48,591 nucleotides of DNA from positions 1-48,591 of the forward strand of contig CAISTG010000024.1 of assembly GCA_903888345.1 (NCBI GenBank), given 5' to 3'. The notes beneath the pieces were generated by a model. That model worked only from the letters and a program-made list of their open reading frames with translations. It was not told the DNA's origin and searched no databases. Shown piece by piece: positions 1-48,591 of this stretch; within the stretch, counting starts at the first letter, position 1; each line of letters begins with the position of its first letter. The position numbers and the translations under genes were made by a program. Origin of the DNA: Candidatus Buchananbacteria bacterium. Lineage in GTDB: Bacteria > Patescibacteriota > Patescibacteriia > 2-01-FULL-39-33.

Positions 1-4
1 ATTG

Positions 5-10
5 TATAAT
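5..10 (+). promoter_or_regulatory. Candidate -10 box of the tsaD promoter
   Basis: A perfect TATAAT lies 32 bases before the tsaD start. The matching -35 region would fall off the left edge of the window, so the promoter cannot be completed. A weak AGGG at 33-36 could serve as ribosome binding site for the ATG at 43. Confidence 0.45.
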
Positions 11-42
11 AAATAGAGTCTGATCGATTAAATAGGGTAAAT

Positions 43-1071
43 ATGATAATTTTAGCCATCGAAACATCTTGTGATGAAACTTCAGCCGCGGTTCTAAAAG
101 TGAACCGAGGTCAATTAGAATTATTATCAAATATTGTTTCTTCACAAATAGATATTCATAAACAATATGGCGGGGTGGTGCCAGAAGTAGCGGCTAGACA
201 CCATATAAAAAATATTATCCCGGTAATTTCTGAGGCATTAAATAAAGCCAAAATTAAACCCGAAAAAATCGATCTCTTAGCGACAACAGCTGGACCGGGA
301 TTAATGACCTCGTTACTAATTGGTGCTGAAACAGCAAAGGCTTTAAGTTATGCTTGGGGTAAACCCTTACTGGCTATTAATCACATGTATTCGCATATTG
401 CCGCTAATTTTTATAATAATAAAATTAAATTTCCCGCAGTTTGTTTGGTGGTTTCTGGTGGTCATACTGAGTTAATCCATCTGAAAAGTTATTGGCAATT
501 AAAGAAAATCGGTCAGACGATTGACGATGCAGTTGGTGAAGCTTTTGATAAAGTTTCGAAATTATTGGGCTTAGGTTATCCTGGTGGTCCAATTATTTCT
601 GCTTATGCCGAAAAATATCGAACTGATTTAAAATTTCCGACTATTAAATTACCGCGTCCAATGCTTAATAGTAAGGATTTTAATTTTTCTTTTTCTGGTT
701 TAAAGACGGCTGTTTTGTATGCTTCACAAAAATTTGTGCATCATGATGAAGATTTTAAAATAGCGATGGCGCACGCTTTTCAAGAAGCCGCAGTCGAGGT
801 ATTAGTAACTAAGACTATCAAGGCAGCCAAGAAATTAAAAGTTAAGACAATTTTTATGGCTGGTGGAGTGGCGGCCAATAAGCAGTTACGCGAGGCCCTA
901 AAAAACGAGGCGATTAAGAATGGATACGAATTTTTTGTACCGGAATTTAAATTGTGTACCGATAATGCGGCCATGGTAGCCATCGCTGCCTGTTATTTAA
1001 GTCAAAAGAAAATAGTGAAAATTGATAATTATAAAAATATTAAGACTGATCCTAATTGGGAGTTGTTGTAA
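43..1071 (+). CDS. tsaD: tRNA N6-adenosine threonylcarbamoyltransferase TsaD
   Basis: TsaD transfers the threonylcarbamoyl group from threonylcarbamoyl-AMP to A37 of ANN-decoding tRNAs (t6A), working in the cytoplasm with TsaB and TsaE. The 342-aa length is normal for the family. The start ILAIETSCDETSAAVL is the hallmark N-terminal ASKHA motif. The metal-binding HxxxH is visible in INHMYSHIAA (about residues 107-116), followed by VVSGGHTEL, the GEAFDKVSKLLGLGYPGGP segment, FSFSGLKTAV, MAGGVAANKQLR and a C-terminal CTDNAAMVA. The downstream partner tsaE fits the pathway; tsaB is not in the window. The ATG at 43 is chosen because the family motif begins at residue 3. No frameshift or missing key residue is seen. 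Confidence 0.97.
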   Translation: MIILAIETSCDETSAAVLKVNRGQLELLSNIVSSQIDIHKQYGGVVPEVAARHHIKNIIPVISEALNKAKIKPEKIDLLATTAGPGLMTSLLIGAETAKALSYAWGKPLLAINHMYSHIAANFYNNKIKFPAVCLVVSGGHTELIHLKSYWQLKKIGQTIDDAVGEAFDKVSKLLGLGYPGGPIISAYAEKYRTDLKFPTIKLPRPMLNSKDFNFSFSGLKTAVLYASQKFVHHDEDFKIAMAHAFQEAAVEVLVTKTIKAAKKLKVKTIFMAGGVAANKQLREALKNEAIKNGYEFFVPEFKLCTDNAAMVAIAACYLSQKKIVKIDNYKNIKTDPNWELL

Positions 1072-1172
1072 ATATGGAACATGTAACATTGATCAGGGAT
1101 AAGGAATATTAAATATTTAATTCATTATCAATATGGAAAAGTATCATAATCAATGTTGTATATTATTTATAT

Positions 1173-1637
1173 ATGAAATATCTCTCTAAATCAGAAAAAG
1201 AAACCTTTAACTTCGCTAAGAAATACGCCAAACAGCTTCGGGGTGGCGAGGTTTTGTGTTTGGTTGGTGATTTAGGTGCTGGTAAAACGGCATTTACTAA
1301 GGGTTTGGCTGCTGGATTAGGTATTAAGAATATTATTACAAGCCCCACCTTTGTTATAATGAAAAACTACTTAATTTCTTCACCTTTACCTAAGGGGAAG
1401 TTAGGCGGTGTTACGCTTGGACCTAAAAACATTAAACATTTAGCACATATTGATGCTTACCGCTTAAGTGATGGCGATCAGTTATTGGGAATTGGGGTGG
1501 AGGATTTTTTTGAACAGGCTGACTGTATCACAGTAATTGAATGGGCAGATCGGGTTCATGATATTTGGCCCAAAAAAGCCATTCAAATAAACTTCAAAAT
1601 TTTAAAAGGCGATCAGCGAGAAATTAAAATAAAATAA
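1173..1637 (+). CDS. tsaE: tRNA threonylcarbamoyladenosine biosynthesis ATPase TsaE
   Basis: TsaE is the small P-loop ATPase that resets the TsaBD complex during t6A37 formation. The protein has 154 aa. It shows a Walker A GDLGAGKT at residues 32-39, the family motif SPTFV at 57-61, HIDAYRL at 92-98 and VIEWADR near the C-terminus. Between SPTFV and HIDAYRL, where the family usually has only a few residues, there is an extra stretch of about 20 aa (roughly 67-87, SSPLPKGKLGG...) encoded by a palindromic repeat, described separately. The gene lies 101 bases after tsaD. An AT-rich TATATT at about 1159-1164 just before the ATG may be a -10 box, which would leave a very short or no leader. No Shine-Dalgarno sequence is seen. 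Confidence 0.94.
   Translation: MKYLSKSEKETFNFAKKYAKQLRGGEVLCLVGDLGAGKTAFTKGLAAGLGIKNIITSPTFVIMKNYLISSPLPKGKLGGVTLGPKNIKHLAHIDAYRLSDGDQLLGIGVEDFFEQADCITVIEWADRVHDIWPKKAIQINFKILKGDQREIKIK
1381..1410 (+). repeat. Palindromic repeat inserted in frame in tsaE
   Basis: CACC (1381-1384) pairs with GGTG (1407-1410) and CCTAA (1389-1393) pairs with TTAGG (1401-1405) around a GGGGAAG loop. The stretch encodes SPLPKGKLGG, a peptide typical of short palindromic elements that insert in reading frame in many bacterial genomes (from memory). It lies in the TsaE linker just before the HIDAYRL motif, so the catalytic core is kept. Confidence 0.6.
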
Positions 1638-1646
1638 CCACTATTA

Positions 1647-2270
1647 ATGCCGACACAAATTTCCCATATTGTTTTAGCTAATAAGGTTTACACTAAATTT
1701 TTTTCTGGTCGATCTAGAAAAGAATTTTTTATTGGTTCTATTTTTCCTGACATTCGAATTTTAAAAACTATTACGCGCAAAGAAACTCATTTCACTGAAA
1801 TAAAAATGAGTGAGCTTCTACAGGTTAATGATTTTATTGCTGGCATAAAATTTCATTCTATTATAGATTTGTTGCGTGACCAATATATTAAGGACAATAA
1901 TATTTTTGCTTTATGTCCAAAATCAAAATATCGAGAATTGGCTCTTAAGATTTTGGAAGAACAAGTTTTATATTCTAAAATAGATGATTGGTCAGAATAT
2001 ATTAGCTACCTTGATGATATTTTGCCCGGCGAACAAGCTTTCAGAATTAGTGATAAGAAAATAAAAAAATGGCATACTTTATTACAGCAACACTTTGCAA
2101 AACAACCAAGCCAAGTAACTGAAGTGGAATTTATGTCTGGACTAGGTTATTCCAGCGAAGTGATTTATGAAATTAACAAGACTGTTAAAATTATGTTAGC
2201 TAAACCAGAAATAGTCAGTTCGATTAATGATTTATACAATAATTTCGAAACTCTAATTTATGGAAAATAG
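1647..2270 (+). CDS. Hypothetical protein, possibly zinc-dependent phospholipase C-like
   Basis: A 207-aa protein not firmly recognised. The N-terminus MPTQISHIVLANKVY (His at 7), then FFIGSIFPDI at about 27-36 and a later FHSIIDLL, follows the arrangement of the zinc-dependent phospholipase C/nuclease-like family. In those proteins an MPT-x-x-(S/T)-H start and a GS-x-x-PD motif supply metal ligands. No signal peptide or membrane segment is seen. It starts 9 bases after tsaE and its end overlaps the start of ddl by 11 bases, so it is very likely co-transcribed with ddl. No clear Shine-Dalgarno is present. The coding call is firm; the functional call is tentative. Confidence 0.85.
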   Translation: MPTQISHIVLANKVYTKFFSGRSRKEFFIGSIFPDIRILKTITRKETHFTEIKMSELLQVNDFIAGIKFHSIIDLLRDQYIKDNNIFALCPKSKYRELALKILEEQVLYSKIDDWSEYISYLDDILPGEQAFRISDKKIKKWHTLLQQHFAKQPSQVTEVEFMSGLGYSSEVIYEINKTVKIMLAKPEIVSSINDLYNNFETLIYGK

Positions 2271-3345
2271 AAAAATTAACGTCGCAATTTTGTTTGGCGG
2301 TAAATCCGCAGAACATGAGGTTTCTTTGCAGTCAGCTAAGAATGTTTTTGATGCTATTAATAAAGAAAAATACAATCCCATTTTAATTGGAATTGATAAG
2401 GCGGGTAAATGGTTATCGGGTGACAGCTCTAATTTTTTGCTTAATGCTGATAATCCTAAATTAATCGCCCTTAATTCTGGTAGTATTGAAGTTTCCTTAA
2501 TTCCCCAAAGTAATGGTCAGCTTAATGATGCGGCGAATTCCGTAATTGATGTGGTTTTCCCCATCTTACATGGACCCTTAGGCGAAGATGGCACGGTTCA
2601 GGGATTATTGAAATTAGCAAATATTCCTTTTGTTGGTGCCGGCGTCTTAGGTTCGGCAATCGGCATGGATAAGGATGTGATGAAGCGCTTATTACGGGAG
2701 GCTGGTTTGCCGATTGCTAATTTTATTGCGCTTAAATCCAGCGAAGTTGTTCCTACATATTTAGAGTTGGTTGAAAAATTAGGTGCACCATTTTTTATTA
2801 AACCCGCCAACATGGGGTCATCCGTTGGAGTTAGCAAGGTTCATAATGAGGGTGAATATTTGGCGGCACTTGAATTAGCTTTTAAGTTTGATGTTAAAAT
2901 TATTATTGAAGAAAATATTAAGGGTAGAGAAATTGAATGCGCTGTTTTGGGTAATGATCAGCCCATTGCTTCGGTACCCGGCGAAGTAATGGCCAGTCAT
3001 GAATTTTATTCTTATGAAGCAAAATATTTAGATGAAAAAGGGGCCGTCATTGAGATTCCCGCTCTATTAACAGATAATTTAGCCCAACAAATTAGGGATT
3101 TAGCCATCAAAACTTTCCAAATCTTGGATTGTGCTGGCCTCGGTCGAGTTGATTTCTTTTTAACAGTAGAAGATCAGATTATTGTTAATGAAATTAATAC
3201 TATTCCCGGATTTACGAAAATTAGTATGTATCCTAAATTATTTGAAGCTAGCGGAGTTTCTTACTCGGACCTAATTGATAAATTAATTCAATTAGCGATT
3301 GAGAGATTTGAAAAAGAAAAAAACCTTCAGACAAGCTATCTATAA
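2260..3345 (+). CDS. ddl: D-alanine--D-alanine ligase
   Basis: Ddl joins two D-alanines with ATP to make the dipeptide used by MurF for the peptidoglycan pentapeptide. The 361-aa protein has the N-terminal VAILFGGKSAEHEVSLQSA, HGPLGEDGTVQG, the ATP-grasp strand FFIKPANMGSSVGVSKV, the REIEC segment, GLGRVDFF and the metal-binding NEINTIPGFT near the C-terminus. All active-site motifs I know are present. Its ATG at 2260 lies inside the end of the preceding gene (11-base overlap), suggesting translational coupling. A strong terminator follows at 3361. Its presence implies the organism makes its own cross-linked cell wall. Confidence 0.96.
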   Translation: MENRKINVAILFGGKSAEHEVSLQSAKNVFDAINKEKYNPILIGIDKAGKWLSGDSSNFLLNADNPKLIALNSGSIEVSLIPQSNGQLNDAANSVIDVVFPILHGPLGEDGTVQGLLKLANIPFVGAGVLGSAIGMDKDVMKRLLREAGLPIANFIALKSSEVVPTYLELVEKLGAPFFIKPANMGSSVGVSKVHNEGEYLAALELAFKFDVKIIIEENIKGREIECAVLGNDQPIASVPGEVMASHEFYSYEAKYLDEKGAVIEIPALLTDNLAQQIRDLAIKTFQILDCAGLGRVDFFLTVEDQIIVNEINTIPGFTKISMYPKLFEASGVSYSDLIDKLIQLAIERFEKEKNLQTSYL

Positions 3346-3360
3346 TCCTCGACAAAAATA

Positions 3361-3385
3361 AAAAGACCCTTAATGAGGGTCTTTT
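3361..3385. terminator. Two-way intrinsic terminator between ddl and the cysteine-rich gene
   Basis: AAAAGACCCT (3361-3370) pairs perfectly with AGGGTCTTTT (3376-3385) around a 5-base loop. A T-run on each strand lets it end both ddl (plus) and the convergent small gene (minus), whose stop codon lies at the hairpin (3370-3372). Confidence 0.88.
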
Positions 3386-3588
3386 GGTTTATTGTGAGGA
3401 CAAGTGAGGCAAGCTGCAGCTGAGGCTACTACCGTGCATTTAGTCGGAATTTCGCAATTAACGTGCTGAGCCGAATCAAGATTATGATGGCAGGTTGAAC
3501 AATTATTGGTACTCTTGATAGAACAATTCTCTACTTCACAGCGGACCGTCTTTGGTGTCGTCATGGTAGCTCTCCTTAGTGTCATCAT
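3370..3588 (-). CDS. Small cysteine-rich protein (DUF1540-like, tentative)
   Basis: A 72-aa protein of unknown function. After TVRCEVENCSIKSTNNCSTC it has further Cys residues ending in CLTCPHN: nine cysteines in all, with two CxxC pairs and several His. This looks like a small metal-binding protein; the V-x-C-x-V-x-x-C spacing recalls DUF1540 domains. It is a real gene by context: a TTGACA/TAATCT promoter, a strong Shine-Dalgarno and a terminator at its end. Two in-frame starts exist, at 3588 and 3564, each preceded by AAGGAG; the shorter form is 64 aa and still holds all cysteines. It is convergent with ddl and downstream of the pilB-like gene. Confidence 0.8.
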   Translation of the reverse strand: MMTLRRATMTTPKTVRCEVENCSIKSTNNCSTCHHNLDSAQHVNCEIPTKCTVVASAAACLTCPHNKPKDPH

Positions 3589-3601
3589 GATAGCTCTCCT
3601 T
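3554..3601 (-). repeat. Tandem 24-base duplication of Shine-Dalgarno and start codon
   Basis: Read on the minus strand, AAGGAGAGCTATCATGATG... (3601-3578) is followed directly by AAGGAGAGCTACCATGACG... (3577-3554). The two 24-base units differ at three positions. Each carries a Shine-Dalgarno with an ATG at good spacing, and being a multiple of three the duplication keeps both starts in frame. Confidence 0.85.
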
Positions 3602-3644
3602 GTTGGTACTTGCGGTTTGCGTGATTAATGAACTAACTTTAAGG

Positions 3645-3673
3645 AGATTAACAAATTAATTGCATTCTGTCAA
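3645..3673 (-). promoter_or_regulatory. Promoter of the cysteine-rich gene
   Basis: On the minus strand TTGACA (3673-3668) and TAATCT (3650-3645) are separated by exactly 17 bases. The promoter sits immediately after the stop of the pilB-like gene, so the small gene can be expressed independently of it. Confidence 0.7.
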
Positions 3674-3675
3674 TG

Positions 3676-6600
3676 TTAGCGAGCGACACGGAAAACTTCT
3701 TCCACACTAGTTTCGCCGCTTAAGGCTTTTAGTATTCCATCTTGGAGCATTAAGACCATGCCATTTTTGATAGCTTGTTCTTCAATTTCAAAATTAGTCA
3801 CATCAGACTTTTGAATTAATTTTTGAATGTCTGGAGTATTAGGAATAATCTCATAAATCCCGAGACGTCCTTTGTAGCCAATCATACCACATTTTTCACA
3901 GCCAACTGGTTCGTAGAATTTTAAGTTTTCGGGAATTTTAACTCCAGCATCAGTACTAATGCCGGCTAATATTTCTTTAACTTCCTGTAGTTGTGATTCC
4001 GCTAATTGAACTTCCTTTTTACAGTGGGGGCAAAGTTTTCGCACTAAACGCTGACCAATAGCGCACTCAATCGAGTTGGCTAAAGTTTGGGCGTCAATGC
4101 CTAGTCCCATAAAACGGGGGATAGCACCAGCAGCTGAATTAGTATGAATAGTTGATAAGACAAGGTGTCCAGTTAAAGCCGCTTCAATGGCAGTTTTAGC
4201 AGTTTCTTCATCGCGGATTTCACCAACCATGACAATATTAGGATTTTGGCGCAATAAGGAACGCATGGCGGCGGCAAAAGTATAGCCTTGTTCGGTGTCA
4301 ATTTGGGTTTGCATAATACCTTCCAAATGATACTCGATTGGATCTTCAATAGTTATAATTTTAACGTCAGGATGATTGAGTTGATTTAATAAAGCATATA
4401 GCGTGGTGGTTTTGCCACTACCAGTCGGACCAGTAGTAATAATAATGCCTTTTGTTTTAGTAATGGAATTCATTAGGGGTTTAACGGTATAATCACGCAT
4501 ACCTAAATCTTCCACCTTAAGACTAGCGGCTTGAGATGATAATAATCGAATAACGACAGTTTCGCCATAACCACCAGAGATAATCGAGACACGAGAATCC
4601 ATTTTTGCTGCTGGAGTGAAAATTCCAAAACGACCATCCCAGGTCGCTTTTTTAATATTGGTCGGGAACCCGGCTAGAATTTTAACGTTGGATAAAATCG
4701 GCAGATATTGTTCTTTACCTAAATCCATCACATCATGCAGAATGCCATCAATTCTAAATCTCACTTTAACGCCGGCAGCGGTAGGCTCGATATGAATATC
4801 GCCGGCCTCAACTTTGAGAGCCACTGAAATAATCATGGCCGCTAGTTCTTTGGCAGGTAAATCTTTGAGGGCGGCGCTGATTTGGCTTAAGTCCCTGGTT
4901 AATTTTTCGGCTTCATCTAAATTGGTTTTGGTGATTTTAATTCCGCGGCCAATGGTTTGAGAAATTACGACATCATACAAATCTTCAATATAATCCAAAT
5001 CGCCTATTACTTTAAAGACCTCAGTCAAGTCGGTGATGCCTTGAATGATTTTATAAACTCCATCTTGCAACATGGTTACCATGCCATTTTCGATGGCCTG
5101 TTTCATAATTTCAAAATCGCCTGATCCTTCCATGGTTAACTTCTTAATATCGTCAGTCATGGTAAAAATTTCATAAATGCCGATACGACCCTTATAGCCA
5201 ATGCCCTTACAATAATCACAGCCTGGTCCCGCTTCATAAATTTCTGGTAGGGAAGTGGGTAAAGTTAAACCGGACTTCGGTGAAATGGTAGCGATAATTT
5301 TGTTAACGATTTCTGTTTCTTCGTCAGTCGGGGTATGTAATTTTTTACATTGCGGACAAATTTTACGCACCAATCGTTGGCCGATAACCGCGTTGATTGA
5401 TGGCGTCATGAAAAAAGGCTTAATGCCCATATCAGATAAACGAGGGATAACTCCAGCCGCATCGTTAGTATGGACTGTAGAGAGGACGAGGTGGCCAGTT
5501 AAGGCAGCCTGAATAGCGATGTCGGCAGTTTCATTGTCGCGGATTTCACCTACCATCACAATATCCGGATCTTGGCGCAAAATTGAACGCAAACCCTTGG
5601 CAAAAGTATAATCTTTTTTTGGATCAACCTGTGATTGGTTAATGCCCTTGAGGTGATATTCGATTGGATCTTCTAGAGTAATAATTTTAACGTCGGACTG
5701 ATTTAATTTATTCAAAATCGCATAAAGGGTGGTAGTTTTACCACTACCAGTTGGGCCAGCCGTTAAAATTAAACCATTTGGCTTGCTGATTTCACCTTGT
5801 AAAGTTTTGAAAGCAGTTGGCAAGATTCCTAAATCTTCAAAATTCAAAGCAACTGATTGGGAATGTAATAAACGCATAACTACTGACTCGCCATAAGTCG
5901 TCGGCAAAAATGAGGTTCTGACTTCAATTTTTTCTTTATCTAAGAAAATAGTAAACCGGCCGTCTTGGGGTTTATCAGTAATGTTAATTTTAACCTTAGC
6001 TAAAATTTTTAGACGAGAAATTATTTTTTTCCATTTGTCTTTATCAATTAAAGCGGAATCATGTAAAACACCGTCAACTCTAACTCTGACTGCAATCCCC
6101 TGCTCTTCTGCTTCAATATGAATATCAGAAGCATCGGATTTAAAACCAGTCGCTAGAATAATAGCAACCACGTCAGTAATGTTTACTTTATTTATTTTCT
6201 CATTCAAATCACGAAAAGTTTTGATTTCGTTTTCAAATTTTTTGATGTCCGCTTCTTTAATTTCTACGCCGCCAACGGCATGAGAAATTTTCGGCAAGGT
6301 CTCATATAGTTTCCAGGCACGTTCCAAACTGTGTTCAGAAATTAGATAAGTGATGACATGGGCATGATAGCGCTCTTCAATGTCTTTGATAACCGGATCA
6401 AGGTTGTCGGTTAAGGAAACAATTCCTAAACGAATTTCGGTACCATTATTAAAAAAACAAATTGCCTTCAATTCATGTGCCTTGTTTTCAGGAATTACCG
6501 TTAAGGCATCGGTAGAAATCGGAAAACCGACCAAATTAATATATTGCATACCCAAAGCATCGGCGTTGCGAGCAACCTCGTCTTCTTTTTCTTTGAGTTT

Positions 6601-6699
6601 TATATCAATAAGTTTTTGTGTCAGTTTACCGCCGGCCGATTTATCGTCAGTATCATTAGTAAACAAATCTTCGAGCGATGGTCCTAAATTTTGAGTCAT
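3676..6699 (-). CDS. Tandem-fused PilB/GspE-type secretion ATPase (two motors in one chain)
   Basis: PilB-family ATPases are cytoplasmic hexameric motors that drive type IV pilus assembly or type II-like secretion. This 1007-aa protein contains two full ATPase units. Unit 1 follows a GspE/MshE-type N-terminal domain (about 40-150). It has ASDIHIE, an arginine-finger segment FLPTTYGE (about 264-271), Walker A GPTGSGKT (about 314-321), GEIRD (about 384-388), an HTND box (about 410-413) and a Zn-binding CPQC...CDYC pair. Unit 2 repeats this: GDIHIEP, IISGGYGE, Walker A (757-764), GEIRD (826-830), HTNS (852-855), CPHC...CEKC. Normal PilB has about 570 aa and one unit. Unit 2 has lost the LPT of the arginine-finger loop and the Asp of the His box. 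No other pilus genes are nearby. Start ATG 6699 follows an extended -10 promoter; no strong Shine-Dalgarno. Confidence 0.93.
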   Translation of the reverse strand: MTQNLGPSLEDLFTNDTDDKSAGGKLTQKLIDIKLKEKEDEVARNADALGMQYINLVGFPISTDALTVIPENKAHELKAICFFNNGTEIRLGIVSLTDNLDPVIKDIEERYHAHVITYLISEHSLERAWKLYETLPKISHAVGGVEIKEADIKKFENEIKTFRDLNEKINKVNITDVVAIILATGFKSDASDIHIEAEEQGIAVRVRVDGVLHDSALIDKDKWKKIISRLKILAKVKINITDKPQDGRFTIFLDKEKIEVRTSFLPTTYGESVVMRLLHSQSVALNFEDLGILPTAFKTLQGEISKPNGLILTAGPTGSGKTTTLYAILNKLNQSDVKIITLEDPIEYHLKGINQSQVDPKKDYTFAKGLRSILRQDPDIVMVGEIRDNETADIAIQAALTGHLVLSTVHTNDAAGVIPRLSDMGIKPFFMTPSINAVIGQRLVRKICPQCKKLHTPTDEETEIVNKIIATISPKSGLTLPTSLPEIYEAGPGCDYCKGIGYKGRIGIYEIFTMTDDIKKLTMEGSGDFEIMKQAIENGMVTMLQDGVYKIIQGITDLTEVFKVIGDLDYIEDLYDVVISQTIGRGIKITKTNLDEAEKLTRDLSQISAALKDLPAKELAAMIISVALKVEAGDIHIEPTAAGVKVRFRIDGILHDVMDLGKEQYLPILSNVKILAGFPTNIKKATWDGRFGIFTPAAKMDSRVSIISGGYGETVVIRLLSSQAASLKVEDLGMRDYTVKPLMNSITKTKGIIITTGPTGSGKTTTLYALLNQLNHPDVKIITIEDPIEYHLEGIMQTQIDTEQGYTFAAAMRSLLRQNPNIVMVGEIRDEETAKTAIEAALTGHLVLSTIHTNSAAGAIPRFMGLGIDAQTLANSIECAIGQRLVRKLCPHCKKEVQLAESQLQEVKEILAGISTDAGVKIPENLKFYEPVGCEKCGMIGYKGRLGIYEIIPNTPDIQKLIQKSDVTNFEIEEQAIKNGMVLMLQDGILKALSGETSVEEVFRVAR

Positions 6700-6720
6700 A
6701 ATATTCTATTAATTGAATAT

Positions 6721-6726
6721 ATTATA
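6721..6726 (-). promoter_or_regulatory. Extended -10 promoter of the pilB-like gene
   Basis: On the minus strand TGTTATAAT (TATAAT at 6726-6721 with TG one base upstream) forms an extended -10 element 21 bases before the ATG. No good -35 is seen at 17 bases, as is common for extended -10 promoters. Confidence 0.55.
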
Positions 6727-6795
6727 ACAAATTTAGAAGTAGTTAGCTATTTCTAGTGACAAGTTAGTCAAAATCGAAAATGATGTCCCCTACCC

Positions 6796-6804
6796 TGTGG
6801 ATAA
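6796..6804 (-). promoter_or_regulatory. Single perfect DnaA-box sequence
   Basis: TGTGGATAA, the reverse complement of the consensus TTATCCACA, lies between the divergent promoters, just upstream of the -35 box of the HTH regulator. Only one copy is seen here and there is no dnaA gene, so it is not an origin. It may be a chance match or a regulatory site. Confidence 0.35.
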
Positions 6805-6809
6805 CATCT

Positions 6810-6838
6810 TTGGCAGGGTTTATATTTTATGTTATAAT
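6810..6838 (+). promoter_or_regulatory. Promoter of the double-HTH regulator
   Basis: TTGGCA (6810-6815) and TATAAT (6833-6838) are separated by exactly 17 bases. Transcription would start at about 6845, inside the first of the candidate operator repeats described next. Confidence 0.75.
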
Positions 6839-6847
6839 AAATTCATT

Positions 6848-6900
6848 ATATTGATAGTCATAAATAGATTACTATTAAATGATATCAATATATTGATAGT
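6848..6900 (+). promoter_or_regulatory. Candidate operators of the double-HTH regulator
   Basis: The 11-base word ATATTGATAGT occurs at 6848-6858 and again at 6890-6900, exactly 42 bases apart, which is about four helical turns. The second copy is part of a perfect 16-base palindrome TATCAATATATTGATA (6883-6898) ending just before the ATG at 6903. Position at and after the transcription start suggests autorepression. Confidence 0.5.
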
Positions 6901-6902
6901 AA

Positions 6903-7349
6903 ATGAAAACAGGAATAAATCAAAATTTTGGCGCAAATATTAAAATATTGCGCCAAAAACAGGGAATTTCCCAAGAACAATTGGCTCGTTTGGCCGATTT
7001 AAAGCTCTCCAATTTAGCAAAGTTGGAGGGCGGTTTTAATTCTAATCCAACCCTGAATTCTTTGATTTCCTTAGCAAAAACACTAAGTAATGGTAGTTTA
7101 GATGCTTTAGTTAGTGGACAGGTTAGTGCCGATAAACAGGTCGATTTCGGCAATTTAGGTAAGGGGATTAAGGTTTTACGACAAAAACAGGGGATTTCCC
7201 AAGAGCAATTAGCTCGAACGGCTGATCTAAAACTCTCTAATTTAGCCAAATTAGAGGGTGGTTTTAACGCGAATCCAACTTTGTCGACCTTAGAAGTTCT
7301 AGCCAAGACTTTGACTAATAATAGTCTGGATAAGTTGTTTGTTGATTAA
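6903..7349 (+). CDS. Regulator made of two tandem XRE-family helix-turn-helix domains
   Basis: A 148-aa DNA-binding protein of two nearly identical halves, about residues 8-70 and 82-147. Each half contains LRQKQGISQEQLAR, LKLSNLAKLEGGF, NPTL and a closing SLD segment, the five-helix Cro/C1-type (XRE) fold. The usual protein of this type has one domain and dimerises; here one chain could act as a built-in dimer. No sensor, enzyme or membrane domain is present. The duplication is visible at DNA level too (about 6937-7100 against 7156-7320). Its promoter carries repeated and palindromic sites consistent with self-control. It lies between the divergent pilB-like gene and the first giant gene, so it may regulate one or both; this is inference from position. 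Confidence 0.9.
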   Translation: MKTGINQNFGANIKILRQKQGISQEQLARLADLKLSNLAKLEGGFNSNPTLNSLISLAKTLSNGSLDALVSGQVSADKQVDFGNLGKGIKVLRQKQGISQEQLARTADLKLSNLAKLEGGFNANPTLSTLEVLAKTLTNNSLDKLFVD

Positions 7350-7357
7350 TACCGCGC

Positions 7358-7429
7358 GTCATTCCGGGCTTGACCCGGAATCCAGATTGAGAAGCAGGGA
7401 CTCAGATTCCGGGTCAAGCCAGGAATGAC
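7358..7429. repeat. Dispersed palindromic repeat, copy 1
   Basis: Two 25-base arms, 7358-7382 (starting GTCATTCCGGGCTTGACC) and 7405-7429, are inverted with one mismatch around a 22-base centre. The same element recurs before the other two giant genes. It belongs to the REP-like class of CATTCC...GGAATG palindromes common in bacterial genomes. It could form a stem-loop that acts as a weak terminator after the regulator gene. Confidence 0.85.
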
Positions 7430-7468
7430 ACTAAGAAACATTTAATTAAAAATTGCTAGCAAATTAAG
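7430..7468 (+). promoter_or_regulatory. Conserved leader before giant gene 1
   Basis: The segment from ACTAAGAAACATTTAATTAA to GCTAGCAAATTAAG just before the ATG is nearly the same in front of all three giant genes (7430-7468, 21862-21901, 33693-33731). No Shine-Dalgarno and no convincing -35/-10 pair is visible, so how translation and transcription start is unclear. Confidence 0.5.
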
Positions 7469-10400
7469 ATGAATAGAATCAAGCTACAATTAAATCGCCT
7501 CATCACCAAACCAAACTTCTCATTGGTCGGGCTTTTAGTTGTCTTGATTTTCGCTTCAATTATCTTGACGGCTCCAATTACGGCGCAAGCAAAAACTAAT
7601 AATCAATTGGCTAGTGTGACTTCTGTTATAACTAATGGCGTCAATCAAATCGGGAATTGGTTCAGTGGCTTAGCCCAACAAGTACAAACCTATCTAACAC
7701 CAAAAGCAACCCCTATTTATATTCCATATGAGGTGACTAAATATCTACCAGCAACTTCCACTCCACTAGCAGCGACTAATAATAAAGTAACGACTGCTAA
7801 AAAATCAATCGCAACTTCCAAACCAAAGACTATTGTCACCGCCGCTAATGTCACCCAACCTTCAACCTTCATCACCAATAATTATTTCAGCACTAACAAT
7901 GTTGGCTTAAATAGTTATGGCGACAATATACTTGGTGGTACTTTAAGCTTCGCTAGTGGAACGATTATCGATTTCTCCAATACTCATGTCTTCAATTGGC
8001 CTCATACTTATGGCGGTGGAGGATCTATTACTAATGTCACTAACAATTACACTTCAGCCGAAACTGATCCGTGGTTTATGTTAGCTTCATCATCACTCGC
8101 ATATCTTAAAGTAGAGTCTGATCCATTATGGTCACTGGCTTCTACTAGTTTAACTGTAGCTAACTTTGCCACCACAAGTATCTCACAATGGACAAATGAT
8201 GCCGGATATATAACTAGCGTCAGCGCGGAGACTGATCCGTTCTTCATGTCTGCATCTTCATCATTAAATTATTTGAAAGTTGAAACTGATCCTTATTGGA
8301 CCGCTGTTTCTACAACCGTACCATATTTAGCTAGTCAGAATACCTTCACAGCGACTAACACGATTGCTAATTTGATTGTTGGTGGAAAAGTGGGGATTGG
8401 CACTGTTAATCCGGTAGCTAATCTTGTAGTCAATGGCAGCACACTATTTGGTGCGACTTCATTACCAATCAATATTACACCAAATGTGACAATGCAAATC
8501 GTAGCGACTGGTGATGCGACCTTGCAATATTTGCAGATTTTATCTGATTACACTCGATCTGCTGGACTCACCTATAGTTATGATAAATCCAGCAATAATT
8601 TCAGAATATTCTCTGATTATTATGGTGCCGGCACTGAACCAGGACTGGTTATTGGAACTTATAGTAATCAAACAAAACAATTTGTGTTAGCTAAATCTGG
8701 CAATGTTGGTATTGGTACAACGACTCCAAATGCGGTTTTAAATGTATTTGGAGCTACCTCGACATTATTGCGCGTCGCAACATCGACCAATCAAAATATA
8801 TTAGTTGTTGATCAAAATGGTTATTTGGGTATTGGCACGGGATCACCAGCACGACCATTAGATGTTAATGGAACCTCTAGATTTAGAGATGCTATTTATG
8901 TTGGTAACAATGATGATTATGGCTTGTTGAGTTACACTACCGGATATTTCTCAATTCGTGGCCGTGTTAATACTAGTTTGTATTTGGGTTCAAATGATAT
9001 CTTGGGTCAAGTGGTAATTAATAGTGGCAACTTGGCTGTTGGCACAACAACTCCAAATGCCAAGTTTAATATTTATGGCGCTACTTCGACTTTGATGCGT
9101 GTGTCGACTTCGACCAATCAAAATATATTTGTAATTGATGCTAACGGTAATGTCGGTATTAATGGTTTGCCAAGTATTAAATTAGAAGTTTTTGATTCGG
9201 GTGTCGGTGCCAAAGAAGTTGGACGTTTTGCTAATACTAATAGTAGCGGTTCCACTGATGCGGTTTATGTCGGCAACTTCTTGTATACCAATTCCAGCAG
9301 TAATCGCAATGCCGGTTACATGCTGTGGGGCAAGGAGCAATTGTGGGATAACGCCGATAACTCCACCATTGATGCTTATCTCTCATTAAATACGAGAACA
9401 GATAATTCGGTTACTGAAAAATTACGTGTGACTAGCCTTGGTTATGTTGGCATTGGCACCTCAACACCAAATGCTGTCTTAAATATCTTTGGTGCTACCT
9501 CGACTTTATTACGTGTGGCGACTTCGACTAATCAAAATGTTCTTGTTATTGATCCGAATGGTTATGTGGGAATTGGCACTTCAACAATTACTAATAATCT
9601 GACAGTGGCTGGAAGTGGTCGCTTCTCCAATAATTTGTTTGTGGGCACTGATTCAACTTGGGCTTCACCGGATTTATCCGTTGGCAACGTGATTGCTTTT
9701 AGAGATTCAGGAACCCAATCGATCTGGTTTGGTGACGGAGCTCAGGGAGCGAGAAGCGCTATCACGGCTTTAAATGCAGGCACCGATTTATTATTCTTGA
9801 CCGCAGTCGGTAATAATTCCGCTACCGAAAGAATGCGAATTACGGGATCGGGCTATATTGGTATCGGCACAACCACCCCACAATCAATTTTGACAATTCA
9901 AACAACAACAGGTACTCCAGCCCTTAATATTAGTTCATCAAGTGGCGCGACGATGATGTATATGTCAGCCAATGGCAATCTGGGAATTGGCACCTCAAAC
10001 CCAGCTTACAAACTCGATGTTATTGGTGACTTGCAATTGAGTGGAGCAATTTATGGGAATGGACGCATCTGGTGGGGTAATTGGATTAATGCTGGTCCCA
10101 GTGGCTATGGCTACTCGATTAATACAGCCAACCCTTCATTTACTGGATCGGTTCCAAAATTATTTATTGGTGGCTATAATACGCCGGATTCGTATTTAAG
10201 TTCTGGCAACTTCGGTATTGGGACCACCACACCACAATCAACTTTGACAGTCCAAGCAACCTCCGGTGTTGCTGCACTTAATATTGTATCCTCAACTGGA
10301 GCTTCAATGTTGTATTTAGCTAATAGTGGCAATCTTGGAATAGGGACTGTAATTCCTGGAATCACTGGCAGTGGCAGTGCCAGTATAGTAACGGCGGGCA

Positions 10401-13400
10401 ATAAGGTTTTGGATATTGTTGGTGCGCCAGGACAGAGTGCTTTCTTGCGAGTACTTGGCGGACAAGGCGCGACACGAGGTGGATTAATTATTGGTAACGA
10501 TGATTACGGCGGAGTTTATGCAGGAACAGGGAATGGCAATGGTCGATTGGATTATGGTCAGTTCACCTTCAACAATAACAACAATACTTTCACCATCAAT
10601 CAGAATTATCCTTCCGGTTATCTTGGCTTAGGTGCGAATGCACGATCTAGCGATTTGGTAATTCTTGCTTCTAATGCCTTCGTTGGTATTGGCACTAGTT
10701 CACCGAATGCGAACTTGAATATCTTTAGTGGTACTAGCACCTTCAGTACTTTATTGCGAGTAGCAACGACTACCAACCAAAATATTTTTGTTATCAATAA
10801 TAATGGCAATATTGGAATTGGCACCAGTACCCCAAGCGCAAAACTTGAAGTATATGGAACTGACAATATGATCAAAGTGACTTATGACTCCGGCAATTAT
10901 TCTTCAATTAGAGTGTCTTCAAATGGAAGCATGTTCTTTGGTGTCGGCGGAAATGATATGTTCCAAATTGGAGCTGGCTATGTGCAAGGGAACACTGGAG
11001 CCTCAGGAATTCCGAGATTGAATTTAAGCACAACTGGTTCGACAACCCCGATTTATGTTAATAACACTGATACCGACACCGGTATGGGTATGGCGGGTAA
11101 TAATATTGTATCTTTGATTGCTGGCGGACTAAATGTGCTTAATGCAAATTCATCCGGCTATGTTGGTATCGGCACATTAAATCCAACTGCGGCCCTCACA
11201 GTAAATGGCAAAGCATTATTTGGTGGTGAAACTGATACAACTTATGCTGTTGGAATTAAAGGCAGCTTGAATGTTAATGGTGGTGGGATTGGAAGTGGTT
11301 ACAGTAATTTCCATATGGACACCTTTACTTATGGCGGAAGTTTTGTGGTTGATGGCGGATCGAGCGGAAATACATTATATATGTCGCCTGGTAGCGGTCT
11401 CACTTCATTCCAATACACAGGAATTAATTCTTCAATTCAAGTTGCTGATAGTGCAAATAATGCCAAAGTAAAGTTTAGCTCAAATGGTGACAGCTATATT
11501 ATGGGAGGTAATCTCGCAATTGGAACATCAACACCAGTCGCGATTACTGGAACGGGTGGAGCTTTATTACAACTCAATAATGCCAGTGGCGTCGGCACAA
11601 TAAAAATTGGTGAAGCCGGCAGTAATCCGGATCTGACAGTTTCTAATTCTGGTTATCTTTCTGCACCTGCCAATCATGCCTTTATTATCACTCGTGGCGC
11701 TTATCCAAGAGAATTACGAATTGGCATTGGCGATGATACAGGAAATAGCGTTTTGTCTTTCTATACTGGCACTAACCCAAGCGAACGCATGAGAATTATT
11801 AATAACGGCAATGTCGGTATAAACACCTCAACTCCAGCCGCACTAATTAATACCTCATTAACTGATAATGCAGCTACACAGTTACTCATGAATAGATTGG
11901 GTAGCACACTCGCGGCAACTGCGTTTGATTTCAACAGTGGTTATTCTCGTTTAGGAGTTATGAATGATTTCAGGTTAATGACAGGAATTGATACTTTGGG
12001 CAATTTTGCTTCCTCTACGGTTCGACTCACAGTACTTGCTTCAAATGGCAATATTGGAATTGGTACTACTAACCCGTCTAGTCAATTGTCTCTTAATAGT
12101 CAAATTACCGCCTCAGTTGGTAATTATTCTACTTTGGCTTCAACTCAAAATATTTTAAATAGCTATTATACTGGCAGTGGTGATTTATACACTAGATATT
12201 TTGATATTGCTGCTCTGGGTAATCCAGACGGAACAAATGGGGGAAGTGTCATTCGCTTCTTGACTAATCCGGTTACTGTCTCAGCGCAAGCAGTTGAACG
12301 AATGAGGATTGCGCCTAATGGTAATATCGGTATTGGTACCAGCAACCCTGCTTATCCATTGCAAGTTGTTGGCGGTATCGAAGTTGGAGCAAACAATGTT
12401 GAAAATCATGCCAATCCATCACAACTTATTTTTGGTAATTATCAGACAAGTGGTTCGACTTGGCCACAGTTTATCTTCAATGGTCCGAGTGCTTGGATGG
12501 GACTGGGTCAACTAACGACAAGTGGAAATAATTTGAGGCTAGGTGCCACACAAGTACCTGGAGCTGCTTGGAGTTCGTTTGGCACCTATGCGTTCAATTT
12601 GGCAATCGATGGTGGATTAAGTGTCGGAACCTCTACGACGTCTTCCGCACTTTCAGTACAGGCTGCGTCGGGAGTTTCTGCATTTAATGTCATCTCCTCT
12701 ACTGGAGCTTCGATGTTTACAATTAATAGTAATGGAAATTTGATAGCTAGTGGAAACATAAATGTGGCTGATGGAACCGTTGCTGCGCCAGGAATTTCTT
12801 TTGGTGGCGCATCGGGAGGCAGCAATAGTGGATTCTTTATGTATCCATCAACCAGAACAGGTATTATGCCGGTTGTTAATGGTGTGTATGCTGGACCTGG
12901 TTTTGCAGGAAATGGACTTAGATTTAACTCTGGAGGAGTAGCAACATGGTCAAGTAGCGGTAATCCTTTTGCCGCAGTTGATGATATTGGAATTGCGCGA
13001 GATTCAGCTGGTGTTTTAAAAGTTACTAATGCGTCAACTGGGTTTGGTACCTTAATTGCAGGGGTGATTGGTATTGGCACCACAACTCCGGCATATCCTT
13101 TACATGTCAGCACAATCAATAGTACTGATGCCAATGTTTTGACTCCAATATTAAATTTAACATCATATAATTCTGTTCAATCTCGAACTGAAGATTTCCA
13201 AATCCAGGTTGGCTCTGGACCAACTCGAGCAGCAAAATTTGTGCAATATGATAATGGAATTGCTTATTCAAATATCTTGTTTAATATTAATCGTTTATCG
13301 TTTACTGCCGGTGCATTTGCTGGTCTGTCGTATATTGATTTTAATGCAAATGGTTCGGAAAAGATGAGAATAGATACTAACGGTAATGTCGGTATTGGCA

Positions 13401-16400
13401 CGGCGAGTCCATTAAGTCCTTTGCATGTTTATGGGATTAAGCATGATATTCCAAGTGCTCCCGCATCTGGTAATTCAATATTTAGGATAGAAAGTAACTC
13501 AACGGCGGTATTGGATTTTGGATCACAGAGTTCATATCCATATGGAATGTGGTTGCAGTCTTGGGATAGGGGAACAGTTGATTATAAATATCCAATATTG
13601 CTGAATCCGGTTGGAGGTAATGTAGGAATTGGTACCACCACTCCAATTGCGACACTAACAGTCCAAGGAACTTCCTCAAATCCATTATTACATATTACAA
13701 CCTCATCAACTGCTTCGGCTTTGTATGTGGCTAATAATGGGAATGTCGGAATTGGAACAATGTCGCCTAGTGATACTTTACAAATTTCTGGTGTCAGCGC
13801 TGGTTTGACTATTGCGGGAACGGACAGTTCCAATGATTATATTACTATAAACGCTCCGTATTCTGCAGGAATTGTTGTTAATAGAGGTAACACGACTAGT
13901 TATGGTTATACCAAATATCAGACAGCTTCTGTGGCTGGATGGGCAACAGGTTACGCCTATAATGGCGCAACACCTGATAGTGGTTTTGCGATATCGACAG
14001 CCGGAACTTTGGCAACAGCAAAATTGTATGTTGATACTTCTGGCAACGTCGGTATTGGTACAACGTCTCCGGCGTATAAATTGGATGTAGCAGGACAGGT
14101 TAATATCGTATCATCGGTTTATGCGCCATTAAATATCACAAGAAATACAGCCAATGGTTCTGGTTCTGTTTGGGGAGCGCAAAAGTTTATTTTGAATCAA
14201 GCCGACAATTCTCAAAGTGGTCCAGGGACTTATTACATGGCCAACAACTCTGCTGGTGCAACGACTTTCATTGGTATGTTTGGTGGTTATATGTCAACCG
14301 TCACTGCTGGATCAGAAATTGGTCAACTTGTATTTGGTGCTGCTTATCATGGCGTGGATCCGGGAGCTAATAAACATCTGACAATTACCGCGACTGGTGC
14401 AAGTACTGGTGATGTCTCAATTCCAAACGGCAATCTATTTGTTCCGACAGGCAATTTGAGTGTTGGCACTACGACGCAATTGGCGAGAATTTCTGTTCAA
14501 GCGGCTCCTGGAGTTTCGGCTATTAATATTGCTTCCTCAACCGGCGCTTCAATGTTTACAGTAATGCCTAATGGCTATGTTGGTATTGGTACAACAAATC
14601 CATTATATAATTTTGTCTTAGCCTCCTCGAGCTCGATACCTTCCACTATTGTGACCCAAGGTAATGGATCAAATTGGATTTTTGCAAATAGTGCTGGTGC
14701 GCCTTCAGGACAAATTTATATTACTGGAACAAATAGTTATTTTGATTATCTTGGGGCAATGAATTTTAGAGCAGGCTATAATGGCACAACAAAAGTTAGT
14801 TGGGATAGTGCTGGAAATGTGACTCAAGCAGGAAATCTAACTGTTCAAGGGGTGGGCAACACATCGTTTGCGGGCAATGTTATTATCGGTACCACGAGCT
14901 TAAGTCAATTGTTTGAAGTCTATGGCGATGCTACAAGATTCCAAGTTGCCGCGACTAGGGGAGTATATGTCAATAATGAGCTTAATGGAGGAACCGTTGC
15001 CGCAGCTAGTGATCTATATATTGGCTATCGCAATAGCAATAATTTCATCGATATCAAGCGAGGTAGTTTGAGGGTTGATACTAATGGTAATGTTGGAATA
15101 AACTCAACTACTCCTTCAGCAATGTTGTCCGTTTTGGGTACTTCAACTTATCCATTATTAAACCTTGTCACATCTTCGTCTGCATCATCACTGTATGTTG
15201 CCAGCAACGGCTATGTGGGAATTGGTACCGCTACTCCAGGCAATAAATTACATATCGCAGCTGCCGATACTGAAGGAATTACAATTGTGTCACCTTCAGC
15301 CACTGCATATTACTATTCACGTTATACGGATGTTTATTCCAGCGACTACACCTTTAATACTCATAACGCCAAAAATATCGGGTTTAATCCGCAGGATGGC
15401 GGCAAGATCTTCTTTGGCAGCAATGTGGCCGCGGCGAAAATGTTGATTGAGACCAATACTGGCAATGTCGGAATCGGCACCTACACACCTGGCGCCATGT
15501 TGGCAATTGTTGGCACCTCAACTTATCCGTTATTGAACTTAACCACCTCATCCACTGGTCAGTCGCTATATGTAGCTAATAATGGGTTTGTCGGCATTGG
15601 TAATTCTAATCCGAATTTCATTTTTGATGTTGCTGAAACTAAGACTGGTGGTACTCCTGGGGCGAAACCAATGGCGCAGTTTGTTATGAATGTTAATAAT
15701 TCTGTCGACTTTACAGGTTGGGCACCAGAAGCCTTCTTGGCTCGGGCCAATAATTCCGGAGCCGGTGGCGTATCAAATGTCATAACTGGATTTGAGGCAA
15801 TAGTGGCGCAACAAGGATCTGGATTAATTAATAGTGCGCGAGGATTCAGTGCTCAGATTCAAAATAACTCTGCCACTGGAGTTATAACAAATGCCAAGAC
15901 GGCCGAATTGAATATTCCATACTTTGGTTCGACTGGAAGTATTATTAATCAATACGGTTTGTACGTTCAAAATCAGGGCAATGCTCAAGTGACCAACTCT
16001 TATGGTATATATTTGACTAATCAAACAGGTGCAACCACAACTTACTCAATCTATTCCGTTGGTGGTAACAATTATTTGGGTGGCAATTTGGGAATTGGAA
16101 CAACTACTCCAGCGGTCAAACTTTCTGTGGTTGGTGATTCATATTTTGGTGGCAATCTAGCTGTCACAGGTAAAGCGTCTTTTGGTGGCGCGACTTATGG
16201 AATATCGTTGAATAATAATGAGATAAATACTGGCTTCAACAATAATGCCAATGATGCGCTGTATCTCAATTATCGTGGTTACGCCGATGGTACTACTCAG
16301 TTCAGAGATTTGTGGGTTGGCGATGGTAAGAATCATAATTTGTTATTTGTTGATGGCAGTACTGGTAATATCGGTATTGGCACCACCACACCACAAGCAA

Positions 16401-19400
16401 CTTTGACGGTGCAAGCAACTTCAAGTTCGGTTGCATTAAATGTTGCTTCATCTACTGGCACTTCGATGTTTATGGTCGCGACTAATGGCAATGTGGGAAT
16501 TGCTACAGCAAATCCAACCTACAATTTGGATATTGCAGCTTCTGGTCCAGGTTATAACCAATTAGCTATTAGCAGTGGAGGCATGAAATCATATTTGACT
16601 GGTGGTGATGGTAGCGCTGGATGGTCAATTAATAGACGTCCTTCCGATGGTGTTTTCTTCGATACGAATAAGACCAACGCGGGTATTACTCTATCAACAG
16701 CTGATTCAAACTCATTTATTTCATTCTCAACTGCAAATACTAATAATGCTCTAGCAACAGAGAGAATGCGAATTGATAAAAATGGATATGTGGGTATTGG
16801 TACGACTGGAGCTGGATATTTGACTGATATCGTCGGTGGAGCTGATGGAACCGATACGACTTTATTGCAGATACGTTCAAATTATATTTCCAACAACACT
16901 GCCGCCTCGATTAGTTTCTTAAATAGTACTTCTGATAATGCTTCAAATGGTCGAGCGATTATTACTGCAGTAAGAACAAATGCTTTAGCGTCTGGTGATA
17001 CTGATTTATTATTCAAGACAACTCCTGGAGGAGGAGCACCGACAGAACGTCTAAGAGTTAGCGCTTATGGAAATATCGGCATTGGCACCTCGACACCTTT
17101 GGCACTTTTACATTTAGGATCAGACTCGGGCGTAGCCACTAGCGGAATTCAATTTGGCAGTGATGTCAATTTGTATCGCTCGGGCGCTAACACACTTTAT
17201 ACTCCCGACACATTAATTACCGGCTCGACACTTCAGGGATCAAACATTGTTGCACAGTCAGCTATTAATTCTTCAATATTCAGAGCGGGAGCAGATAATG
17301 TGACGATGGCACTGCAAACAATTAGATCATTTAATGTCGCAGGAACAAACGTCAGTGTTTCACCAGCAACGACGACTAATAGCGCCGGAGTGGTTACTAC
17401 CTTTGCAATATCTCCAATCTATAATCAAATAGGAACGGCAGGTGCGACTGACTTATTAATTAACCGCACGGAGGCTGGTTTGGGAAGTGGTCCGCAATAT
17501 TTGATCGATGCTCAAGTTGGTGGAACAAGCAAGTTTGTGTTGACTAATAGCGGTTATGTCGGGATTGGGACAACAAGTCCGGTTACAAGTTTACAAATAA
17601 CTGCTGATAAGGCAAACACTGGAAGCTTAAATTCGCCCCAAATGATCATAAATGGAACCTCAGTATCTACGAGACAACTACGACTTGGCATGAATACAAC
17701 AGATAATTTTGGTTGGATTGAAAGCACAAACTATGGACTTAATTCTCAGAATTTAGTTTTACAACCATATAGTGGCAATGTCGGCATCGGCACCACAACG
17801 CCTAGTGAAAAATTACAAGTTTATGGTGGTGTCTTAAAGTTAGACGATGGTGTTGTTGATCGACATGGCGCGGTTATCAAAGACGGCTATGGCAATGTGA
17901 CTTTTAGAGGAATCCATGGAAATTATTATTGGGGTGACAATCCGGCCAACACTACTTCATTCCAAGTTGGTGCTACTGGAGATAATATCGTTTTCACCAC
18001 TGCACAATCCACAATAGCACCGAGAATAATGATGCACACCACTGGTTTCCAAGTTAATGGAGGTGATTATACAACTGCTGCTCCAACTGGATTGTTTGAG
18101 GTGACAAATGGTACGACAAAAATATTTGATATCCTATCGTCTGGTAATGTCGGTATCGGAACAACCTCGCCAATCTCAACTCTTTCAGTCAAAGGTACAG
18201 CTGGAACTAATCCGTTTACTATTACTTCTTCCACTGATGCTTCGATGCTTACAATTTTGCAAAATGGCAATGTGGGAATTGGAATGAGTAATCCCAGCAA
18301 GACGCTAGATATTAATGGGACTTTACAAACTAACAATACTGCCTATTTTGTTAATGTTGGCTATTTAGATTCTCAAAATCTGGGTCTCGCTGTTAATGGC
18401 TTTGGTATCTATTCTAATTCTGGTCGAGCTATTTCGTTTAATCCTGGCGGATTACAAAGTATGGTTATTAGGGAAATAACTGGCAACATCGGAATCGGCA
18501 CCACCACTCCAGTTTCAAAGTTAGATGTGTTTGGTGATATTAATATTTCTGCTGGCAGCAACTATAAGTATAACGGCGTAAATATTATGTCAGCTAGTAC
18601 GACGTTAACCAATTATTTCTTCGGTGGCGCTGGTAATACGACTATGACTGGTAGTAGAAATACGGGCCTTGGTTATCAGAATTTACTCAATAATACTTCT
18701 GGTTCTTATAATGTTGTCAGCGGGTATGTCAGTATGAGTCAAAATACTTCCGGTTCTAGCAATGTAGCCAATGGTTATGCAGTACTTTCAAATAACTCAG
18801 GGGGATCATATAACACCGCCGAAGGTTATCGCGCCTTAAGGTTTAGTGTTAATGGTCAAGGAATGACAGCGGTCGGTTACCAGGCCGGTGTTGCGTATTA
18901 TGATTTTGTTGACACCAATTCTGTGAACGATAATTACGGAACCTTTATTGGTATGTATGCTTCCCGCGATAGTAATGTTGCCTCAACTACAGTTATAAAT
19001 AAATCGACGGCAATTGGCTATAACGCCAAGGTTGGTGGTTCAAATATGATGGCTCTTGGTGGCATTGGAGTAGACGCGGTGTTGGTTGGTATTGGCACCT
19101 CCACCCCACAAGCAGTTTTGACGGTCCAAGGATCTTCAACTGTTCCCGCGTTATTGGTTGCTTCAACAACCGGAAGTTCGATGTTTACGGTGGCGGCGAA
19201 TGGAAATGTCGGTATAGGTACGGCGAGTCCGGTAGCTAAATTTGAAGTTAATGGGACGATTTTAGGGCAAGGCTTAAAGGATACGGCAAATAATGCTCCA
19301 AATACTTTCAGTAATGCTGATTTTGCTACTTACTATGGAACCGCATCAAATTGGGGAGGCATCGGAGGTTATAATAGTGGAGCTACTTGGTTGCGAGGTG

Positions 19401-21646
19401 AAGGATTCTATTTCTGGTCACAGGCAACGAATAATGCGACTGTTCCGACGATGGTTATAAGTGCAGGAAATCCTGGCAACGTGGGAATTGGAACTTCGAG
19501 TCCGAGTTATGCATTGGTTGTAGGCAATAGTTCAACCCTTAATGTTGATACCGCAAATAATAGAGTAGGTATTGGTATGGTTGCTGGAGGTGGGGTTGCA
19601 CTTGATGTCAACGGGTCCATCAGAGGAACAAATTTCATCAATTCAGGTTCTTGGTGGACGACCCAAAATGGCGGCAGCGGGACATTGGGAAATTTAAATG
19701 GCACCGATACATATGTAGGAGCAACTAAGGCGGGAGGTAATTTACTATTATATTCAAATAACTCTGTAGCGCTGGAAATATTAAGTAATGGCAATGTCGG
19801 TATCGGCACCACTACGCCATTAGCCAAATTGTCTGTCCAAGGCACTTCGACAACTCCGTTATTACATATCACAACCTCTTCTACTGCTTCGGCTTTGTAT
19901 GTTGGTGCTAATGGCAATGTGGGAATTGGAACGGTGAACCCTATAACTTTATTTCAAGTAACTGGGAATGAAGCTCCTTCATATATGACTATGTCTATAA
20001 AGAGTACTGATGGACTTACGGATAATGCTAAGGGAGGAATTTCATTTTATGATAGCGGGAATACCAGGCTGGGATATTTAAGATTTGTTGGCAGTACTGT
20101 TACTTTGATGGGTGAAAATACAAATGGTGTTGTAAAGCTAGCTACGAATGGCGTTAATAGATTATTTGTCGATTCCAACGGCAATGTAGGAATTGGCACC
20201 ACAACCCCGCAAGCAGTTTTGACGGTCCAAGGATCTTCAACTATTCCCGCGTTATTGGTTGCCTCAACAACCGGAAGTTCGATGTTTACGGTGGCAGCGA
20301 ATGGAAATGTCGGTATAGGTACGGCGAGTCCAGCTCAGGCATTAGAAGTTAATGGGATGGTTATTGCCAACAAGATTGGACAAAATCCTGCATCGGTTGT
20401 GAGTGCAAACGTTAATTTCAGTCAGAATACTTACAACCAAATTATTATTGGTGGCAATCTAGGATTGACGGTCGCGGCCTCCGGAGCTTTGGCAGGTAAC
20501 GTCGGAGTTGGTAGTACCACCCCCAATGCGAAACTTTCCATTACCGGTACCGCTGGAGCTACTGACCTCTTCGTAATCACGTCTTCCACTAACGATCGTT
20601 TATTGACCTTAAGTAGTGATGGCAATTTGACGATTAATGCGCTCAATGTTAATGGCGCAGTTTACTCCAATAATGGCGTACTAACCAACGTTAATCCATC
20701 ATCAGAAAACTACAAGAATAGCATTACTGAAACTAATTTGAATACTGAAGCACTCTTAGGCTTAAAGGTTAAGGCTTACAACTGGAATAACAACGGACAA
20801 GCCGACTTTGGCTTAATTGCCGAAGACGTGAAATCAGCACTGCCAGAACTATACATGGAAAGCAACGGAACTAAAGGCTATCGATCTGATCATTTGCCAT
20901 TCTACTTGCTGCAAATCGCGCAAAAGCAAAATCAAGAACTGAAAGTATTATCACAACAACTTTCCAACATTAATTCTTCCACGCCACTTTCAGTAACTGA
21001 TAGCTCCAGTAACAACTTCTCGACTTTGTCGGTCCAATCATCAGCAGTTTTCTACGGCACGATTACAGTTAAGGGCGAGGCAGGATTTGAGTCCAAGGTT
21101 GTGTTTAAGAATGAAGTTGAATTCCAAGATCATTTGACCGTTGACTCTGATACTGGTGGTGTGGTCACATTGATGGCGGGTGCAACTAGCACTAAAGTCT
21201 CGTTCGATCGACCTTACAATACTGTGCCGCTGGTCGTTGCGAACTTGTTGAGCAGTGGAACTCCAGTCTTTGCCTCTTACTTAATTGCCGATCGTTCTAC
21301 TTCGAGCTTCACTATCGTTTTGGCAAATCCGGTTGACTCAGCTTTGTCCTTCACTTGGATGGCCATGGCCTACAAAGAGCGGGCGGGACAAGTGGCGGGA
21401 GTTGCGGAAGCTGGAGTTGCGGGATGTCTGGATAGCAGTGCAACGAATTTCAATCTGCAGGCAACCTATTCCGATGGTAGTTGCACTTATGTAACCAGTA
21501 CCGAATCAAATGTAATTCCGATTATTATTGATACTCCTGATTCAGCGGCACCATCGCCGGAGCAAGTAGAGACACCGCCGGTGGAACCAGTTCCGGTAAC
21601 TGAATCGCCTCCAATTACAGAGGCTCCGGTAGAGCCATCACCCTAG
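7469..21646 (+). CDS. Giant surface fibre/adhesin 1 (phage-tail-fibre-like repeats, S74 chaperone domain)
   Basis: A 4725-aa protein, the largest of three tandem paralogues. A basic start (MNRIKLQLNR), a hydrophobic run (about 19-37) and AQA at 39-41 form a signal peptide or anchor. Next come the shared N-terminal region with SAETDP, SDPLW and QWTNDAGY motifs seen in tail fibres. The long stalk holds about 40 GIG-type repeats by hand count (about 50 with degenerate copies): GNVGIGTTTP, then a short hydrophobic strand such as ATLTVQ or KLDV. A head-like segment lies at about 3717-3867, an S74 (intramolecular chaperone) domain from Ser4411, then a beta-rich H-type-lectin-like domain, a Cys module (GCLDSSATNF...GSCTY) and a Pro/Glu-rich tail. 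Probably a trimeric extracellular fibre; target unknown. More GC-rich than its flanks. No Shine-Dalgarno seen. Confidence 0.93.
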   Translation: MNRIKLQLNRLITKPNFSLVGLLVVLIFASIILTAPITAQAKTNNQLASVTSVITNGVNQIGNWFSGLAQQVQTYLTPKATPIYIPYEVTKYLPATSTPLAATNNKVTTAKKSIATSKPKTIVTAANVTQPSTFITNNYFSTNNVGLNSYGDNILGGTLSFASGTIIDFSNTHVFNWPHTYGGGGSITNVTNNYTSAETDPWFMLASSSLAYLKVESDPLWSLASTSLTVANFATTSISQWTNDAGYITSVSAETDPFFMSASSSLNYLKVETDPYWTAVSTTVPYLASQNTFTATNTIANLIVGGKVGIGTVNPVANLVVNGSTLFGATSLPINITPNVTMQIVATGDATLQYLQILSDYTRSAGLTYSYDKSSNNFRIFSDYYGAGTEPGLVIGTYSNQTKQFVLAKSGNVGIGTTTPNAVLNVFGATSTLLRVATSTNQNILVVDQNGYLGIGTGSPARPLDVNGTSRFRDAIYVGNNDDYGLLSYTTGYFSIRGRVNTSLYLGSNDILGQVVINSGNLAVGTTTPNAKFNIYGATSTLMRVSTSTNQNIFVIDANGNVGINGLPSIKLEVFDSGVGAKEVGRFANTNSSGSTDAVYVGNFLYTNSSSNRNAGYMLWGKEQLWDNADNSTIDAYLSLNTRTDNSVTEKLRVTSLGYVGIGTSTPNAVLNIFGATSTLLRVATSTNQNVLVIDPNGYVGIGTSTITNNLTVAGSGRFSNNLFVGTDSTWASPDLSVGNVIAFRDSGTQSIWFGDGAQGARSAITALNAGTDLLFLTAVGNNSATERMRITGSGYIGIGTTTPQSILTIQTTTGTPALNISSSSGATMMYMSANGNLGIGTSNPAYKLDVIGDLQLSGAIYGNGRIWWGNWINAGPSGYGYSINTANPSFTGSVPKLFIGGYNTPDSYLSSGNFGIGTTTPQSTLTVQATSGVAALNIVSSTGASMLYLANSGNLGIGTVIPGITGSGSASIVTAGNKVLDIVGAPGQSAFLRVLGGQGATRGGLIIGNDDYGGVYAGTGNGNGRLDYGQFTFNNNNNTFTINQNYPSGYLGLGANARSSDLVILASNAFVGIGTSSPNANLNIFSGTSTFSTLLRVATTTNQNIFVINNNGNIGIGTSTPSAKLEVYGTDNMIKVTYDSGNYSSIRVSSNGSMFFGVGGNDMFQIGAGYVQGNTGASGIPRLNLSTTGSTTPIYVNNTDTDTGMGMAGNNIVSLIAGGLNVLNANSSGYVGIGTLNPTAALTVNGKALFGGETDTTYAVGIKGSLNVNGGGIGSGYSNFHMDTFTYGGSFVVDGGSSGNTLYMSPGSGLTSFQYTGINSSIQVADSANNAKVKFSSNGDSYIMGGNLAIGTSTPVAITGTGGALLQLNNASGVGTIKIGEAGSNPDLTVSNSGYLSAPANHAFIITRGAYPRELRIGIGDDTGNSVLSFYTGTNPSERMRIINNGNVGINTSTPAALINTSLTDNAATQLLMNRLGSTLAATAFDFNSGYSRLGVMNDFRLMTGIDTLGNFASSTVRLTVLASNGNIGIGTTNPSSQLSLNSQITASVGNYSTLASTQNILNSYYTGSGDLYTRYFDIAALGNPDGTNGGSVIRFLTNPVTVSAQAVERMRIAPNGNIGIGTSNPAYPLQVVGGIEVGANNVENHANPSQLIFGNYQTSGSTWPQFIFNGPSAWMGLGQLTTSGNNLRLGATQVPGAAWSSFGTYAFNLAIDGGLSVGTSTTSSALSVQAASGVSAFNVISSTGASMFTINSNGNLIASGNINVADGTVAAPGISFGGASGGSNSGFFMYPSTRTGIMPVVNGVYAGPGFAGNGLRFNSGGVATWSSSGNPFAAVDDIGIARDSAGVLKVTNASTGFGTLIAGVIGIGTTTPAYPLHVSTINSTDANVLTPILNLTSYNSVQSRTEDFQIQVGSGPTRAAKFVQYDNGIAYSNILFNINRLSFTAGAFAGLSYIDFNANGSEKMRIDTNGNVGIGTASPLSPLHVYGIKHDIPSAPASGNSIFRIESNSTAVLDFGSQSSYPYGMWLQSWDRGTVDYKYPILLNPVGGNVGIGTTTPIATLTVQGTSSNPLLHITTSSTASALYVANNGNVGIGTMSPSDTLQISGVSAGLTIAGTDSSNDYITINAPYSAGIVVNRGNTTSYGYTKYQTASVAGWATGYAYNGATPDSGFAISTAGTLATAKLYVDTSGNVGIGTTSPAYKLDVAGQVNIVSSVYAPLNITRNTANGSGSVWGAQKFILNQADNSQSGPGTYYMANNSAGATTFIGMFGGYMSTVTAGSEIGQLVFGAAYHGVDPGANKHLTITATGASTGDVSIPNGNLFVPTGNLSVGTTTQLARISVQAAPGVSAINIASSTGASMFTVMPNGYVGIGTTNPLYNFVLASSSSIPSTIVTQGNGSNWIFANSAGAPSGQIYITGTNSYFDYLGAMNFRAGYNGTTKVSWDSAGNVTQAGNLTVQGVGNTSFAGNVIIGTTSLSQLFEVYGDATRFQVAATRGVYVNNELNGGTVAAASDLYIGYRNSNNFIDIKRGSLRVDTNGNVGINSTTPSAMLSVLGTSTYPLLNLVTSSSASSLYVASNGYVGIGTATPGNKLHIAAADTEGITIVSPSATAYYYSRYTDVYSSDYTFNTHNAKNIGFNPQDGGKIFFGSNVAAAKMLIETNTGNVGIGTYTPGAMLAIVGTSTYPLLNLTTSSTGQSLYVANNGFVGIGNSNPNFIFDVAETKTGGTPGAKPMAQFVMNVNNSVDFTGWAPEAFLARANNSGAGGVSNVITGFEAIVAQQGSGLINSARGFSAQIQNNSATGVITNAKTAELNIPYFGSTGSIINQYGLYVQNQGNAQVTNSYGIYLTNQTGATTTYSIYSVGGNNYLGGNLGIGTTTPAVKLSVVGDSYFGGNLAVTGKASFGGATYGISLNNNEINTGFNNNANDALYLNYRGYADGTTQFRDLWVGDGKNHNLLFVDGSTGNIGIGTTTPQATLTVQATSSSVALNVASSTGTSMFMVATNGNVGIATANPTYNLDIAASGPGYNQLAISSGGMKSYLTGGDGSAGWSINRRPSDGVFFDTNKTNAGITLSTADSNSFISFSTANTNNALATERMRIDKNGYVGIGTTGAGYLTDIVGGADGTDTTLLQIRSNYISNNTAASISFLNSTSDNASNGRAIITAVRTNALASGDTDLLFKTTPGGGAPTERLRVSAYGNIGIGTSTPLALLHLGSDSGVATSGIQFGSDVNLYRSGANTLYTPDTLITGSTLQGSNIVAQSAINSSIFRAGADNVTMALQTIRSFNVAGTNVSVSPATTTNSAGVVTTFAISPIYNQIGTAGATDLLINRTEAGLGSGPQYLIDAQVGGTSKFVLTNSGYVGIGTTSPVTSLQITADKANTGSLNSPQMIINGTSVSTRQLRLGMNTTDNFGWIESTNYGLNSQNLVLQPYSGNVGIGTTTPSEKLQVYGGVLKLDDGVVDRHGAVIKDGYGNVTFRGIHGNYYWGDNPANTTSFQVGATGDNIVFTTAQSTIAPRIMMHTTGFQVNGGDYTTAAPTGLFEVTNGTTKIFDILSSGNVGIGTTSPISTLSVKGTAGTNPFTITSSTDASMLTILQNGNVGIGMSNPSKTLDINGTLQTNNTAYFVNVGYLDSQNLGLAVNGFGIYSNSGRAISFNPGGLQSMVIREITGNIGIGTTTPVSKLDVFGDINISAGSNYKYNGVNIMSASTTLTNYFFGGAGNTTMTGSRNTGLGYQNLLNNTSGSYNVVSGYVSMSQNTSGSSNVANGYAVLSNNSGGSYNTAEGYRALRFSVNGQGMTAVGYQAGVAYYDFVDTNSVNDNYGTFIGMYASRDSNVASTTVINKSTAIGYNAKVGGSNMMALGGIGVDAVLVGIGTSTPQAVLTVQGSSTVPALLVASTTGSSMFTVAANGNVGIGTASPVAKFEVNGTILGQGLKDTANNAPNTFSNADFATYYGTASNWGGIGGYNSGATWLRGEGFYFWSQATNNATVPTMVISAGNPGNVGIGTSSPSYALVVGNSSTLNVDTANNRVGIGMVAGGGVALDVNGSIRGTNFINSGSWWTTQNGGSGTLGNLNGTDTYVGATKAGGNLLLYSNNSVALEILSNGNVGIGTTTPLAKLSVQGTSTTPLLHITTSSTASALYVGANGNVGIGTVNPITLFQVTGNEAPSYMTMSIKSTDGLTDNAKGGISFYDSGNTRLGYLRFVGSTVTLMGENTNGVVKLATNGVNRLFVDSNGNVGIGTTTPQAVLTVQGSSTIPALLVASTTGSSMFTVAANGNVGIGTASPAQALEVNGMVIANKIGQNPASVVSANVNFSQNTYNQIIIGGNLGLTVAASGALAGNVGVGSTTPNAKLSITGTAGATDLFVITSSTNDRLLTLSSDGNLTINALNVNGAVYSNNGVLTNVNPSSENYKNSITETNLNTEALLGLKVKAYNWNNNGQADFGLIAEDVKSALPELYMESNGTKGYRSDHLPFYLLQIAQKQNQELKVLSQQLSNINSSTPLSVTDSSSNNFSTLSVQSSAVFYGTITVKGEAGFESKVVFKNEVEFQDHLTVDSDTGGVVTLMAGATSTKVSFDRPYNTVPLVVANLLSSGTPVFASYLIADRSTSSFTIVLANPVDSALSFTWMAMAYKERAGQVAGVAEAGVAGCLDSSATNFNLQATYSDGSCTYVTSTESNVIPIIIDTPDSAAPSPEQVETPPVEPVPVTESPPITEAPVEPSP
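18616..19068 (+). other. Head-like beta-roll segment within giant protein 1
   Basis: Residues about 3717-3867 change from the GIGTTTP pattern to short units such as SRNTGLGYQNLL, NTSGSYNVVSGY and SGSSNVANGY. These resemble the head repeats of YadA-like trimeric autotransporters (G-x-x-N-x-A-x-G-x-x-A/S). The equivalent position in giants 2 and 3 holds similar units. Confidence 0.6.
20696..20985 (+). other. S74 intramolecular-chaperone domain of giant protein 1
   Basis: From NPSSENYKNSI the sequence follows the S74/ICA fold: NTEALLGLKVKAYNWNNN, FGLIAEDVKSALPEL, YLLQIAQKQNQELK. The candidate catalytic pair is Ser4411 and Lys4416 (spacing +5 as in phage endosialidases); the Asp normally following the Ser is Ser here. 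The domain normally trimerises the fibre and then cleaves itself off. Confidence 0.8.
21422..21490 (+). other. Disulfide-type GC-x-D module of giant protein 1
   Basis: GCLDSSATNFNLQATYSDG followed by SCTY matches the short GC(T/M)D-x-x-A-x-N-(Y/F)...DGSC module frequent at the ends of secreted bacterial proteins. It lies between the lectin-like domain and the Pro-rich tail and is repeated in giant 2 but absent from giant 3. Confidence 0.65.
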
Positions 21647-21654
21647 AAGTAGTT

Positions 21655-21678
21655 CCCCCTCCTTTTATAAGGAGGGGG
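21655..21678. repeat. C/G-rich hairpin after giant gene 1
   Basis: CCCCCTCCTT (21655-21664) pairs perfectly with AAGGAGGGGG (21669-21678) around TTAT, nine bases after the stop. The same hairpin follows giant gene 2. It is not followed by a T-run, so it is probably a dispersed repeat rather than a classical terminator, though it may still stall RNA polymerase or protect the RNA end. Confidence 0.75.
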
Positions 21679-21708
21679 GGGAGGAAAGAAAGGGACTAAC
21701 TCCCGCAC

Positions 21709-21862
21709 GTCATTCCTACTCTCTCAGACGTCATTCCGGCCTTGAGCCGGAATCTAGACTCAGAATGCAGGGCTCAGATTCCGGGTCAAGCTCGGAATGA
21801 CACAAATAGCGCCCGGAATGACACAGGGGGAGCCCAGTGACAGAAGGGCGCCCGGAATAACA
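21709..21862. repeat. Dispersed palindromic repeat, copy 2, with fragment copies
   Basis: Arms at 21730-21754 and 21777-21801 match copies 1 and 3 but the left arm carries changes (GGCCTTGAGCC), so pairing is imperfect. Partial arms flank it: GTCATTCC at 21709 and CCCGGAATGACAC/CCCGGAATAACAC at about 21812 and 21850. The 255-base gap between giants 1 and 2 holds only this repeat cluster, the C/G hairpin and the conserved leader. Confidence 0.8.
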
Positions 21863-21901
21863 CTAAGAAACATTTAATTAACCAATTGCTAGCAAATTAA
21901 G
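21862..21901 (+). promoter_or_regulatory. Conserved leader before giant gene 2
   Basis: Nearly identical to the leader of giant gene 3 and very close to that of giant gene 1 (ACTAAGAAACATTTAATTAA, then CAATTGCTAGCAAATTAAG before the ATG). No Shine-Dalgarno is present. Confidence 0.5.
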
Positions 21902-24900
21902 ATGAAAAGAATCAAGCTACAATTAAATCGCCCAAACATCAAACCAATGGCACAAATTGGTGGGCTTTTAGTTGTCTTGATTTTGTCCACCTTTGTTTGG
22001 ATGACTCCAGTTCAGGCACAAGCACCAGCCACCAACTTCTCAAACGTAATTACCAATAGTGTTAATCAAATTGGCAGTTGGTTCAATGACTTATCGCAAG
22101 ATATCCGAAATATCTTCGTGCCAAAATCAGCCACTGTCTATATCCCTTACCCGGTCTTCCAATACCAACCAGCAACTGGCACTCCAGGCAAGATGGTGGT
22201 TAACAGTAATGTCGTTAACAAGAAGACAACAACAGTAAAAGCGAAGACTGGCAGTAGCAACACAGCAAGTGTCACCCAACCTTCAACCTTCATCACCAAT
22301 AATTATTTCAGCACTAACAATGTTGGTTTGAATGGTTATGGCGACAATATACTTGGTGGTACTTTAAGCTTCGCTAGTGGAACGATTATCGATTTCTCTA
22401 ATACCCATGTCTTCAACTGGCCCCATACTTATGGTGGAGGTGGTTCGATTACTAATGTGACTAATAATTACACTTCAGCAGAAACTGATCCGTGGTTTAT
22501 GTTAGCCTCATCATCATTATCATATTTGAAAGTTGAGTCTGATCCATTGTGGTCACTGGCTTCAACGACTTTGACAGTTGCTAACTTTGCTACTTCTAGT
22601 ATTTCACAATGGGTGAATGATGCTGGATATTTGACTAGCATCGGTGCGGAGACAGATCCAGTCTTCATGTCTGCTTCTTCATCATTACCATATCTGAAAG
22701 TTGAGTCAGATCCGTATTTTATGGCAGCCTCTACTTCATTAGCTTATCTAAAAGTAGAAACTGATCCATATTGGTCGGCAGTCTCTACAACCGTGCCATA
22801 CTTGGCTAGTCAGAACACCTTCACGGCGACTAACACGATTGCTAATTTGATTGTTAATGGCAAAATTGGCATCGGCACTGTTAATCCAGAACAAAATTTG
22901 CAGGTTGTTGGTAATATTTATGCAACAGGTGATTTGATGCTTTATCCTGGAGCCAAGATTGCTTTTGACAAATATGATACCAACCGTTCTTCTATCCGAA
23001 CGAGTGGAGTCGCAACTGCTGATATGTTATTCCAAACCAACGGCGGGTCACGCATGTATATTTCTAATACCGGTTATGTCGGTATCGGTACCACCACACC
23101 AAACGCCAATCTAAATATTTTTGGCACAACAAACACCTTATTGCGTGTGGCAACTTCTTCTAATCAAAATATTTTCATTATTGATAGTAATGGCAATGTT
23201 GGCATTAATGAGTTATCGCCAACAGCTAAGTTGGATATCGCTAATGCCCTAAATAATGTACCAACTGCAACCAACCAGAGTTTGATGTTCTCACGTGATG
23301 ATGGCGTACCATATTATGGCATGATGTTAGATTCATCTTCCAGATTGAAATTCACTGCTCGCGCTGGTAGCGATTGGATTACTGCCCTGTCAATGGATCA
23401 ATTTACCAATATTGGAATAGGTACTACGACCTCAGCCGTATCTTCACGCTTGACGGTTCAGGCTCTACCAGGCGCTTCCGCGTTTAGTGTCGCCTCATCA
23501 ACTGGTGCCTCACTATTGTATATCGCCGCAAATGGTAATGTGGGAATTGGGACTAATAATCCTGACGCTGATAAGACATTAACAGTTATTGGTCAGGGAA
23601 GATTCTCTAGTTCATTGACGGTTAATGCAAATTTCAGTAGCGGAGGCTATGTCGCGGCTGGCACCGATTTGTATGTGGCGAGAAATTCATATTTAACTGG
23701 ATTAGTTGGTATCGGCACCTCAACTCCGGTCTACAATCTTGATGTTTTCGCCAACGCCAACACCCAGAAGGGAATTTCTGTTACTAATGCCAGCACTGGC
23801 ACCAGCGCTCAGGCTCGTGTGGATTTGTATAACAATCTGGGTTCGGTTCAATCTGGAAATGGCGCCTCGCTCTTCTTGACTAGCAGTAATTATTCACCTT
23901 CTTCTTACGCCAATGCTTTGGGCTTCTGGAATTATCAGAATGGTCCGGTTATTATTGCTGCCAATAATACGGAAGCAATGCGCGTGACAGCCACTGGCAA
24001 TGTCGGAATTGGCACGTCAAATCCAAGTGGCAAATTTGAAGTGTTTGATTCTAATGATGTTGGCATGAGTTCGAGCGCCTTTAAGGTTGACACCGTCAAT
24101 CATGTTATTTATCTTGGTAGATTATCAACGACTGTTGGAAGTAGTGACGACATTATAATGCAAAATAGAGTCGGAACAAAAATCATGGAATTTAGAAACT
24201 CAAATGGAATTGTAAATATTGGTGAGCAGGGTAGCTCTGGCAACACTGCTCCAATCAATTTCTATCTCAGTGGCAACGTGAAGGCCACAATTTTACAAAA
24301 TGGCAATTTCGGAATTGGAACTTCGTCCCCATCCGCAACTTTGCACGTTAATGGACAGTTGAATACTGAGGGCAATGTTAACTTATTGCCAACTGGAGCT
24401 GCTGGATCCAGTGTTGGAATTTATTTCAATCAATCACGTTCCTCACTTTCTTATGACGGAGTGTTAAACGGTACGAATTTAAATATTGGCACTAGATTAT
24501 TTGATATCAATGCTAGCAGTATTTCTCGATTAAGAATTGACGCCACTGGAAATATCGGCATTGGCACCACAACTCCAAACGCCAAGTTAGTTGTTCAAGG
24601 AACTTCGACCACTCCATTATTAAGTATCAATACTTCATCAACTGGATCAGCGCTATTTGTTGATGCGAGTGGTAATGTTGGAGTCGGAACGGCTGTGCCT
24701 GCCTATCCATTAGACGTTAATGGAAATACTAGAATTTGGGGTGTATTGACTTTATTAAATGGCACTTCTTATGGCATCATTGCTGGAAACGCAAAATTAA
24801 ATTTGTATGATAACGCTGGTAATGCGTCCTATCAAAATACTTATCCGGGCTGGGGTTTTGGTGTTGGAAATATTTCGCCAACCTATACTTTAGATGTAAA

Positions 24901-27900
24901 GGGCAATGGTGCGGTAGGCGGTATGTTTAATGTGGCATCATCAACTGGAGTTAGCGCCTTGATGGTTTCAAATTCTGGTTATGTGGGGATTGGTACTAGC
25001 ACGCCAAGCTCACCTTTACATGTTTATGATATTAGAAGCGGTGGTGGATTGGTATCACTACGAACACAAGGAACGGTGACTGGACAAAATTGGTCTGGAG
25101 CAATCGCTGCCGGCGGTCAAAATGTCGCTTTCTTGATGGGTGAGTATAATGGCATGGCTTGGTTGGGTGCAAATAATCCTAATTTATCCTCTTGGTCTGA
25201 TTTCTATATTAATCCTGATGGCACCAAGAAATTATACTTGGGTTCAAAGGGTGGTTACAGCGGAGGCGTCGCCATGACAGTTGATAATAGCACCGGCAAT
25301 GTTGGTATTGGCACAACAACGCCAGCCGATAAACTGACGATTGACGGCGGATCGGCAAATTTGCGTTTTTCAGGAAGTGGTACCCATAACATTCAATCTA
25401 CGGCCGGCTTAATAATCATAAATAACCTTAATCAGCTAACCTTTAATAATGGAAACTATATTAAACAAAACTATCCGGTTGATTTTGCAAATACATTTTT
25501 TGGTGGCACATCTTCGAATTTGCCAATTATGACTTGGAGTGATACTGGCCTTGTCGGTATTAATTCAACGACTCCAACTTCTAATTTGTCAGTCAAGGCC
25601 ACGGCCGGAATTAATCCGTTAAATGTCACTTCATCAACCAACTCCTCGATGTTGATGGTGGCCAGCAACGGTAGAGTAGGCATTAACACTACCGCTCCAG
25701 TAGCAGGTTTCGATCTTACGGTTGGTAGCAATGATTATATTCGTATGTTTGATTCCTTTACCAACGGAACCAATAGCACAGGCAATGTGTTGGTAGTTAA
25801 GAGCTCGAATAATTCTGCCCCATTATTGACTTTGACGGGAACCGGAAATGCCGACCTTATGAATTTGTATTCAAGTTCGTCAGTTCGTGTGTTGACGGTT
25901 TCAAATAGTGGCTATATGGGAATTGGCACAACAACTTTGTCTTCGACCGTAAATATTCAAGCGGCCTCCGGCATGTCCGCACTCAATGTTGCATCTTCAT
26001 CTGGCAGCACAATGTTGACCGTCGCAAGTAATGGCAATGTAGGAATTGGTGTTTCGAATCCTAATTATAAATTAGCGGTCAATGGATCTTTGGTGGCTGG
26101 TAATTCTTCCGATGGGCTATATGTAAATCCAGGTACTTACGGAGTAAATCTTACCGGCTTAGATATTTTGGGTAACGCCTTTAATGGCGTAGGAATCAGC
26201 ACCAGAGTTGCTGACAATCCAGACTTCTATGTTGCTACAACTGGCAATGTCGGCATCGGCACAACAACACCTAACAGTACTTTGCATATCGTGGCTCAGG
26301 GTGGTGTTGTTCCATTCACAGTAGCCTCTTCTTCTGGCATGGCAATGGTTGCGATTAATAAAACTGGTACGATGATCATCGGTTCAACTTATGCTAACAG
26401 CGCTAATTACTATTCTTACGGCGATGGCTTCTTGTTGATGCAGTCTAATATCGGCTTTATCGGTACGACTGCTCATTATTTACAAAACGTTTCTAATAGT
26501 GATGTTGGAATAAAGATTTGGAATGGCTCGACTGACGTTATCCCAATGACCGCGCATTCAAGCGGTAATGTGGAATTCATGGCTGGCAATATCGGTATCG
26601 GAACTTCAAGTCCGCAAACAAAACTCGATGTTTGGGGAAATATGCAGGTTGGTACAGCCGCGACGCCATCTTTGTTCGTGGACTCGGCCACAGGTTATGT
26701 GGGTATTGGTACTAACGGCGGTTCGGCAACCTATAAACTTGATGTTAGCGGAAATTTGCGCACTCAAGGCTATTTATATAATTCGACCAAAACTTTGTCG
26801 CCAATATTTGCTGAAGGCTCTGGCGAAAGAAATGGTATGTGGCTTTCATTCCCTAATTCCACTACTGAATTAAGAGCCTCTGATGGAACTTCAACTGCCA
26901 GAATTAGATTAGATGGCGCAACTGGCAATGTCGGTATCGGAACAACAACACCAAATGCCAAGCTGAGTGTGGATGGGAATGCTTTCATTGGTGGTAGTTT
27001 GACTACGACGGGAAATCTAACTATTCCAGCCTGGGGTGGTGCGAATTCAGCTCCTTCGTTGGTTATAGGTAGTGATCCGACATATGGGTTATTGAGAGTT
27101 AATGGTAATGCTAGTGTCGCGGTTATTGCTGCCAGTACTATTGCTGCTCAATTTACTAATGTTGGAATTCAGGCAGCAGGATATGGCATTCAAAATTATA
27201 CCAACCCACGATTAGGCGGATTGAATTTGACAAATGGATCAGTGGCTTGGGGACCTAGTACATCAATGGATGTGAATATCTCGCGCATTGCTACTAATAC
27301 GATCGCTGTCGGCACTGCCGCTGATCAAAGTACCGGAGGAACGTTGATTGTAGGAAGTATTGGCATCGGAACATCGACACCATCGCAATTATTAACGGTA
27401 GGTAATAATAATCAATTTACAGTTACAGCAGGAGGTACAGTTAATATTGCCAATGGCACTAGCTACAATATTGGTGGGTATACTATTTACGGTAATGTTG
27501 GTGGCGCGGCTTATGTGCCAACAGTATATAGTTATGGAAATTTCCAAACAACCAATACTGGTTATTATGGTTTTTCAGCTGACGCGACAGCTTATCATTC
27601 TGCAGATGCAGGAATTTCTCGTGGAGGATCTGGTAAGTTGTATATCGGAAATGGCACTGTAGGAGATTATACTGGCGCAATGATTGCGGGAAGTATTGGT
27701 ATCGGAACATCGACACCTCAGGCAACTTTGACGGTCCAATCGAGTTCGAGTGCAATGGTTATAAGTGTAGTTTCTTCATCTGGCACTTCATTATTTACGG
27801 TTTTGCAGAATGGTAATGTGGGAATTGGAACGGCGAGTCCCGAAACTAATCTCGAAGTTAGCGGTAATGCCAGCGTCTTCAATCTTCGTGGCACTGCGAC

Positions 27901-30900
27901 TGGTGGGCCATATATGACATTCTATAACAATACAGCCGTGAGAGGATTTGTGGGTGTTCCATATCAAATATTTGGTAGCTCTGGAGTATCTGATGGACTT
28001 GGAATACGAGCGAATAATATTCAATTTGGTCATGGATTAGGATTAATAGATATGACAATTAATTCTAGTGGTTATATTGGTATCGGCACCACCACTCCAG
28101 ATGCCAACTTGGGCATCTTTGGTGCAACCAGCACTTTGTTGCGTGTCGCAACCTCAACTAACCAAAATATTTTTGTGATTAACGGTAGTGGCAATGTAAA
28201 TATGTCTGGCGCACTGTCAATAGGCACAACCTCGGTCGCTTCAATGTTAAACATTCAGTCTGCGGTCGGTGTTTCTCCATTTAGTATCACGTCTTCAACT
28301 GGTTCGTCGACGCTGTATGTCGCACCTAATGGATTTGTCGGAATCGGGTCAACCAACCCCTTAAGTCGTTTGACTGTTGGTCCGACGCCTGGATTGAGCA
28401 CCAAACTTTTGACAGTTTCTGATATGGCTACACCATACTCCAAGGCCTTGGCCAATGGTATTGCTTTGTCATTATCTGGTGGCGGTGGCATCTATATGAA
28501 TTCTGGCGGTTCTGGTGGTGTTGATGGTAAATATGAAGTTTATGCCGGAGCCTTAGGCATTGGTACGATGTCTACTCATCCAATACAATTTTTCACTAGC
28601 GATGCCGTAAGAATGTTTATTAGCACTGCTGGTTTGGTTGGTGTTGGCACTCAATCGCCAATTTACAAATTAGACGTAAAGGGAACCGCAGCCGCTGATG
28701 GTGTTCGCTCTGATATCGGTTTTGATATTTATCCAGTACCAGATCCAGCAACTTTGACTGGCGCGGTTGGTGCTGGTGGAACGGTTGATGATGGCGCGCA
28801 TTGGTATGGTGTCACCTATATTACTGCTCTCGGTGAGACTCATGTTAAATATACAACTGCTCAAATTACGACTGGCGCAGGCAACAATACTGTCACTTTA
28901 ACCCTGCCAGTTTCTACTGACCCTCGTGTTACCGGCAGAAAGATTTATCGTACCAAGGTGAGTGGCAATCAATACGAAGAATACTATTTGGCAACTGTCG
29001 CTAGTACGACTCAAACAACATATGTCGATACAAACAGTGATGCTTCACTTGCTGGTTTACCTGGCGTTGTATATTTCAAACCTAACACGACTTCAAAACA
29101 ACTTACTGTTAGTGGTAGCACAGTAATGATGGCTGATGATCGAGCAACGTACTTTGGTGTTGGTGCTGGAGCTAACGTGACTACTGGAGGTCGCAATACT
29201 TTCTTTGGTAGAACGGCTGGTTATATGGTGGCCTCAGGAACTGATAATCAATTCTTTGGTTACAGTGCTGGCTATAATACGAACTCTGGATCCGCCAATG
29301 TATCCTTGGGTTATCAGGCGCTATATTCTAACACCACTGGTGGCAGTAATATCGCCATTGGTCAGAATGCAAGCTTATATAATGTGACCGGATCTTCTAA
29401 TGTGGCTATTGGTGCCCAGGCATTGTTCGGAGTTAGTGGTTATAGTACTTGGAATAATATAGCCATCGGAACGGGATCCGCCGCTTCTCATGCTGCTGGC
29501 GATCAAAATGTGTTCTTAGGTACAAATGCTGGCAGATATTTGAATGATGGTGTTACGGTCTTGGCCTCAACTTCAAACTCAATCTATTTGGGTTATAACG
29601 CGAAGGGATTAAGTAATAGCGATAACAATAGTATCGTTATCGGCTATAACGCCAATGGTATTGGAGCAAATTCGGTGGTGTTGGGTAATGATAGTATTAC
29701 CACAACAACATTAAAGGGTTTTGTTGGAATTGGTACTGTGAGTCCGTTAAATAAATTAGATGTTTGGGGTGGCGCTGTGGCTATTCAACCAGCAGGCTAT
29801 GATTCTCCAGTTTGGAAATTAAATCGTTTTGATGGCGCCGCGATGTTTGAGTGGGATATGTCTGGTGGTACTAACGGTGATTTACAATTGTTCCGTGGCG
29901 ATCCTTGGGGGTTGCAGACCGCCATGTATGTCAACCGCACTTCTGGCAACATTGGTTTTGGCTCAAGCTCGCCGTCAGCAGTATTAACCGTCAAGGGATA
30001 TTTCCGTAATAATAGTGATTTATTAGACGTAGCTTCTTCGTCTGGAGTAAGTGCTTTAAGAATTACATCTGCTGGCAACGTCGGCATTGGCACTACCACC
30101 CCTCTTGCCAAATTACATGTATCTGGTGGAAATGGGACGGCTATTTTGATGGATAATAATAAATATCTTTCGGGTTTGTCTACGACTGGAGCAGTAATGG
30201 GTGTGTTGGGCATTGGACCAAATAATGCAGTGCGAATTGGTGGTTTCGACCCAGGTAACGGAAGTGCCAGTGCCGCCACCAACTTTAATGCCTCTTCAAT
30301 TAATGTGATGACTTTAACCTCTGCTGGTGTCGTGATCCAACCAAGTGGAGTTCAAACCGGCGCCACGAATCCATTTGAAATTTATCCAACTTCCGGCTCA
30401 TTTATCGTTAATTCCACCGGTTATGTTGGCATTGGTACAACAACTCCAGCACTTAAACTTCATATTTATGGTTCTGCTGACGCTGCTATTGCCGTCCAAG
30501 ATTCTCGTGCAGGTGGTAAGTTTGCGACCTTGGGAGCAGGAACAGCTGGAACAGGTTTTCAATTTGATAAGTCGGGATATTTCACAATATATGGGGCGAA
30601 TACTCTTACAGATAGTGGGGCAAGTGCCACCAATTACCTCAAAGTTTATGGTTCGACCGGAAATATTTTGATCGGAAATAATTCTTACAACACTGCCGAC
30701 TCAAATTTTAAAATGAATATTACTGATGCCGGTAGCAATGGATATTTGGCAATCTCTAGTAGTACAGCGGGAAATATTTTAGTAGTTAATTCGCTGGGCA
30801 ATGTGGGCATCGGAACCAGCAGTCCGTCAGAATTATTAAACGCTTACTCTGGGACAGGGTCTGCAAAAATATTATTACAAGCGCCCAATGGATCAGCGCT

Positions 30901-33484
30901 CGTAAGACTACAAGGCGTTTTGAGTTCTGATTGGCAATTCGGAACCGAAGTGGCTACCGGTGATTTCTTAATTCGCGATCAAGCAGGTTTGGCAAATCCG
31001 TTCTATATTCAAAAAGGTGCACCGGCCAATAGTTTCTATATAAAAAATAATGGCAATGTTGGTATCGGTATCGCCAACCCGGCACAATTATTAGATGTGG
31101 AAGGTAGAATCAGGGCTAATGCCATTGAAATGGGTTCTAATAATAGTTATCTGGGCTATTTGGACCAGGGCGGATTGGTGTTTAACACATCGATTGCCAG
31201 CAGTATTTACAATGCGTACACTGGCGCAAATCTATTCTTGGCTAGCAATAATGGTAATGTGATCTTAGGAATGCGGGATGATGGCTTGGCTTCATATAAT
31301 GGCAAAGTTGCGATTGGCACGAGTAGCCCGTGGGCCAAATTATCCGTTCAAAATACTTTCGGATCTAACTTGCCGTTACTTGATATTGCTACCACCACTT
31401 CCGCCTCTAATTCAACTTCCTCAATCTTCTATGTTGGTGCTAATGGTAATGTCGGTATTGGTACGTCTAGTCCAGGGTATACATTTGAAGTAGCTGGCTC
31501 AATGTATGTAAACGACTCAGGAGGTTTTGGAATTGGTAGTGCATCTTTTGCTGGAAAAAATAGATTATTTACAAATGGTGGCGAGTTACGTTATCTAACG
31601 ACCGGAAATGGGTACGGAAATATTCAAGTCGGAGGAGCGATATTTAATGGGAATGTCGGCATTGGCACCACCACTCAACAAGCCACCTTAACAGTGCAGG
31701 GCAGCACTAGCGCTATGGCTCTTAATGTCGCTTCTTCTACTGGCTTATCAATGTTATCGGTTGCGACTAATGGCTATATCGGAATGGGGACAATCAACCC
31801 ACTTGGTGCGATTGATGTTTACTCGGCTAGTAGTAGTTATTACTTTGGTCGTGGAGCTACTGATGGTCAAACACCAGAGTTAAGAATCTATGGCGATCCA
31901 CTGACTTATTCGACCTTGAGGTATGGGTCAATGTATATTGATCCGTATGGAAAATTAGCTTTTGGTGGAACTGCTTACGGCACCTTATTTAAAACAAGAT
32001 TAGAAACTGATGCTGGATTAGCACTGCCAAGTAGTGGACGATATATCTTGAATCACTCTGAATATCAAACGCATGGCTTTGCTTCAGGGTATTCGATGTA
32101 TCTACAGTTAGGGAGTTTTGATGGCGTAACTTATGGTCAGTCCTCCGAGTTGATTATCGGTAAGACTAATACCTATAATCATCAGACTCCTTACACCACT
32201 AATCCAACACTATATATTTTCTCCTCTTCAACTAGTGTTGATCAATATTTAAAATTTGAACATACGACTGATCGGGGTTCGATCACTTCAGGTAAGAATT
32301 GGATTGATTTTGGTAGTTCAATGTTAACGACTAATGGCGCAATCGGTATCGGCACAACCACTCCTTCCGCTAGATTACAAATTGCCGGTATTGCCGGTGC
32401 CACTGACCTCCTTGCGATTACATCCTCAACGAATTCACGAATGCTGACCTTAAGCAGTGATGGCAACCTAACAATTAATGCACTCAATGTTAATGGAGCA
32501 GTTTACTCTAATAATGGCGTGCTAACCAACGTTAATCCATCATCAGAAAATTACAAGAATAGTATTGCTGAAACTAACTTGAATACTGAGGCACTCTTAG
32601 GCTTAAAGGTTAAATCTTACAACTGGAATAACAATGGACAAGCCGACTTTGGCTTAATTGCCGAAGATGTGAAATCGGCACTGCCAGAACTATACATGGA
32701 AAGCAATGGTACCAAGGGTTATCGATCAGATCATTTGCCATTCTATCTATTACAAATCGCCCAAAAGCAAAATCAAGAACTGAAAGTATTATCACAACAA
32801 ATTTCCAGCTTCAATTCATCGACACCACTGGCTGTAACTGATAGCTCCAACAACAACTTCTCGACTTTGTCAGTACAATCATCAGCAGTCTTCTACGGAA
32901 CGATTACGGTTAAGGGTGTTGCAGGATTTGAGTCCAAAGTTGTGTTTAAGAATGAGGTTGAATTCCAAGATCACATTACAGTTGATAGTGACACTGCTGG
33001 AGGAACGATAATTACTGTTGGTGCCACGAGTACTATTGTCAGTTTCAATCGTCCATACAATTCTATTCCGCGCATCAGTGTCAACTTGTTGAGTAGCGGT
33101 ACTCCAGCCTTTGTTCCGTATTTGATTGCTGATAAGACGACTTCCAGTTTCAGTATTATTTTGAACGGCCCAGCACCAACCGATCTCTATTTCGACTGGA
33201 TGGCGCTGGCAGTCAGAGGACAGGTGGCTGGTGTTTCAGAAACTAGAATTCCTGGTTGCATGGATAGTAATGCGACAAATTATAATGCGCAGGCGACTCA
33301 ATCAGATAATAGTTGTACTTATGCGACAAGCACTGAAACAATAGTCATCCCGATTATTACTGAAACTGTGGTAGAAACACCTCCACCAACTGAGCCAGTT
33401 GTTGATACTCTGGTTGTTCCTGAAACGCCTCCAGCAGAAGTTACGCCAGTGGTAGAACCAGTGATTCCCGTTGTAGAGCCTTGA
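21902..33484 (+). CDS. Giant surface fibre/adhesin 2 (FN3-like and head-like inserts, S74 chaperone domain)
   Basis: A 3860-aa paralogue of giant 1. The signal peptide or anchor starts MKRIKLQLNR and has a hydrophobic core to MTPVQAQA (cleavage predicted near 41). The N-terminal region matches giants 1 and 3. The stalk has about 30 GIG repeats by hand count (about 40 with degenerate ones). In the middle it carries a fibronectin-III-like unit (about 2276-2388; WYGVTYITALGETHV, GRKIYRTKV) followed by head-like units (about 2416-2605; NTTGGSNIAIG, VTGSSNVAIGAQAL). The C-terminus has the S74 domain from Ser3547, the lectin-like domain, GCMDSNATNY...NSCTY from 3785 and a Pro/Glu/Val tail. From the S74 domain on it is almost identical to giant 1. 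Ends with TGA, against TGA recoding in this organism. Confidence 0.93.
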   Translation: MKRIKLQLNRPNIKPMAQIGGLLVVLILSTFVWMTPVQAQAPATNFSNVITNSVNQIGSWFNDLSQDIRNIFVPKSATVYIPYPVFQYQPATGTPGKMVVNSNVVNKKTTTVKAKTGSSNTASVTQPSTFITNNYFSTNNVGLNGYGDNILGGTLSFASGTIIDFSNTHVFNWPHTYGGGGSITNVTNNYTSAETDPWFMLASSSLSYLKVESDPLWSLASTTLTVANFATSSISQWVNDAGYLTSIGAETDPVFMSASSSLPYLKVESDPYFMAASTSLAYLKVETDPYWSAVSTTVPYLASQNTFTATNTIANLIVNGKIGIGTVNPEQNLQVVGNIYATGDLMLYPGAKIAFDKYDTNRSSIRTSGVATADMLFQTNGGSRMYISNTGYVGIGTTTPNANLNIFGTTNTLLRVATSSNQNIFIIDSNGNVGINELSPTAKLDIANALNNVPTATNQSLMFSRDDGVPYYGMMLDSSSRLKFTARAGSDWITALSMDQFTNIGIGTTTSAVSSRLTVQALPGASAFSVASSTGASLLYIAANGNVGIGTNNPDADKTLTVIGQGRFSSSLTVNANFSSGGYVAAGTDLYVARNSYLTGLVGIGTSTPVYNLDVFANANTQKGISVTNASTGTSAQARVDLYNNLGSVQSGNGASLFLTSSNYSPSSYANALGFWNYQNGPVIIAANNTEAMRVTATGNVGIGTSNPSGKFEVFDSNDVGMSSSAFKVDTVNHVIYLGRLSTTVGSSDDIIMQNRVGTKIMEFRNSNGIVNIGEQGSSGNTAPINFYLSGNVKATILQNGNFGIGTSSPSATLHVNGQLNTEGNVNLLPTGAAGSSVGIYFNQSRSSLSYDGVLNGTNLNIGTRLFDINASSISRLRIDATGNIGIGTTTPNAKLVVQGTSTTPLLSINTSSTGSALFVDASGNVGVGTAVPAYPLDVNGNTRIWGVLTLLNGTSYGIIAGNAKLNLYDNAGNASYQNTYPGWGFGVGNISPTYTLDVKGNGAVGGMFNVASSTGVSALMVSNSGYVGIGTSTPSSPLHVYDIRSGGGLVSLRTQGTVTGQNWSGAIAAGGQNVAFLMGEYNGMAWLGANNPNLSSWSDFYINPDGTKKLYLGSKGGYSGGVAMTVDNSTGNVGIGTTTPADKLTIDGGSANLRFSGSGTHNIQSTAGLIIINNLNQLTFNNGNYIKQNYPVDFANTFFGGTSSNLPIMTWSDTGLVGINSTTPTSNLSVKATAGINPLNVTSSTNSSMLMVASNGRVGINTTAPVAGFDLTVGSNDYIRMFDSFTNGTNSTGNVLVVKSSNNSAPLLTLTGTGNADLMNLYSSSSVRVLTVSNSGYMGIGTTTLSSTVNIQAASGMSALNVASSSGSTMLTVASNGNVGIGVSNPNYKLAVNGSLVAGNSSDGLYVNPGTYGVNLTGLDILGNAFNGVGISTRVADNPDFYVATTGNVGIGTTTPNSTLHIVAQGGVVPFTVASSSGMAMVAINKTGTMIIGSTYANSANYYSYGDGFLLMQSNIGFIGTTAHYLQNVSNSDVGIKIWNGSTDVIPMTAHSSGNVEFMAGNIGIGTSSPQTKLDVWGNMQVGTAATPSLFVDSATGYVGIGTNGGSATYKLDVSGNLRTQGYLYNSTKTLSPIFAEGSGERNGMWLSFPNSTTELRASDGTSTARIRLDGATGNVGIGTTTPNAKLSVDGNAFIGGSLTTTGNLTIPAWGGANSAPSLVIGSDPTYGLLRVNGNASVAVIAASTIAAQFTNVGIQAAGYGIQNYTNPRLGGLNLTNGSVAWGPSTSMDVNISRIATNTIAVGTAADQSTGGTLIVGSIGIGTSTPSQLLTVGNNNQFTVTAGGTVNIANGTSYNIGGYTIYGNVGGAAYVPTVYSYGNFQTTNTGYYGFSADATAYHSADAGISRGGSGKLYIGNGTVGDYTGAMIAGSIGIGTSTPQATLTVQSSSSAMVISVVSSSGTSLFTVLQNGNVGIGTASPETNLEVSGNASVFNLRGTATGGPYMTFYNNTAVRGFVGVPYQIFGSSGVSDGLGIRANNIQFGHGLGLIDMTINSSGYIGIGTTTPDANLGIFGATSTLLRVATSTNQNIFVINGSGNVNMSGALSIGTTSVASMLNIQSAVGVSPFSITSSTGSSTLYVAPNGFVGIGSTNPLSRLTVGPTPGLSTKLLTVSDMATPYSKALANGIALSLSGGGGIYMNSGGSGGVDGKYEVYAGALGIGTMSTHPIQFFTSDAVRMFISTAGLVGVGTQSPIYKLDVKGTAAADGVRSDIGFDIYPVPDPATLTGAVGAGGTVDDGAHWYGVTYITALGETHVKYTTAQITTGAGNNTVTLTLPVSTDPRVTGRKIYRTKVSGNQYEEYYLATVASTTQTTYVDTNSDASLAGLPGVVYFKPNTTSKQLTVSGSTVMMADDRATYFGVGAGANVTTGGRNTFFGRTAGYMVASGTDNQFFGYSAGYNTNSGSANVSLGYQALYSNTTGGSNIAIGQNASLYNVTGSSNVAIGAQALFGVSGYSTWNNIAIGTGSAASHAAGDQNVFLGTNAGRYLNDGVTVLASTSNSIYLGYNAKGLSNSDNNSIVIGYNANGIGANSVVLGNDSITTTTLKGFVGIGTVSPLNKLDVWGGAVAIQPAGYDSPVWKLNRFDGAAMFEWDMSGGTNGDLQLFRGDPWGLQTAMYVNRTSGNIGFGSSSPSAVLTVKGYFRNNSDLLDVASSSGVSALRITSAGNVGIGTTTPLAKLHVSGGNGTAILMDNNKYLSGLSTTGAVMGVLGIGPNNAVRIGGFDPGNGSASAATNFNASSINVMTLTSAGVVIQPSGVQTGATNPFEIYPTSGSFIVNSTGYVGIGTTTPALKLHIYGSADAAIAVQDSRAGGKFATLGAGTAGTGFQFDKSGYFTIYGANTLTDSGASATNYLKVYGSTGNILIGNNSYNTADSNFKMNITDAGSNGYLAISSSTAGNILVVNSLGNVGIGTSSPSELLNAYSGTGSAKILLQAPNGSALVRLQGVLSSDWQFGTEVATGDFLIRDQAGLANPFYIQKGAPANSFYIKNNGNVGIGIANPAQLLDVEGRIRANAIEMGSNNSYLGYLDQGGLVFNTSIASSIYNAYTGANLFLASNNGNVILGMRDDGLASYNGKVAIGTSSPWAKLSVQNTFGSNLPLLDIATTTSASNSTSSIFYVGANGNVGIGTSSPGYTFEVAGSMYVNDSGGFGIGSASFAGKNRLFTNGGELRYLTTGNGYGNIQVGGAIFNGNVGIGTTTQQATLTVQGSTSAMALNVASSTGLSMLSVATNGYIGMGTINPLGAIDVYSASSSYYFGRGATDGQTPELRIYGDPLTYSTLRYGSMYIDPYGKLAFGGTAYGTLFKTRLETDAGLALPSSGRYILNHSEYQTHGFASGYSMYLQLGSFDGVTYGQSSELIIGKTNTYNHQTPYTTNPTLYIFSSSTSVDQYLKFEHTTDRGSITSGKNWIDFGSSMLTTNGAIGIGTTTPSARLQIAGIAGATDLLAITSSTNSRMLTLSSDGNLTINALNVNGAVYSNNGVLTNVNPSSENYKNSIAETNLNTEALLGLKVKSYNWNNNGQADFGLIAEDVKSALPELYMESNGTKGYRSDHLPFYLLQIAQKQNQELKVLSQQISSFNSSTPLAVTDSSNNNFSTLSVQSSAVFYGTITVKGVAGFESKVVFKNEVEFQDHITVDSDTAGGTIITVGATSTIVSFNRPYNSIPRISVNLLSSGTPAFVPYLIADKTTSSFSIILNGPAPTDLYFDWMALAVRGQVAGVSETRIPGCMDSNATNYNAQATQSDNSCTYATSTETIVIPIITETVVETPPPTEPVVDTLVVPETPPAEVTPVVEPVIPVVEP
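28730..29065 (+). other. Fibronectin-III-like module in giant protein 2
   Basis: The unit reads YGVTYITALGETHV, then alternating-strand sequence, GRKIYRTKVSGNQYEEYYL and a TTYVDTNSD end. This Y-x-VTY...GET...R-x-IYRT pattern is common in phage tail and carbohydrate-binding surface proteins. A clear homologue sits at the same place, just before the head-like segment, in giant 3 but not in giant 1. Confidence 0.65.
29149..29715 (+). other. Head-like beta-roll segment in giant protein 2
   Basis: Units such as GGRNTFFGRTAGY, SGSANVSLGYQALY, TGGSNIAIGQNASL and TGSSNVAIGAQALF repeat about every 20-25 residues. They match the YadA-type head consensus N-x-A-x-G-x-x-A better than the corresponding stretch in giant 1. 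Confidence 0.65.
32537..32826 (+). other. S74 intramolecular-chaperone domain of giant protein 2
   Basis: SSENYKNSIAETNLNTEALL, FGLIAEDVKSALPEL and YLLQIAQKQNQELK are shared almost exactly with giant 1. Candidate catalytic residues are Ser3547 and Lys3552. Confidence 0.8.
33254..33322 (+). other. Disulfide-type GC-x-D module of giant protein 2
   Basis: GCMDSNATNYNAQATQSDN followed by SCTY, homologous to the module in giant 1 but with several substitutions; followed by a tail rich in Pro, Glu, Val and Thr. Confidence 0.65.
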
Positions 33485-33491
33485 GTGAAAT

Positions 33492-33515
33492 CCCCCTCCT
33501 TTTATAAGGAGGGGG
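33492..33515. repeat. C/G-rich hairpin after giant gene 2
   Basis: Identical in stem and TTAT loop to the hairpin after giant gene 1 (arms 33492-33501 and 33506-33515), seven bases after the stop. No T-run follows. Confidence 0.75.
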
Positions 33516-33541
33516 AGGAAGGGGAGGGACTAACTTTCGCA

Positions 33542-33694
33542 CGTCATTCCTACTCTCTCAGACGTCATTCCGGGCTTGACCCGGAATCTAGACTCAGAAT
33601 GCAGGGCTCAGATTCCGGGTCAAGCCCGGAATGACACAAATAGCGCCCGGAATGACACAGGGGCGCCCAGTGACAGAGGCGCCGGAATGACACT
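33542..33694. repeat. Dispersed palindromic repeat, copy 3, with fragment copies
   Basis: Arms 33564-33588 and 33611-33635 form a perfect 25-base inverted repeat. A partial left arm (GTCATTCCTACT, 33543) precedes it and partial right arms (CCGGAATGACAC) follow. The 247-base gap between giants 2 and 3 is nearly a copy of the gap between giants 1 and 2. Confidence 0.85.
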
Positions 33695-33731
33695 AAGAAA
33701 CATTTAATTAACCAATTGTTAGCAAATTAAG
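33693..33731 (+). promoter_or_regulatory. Conserved leader before giant gene 3
   Basis: Same leader as before giants 1 and 2, differing from that of giant 2 at one base (GTTAGC for GCTAGC). No Shine-Dalgarno or clear promoter. Confidence 0.5.
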
Positions 33732-36700
33732 ATGAAAAGAATCAAGCTACAATTAAATTGCCCTAACACCAAACCAATGGCACAAATTGGTGGGCTTTTA
33801 GTTGTCTTGATTTTATCCACCTTCGTTTGGATGACTCCAGTTCAGGCACAAGCACCAGCCACCAACTTCTCAAATGTAATTACCAATAGCGTCAATCAAA
33901 TTGGCAGTTGGTTTAATGATCTATCGCAAGACATCAAAAATATCTTTGCGCCAAAACCAGCCACCGTCTATATTCCTTACCCAGTCTTCCAATACCAACC
34001 AGCCACCGGCACTCCAGGCAAGATTGTGGTTAACAGTAATATCGTTAACAAGAAGACAACAACCGTAAAGGCGCAGACTAGTGGCAGCAACACAGCCAGT
34101 GTCACCCAACCATCAAATTTCATCACCAATAATTATTTCAGCACTAACAATGTTGGCTTGAATAGTTATGGCGATAATATCTTAGGTGGAACCTTAAGCT
34201 TCGCTAGTGGCACAATTATTGATTTCTCTAATACTCACGTCTTCAACTGGCCTCATACTTATGGTGGAGGAGGATCTATTACTAATGTCACTAACAATTA
34301 CACTTCAGCCGAAACTGATCCGTGGTTTATGTTAGCTTCATCATCACTATCATATTTGAAAGTAGAGGCAGATCCATTGTGGTCTCTGGCTTCTACAACT
34401 TTGACAGTTGCTAACTTTGCTACTTCTAGTATTTCTCAATGGACAAATGATGCTGGCTATTTGACCTCAGCGACACTAGGTGAGTCTGATCCATATTGGT
34501 CAGCGGTTTCCACAACCGTGCCATATTTAGCTAGCCAGAATACCTTTACAGCGACTAATACGATTGCCAATTTGATTGTTAGCAACAATATCACGATGGG
34601 GAGTTCTGCCGGCATCTTGAATTGGACTGCAGGCACTGGTGTTTTGAGGAGTTTAAATAGTATGGTGTTCCAAATGAACATTGGTGATACTGCTGGACGT
34701 CAGTTTAGTTGGTATACTGGGTCGGATAATACTTCCATTATGACTTTGTTAAACAACGGTAATTTGGGTATTGGCACCTCAACGCCGAGGTCCAGATTAG
34801 TCTTGGATGGTAATTCCAGCACCATTAGTGGTTTGGAAATTTCCAATTTGGGCACCGCTACTCGAGGTATTGATTTAAGCAACTCTGGTTTGAGCGGTAG
34901 TGGCGACTTCCCGTTGTATCTTGGCGCTAACACTTATTTCCGCGCTGATGATTTCTTGAAGGTGGGTAATATTTATTCATCTGTCATGTCAGCGCAAAGT
35001 TTGACCGCCACCGTCAGTAACCTGGCCCTAAACTCTTGGGCCAATGGTAATATTATTTTGACGCCAAATGGAAGTGGCAATACCATTATTGCGAATGGTA
35101 ACGTTGGTATTGGTACTACAACGCCGAATTATAAATTAGTTGTTCGTAATGCTAGTAGCACGGTCAATTTTATCGAAGGGAGCTCCGGAGTATCGGCTTA
35201 TCCAATAATTCAATTAGATAACAATGCTAGTGGCATTGGTAATGGCGGGGCTCTAAGGTTCTCGAAGAATGGGACCAATCTAGTGGGTATTGGAAGTGAT
35301 CTTGTAAATGATGGTAGTAGAAATTTCTGGGTTTACGATTATGTTTTAAATCAAACAAGATTATTGGTAGATGCTAATGGCAATCTCGGAATCGGAACGG
35401 CAACTCCAACTTCTAGAATCCATGGTAGCACAACCCTGGCTGCTTCCACTGGAAATGAGGTCGCCTATGAATTAGATTATAATGCCAATAAATCGGTGAG
35501 CGGTAATGACACGGGGTTGTTGATTAATCAAATTGATACTGCCAGCCCGGGTACGAGCAATATTCTTGACTTACAAAGAAATGGAATCAGTAGATTTAGA
35601 GTTAATAACGGCGGAGATTTGACGATGGCTGGCGGTATTTATGCCAATTCTTTTATGCCGACTAATGTTTCAGTTAATTGGATAGCACAGTTGCGTGATC
35701 CAAATTATCAATTCCAATTCCTTGATGTTAGCAGTTCACCGAAGTTGGTTATTAATAATAATGGCAATGTCGGCATTGGCACAGCAAATCCAAATGAAAT
35801 TTTGGAAGTCAATGGAAATATCCAAGCGAATTCTTACAAAATTTCTGGGGCTACAATTTTGAGTGGCAATTCCTCAGTGGCGCTCGGATCTGCTGGTGCC
35901 ACCGGTAATGTTAGTTTGAAAACCGTCGCCGGTACTGGGTTATATGTAACAAAATCAAGTGATAGCAGTTACAATTTGGTCGGTGTTAACACCACCTCAC
36001 CAACGGCAATCTTCACGATTCAAGCAACGAGTACCGTTGCCGCACTTAATATTGTTTCCTCCACTGGTGCTTCGATGTTTACAGTATTAGCCAATGGCAA
36101 CGTGGGAATTGGAACAAGCAGCCCAGTGCTTCCTTTAGCTGTCATCCAAGGCACCAATGGCCAATATGATGGTGTCACAGTTTATTCAAATGCGCTAGCA
36201 CCGCAGCGATATGGTGTCGGTTTTGGACTTGATTCTACTTCTGTCGGTGGAAATTGGTGGAGATTCTGGTCTTCTGGCAGTGCAGATAGTTTCGGAGCAG
36301 ACACTTTCCAGATTATCGACCAAACTCAATTAAGGGCTAGAATGGTTATTAATAGTAGTGGTGGTATCGGATTTGGTGGGAATATGATAAATAATTTATT
36401 TTCCGGCGCGAATATGGTTATTACTGGTGCAGGATCAGTAGGCATTGGCACCACTAGTCCTAGCCAATTATTACATGTGTATAAGGCTGGAGCAATTGCA
36501 AGATTACTAGTCGAGTCGACATCAAATTCGGCTGGATTGATATTGCAATCAGCCGGAACCAATGGCGGCGTCTATTATAATCGCCTAACCACTAATGGCT
36601 TAGAGTTTGATGCAAATGGTGCTACAAAAATGGTAATCGATGGTAATGGCTATATTGGAATCGGTACTTCAACCCCAAACAATACTCTAACGGTTAATGG

Positions 36701-39700
36701 CGATATTGGCTTGTTGTCATCAGCGACAACAACGGTTACCTCTAATGGTAAAGCCTTAGTTTTGCAACAAACTGGTGATGCTTTTGGTACTTCTAGATTA
36801 ACCATATTGAATCGCCAAGGATATGGTGGAGCAATGTTTGAGGGAACAAATGATCTGGTTGACTTTATTTTCAAGTCGAGTGCCGGCGGTTCCCAGAACA
36901 TCAGATTCGAACATCGCTCTGATTATGTTTTGACTGGTAATACTAGTGGCGAATTTGAAATCGGCAGTCCAGGAATGAAGGGGGTCTTGGCGGTTGGCGA
37001 TGCGACCTCGGTTTTGCGACAAGGAAATTTTGGTGTCGGTACGACGACGCCCGGTGGTAAATTGCATGTGTACCAAGGTGATGCTGGAGGATATTCCGTA
37101 AATGCTAATGCAAATGGTTTGGTATTAGAAGATGATATTAGTAATGGTATGACAATCGCGACTCCTGATGGCAGCACCAGCAATATTTTCTTCGGTTCTC
37201 CAGCAAGACAAATCGGTGCTAAATTGAGTTGGCGTTATACCGATAATATGTTTACCCTAGGCACCGGTAATGGCGGCGCTCAAGTTTCAATTCTCTCTGG
37301 TAATAGTGTTGAGGCAATTAGGATTGATGGTAGTGGTAATGTCGGCATTGGCTCCAGTACTCCCTATGCTAAATTAGCTATTGAAGGTGCTTCTGATGAA
37401 ACACAATTATTGGTCAAAGGTTATTCAACTCAAAATAATAGTATTGTAAAAGTTATATCGTCAGGTGGAACAAATTTATTTTATGTGAATAGTGATGGTA
37501 ATGTCGGTGTGCCAAATGGAGAGTTGGTTATTCAGGGAGCGACTGGCACCTTGAAGGCGGGTCAAATCCTGTCTGCTGGTAATCCCAATCCATTTAGTAT
37601 TAGTACTTATAATGGCAGTGCTTATATATCTCGTCTGTCGATCGCTGCAGTTTCCGGATATGTAAGTATTGGTACGAGCACTGGGCCATCGCGCTTGACT
37701 GTCTATAATACCGCAGTGGCACCGCAAGCATTTTTCTATGGTAGTTCACCGGATGGAGCTAATATCAATAATGGTTGGATTAGATTAGGCAATTATGCCA
37801 ATATCTACTATCGTGACGCGGGAGCTACAGCAATGAATTTTGATAGTAATTATGATAGCTCTGGATCAGTAATGTATTTCAGAATGCGTGCTGATGGAAC
37901 TCCAGTCAATGCTTTGACGCTACGAGGCACCGGTTATGTTGGTATCGGTACCACGACGCCCGACGCGATGTTAAATATCTTTGGCGCTACTTCGACCTTG
38001 TTGCGTGTCTCTACTTCGACTAATCAAAATATTTTTGTTATCGATAATAATGGAGACGTTGGTATAGGTACAAGTAGCCCGAGTAACAGCCTCACAGTAG
38101 TAAGTTCGATATCGAGTTTAGCCGGAATGTTGATTACCGGAGGATCCTCTGTCGGGACTGCTAGCCTAAATAGCGGCCAGATATTGTTAGGTAGTCAAAG
38201 TGGAGCACAAGCTAGAATTAGTTATAGTTATGGTGATTCCACTTTGTATCTTGATAATACTTATGATAATGATGCTGCCAATATAATCGTTCGATCACAT
38301 ACCTATGGTACGCCGAGAAACATTTTGACAATGTTAGGATCCGGCAACATCGGCATTGGCACTTCGACACCTTCTGCCAAATTACAAGTTACTGGTACCG
38401 CTGGTTCTGGTGACGTCTTGACTGTTTCGTCGTCGACTAATAGTTCAATGTTTACGGTTTTAGCTAATGGTAACGTCGGTATCGGCACATCAACAATGAA
38501 TGCTCAATTAGGAATAGTTTCAAATTCAAATACAAAAACTGCTTTAACAATTCAAGCCTTACCAGGGCAATTAGGAAATTCGAGGCCACTGTTGACAATA
38601 ACCAGTTCGACTGGAGCCGTTCGAATAAAAATGTGGGTAGACGATTATGATGTGGGATATTTAGAATCATACTATTTGAGTGCTACAGGTAGAATATTTA
38701 CGAAGAATTTTAGTCATCCATCAGGTGCTGCTTATGCTGCAATTGGCATGAATGATAATAAAACGATTGATTTTTGGAGTAATAACACGGCAAGAATGAT
38801 TATTGATAGTTCCGGAAATATTGGTATTGGCACTACAACCCCTAGCTCAACTTTAACAGTTCAAGGTACTTCTTCGACTCCGTTATTAAGCATCATGACT
38901 TCAACCACAGCCTCCGCCTTATATGTCGCGACTAATGGAAGTGTGGGTATTGGAAATTCAAACCCGAGTCGTGCCTTATATGTTACGGGGTCAATTGGAT
39001 CGAGTGTTGATATATTTTCTGGTCGTGATGTTGTAGCGGCAGGCTATATTTTAGGTACATATTTTTCAACAAACGCAATTGTTAGTAAAGACAGTTATAA
39101 TTTGGGTACACCTCATTTCATAACAATTGGTGATAATAATTGGACAAGTACTGATGGAAATCAAAGCTCGGTTCTTATTAATCCTTGGATGCACCCAGCA
39201 AGCGGAACTTCTACGTTTGCCGGACTTCTTATTACGCCAACAGTTAACCAGACTGGTGGTGCCAATGGGATAACACGAGGTCTATATATTAACCCGACAT
39301 TGACAAGCGCTGCCGATTTTAGATCAATTGAAGTTGCCAGTGGTAATTCAATATTTTTGGGTAATGTCGGCATCGGCACCTCTACACCTGTTTCCACTTT
39401 GACGGTCCAGGGATTTTCTAGCGCCTCCGCATTAAATATCGTTTCTTCTACTGGTGATTCAATGTTTACAGTTTTGGCAAATGGCAATGTGGGTATTGGT
39501 ACGTCATTGCCAGGCTACAAATTAGATGTTCATGGCACAACCGCTACTGATTTTATTAACACCGATATCGGTCTCAATTTTAATCCAGTAGCAAGACCAA
39601 CTTCGTTTACGACTGCTTTGGCTGGTGCCGGTGCCGGTAATGTTAATGTTGGTGATCATTACTATTTTGTGACTTATATAACGGCCCTGGGAGAAACTGA

Positions 39701-42700
39701 ATTAGCAACTAACAATGGCGGTACGGCAATTGGTGGTGGAATGAGTACTTTAGTCACTACGACGGCCGGTGATGGCAAGGTAAATATTACAGTAACTGCT
39801 TCAACTGATTATCGCGTTACAGGAATTAATATTTATCGCACCCCAGCCAATGGTGCGTATTACGCTGATGCCAGAAAAGTCGCTTCTCTTTCAAATGTAA
39901 GTCAAACATACTTGGATAATACTACTGACGCCGCTAGAACTGGAAGCGACTATATTAGTAAAGAAAATACAACTAACAAGAGTATCACCGTAAATAACTC
40001 ATCGGCGCTAACATTAGGTATCGCTACTGTTGGATTGGGGCGAGGTGCTTTAGTCGGGCAAACAACCGGTTCCAGCAATACAGTTATCGGTGCGGGCGCT
40101 GGTGCCAGTGTATCTTCAGGCAGTAGCAATGTATTATTGGGTTATCAAGTTGGTGGAGGTGGAGCTAATCCGAGCACTTCGATTGGCATTGGACAATGGA
40201 GTTTATATCAATCAACGGGTGGCCGTAATATTGCTATTGGTCACGATTCGTTATTTAGTTTAACCGGGGGTAGTGGTAATCTTGCCATCGGCTCATACTC
40301 TGGTTTTGCCAACGTCGGGTCAAACAGTATTTTCTTGGGTAGTAGCGCTGGACGTTACGAGACTTCTTCTAACAAATTAATTATCGACAGTATTGATCGA
40401 TCAACAGCAACCAGTTCTCGGGACAGCGCGTTGATCTACGGTATTTTTGATTCTGTTAGCGCTAACCAAATTCTAGCTTTGGGCGGTGGTGGAAAAGTCG
40501 GCATCGGCACTACTAGTCCGACTTCCTTATTGCACCTAGGTACTTCGGCCTCCGTTGATGCAGCTATTGGTTTCACCTCTCAAGCTTACAATTGGACAAT
40601 GGGCATTGATAATTCTGACTCTGGTCGTTTCGTCTTATCTAACTCCTCGGCGTTAGGCACATCAAATATATTCCAAATTGATACTAGCGGTAATATCTTT
40701 GGTGGAAATTTCTATGGTTCATCAGTTGTCGCTGTTGGCGCCAGTTGGGGTGTGCGAATTCGAAGCAACTCAGGCATTAGTTGGTCGGGATCGACACTAT
40801 ATAATGGGACGGCTGATTTGGGCTTGGCACGTTTTGCTACCAGCACTTTGCAAGTTACTGATACGCTGGGAGGCATGGGCAATTTGGTGGCTAATAATAT
40901 CGGCATCGGCACTACCACCTTGTCCTCAACACTAACCGTCCAGGGCACTTCCAGCATTCCTGCTTTTACTGTTGCTTCTTCGACCGGCGACTCGATGTTT
41001 ACAATTGCGGCTAACGGAAATGTGGGAATTGGGACGACAAATACGAATTATCCATTGACTGTAATGGGGGCAATTTCACTAAATGGAAATTACAATATTA
41101 GTTATGGTGCGGCTCCTGGCTTCACTCCTGCAACGGGGTTAACTATTGCTAGTAATATTTCAAATGGCAGATTAACTATCGGAGACGCAGGCGAAGTAAA
41201 TTTCCTGGGATCGCAAGCATTCTTTGGATATGCTGATAGATCATATCCCACAAGCACTGCTAAAACTGGTGGATTTTATAAAATAGGTGGTGTTCAAAAT
41301 ATTTGGACCAATGTACTCTCCCGTAATATTATGAGTTTAGCTGATAACGGAGATGTTGTGATAGGTGTTAATGCCTACCAGACATATAATAGTAATAATA
41401 TATCCTCAAATATGCCGTCGAAGTTTTCAGTAATGGGGAATTCCTATTTTAATGGAAGTGTTGGTATCGGCACCACTACACCTCTAGCAACCTTAACAGT
41501 GCAAGCAACTTCAAGCGCGGTTGCGCTCAATGTTGCTTCCTCGACTGGCGTCTCCATGTTTACGATTGCTGCTAATGGTAATGTCGGAATCGGCGTAACT
41601 CCGGGGACTGCCAAATTCGATGTTAATGGTGAAAGTTGGTTGGCCAGAAATCCGGCAAATTCTGCCAATGGGTATATGCGTGTTTTCAACGATGGCGCTG
41701 TTCATTTGTCACCTTCTGGTGGAGCAACCGCTCTCTATATTGATGGCTGGAATGATATCACCTTGGGCGCATCCGCTATCGTCATTGCTGGGTTGCTGTC
41801 TCCAAGTGGTAACATCGGCATGAGTGCCAACACTTATGCCACTGTTGGTACACCACTCTCAACTTCTGCATCCTTAATCTTCAACACCTGGGCCTGGAAC
41901 GGTGCTGATGGTTATCATATCCAAAGCCAATCAAATATTAAAGCCACGCAACTAGATTATACTAATACTCATGCCAGAATTGATGTCGCCCCAGGCGGAG
42001 TTAATGTCATGTCACTACTTTATAATGGTTTAGTTGGTATTGGCACCTCGACACCAAATGCTAATTTAAATATCTTTGGCACCACCTCAACGATATTGCG
42101 TGTCGCTACCTCGACCAATCAAAATATTTTTGTCATTAATAGTAATGGCAATGTCGGTATTGGTAACAACGCGCCTTCAGCGGGTTTGGAAGTCGGATCA
42201 AATTCTAACGGATTGAATGCCAAAATATCAGCAACCCTCGGAGCGGAACTCGCCCCTGCCTTAACCACTGGCAATTGGACCTTGGGTGGAAACTGGCAGT
42301 ATTTGACTTCGCCTGATTCTTTAAACAAGTATTCTGATGGTCAGACCACAGCCGTGATGTCAACTGGCGGTAGTATTGTGGCGGGAACAACTTACAAGGT
42401 AACAATTACCGTAAGTTCTGTAACGGGTTCAATCTCATACACCCTGGGTGGAACTGGTGGTACTTTGCTTACAACTGCGACAACTTACACTGACTATATT
42501 ACTGCTGTTAATACTAATAAATTAAATTTCCAACCAGCTAATAACACATCGCGCATCGTAATAACAGCGGTTAGTATTACAGCTTTAGCTGATTCTACTG
42601 GTGACTTTATGGTTGAGGGAAACTTTAGAGCCAATAGCCCTGCCTATTTCATGGGTGGCAATGTCGGTATTGGCACGACGAATCCGTCAGCGCCTTTCCA

Positions 42701-44807
42701 TACTGTTGTTCAGTCAGTCAACACCGTATCATGGTATTTGGAAAGTGAGAATACTTCTAATCATGGAGGCACTAGAGTATATGTTGAAAACGATGGAGCC
42801 GGCGGTGACTTTACTTTCGGCGGTGCAATTTCCGCTTTTGATGGTACCAATAATCCGATTAGATTAACTTCTGATCATGCCGGACGTGTCTCCAATATTT
42901 ATCGCGCGAGCGGTGATGGGCAAATGTTTGGTACTGCTGTTGCCGGTACTAGTAAGGATATTAATTGGGTGATGACCATTAATTCCCGTGGCAACACTGG
43001 TTTTGTTGGTATCGGTACCACGACTCCAGCCGGCAAATTGGAAGTTTTAACTGGAGCAACTAGTACCAGAGGATTGATCATTCGAGGCATTACTGGCGGT
43101 GCTAGCAATCTCTTCGAATTATATACCACTGCTACTGGAGTTGATCCAGCAGTCAGCATCAATCAAAATGGCTCGATGTATACGCAAGGAATTTATGCTT
43201 ATAACGGCATTGTTTCCGGAGTTGGTAACCATTTATTAGGTGCTTGGACAGGATATGATACTAATGCGACTTTGTCTATTATGCCAGTAACAGCTGCCAA
43301 AAAAGGTTTAGCGTTAATCGCGAAGCCGGGGCAAACTGGCAACTTGATGGAATGGCAAGATAGCTCGTCAACAGTTTTGGGAGTCATTAATAGTTCTGGC
43401 TATTTGGGAATTGGCACCACCACTTTTGCCTCAACCTTAACCGTTCAGGCAACCTCAGGAATTTCAGCGCTGAGCATTGCCTCATCATCTGGCGAATCAT
43501 TGTTGTATATTGCGCCTAATGGAAATATTGGTATTGGCAAGACCAACCCGAGTACCTCGCTTGAAATTGGCAGTGGCACCTTGCACGGAATTTCTGTTGG
43601 TGTTACTTATCCGTCGTGGATGGGCGATAATGGTATTTATGCCAAGGGACAGATTAGGGCTGATGGCGGCTATATGATTGAATCAAATTATTCCTTGGCG
43701 TGGGGCAATTCGATGACCAAAATTTCTGGTTATGCTCAAGCAGGAGATTACTATTTGAAATTCATCACCAACAATGTTGATAGAATGCGTATTGATGTTA
43801 ATGGTTTGGTGGGTATCGGCACCACTACTCCTAATGCTAATCTGAATATTTTTGGTGCTACCACAACATTGTTGCGCGTCGCTACCTCAACTAATCAAAA
43901 TATTTTTGTGATCGGTGCCGATGGTAATGCCACTTTTGGTGGTAGCATCACAGCCAGTTCTTTGATGGGTGGCGCGACTAATTTGACGGTTGATGCTAAT
44001 GGTGTGATTGTTCGTGACCCTTCTGACATTAACCTTAAAGAAAATGTTACTCCACTGGCTGGAGCGTTGGACAAAGTTTTGGCCTTACAGGGCGTGTCGT
44101 TTAATTGGAAAGATAAAACTCGATTTGGAACGCAAGAGGAAATTGGTTTTGTGGCGCAGCAAGTGCAAGGTGTCGTACCACAATTAGTTTCAACTGGTGG
44201 ATCATACTTGTCGCTTAAGTATCCGAATGTTACGGCGCTTCTAGTTGAGGCTTTTAAGCAACAATATAAATTAGTCAGCACTGATACTCTAGCAATGTTT
44301 GGTACGACGACCGCAACCACAACTAGTTATTGGATGAATACTTCGACCTTGGCCAATACTACTTCAACTGAAACAGTTAACTTAATTGCTAGTTCTACTG
44401 CCGTTGATTTAATTGTCAGTCGTCTGACGCAGGGCTTCTCTATTATTCGAGAATTCTTTGCCGAAAAAGTTATTGCTGCAATCGGTGTCTTCGATCAGCT
44501 TAAAACACGTTGGTTAGAAACTGATACAGCTCGTATTAATAATGGTATGGAAATTAAAGATGCGGCGACCGGTGAAATCTATTGCATCAAAATTGTTAAT
44601 GGTGATTGGTCGAAGACAAAAGGTGCTTGTAACGTGGCGGGAGCTTACGAAGCCGTAACGCCAGCTAGCACTGTTCCACAACAGACTGTGGTAGAACCAC
44701 AAGTCTCAAGTCAAGCAACCACTGAGACAACGACAACAATCGAAGAGCAGATTGTTCCAGAAACAACAATGGAAACGGTAACAACTGAGACGGCACCAAC
44801 CGAATAA
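33732..44807 (+). CDS. Giant surface fibre/adhesin 3 (canonical S74 end, carbohydrate-binding-like insert)
   Basis: A 3691-aa paralogue. Its first ~250 residues, including the signal peptide ending MTPVQAQA, are nearly identical to giant 2. The stalk has about 28 GIG repeats by hand count plus degenerate ones. Inserts are a fibronectin-III-like unit (about 1950-2080), a head-like segment (about 2095-2225) and a jelly-roll, carbohydrate-binding-like domain (about 2830-2960) found only here. The C-terminus differs from giants 1 and 2. Its S74 domain has the canonical SDINLKENV (Ser3431, Lys3436), EIGFVAQQVQGVVPQL and YPNVTALLVEAFKQQ. It is followed by a helical stretch, IKDAATGEIYCIKIVNGDW (a module often seen in CPR surface proteins) and a Thr/Glu-rich tail. 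The lectin-like and GC-x-D modules are absent. No terminator hairpin follows directly. Confidence 0.93.
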   Translation: MKRIKLQLNCPNTKPMAQIGGLLVVLILSTFVWMTPVQAQAPATNFSNVITNSVNQIGSWFNDLSQDIKNIFAPKPATVYIPYPVFQYQPATGTPGKIVVNSNIVNKKTTTVKAQTSGSNTASVTQPSNFITNNYFSTNNVGLNSYGDNILGGTLSFASGTIIDFSNTHVFNWPHTYGGGGSITNVTNNYTSAETDPWFMLASSSLSYLKVEADPLWSLASTTLTVANFATSSISQWTNDAGYLTSATLGESDPYWSAVSTTVPYLASQNTFTATNTIANLIVSNNITMGSSAGILNWTAGTGVLRSLNSMVFQMNIGDTAGRQFSWYTGSDNTSIMTLLNNGNLGIGTSTPRSRLVLDGNSSTISGLEISNLGTATRGIDLSNSGLSGSGDFPLYLGANTYFRADDFLKVGNIYSSVMSAQSLTATVSNLALNSWANGNIILTPNGSGNTIIANGNVGIGTTTPNYKLVVRNASSTVNFIEGSSGVSAYPIIQLDNNASGIGNGGALRFSKNGTNLVGIGSDLVNDGSRNFWVYDYVLNQTRLLVDANGNLGIGTATPTSRIHGSTTLAASTGNEVAYELDYNANKSVSGNDTGLLINQIDTASPGTSNILDLQRNGISRFRVNNGGDLTMAGGIYANSFMPTNVSVNWIAQLRDPNYQFQFLDVSSSPKLVINNNGNVGIGTANPNEILEVNGNIQANSYKISGATILSGNSSVALGSAGATGNVSLKTVAGTGLYVTKSSDSSYNLVGVNTTSPTAIFTIQATSTVAALNIVSSTGASMFTVLANGNVGIGTSSPVLPLAVIQGTNGQYDGVTVYSNALAPQRYGVGFGLDSTSVGGNWWRFWSSGSADSFGADTFQIIDQTQLRARMVINSSGGIGFGGNMINNLFSGANMVITGAGSVGIGTTSPSQLLHVYKAGAIARLLVESTSNSAGLILQSAGTNGGVYYNRLTTNGLEFDANGATKMVIDGNGYIGIGTSTPNNTLTVNGDIGLLSSATTTVTSNGKALVLQQTGDAFGTSRLTILNRQGYGGAMFEGTNDLVDFIFKSSAGGSQNIRFEHRSDYVLTGNTSGEFEIGSPGMKGVLAVGDATSVLRQGNFGVGTTTPGGKLHVYQGDAGGYSVNANANGLVLEDDISNGMTIATPDGSTSNIFFGSPARQIGAKLSWRYTDNMFTLGTGNGGAQVSILSGNSVEAIRIDGSGNVGIGSSTPYAKLAIEGASDETQLLVKGYSTQNNSIVKVISSGGTNLFYVNSDGNVGVPNGELVIQGATGTLKAGQILSAGNPNPFSISTYNGSAYISRLSIAAVSGYVSIGTSTGPSRLTVYNTAVAPQAFFYGSSPDGANINNGWIRLGNYANIYYRDAGATAMNFDSNYDSSGSVMYFRMRADGTPVNALTLRGTGYVGIGTTTPDAMLNIFGATSTLLRVSTSTNQNIFVIDNNGDVGIGTSSPSNSLTVVSSISSLAGMLITGGSSVGTASLNSGQILLGSQSGAQARISYSYGDSTLYLDNTYDNDAANIIVRSHTYGTPRNILTMLGSGNIGIGTSTPSAKLQVTGTAGSGDVLTVSSSTNSSMFTVLANGNVGIGTSTMNAQLGIVSNSNTKTALTIQALPGQLGNSRPLLTITSSTGAVRIKMWVDDYDVGYLESYYLSATGRIFTKNFSHPSGAAYAAIGMNDNKTIDFWSNNTARMIIDSSGNIGIGTTTPSSTLTVQGTSSTPLLSIMTSTTASALYVATNGSVGIGNSNPSRALYVTGSIGSSVDIFSGRDVVAAGYILGTYFSTNAIVSKDSYNLGTPHFITIGDNNWTSTDGNQSSVLINPWMHPASGTSTFAGLLITPTVNQTGGANGITRGLYINPTLTSAADFRSIEVASGNSIFLGNVGIGTSTPVSTLTVQGFSSASALNIVSSTGDSMFTVLANGNVGIGTSLPGYKLDVHGTTATDFINTDIGLNFNPVARPTSFTTALAGAGAGNVNVGDHYYFVTYITALGETELATNNGGTAIGGGMSTLVTTTAGDGKVNITVTASTDYRVTGINIYRTPANGAYYADARKVASLSNVSQTYLDNTTDAARTGSDYISKENTTNKSITVNNSSALTLGIATVGLGRGALVGQTTGSSNTVIGAGAGASVSSGSSNVLLGYQVGGGGANPSTSIGIGQWSLYQSTGGRNIAIGHDSLFSLTGGSGNLAIGSYSGFANVGSNSIFLGSSAGRYETSSNKLIIDSIDRSTATSSRDSALIYGIFDSVSANQILALGGGGKVGIGTTSPTSLLHLGTSASVDAAIGFTSQAYNWTMGIDNSDSGRFVLSNSSALGTSNIFQIDTSGNIFGGNFYGSSVVAVGASWGVRIRSNSGISWSGSTLYNGTADLGLARFATSTLQVTDTLGGMGNLVANNIGIGTTTLSSTLTVQGTSSIPAFTVASSTGDSMFTIAANGNVGIGTTNTNYPLTVMGAISLNGNYNISYGAAPGFTPATGLTIASNISNGRLTIGDAGEVNFLGSQAFFGYADRSYPTSTAKTGGFYKIGGVQNIWTNVLSRNIMSLADNGDVVIGVNAYQTYNSNNISSNMPSKFSVMGNSYFNGSVGIGTTTPLATLTVQATSSAVALNVASSTGVSMFTIAANGNVGIGVTPGTAKFDVNGESWLARNPANSANGYMRVFNDGAVHLSPSGGATALYIDGWNDITLGASAIVIAGLLSPSGNIGMSANTYATVGTPLSTSASLIFNTWAWNGADGYHIQSQSNIKATQLDYTNTHARIDVAPGGVNVMSLLYNGLVGIGTSTPNANLNIFGTTSTILRVATSTNQNIFVINSNGNVGIGNNAPSAGLEVGSNSNGLNAKISATLGAELAPALTTGNWTLGGNWQYLTSPDSLNKYSDGQTTAVMSTGGSIVAGTTYKVTITVSSVTGSISYTLGGTGGTLLTTATTYTDYITAVNTNKLNFQPANNTSRIVITAVSITALADSTGDFMVEGNFRANSPAYFMGGNVGIGTTNPSAPFHTVVQSVNTVSWYLESENTSNHGGTRVYVENDGAGGDFTFGGAISAFDGTNNPIRLTSDHAGRVSNIYRASGDGQMFGTAVAGTSKDINWVMTINSRGNTGFVGIGTTTPAGKLEVLTGATSTRGLIIRGITGGASNLFELYTTATGVDPAVSINQNGSMYTQGIYAYNGIVSGVGNHLLGAWTGYDTNATLSIMPVTAAKKGLALIAKPGQTGNLMEWQDSSSTVLGVINSSGYLGIGTTTFASTLTVQATSGISALSIASSSGESLLYIAPNGNIGIGKTNPSTSLEIGSGTLHGISVGVTYPSWMGDNGIYAKGQIRADGGYMIESNYSLAWGNSMTKISGYAQAGDYYLKFITNNVDRMRIDVNGLVGIGTTTPNANLNIFGATTTLLRVATSTNQNIFVIGADGNATFGGSITASSLMGGATNLTVDANGVIVRDPSDINLKENVTPLAGALDKVLALQGVSFNWKDKTRFGTQEEIGFVAQQVQGVVPQLVSTGGSYLSLKYPNVTALLVEAFKQQYKLVSTDTLAMFGTTTATTTSYWMNTSTLANTTSTETVNLIASSTAVDLIVSRLTQGFSIIREFFAEKVIAAIGVFDQLKTRWLETDTARINNGMEIKDAATGEIYCIKIVNGDWSKTKGACNVAGAYEAVTPASTVPQQTVVEPQVSSQATTETTTTIEEQIVPETTMETVTTETAPTE
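39570..39970 (+). other. Fibronectin-III-like module in giant protein 3
   Basis: YYFVTYITALGETELATNNG, TGINIYRTPANGAYY and a QTYLDNTTD end match the module in giant 2 in order and position, immediately ahead of the head-like segment. Confidence 0.65.
40015..40410 (+). other. Head-like beta-roll segment in giant protein 3
   Basis: Units such as TGSSNTVIGAGAGASV, SGSSNVLLGYQVG, TGGRNIAIGHDSLF and SGNLAIGSYSGFA repeat at about 20-residue spacing, as in YadA-like heads. Confidence 0.65.
42217..42610 (+). other. Carbohydrate-binding-like jelly-roll insert in giant protein 3
   Basis: The GIGTTTP pattern is interrupted by NWTLGGNWQYLTSPDSLN, VAGTTYKVTITVSSVTGSIS, TDYITAVNTNKLNFQPAN and SRIVITAVSITAL. 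This is the order of strands expected of a jelly-roll carbohydrate-binding domain of the kind found in tail fibres. It is not seen in giants 1 or 2. Confidence 0.5.
44016..44285 (+). other. S74 intramolecular-chaperone domain of giant protein 3
   Basis: DPSDINLKENVTPLAGALDK begins a typical S74 domain with the S-D-x-x-x-K signature intact (Ser3431, Lys3436), followed by VSFNWKDK, EIGFVAQQV and SLKYPNVTALLVEAF. It is the most canonical of the three and clearly diverged from the S74 domains of giants 1 and 2. Confidence 0.88.
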
Positions 44808-44845
44808 ATTCTAAAAATCGCCAAGTTCACTAAGAAAATTTGTGA

Positions 44846-44874
44846 TTGACAAAGGTGTGAATATCTATTATCAT
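44846..44874 (+). promoter_or_regulatory. khpA promoter
   Basis: TTGACA (44846-44851) and TATCAT (44869-44874) are 17 bases apart. The transcript would start near 44881, giving a leader of about 95 bases with a small hairpin GAGGT-AATTC-ACCTC at about 44888-44902. Confidence 0.7.
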
Positions 44875-44976
44875 TAAGATAGGTGCTGAGGTAATTCACC
44901 TCTTAAATCCTTGGTAGTCTTGTTTGCTAAGATTTAGTAAATTCAGATTATCGGTTAAATAATAATTGAGAAGAAT

Positions 44977-45306
44977 ATGATCGAGAAAGATCAAGCTTTT
45001 GTTGAATACATCGTCAAGGCCATCGTTGCCGCTCCAGATGATGTAAAAATTGAGAGAATCATTGATGAAAGAGGAGTTTTACTTACTCTTCATGTCAATC
45101 CTTCAGACATTGGTTACGTAATTGGCAGACAAGGTCAAACCGCTAAAGCGATCAGAACCTTAGCTAAGATCATTGGTGCTAAGAACAACGCCAGAGTCAA
45201 TTTGAAGATTGTCGAACCAGAAGGTTCACGCCGTGCTCCTCGTCAAGAAGAAGCCACTGCTGATACCGCTATCGACACTGACGTGGTAGATGATTTAACC
45301 ATTTAA
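44977..45306 (+). CDS. khpA: KH-domain RNA-binding protein KhpA
   Basis: KhpA is a small cytoplasmic RNA chaperone (often paired with KhpB) that binds many transcripts and affects division and envelope growth in Gram-positive bacteria. The 109-aa protein has the family N-terminus (AFVEYIVKAIVAAPDDVKIE), then SDIGYVIGRQGQTAKAIRTL. The type II KH GxxG loop is at GRQG and RVNLKIVEPEG closes the domain at about residue 85. The last 25 residues are an acidic Glu/Ala/Asp-rich tail, longer than in typical KhpA (about 75-80 aa). In many bacteria khpA lies between rpsP and rimM-trmD; here trmD is near but rpsP and rimM are missing and an unknown gene intervenes. Own promoter and terminator make it monocistronic. 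Confidence 0.92.
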   Translation: MIEKDQAFVEYIVKAIVAAPDDVKIERIIDERGVLLTLHVNPSDIGYVIGRQGQTAKAIRTLAKIIGAKNNARVNLKIVEPEGSRRAPRQEEATADTAIDTDVVDDLTI

Positions 45307-45330
45307 TCAACACAAATCTTTATATAAAAT

Positions 45331-45363
45331 GCCTCGCTCGCAAGAGTGGGGCGTTTTTGTTTT
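45331..45363 (+). terminator. khpA terminator
   Basis: GCCTCGCTC (45331-45339) pairs along its full length, with two G-U pairs, with GAGTGGGGC (45344-45352). The loop is a GCAA tetraloop of the stable GNRA class and a T-rich run follows. Confidence 0.9.
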
Positions 45364-45368
45364 GACGG

Positions 45369-45397
45369 TTGACAGTTATCCCAAATAGCTGTATATT
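45369..45397 (+). promoter_or_regulatory. Promoter of the 164-aa unknown gene
   Basis: TTGACA (45369-45374) and TATATT (45392-45397) with a 17-base spacer. Transcription would start near 45404, well before the Shine-Dalgarno at 45446. Confidence 0.75.
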
Positions 45398-45457
45398 ATT
45401 GAGACAATATGTTCCTTAAAGCATTTAGTGTCCGATATAACCAACAGGAGATTTGTC

Positions 45458-45952
45458 ATGTCGAAACAAGCCGAAACTGCCGATCGTCCGATTGCTAAGC
45501 TAACCAAGGATGTTTTAACGCGTGTTTGGCCACTCTTTGGTAACGAGCCGAGTGAACTGCCGGAGTTTTCCGCCTTAATTTGCGACGGTGGGGTGGTAGC
45601 AATTCAGTTGCCGCGACAGCGATACAATGAGCAGACCACTCGGTACTTTATGGCCGCGTTTATGGAACTGAAAGAATGTGTGCGGGTTGAGTTGGTCACT
45701 GTTAATGAGATCACTCATGGCTGCTTTACTTTAACCGAAAGACGTTTTGATGGCGGAAATATTCCGTCCGAAGACGAGGAAAAGTATCGCGCGGCTATCA
45801 TTGAACTTAAGGCGTATTATGAATTGGCAATTACTGAAGGTCGGATTTTCCGTGAAGAAGATTATTTGGCTTGTCTCCCGACGGAAACGCCAAGCGAATC
45901 ACCCGAGGCGACCGCTGAAGCGACTGATTCGAAGGAAGAACCCGGCGCCTAA
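45458..45952 (+). CDS. Hypothetical protein, 164 aa
   Basis: Not recognised. The ATG at 45458 is chosen over an in-frame GTG at 45428 because AGGAG (45446-45450) lies 7 bases before the ATG, and the GTG has no such site. The protein begins MSKQAETADRP and has a mixed alpha/beta core (about 15-130) with PEFSALICDGGVVAIQLPRQ, a helix MAAFMELKE and an amphipathic segment YRAAIIELKAYYELAI. It ends in a low-complexity acidic tail rich in Glu, Ala, Ser, Thr and Pro. No signal peptide, membrane segment or catalytic motif is evident; probably cytoplasmic. Base composition is visibly more GC-rich than khpA and trmD beside it. Strong promoter, Shine-Dalgarno and terminator show it is a real, independently expressed gene. 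Confidence 0.85.
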   Translation: MSKQAETADRPIAKLTKDVLTRVWPLFGNEPSELPEFSALICDGGVVAIQLPRQRYNEQTTRYFMAAFMELKECVRVELVTVNEITHGCFTLTERRFDGGNIPSEDEEKYRAAIIELKAYYELAITEGRIFREEDYLACLPTETPSESPEATAEATDSKEEPGA

Positions 45953-45972
45953 ATTATTTGCATCGAACCTTT

Positions 45973-45998
45973 CCGGCTGCCCATCAGCCGGTTTTTTT
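45973..45998 (+). terminator. Terminator of the 164-aa unknown gene
   Basis: CCGGCTG (45973-45979), loop CCCAT, CAGCCGG (45985-45991), then seven T. A classical strong intrinsic terminator; the trmD promoter begins right after it. Confidence 0.93.
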
Positions 45999-46020
45999 AT
46001 ACCAAGACGGTTATTTATGA

Positions 46021-46026
46021 TATAAT
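46021..46026 (+). promoter_or_regulatory. trmD -10 box, suggesting a leaderless transcript
   Basis: A perfect TATAAT ends 6 bases before the trmD ATG at 46033, so transcription is expected to begin at or within a base or two of the start codon. The -35 region is weak (TTATAC at 45997-46002) and overlaps the end of the preceding T-run. Confidence 0.6.
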
Positions 46027-46032
46027 TTAAAT

Positions 46033-46707
46033 ATGAAACAATTTGAACTCATCACAATTTTTCCCGAAATTTTAGATTCTTATTTTAATGAGAGTTTATT
46101 TAAACGTGGACAACAAAATAAATTATTGAAAATCAAAACGCATTTCTTGCGGAAGTGGGCGACTGATCGTCATCAAACAGTTGATGAAAAGATTTATGGC
46201 GGCGGTGCTGGTTTATTATTTAAGATCGAACCAGTTTATAAGGCACTTAAAGTATTAAAATTATTAGACAAGGTTGAGCGTAAAAAGAAAAATACGCGCC
46301 TGATTTTAATGGCCGCCAATGGTAAACGCTTAACCCAACGTGAAGTGGAGCGTTTAGCTCAATATGACCGCTTGGTATTTATTTGTCCCCGATATGAGGG
46401 AGTTGATGCTAGAATTGAAAAATTTGTTGATGAAAAGATTTCAATCGGTGATTATGTCTTAGCCGGAGGCGAGTTGCCAGCTGCAATTGTAATTGAAGCC
46501 GTTTGTCGACAAATCCCGGGTTTTGTGGGCAAGCAAGAATCAGTCGCTCAAGATTCACATAAAGTAGATGGTTATCTCGAACATCCGCAATACACGCGCC
46601 CAGAAGTGTTTGTCACTAAAGAAGGCAAGAAGTTACGGGTACCAAAAGTTTTATTATCCGGCCATCATGGCGAAATAGAGAAATGGCGATTAAGTAAATC
46701 ACAGTAA
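46033..46707 (+). CDS. trmD: tRNA (guanine-37-N1)-methyltransferase TrmD
   Basis: TrmD uses S-adenosylmethionine to methylate N1 of G37 next to the anticodon, preventing +1 frameshifting. The 224-aa protein is near the usual 230-250 aa. It shows ELITIFPEIL at the start, the KIYGGGAGLLF segment, the trefoil-knot SAM-binding motifs CPRYEGVDARIEKFVDE and SIGDYVLAGGELPA, a QDS sequence whose Asp aligns with the general base of the family, LEHPQYTRP, and a C-terminal VLLSGHHGEIEKWR. Its usual partners rpsP, rimM and rplS are not adjacent. The TATAAT directly upstream implies a leaderless mRNA. A two-way terminator separates it from the convergent gene. Confidence 0.96.
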   Translation: MKQFELITIFPEILDSYFNESLFKRGQQNKLLKIKTHFLRKWATDRHQTVDEKIYGGGAGLLFKIEPVYKALKVLKLLDKVERKKKNTRLILMAANGKRLTQREVERLAQYDRLVFICPRYEGVDARIEKFVDEKISIGDYVLAGGELPAAIVIEAVCRQIPGFVGKQESVAQDSHKVDGYLEHPQYTRPEVFVTKEGKKLRVPKVLLSGHHGEIEKWRLSKSQ

Positions 46708-46710
46708 TTA

Positions 46711-46744
46711 AAAGAGCCGCTCGACATTTAGTCGAACGGCTTTT
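46711..46744. terminator. Two-way terminator between trmD and the convergent gene
   Basis: AGCCGCTCGAC (46715-46725) pairs with GTCGAACGGCT (46731-46741) with one internal mismatch around ATTTA. AAAGA/TTTT ends on either side let it serve both strands. Confidence 0.85.
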
Positions 46745-46749
46745 ACAAT

Positions 46750-47235
46750 TTAAGAAGTAAGTGCTTTTTCCAGCAAAAGCGAGCCGAGGAAAATTAAGTA
46801 ACCCTCGAGAATGAACATGGAGCCAATACTCGCATTGTCTTTAAGGGTATTTGAAAACTCACTCTCCCAATAAGCTCGGGATTTATCATGAATTGACTCG
46901 TCAAAATTAGGATTTCCCAAAGCCTCAAGTACAGTTCCGGTCGGAAGGTACTGGAAAAATGCATACATCGTTGGTCCGCTAAGCCGGAGCTTTTGCTCTG
47001 CCAGAAGGTGTAGAAAGTTTCGAGGTAAATCGCAAACATGGCCTTTTCGTTTTAATGAAAATTTTATGTCATGATAAATTGCTGCTTCAAATTCTGTTAA
47101 TCGGGGCTCCGGAAATTTGCTAAGATGACCAGCCAGCAAACTAAAATATTTATTGATCAAGTCTTCAGTCTTACCAAAGAGGGCTAAAATTCTCTCAGGA
47201 TTTTCAACTTCCGGAATAACGATGATTGATGGCAC
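46750..47235 (-). CDS. Hypothetical protein, 161 aa
   Basis: Not recognised. The GTG start at 47235 is supported by AAGGAG (47248-47243) 7 bases upstream and by a promoter at 47284-47312. The protein looks mainly alpha-helical (ERILALFGKTEDLINKYFSL, LPRNFLHLLAEQKLRL, MYAFFQYL) and ends in a hydrophobic stretch, MFILEGYLIFLGSLLLEKAL (about 139-158), that could be a membrane-associated helix. No metal or catalytic motif is apparent. It is convergent with trmD and ends at their shared terminator. Confidence 0.82.
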   Translation of the reverse strand: MPSIIVIPEVENPERILALFGKTEDLINKYFSLLAGHLSKFPEPRLTEFEAAIYHDIKFSLKRKGHVCDLPRNFLHLLAEQKLRLSGPTMYAFFQYLPTGTVLEALGNPNFDESIHDKSRAYWESEFSNTLKDNASIGSMFILEGYLIFLGSLLLEKALTS

Positions 47236-47283
47236 GATGTGACTCCTTATCGGTTGTAGTTAAAAGAGCATAAAAGTATTAAT

Positions 47284-47312
47284 ATAGTATATGCAACAAA
47301 AGTGATTGTCAA
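47284..47312 (-). promoter_or_regulatory. Promoter of the 161-aa unknown gene
   Basis: On the minus strand TTGACA (47312-47307) and TACTAT (47289-47284) with a 17-base spacer, about 50 bases before the GTG start. Confidence 0.75.
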
Positions 47313-47340
47313 TATTAGTATATTAAATAATAAGTAGCAC

Positions 47341-47369
47341 TTGACTTTTTGCTTTGTTGATGTTAGTCT
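47341..47369 (+). promoter_or_regulatory. Candidate promoter of the 51-aa acidic gene
   Basis: TTGACT (47341-47346) and TAGTCT (47364-47369) with a 17-base spacer; transcription would start near 47376, 45 bases before the ATG. The -10 match is moderate. Confidence 0.55.
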
Positions 47370-47420
47370 TAAATCAAGAAACCAAATTATTGGCTTCACT
47401 TAAAAACTAATCTTAAAACT

Positions 47421-47576
47421 ATGTTCGAAGATACCAACGTAGACCCAATCGAAGAAGAAGTCGTTGAGGGTGCTGAAGCTACTGAAGTTGCTCCAGCTGA
47501 AGAAGAAGCCGTAGCAGAGGAATCTGCTGAAGAAGCTGCTCCTGCTGAAGAGGCTACTGAAGAAGCTGCTGAATAA
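47421..47576 (+). CDS. Very acidic 51-aa Glu/Ala-rich protein
   Basis: A short ORF starting MFEDTNVDPIEEEVVEGAE and continuing almost wholly in Glu, Ala, Thr, Val and Pro to EEAAE. About 20 of 51 residues are Glu or Asp, and none is Lys, Arg, Cys or aromatic apart from Phe2. Coding is supported by a candidate promoter, an immediate strong terminator, and consistent GAA/GCT codon use. No Shine-Dalgarno is visible. Function unknown; a disordered, highly charged peptide that may bind basic partners such as ribosomal proteins is a guess. It lies just upstream of the rRNA operon. Confidence 0.72.
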   Translation: MFEDTNVDPIEEEVVEGAEATEVAPAEEEAVAEESAEEAAPAEEATEEAAE

Positions 47577-47592
47577 TTATTCAGTCTTAAAA

Positions 47593-47625
47593 TAAAAGCG
47601 GTTAGTGATAGCCGCTTTTATTTTT
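47593..47625 (+). terminator. Terminator of the 51-aa acidic gene
   Basis: TAAAAGCGGTTA (47593-47604) pairs with TAGCCGCTTTTA (47609-47620), with one G-U pair, around a GTGA tetraloop (GNRA class), then TTTTT. Confidence 0.92.
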
Positions 47626-47844
47626 AGCTTAATCAGTAGAAAGTGAAGTTGCTTGAAGTACCTTAAATAAAATATTAATTGATTGATTATTAAGGTTTTC
47701 AACATTCAAGCGTAACGTGTGTAAAGACTGTGTAAAACTACCTAGTTATCAACAGTCAAAAGTAGCTAATTTTAGCGACGTTAATTGATGTTTTGCCTAA
47801 ATTTAGCAAAAAAGTAATTAATTTTATTAATTTATTGCCAACCC
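47626..47844. other. Intergenic region upstream of the rRNA promoter
   Basis: No gene is seen. It holds a weak inverted repeat (ACCTTAA 47660-47666 with TTAAGGT 47690-47696), two GTGTGTAAA-like words near 47719-47735, one near-consensus DnaA-box word TTATCAACA (about 47744-47752), and a very AT-rich stretch directly before the promoter (about 47809-47838) that may act as an UP element. Confidence 0.4.
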
Positions 47845-47873
47845 TTGACATTAAGTGGCAAATGATATAAAAT
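47845..47873 (+). promoter_or_regulatory. rRNA operon promoter
   Basis: TTGACA (47845-47850) and TAAAAT (47868-47873) with a 17-base spacer, preceded by an AT-rich UP-like tract. Transcription would start near 47880, about 400 bases before mature 16S. Confidence 0.75.
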
Positions 47874-47956
47874 TATAAATGTAAAAATAATATACAAAAT
47901 CTTTCTCGGACAATCAACTAAAACCTTATAACCCTTGAGGAAAAGCAGTGGTATCT

Positions 47957-48009
47957 GAGTGGATCTTAACTAAAGTTAAGGTTCGATAAATCGGATCCCT
48001 CTGTTTTTT
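47957..48009 (+). ncRNA. Three-way-junction fold followed by a T-run in the rRNA leader
   Basis: GAG and GGATC (47957-47965) pair with GATCC and CTC (47994-48001), enclosing two hairpins: CTTAAC-TAAA-GTTAAG, and CGA/TCG around TAAA. TG and six T follow (48004-48009). The shape is that of a terminator or attenuator about 125 bases into the transcript, or the end of a small RNA. The RNA family is not recognised. Confidence 0.45.
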
Positions 48010-48124
48010 CTTAACCCTAAAACAGGGTGACAGAAAAATAATACGTCTTGGTAAAATTAACTGGACGAGTAAACAGTAAATTGACAATTAAATAGTAGTA
48101 AAAAGTACCAAGCTTTAAAATGTT

Positions 48125-48175
48125 TTCTATTAAAGCCGGTTTACCGGCCCACAGTTATATGTGGATTTAATAGAA
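48125..48175 (+). ncRNA. Second three-way-junction fold in the rRNA leader
   Basis: TTCTATTAAA (48125-48134) pairs perfectly with TTTAATAGAA (48166-48175) and encloses two perfect hairpins, GCCGG-TTTA-CCGGC and CCACA-GTTATA-TGTGG. Probably part of the 16S precursor, involved in folding or processing. Confidence 0.55.
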
Positions 48176-48198
48176 TAAATCAATTTTATTTGAGTTTT

Positions 48199-48218
48199 TA
48201 CCAGAATTTATTCTGGTA
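48199..48218 (+). ncRNA. Perfect hairpin in the 16S leader
   Basis: TACCAGAA (48199-48206), loop TTTA, TTCTGGTA (48211-48218). It lies about 70 bases before mature 16S and may be a processing signal. Confidence 0.5.
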
Positions 48219-48287
48219 GATATACAATCAATCTATACGGTTGGCAACTGGCCGTAATCTAGTTGCACTAGAGTTCATAACGAATTC

Positions 48288-48591
48288 TTACATAAGAGTT
48301 TGATCCTGGCTCAGGATGAACGCTAGCGGCGTGTCTAAGGCATGCAAGTCGAGTGGGTTCAGACCCACGGCAAACGGGAGAGTAACACATTGGTAACTTG
48401 CCCTCAACTGGAGGATAACTCATCGAAAGGTGGGATAATACTCCATTAATTGGTCTGTCGTATGGCGGATCAATAAAGATTTATCGGTTGAGGAGAGGCC
48501 TATGGTCTATCAGCTAGTTGGTAGTGTAAAGGACTACCAAGGCTATGACGGATAGCGGGTGTGAGAGCACGACCCGTCTCACTGGGACTGA
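48288..48591 (+). rRNA. rrs: 16S ribosomal RNA, 5' part (cut by the window edge)
   Basis: AGAGTTTGATCCTGGCTCAG (from 48295) is the universal bacterial 5' 16S sequence; counting back by the E. coli numbering puts the mature end near 48288. It continues with ATGAACGCTAGCGGCGTG, GCATGCAAGTCGAG and, at the edge, CACTGGGACTGA. The GTGTCTAAGGCATGCAAG variant is one I associate with CPR bacteria. Only about 304 bases are present. Confidence 0.96.

Follow-up and report, generated by a model that had tools for sequence, protein, structure and literature searches.

Two PilB/GspE-type ATPase cores are encoded here in a single polypeptide, and this tandem motor is beyond doubt a real, old design. Its gene lies on a contig of 48 591 nt from a Candidatus Buchananbacteria bacterium, analysed at its full length (the window). 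The explanation that we consider best as a whole, with a probability of roughly 0.58, is a once-fused orphan motor, both of its ATPase sites active, three chains of which would form an alternating pseudo-hexamer that works without a dedicated PilC.

The first-pass annotation had read two PilB-type motors in one polypeptide, and indeed a single ORF carries two Pfam T2SSE domains (E 1e-232; Table 1); aligned with each other over 436 aa, the halves share 49% identity (E 1e-142). The protein runs N1D-N2D-CTD, followed by a conserved linker of 23 residues and a further N2D-CTD. The alignment of Geobacter PilB with the first half starts at residue 19 and covers the N1D-type domain; the second half is without an N1D, yet it retains a counterpart of the last N1D helix and of the N1D-N2D connection. 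Mean pairwise identity of the linker among 30 tandem proteins was 0.71, equal to that of the best core and above that of either N2D, and its Y575 is invariant (n = 33); a linker conserved to this degree must be a structural part of the protein rather than slack. In a single-chain AF2 model (pLDDT 83, pTM 0.48) the predicted modules are PilB-like, the relative placement of the halves is not fixed and the cores are connected by ∼50 residues in three helices; TM-scores of each module (by target) to chains of 5tsh and 5it5 reached 0.94.

Table 1. Positions of the tandem motor gene, its parts and related features (window coordinates unless a locus is named)
Feature	Position	Strand	Details
Tandem PilB-type ATPase gene	3676..6699	-	Single uninterrupted ORF, 1007 aa, ATG start; orthologues 55-75% identical, full length
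N1D (MshEN-like) domain	6280..6648	-	Residues about 18-140; once per chain; MshEN sub-threshold, E 0.028
First motor core, N2D+CTD	5002..6255	-	Residues 149-566; T2SSE 407.8 bits; catalytic residues invariant
Walker A, first half, GPTGSGKT	5734..5757	-	Residues 315-322; from sequence; one S319 change, otherwise invariant
Inter-motor linker	4933..5001	-	Residues 567-589; conserved; predicted helix 569-584, in a position like that of the last N1D helix
Second motor core, N2D+CTD	3679..4932	-	Residues 590-1007; without an N1D; T2SSE 369.7 bits; groups with every other second half in a single clade
Second-half signature loop ISGGYGE, in place of LPTxxGE	4561..4581	-	Residues 707-713
Walker A, second half, GPTGSGKT	4408..4431	-	Residues 757-764; one S761 change, otherwise invariant
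Second-half GEIRD, catalytic Glu827	4210..4224	-	E827 in 32/32 (class of the window genome) and 22/22 (second class)
Second-half His box HTNS	4135..4146	-	His852 kept in 32/32 (class) and 21/22 (second class); residues after it vary
tsaD and tsaE	43..1637	+	Syntenic neighbours, common to single-copy relatives
PilB-like protein without Walker A	L170 6682-7764; L175 10358-11416; L177 11395-12438		Also in PilC-less genomes

A search of related genomes for the same fusion, as the first-pass annotation had proposed, returned full-length, open, colinear tandems in 30 of 381 sampled genomes of the window genome's class; full-length tandems were also present in 40 of 286 genomes of a second class (that of G641) and in distantly related genomes from other parts of the phylum. 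In the window genome's own family the tandem is present in three genomes and the single form in seven. We left G596 (L068/L084) out of the counts as possibly a misbinned contig; the DNA of L084 (contig C27 of this genome) is 83% identical to the G022 locus despite the other class, likely a misbinned contig or a transfer. ORFs of 955-986 codons (G044, G049, G051) were considered as tandems and rejected, since they hold single PilC-linked PilBs. In G005 a single orphan gene occurs twice on contig C46 (4361-6061 and 103014-104714), with equal scores, in opposite orientation and near both contig ends, which suggests a terminal repeat in the assembly.

A careful tree was built from 88 cores: first halves, second halves, single orphans and PilC-linked PilBs. 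In this tree a branch with 100/100 support separates all the orphans (first halves, second halves and single copies) from the PilC-linked PilBs. All second halves, including one from the second class, form one clade (bootstrap 100, SH-aLRT 99), recovered again with support 98 in a quicker tree with two extra rows from that class; as the second halves are monophyletic, the tandem arose once. First halves of the window genome's class form a clade too (100/100), placed beside the single orphans with joint support of 99/93. The simplest reading of these trees would be one old duplication and fusion, with the second half lost later in the single-copy lineages. A recent duplication was rejected: the halves are just 70-74% alike in patches of DNA, and their split in the tree is older than the class. 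Also rejected was a sister relation of fused first halves to the single copies of their own family (AU test, p 6.7e-5). In family f1 the tandem (in G002) and the single form (in single-copy genera) occupy the same chromosomal place, in the order FtsH, a six-transmembrane (6-TM) protein, the motor gene, tsaE and tsaD; of these shared neighbours the window genome's locus has tsaD-tsaE alone. The same place with ungrouped first halves in f1 points to in-place replacement or to an old polymorphism.

PilC, the usual partner in the loci of other PilBs, was not found beside the orphan-lineage gene in any orphan locus examined; each PilC found adjoins another PilB. This holds for the window genome, which has three such PilC genes as well as a prepilin peptidase. 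In family f23, 13 of 40 genomes are without any T2SSF domain, and 11 of these 13 keep a motor placed in the orphan lineage by the tree. Nine of the 11 assemblies have a completeness of 90% or more, and in 10 of them no other T2SSE-family ATPase exceeds the cut-off; the f23 copies are of the single-copy form. An unfiltered profile search of one whole genome (G031) recovered a PilM and a single PilB, which is the orphan; it found no PilC, the best E being 0.36. L159 (G732) was not counted: there is no PilC in the assembly, but its PilB is of the PilC-linked type in the tree. The orphan lineage thus appears independent of PilC; no such claim is made for pilins. A wholly pilus-independent role was in fact not supported, as PilM, a GspG-like pilin and prepilin peptidase persist in genomes that lost PilC yet keep the motor. 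The peptidase is kept in nearly all PilC-less f23 genomes; at L170-L176 it is found in a small cluster with PilM and the GspG-like pilin, in many cases also with a PilB-like protein that lacks Walker A. The latter (hhalign probability 91%, E 1e-6), encoded in f23 between PilM and a response regulator, may serve a minimal pilin system as a pseudo-motor.

The other neighbours of the lineage are tsaD, tsaE, FtsH, S1, the 6-TM protein and a Translin-family or a DHH protein; in the window the two neighbours are assigned by family as tsaD and tsaE. The Translin-family protein (PF01997, E 1.4e-18; L073 5230-5802) is encoded directly downstream of the tandem gene at 13 loci. The 6-TM membrane protein (∼340 aa, without a Pfam family; L092 7789-8808 and 35 other loci) is encoded immediately 5' of the orphan motor gene in most genomes; it was present in 14 of 14 tested, weakly in the second class. 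As a remote PilC it was rejected (hhalign probability 0.2%). An obligate pair with the motor is also unlikely, since the protein is present in G333 without an orphan motor and is unlinked to the motor in the window genome.

By sequence, motifs and predicted fold the tandem is assigned to the PilB/GspE ATPase clade; three features that define PilB proper are absent. The lineage falls across the 100/100 branch from the PilC-linked PilBs, the gene is not beside PilC in the orphan loci examined, and the chain has two motor cores, not one. With the link to PilC missing, the name 'PilB' (pilus extension motor) is not established.

One could still suppose that the tandem is an extra extension motor of an ordinary type IV pilus, acting on PilC encoded elsewhere, and that the fusion merely fixes stoichiometry. 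The three PilC genes and the prepilin peptidase of the window genome agree with this, as do the PilB-like fold of each module and the precedent of PilB and PilT, known as separate motors that share one PilC. However, retention of the orphan in 11 of the 13 genomes without detectable PilC, with none in G031 even when unfiltered, speaks against an ordinary role, which we regard as possible and do not favour. Somewhat more doubtful is a bolder reading, in which alternating non-equivalent modules with C3 sequence symmetry would drive pilin-type or other membrane machinery without PilC, the single-copy form being the sole motor of a minimal system (PilM, degenerate PilB paralogue, GspG-like pilin and prepilin peptidase) in PilC-less genomes.

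The preferred reading, a fused orphan motor in a three-chain ring, would work as follows. According to the tree and the distribution, a PilB/GspE-type motor was duplicated and fused once, long ago, in the orphan PilB branch of Patescibacteria. Both modules would, most likely, bind and hydrolyse ATP, and the most likely assembly would be a pseudo-hexamer closed by three chains, its two module types alternating around the ring, much as the first-pass annotation had envisaged. PilB subunits are joined by packing of each N2D against the CTD of the neighbouring chain (PMC5424180); by the same packing, the second N2D of the tandem can pack on the first CTD of its own chain, and the finger arginines of each module would reach the ATP site of the opposite type. 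The connection of 50 residues, conserved helix included, would replace a free subunit boundary. The ring is probably a cytoplasmic motor at the membrane, acting on a pilin system without a dedicated PilC; where PilC was lost it may push on another membrane partner.

Several points count against this reading. Known PilB rings have C2 working symmetry (PMC5424180), whereas three tandem chains would give C3 sequence symmetry and thus unlike opposite sites. Single-copy orphans exist in sister genera, so the lineage can do without the second half. One tandem protein (L070) has, moreover, a damaged His box in its second half. Also, in PilC-bearing genomes the orphan may share PilC with the other PilBs.

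Six chains could instead stack as two hexameric rings, with the first halves in one and the second halves in the other, in the manner of p97 or ClpB. The second half has its own complete set of interface residues (R690, R703, R718 and R887), and the modelled three-helix connection of ∼50 residues is long enough to span either geometry. Nevertheless, known PilB and GspE rings are single hexamers (PMC5424180), two rings would share the conserved PilC-facing pore, and the second half has no N1D for seating. We consider stacking, the chief alternative for the ring, unlikely and favour the three-chain pseudo-hexamer.

The residues of Geobacter PilB described as universal or mechanistic are R257, R271, R286, T327, E357, E395, T411, H413, H420 and R455 (PMC5424180); we mapped them via the alignment, allowing for the 20-residue tag of the deposited chain. 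The second-half counterparts (R690, R703, R718, T759, E789, E827, T843, H845, H852 and R887) are kept in 32 of 32 proteins of the window genome's class, save T843 (Ser in ∼6%), and in the second class (n = 22) with a single degenerate exception, L070 of G685, with a damaged second-half His box. The Walker A Lys, Asp-box Glu, catalytic Glu and first finger Arg are invariant in 54 of 54 second halves. Motifs of the PilB/GspE clade (Walker A, Asp-box Glu, catalytic Glu, His box and two arginine fingers) occur in both halves of 32/32 proteins in the one class and 21/22 in the other, and the four-Cys zinc motif is invariant in both halves (C448, C451, C494 and C497; C890, C893, C934 and C937). The earlier statement that Walker A, GEIRD and Cys pairs are intact in each half is thus borne out. 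From these residues both ATPase sites look competent, and a dead second half is rejected for nearly all members.

The halves are nevertheless different, as the first-pass annotation had maintained, and the asymmetry is lineage-wide. At 16 positions the first halves agree with the single orphans (≥90%), and this residue is hardly ever present in second halves; no position shows the opposite pattern. The clearest fixed changes from first to second half are T267 to G709, D377 to N819, S356 to T798, G369 to A811, P244 to T686 and N436 to E878. In the window genome's class T267 is present in 32/32 first halves and G709 in 32/32 second halves, with G in 19 of 22 second halves of the second class; the D to N replacement is likewise fixed there (21 of 22). 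We regard LPT to (S/A)GG and RQDP to RQNP as real second-half changes. The asymmetry is fixed and one-sided: the first half has kept the ancestral residues and the sole N1D, and the second half has specialised. The altered loop, ISGGYGE at the position of LPTTYGE, is as had been described; it had been called the arginine-finger loop, but it sits between the finger arginines (R261 and R276; R703 and R718), all of which are kept. Likewise HTNS is present where HTND had been expected, but the fourth residue is D, N or S among second halves, and so is not diagnostic.

These fixed changes, together with faster evolution of the second half and loss of its His box in one lineage, could suggest a regulatory pseudo-ATPase that merely holds the ring together; such a role is improbable, as the catalytic residues invariant in 54/54 second halves would not be expected under relaxed constraint. 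Finally, an assembly artefact that joined two genes, which nothing favours save the odd architecture, is ruled out for practical purposes by ∼70 open colinear tandems in two classes with a conserved junction. The first-pass annotation had named this artefact, and two separate genes in relatives, as outcomes that would speak against the fusion; neither was seen, the relatives' loci examined having one core or a tandem and never a split pair of adjacent motor genes.

Most of the contig is occupied by three consecutive giant ORFs on the + strand (7469-21646, 21902-33484 and 33732-44807; 4725, 3860 and 3691 aa). The first encodes a repetitive, fibre-like protein of GIGTTTP type with a Peptidase_S74 chaperone domain near the C-terminus. 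Divergent from the motor gene, a 148-aa protein (6903-7349, + strand) has two near-identical HTH_3 units that stem from a 113-nt direct repeat (81% identical), a second internal duplication adjoining the motor gene.

We found no description of a tandem PilB in the literature, in a search that was thin on subscription papers; this silence is weak evidence of novelty. The firing order of PilT-like rings is debated, opposite pairs (C2) or alternating sites (C3) (PMC5424180, PMC6858323). If two kinds of module are covalently ordered in a natural ring, each kind could be mutated separately, at every second position, with no need to engineer concatemers. Given the orphan lineage, a PilB-like gene in Patescibacteria can also no longer be assumed to mean an ordinary PilB-PilC pilus, which bears on how pili are read from these genomes.

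Among known systems, the tandem resembles PilB, the type IV-A pilus extension ATPase (TIGR02538; Geobacter 5tsg/5tsh), in the N1D-N2D-CTD order of its first half, in Walker A, Asp box, catalytic Glu, His box, two finger arginines and four-Cys zinc site, and in fold. It differs in having two cores and one N1D per chain, and its lineage is never beside PilC in the loci examined and is kept where PilC is absent. With GspE, the type II secretion ATPase (TIGR02533), it shares the ATPase core, and this family gave the best NCBIfam score (907 bits); the tandem core sets it apart, as does its locus, where the type II secretion operon is absent and encoding among type II secretion genes, expected of a GspE, was not found. 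Thermus PilF (6f8l) also has a PilB-type core in an enlarged chain; there the enlargement consists of extra N-terminal GSPII domains on one ATPase core, compared with two cores in the tandem. Chains with two ATPase modules in tandem are otherwise known from two-ring AAA+ proteins such as p97 and ClpB, which belong to an unrelated class of ATPases and are architectural analogues only.
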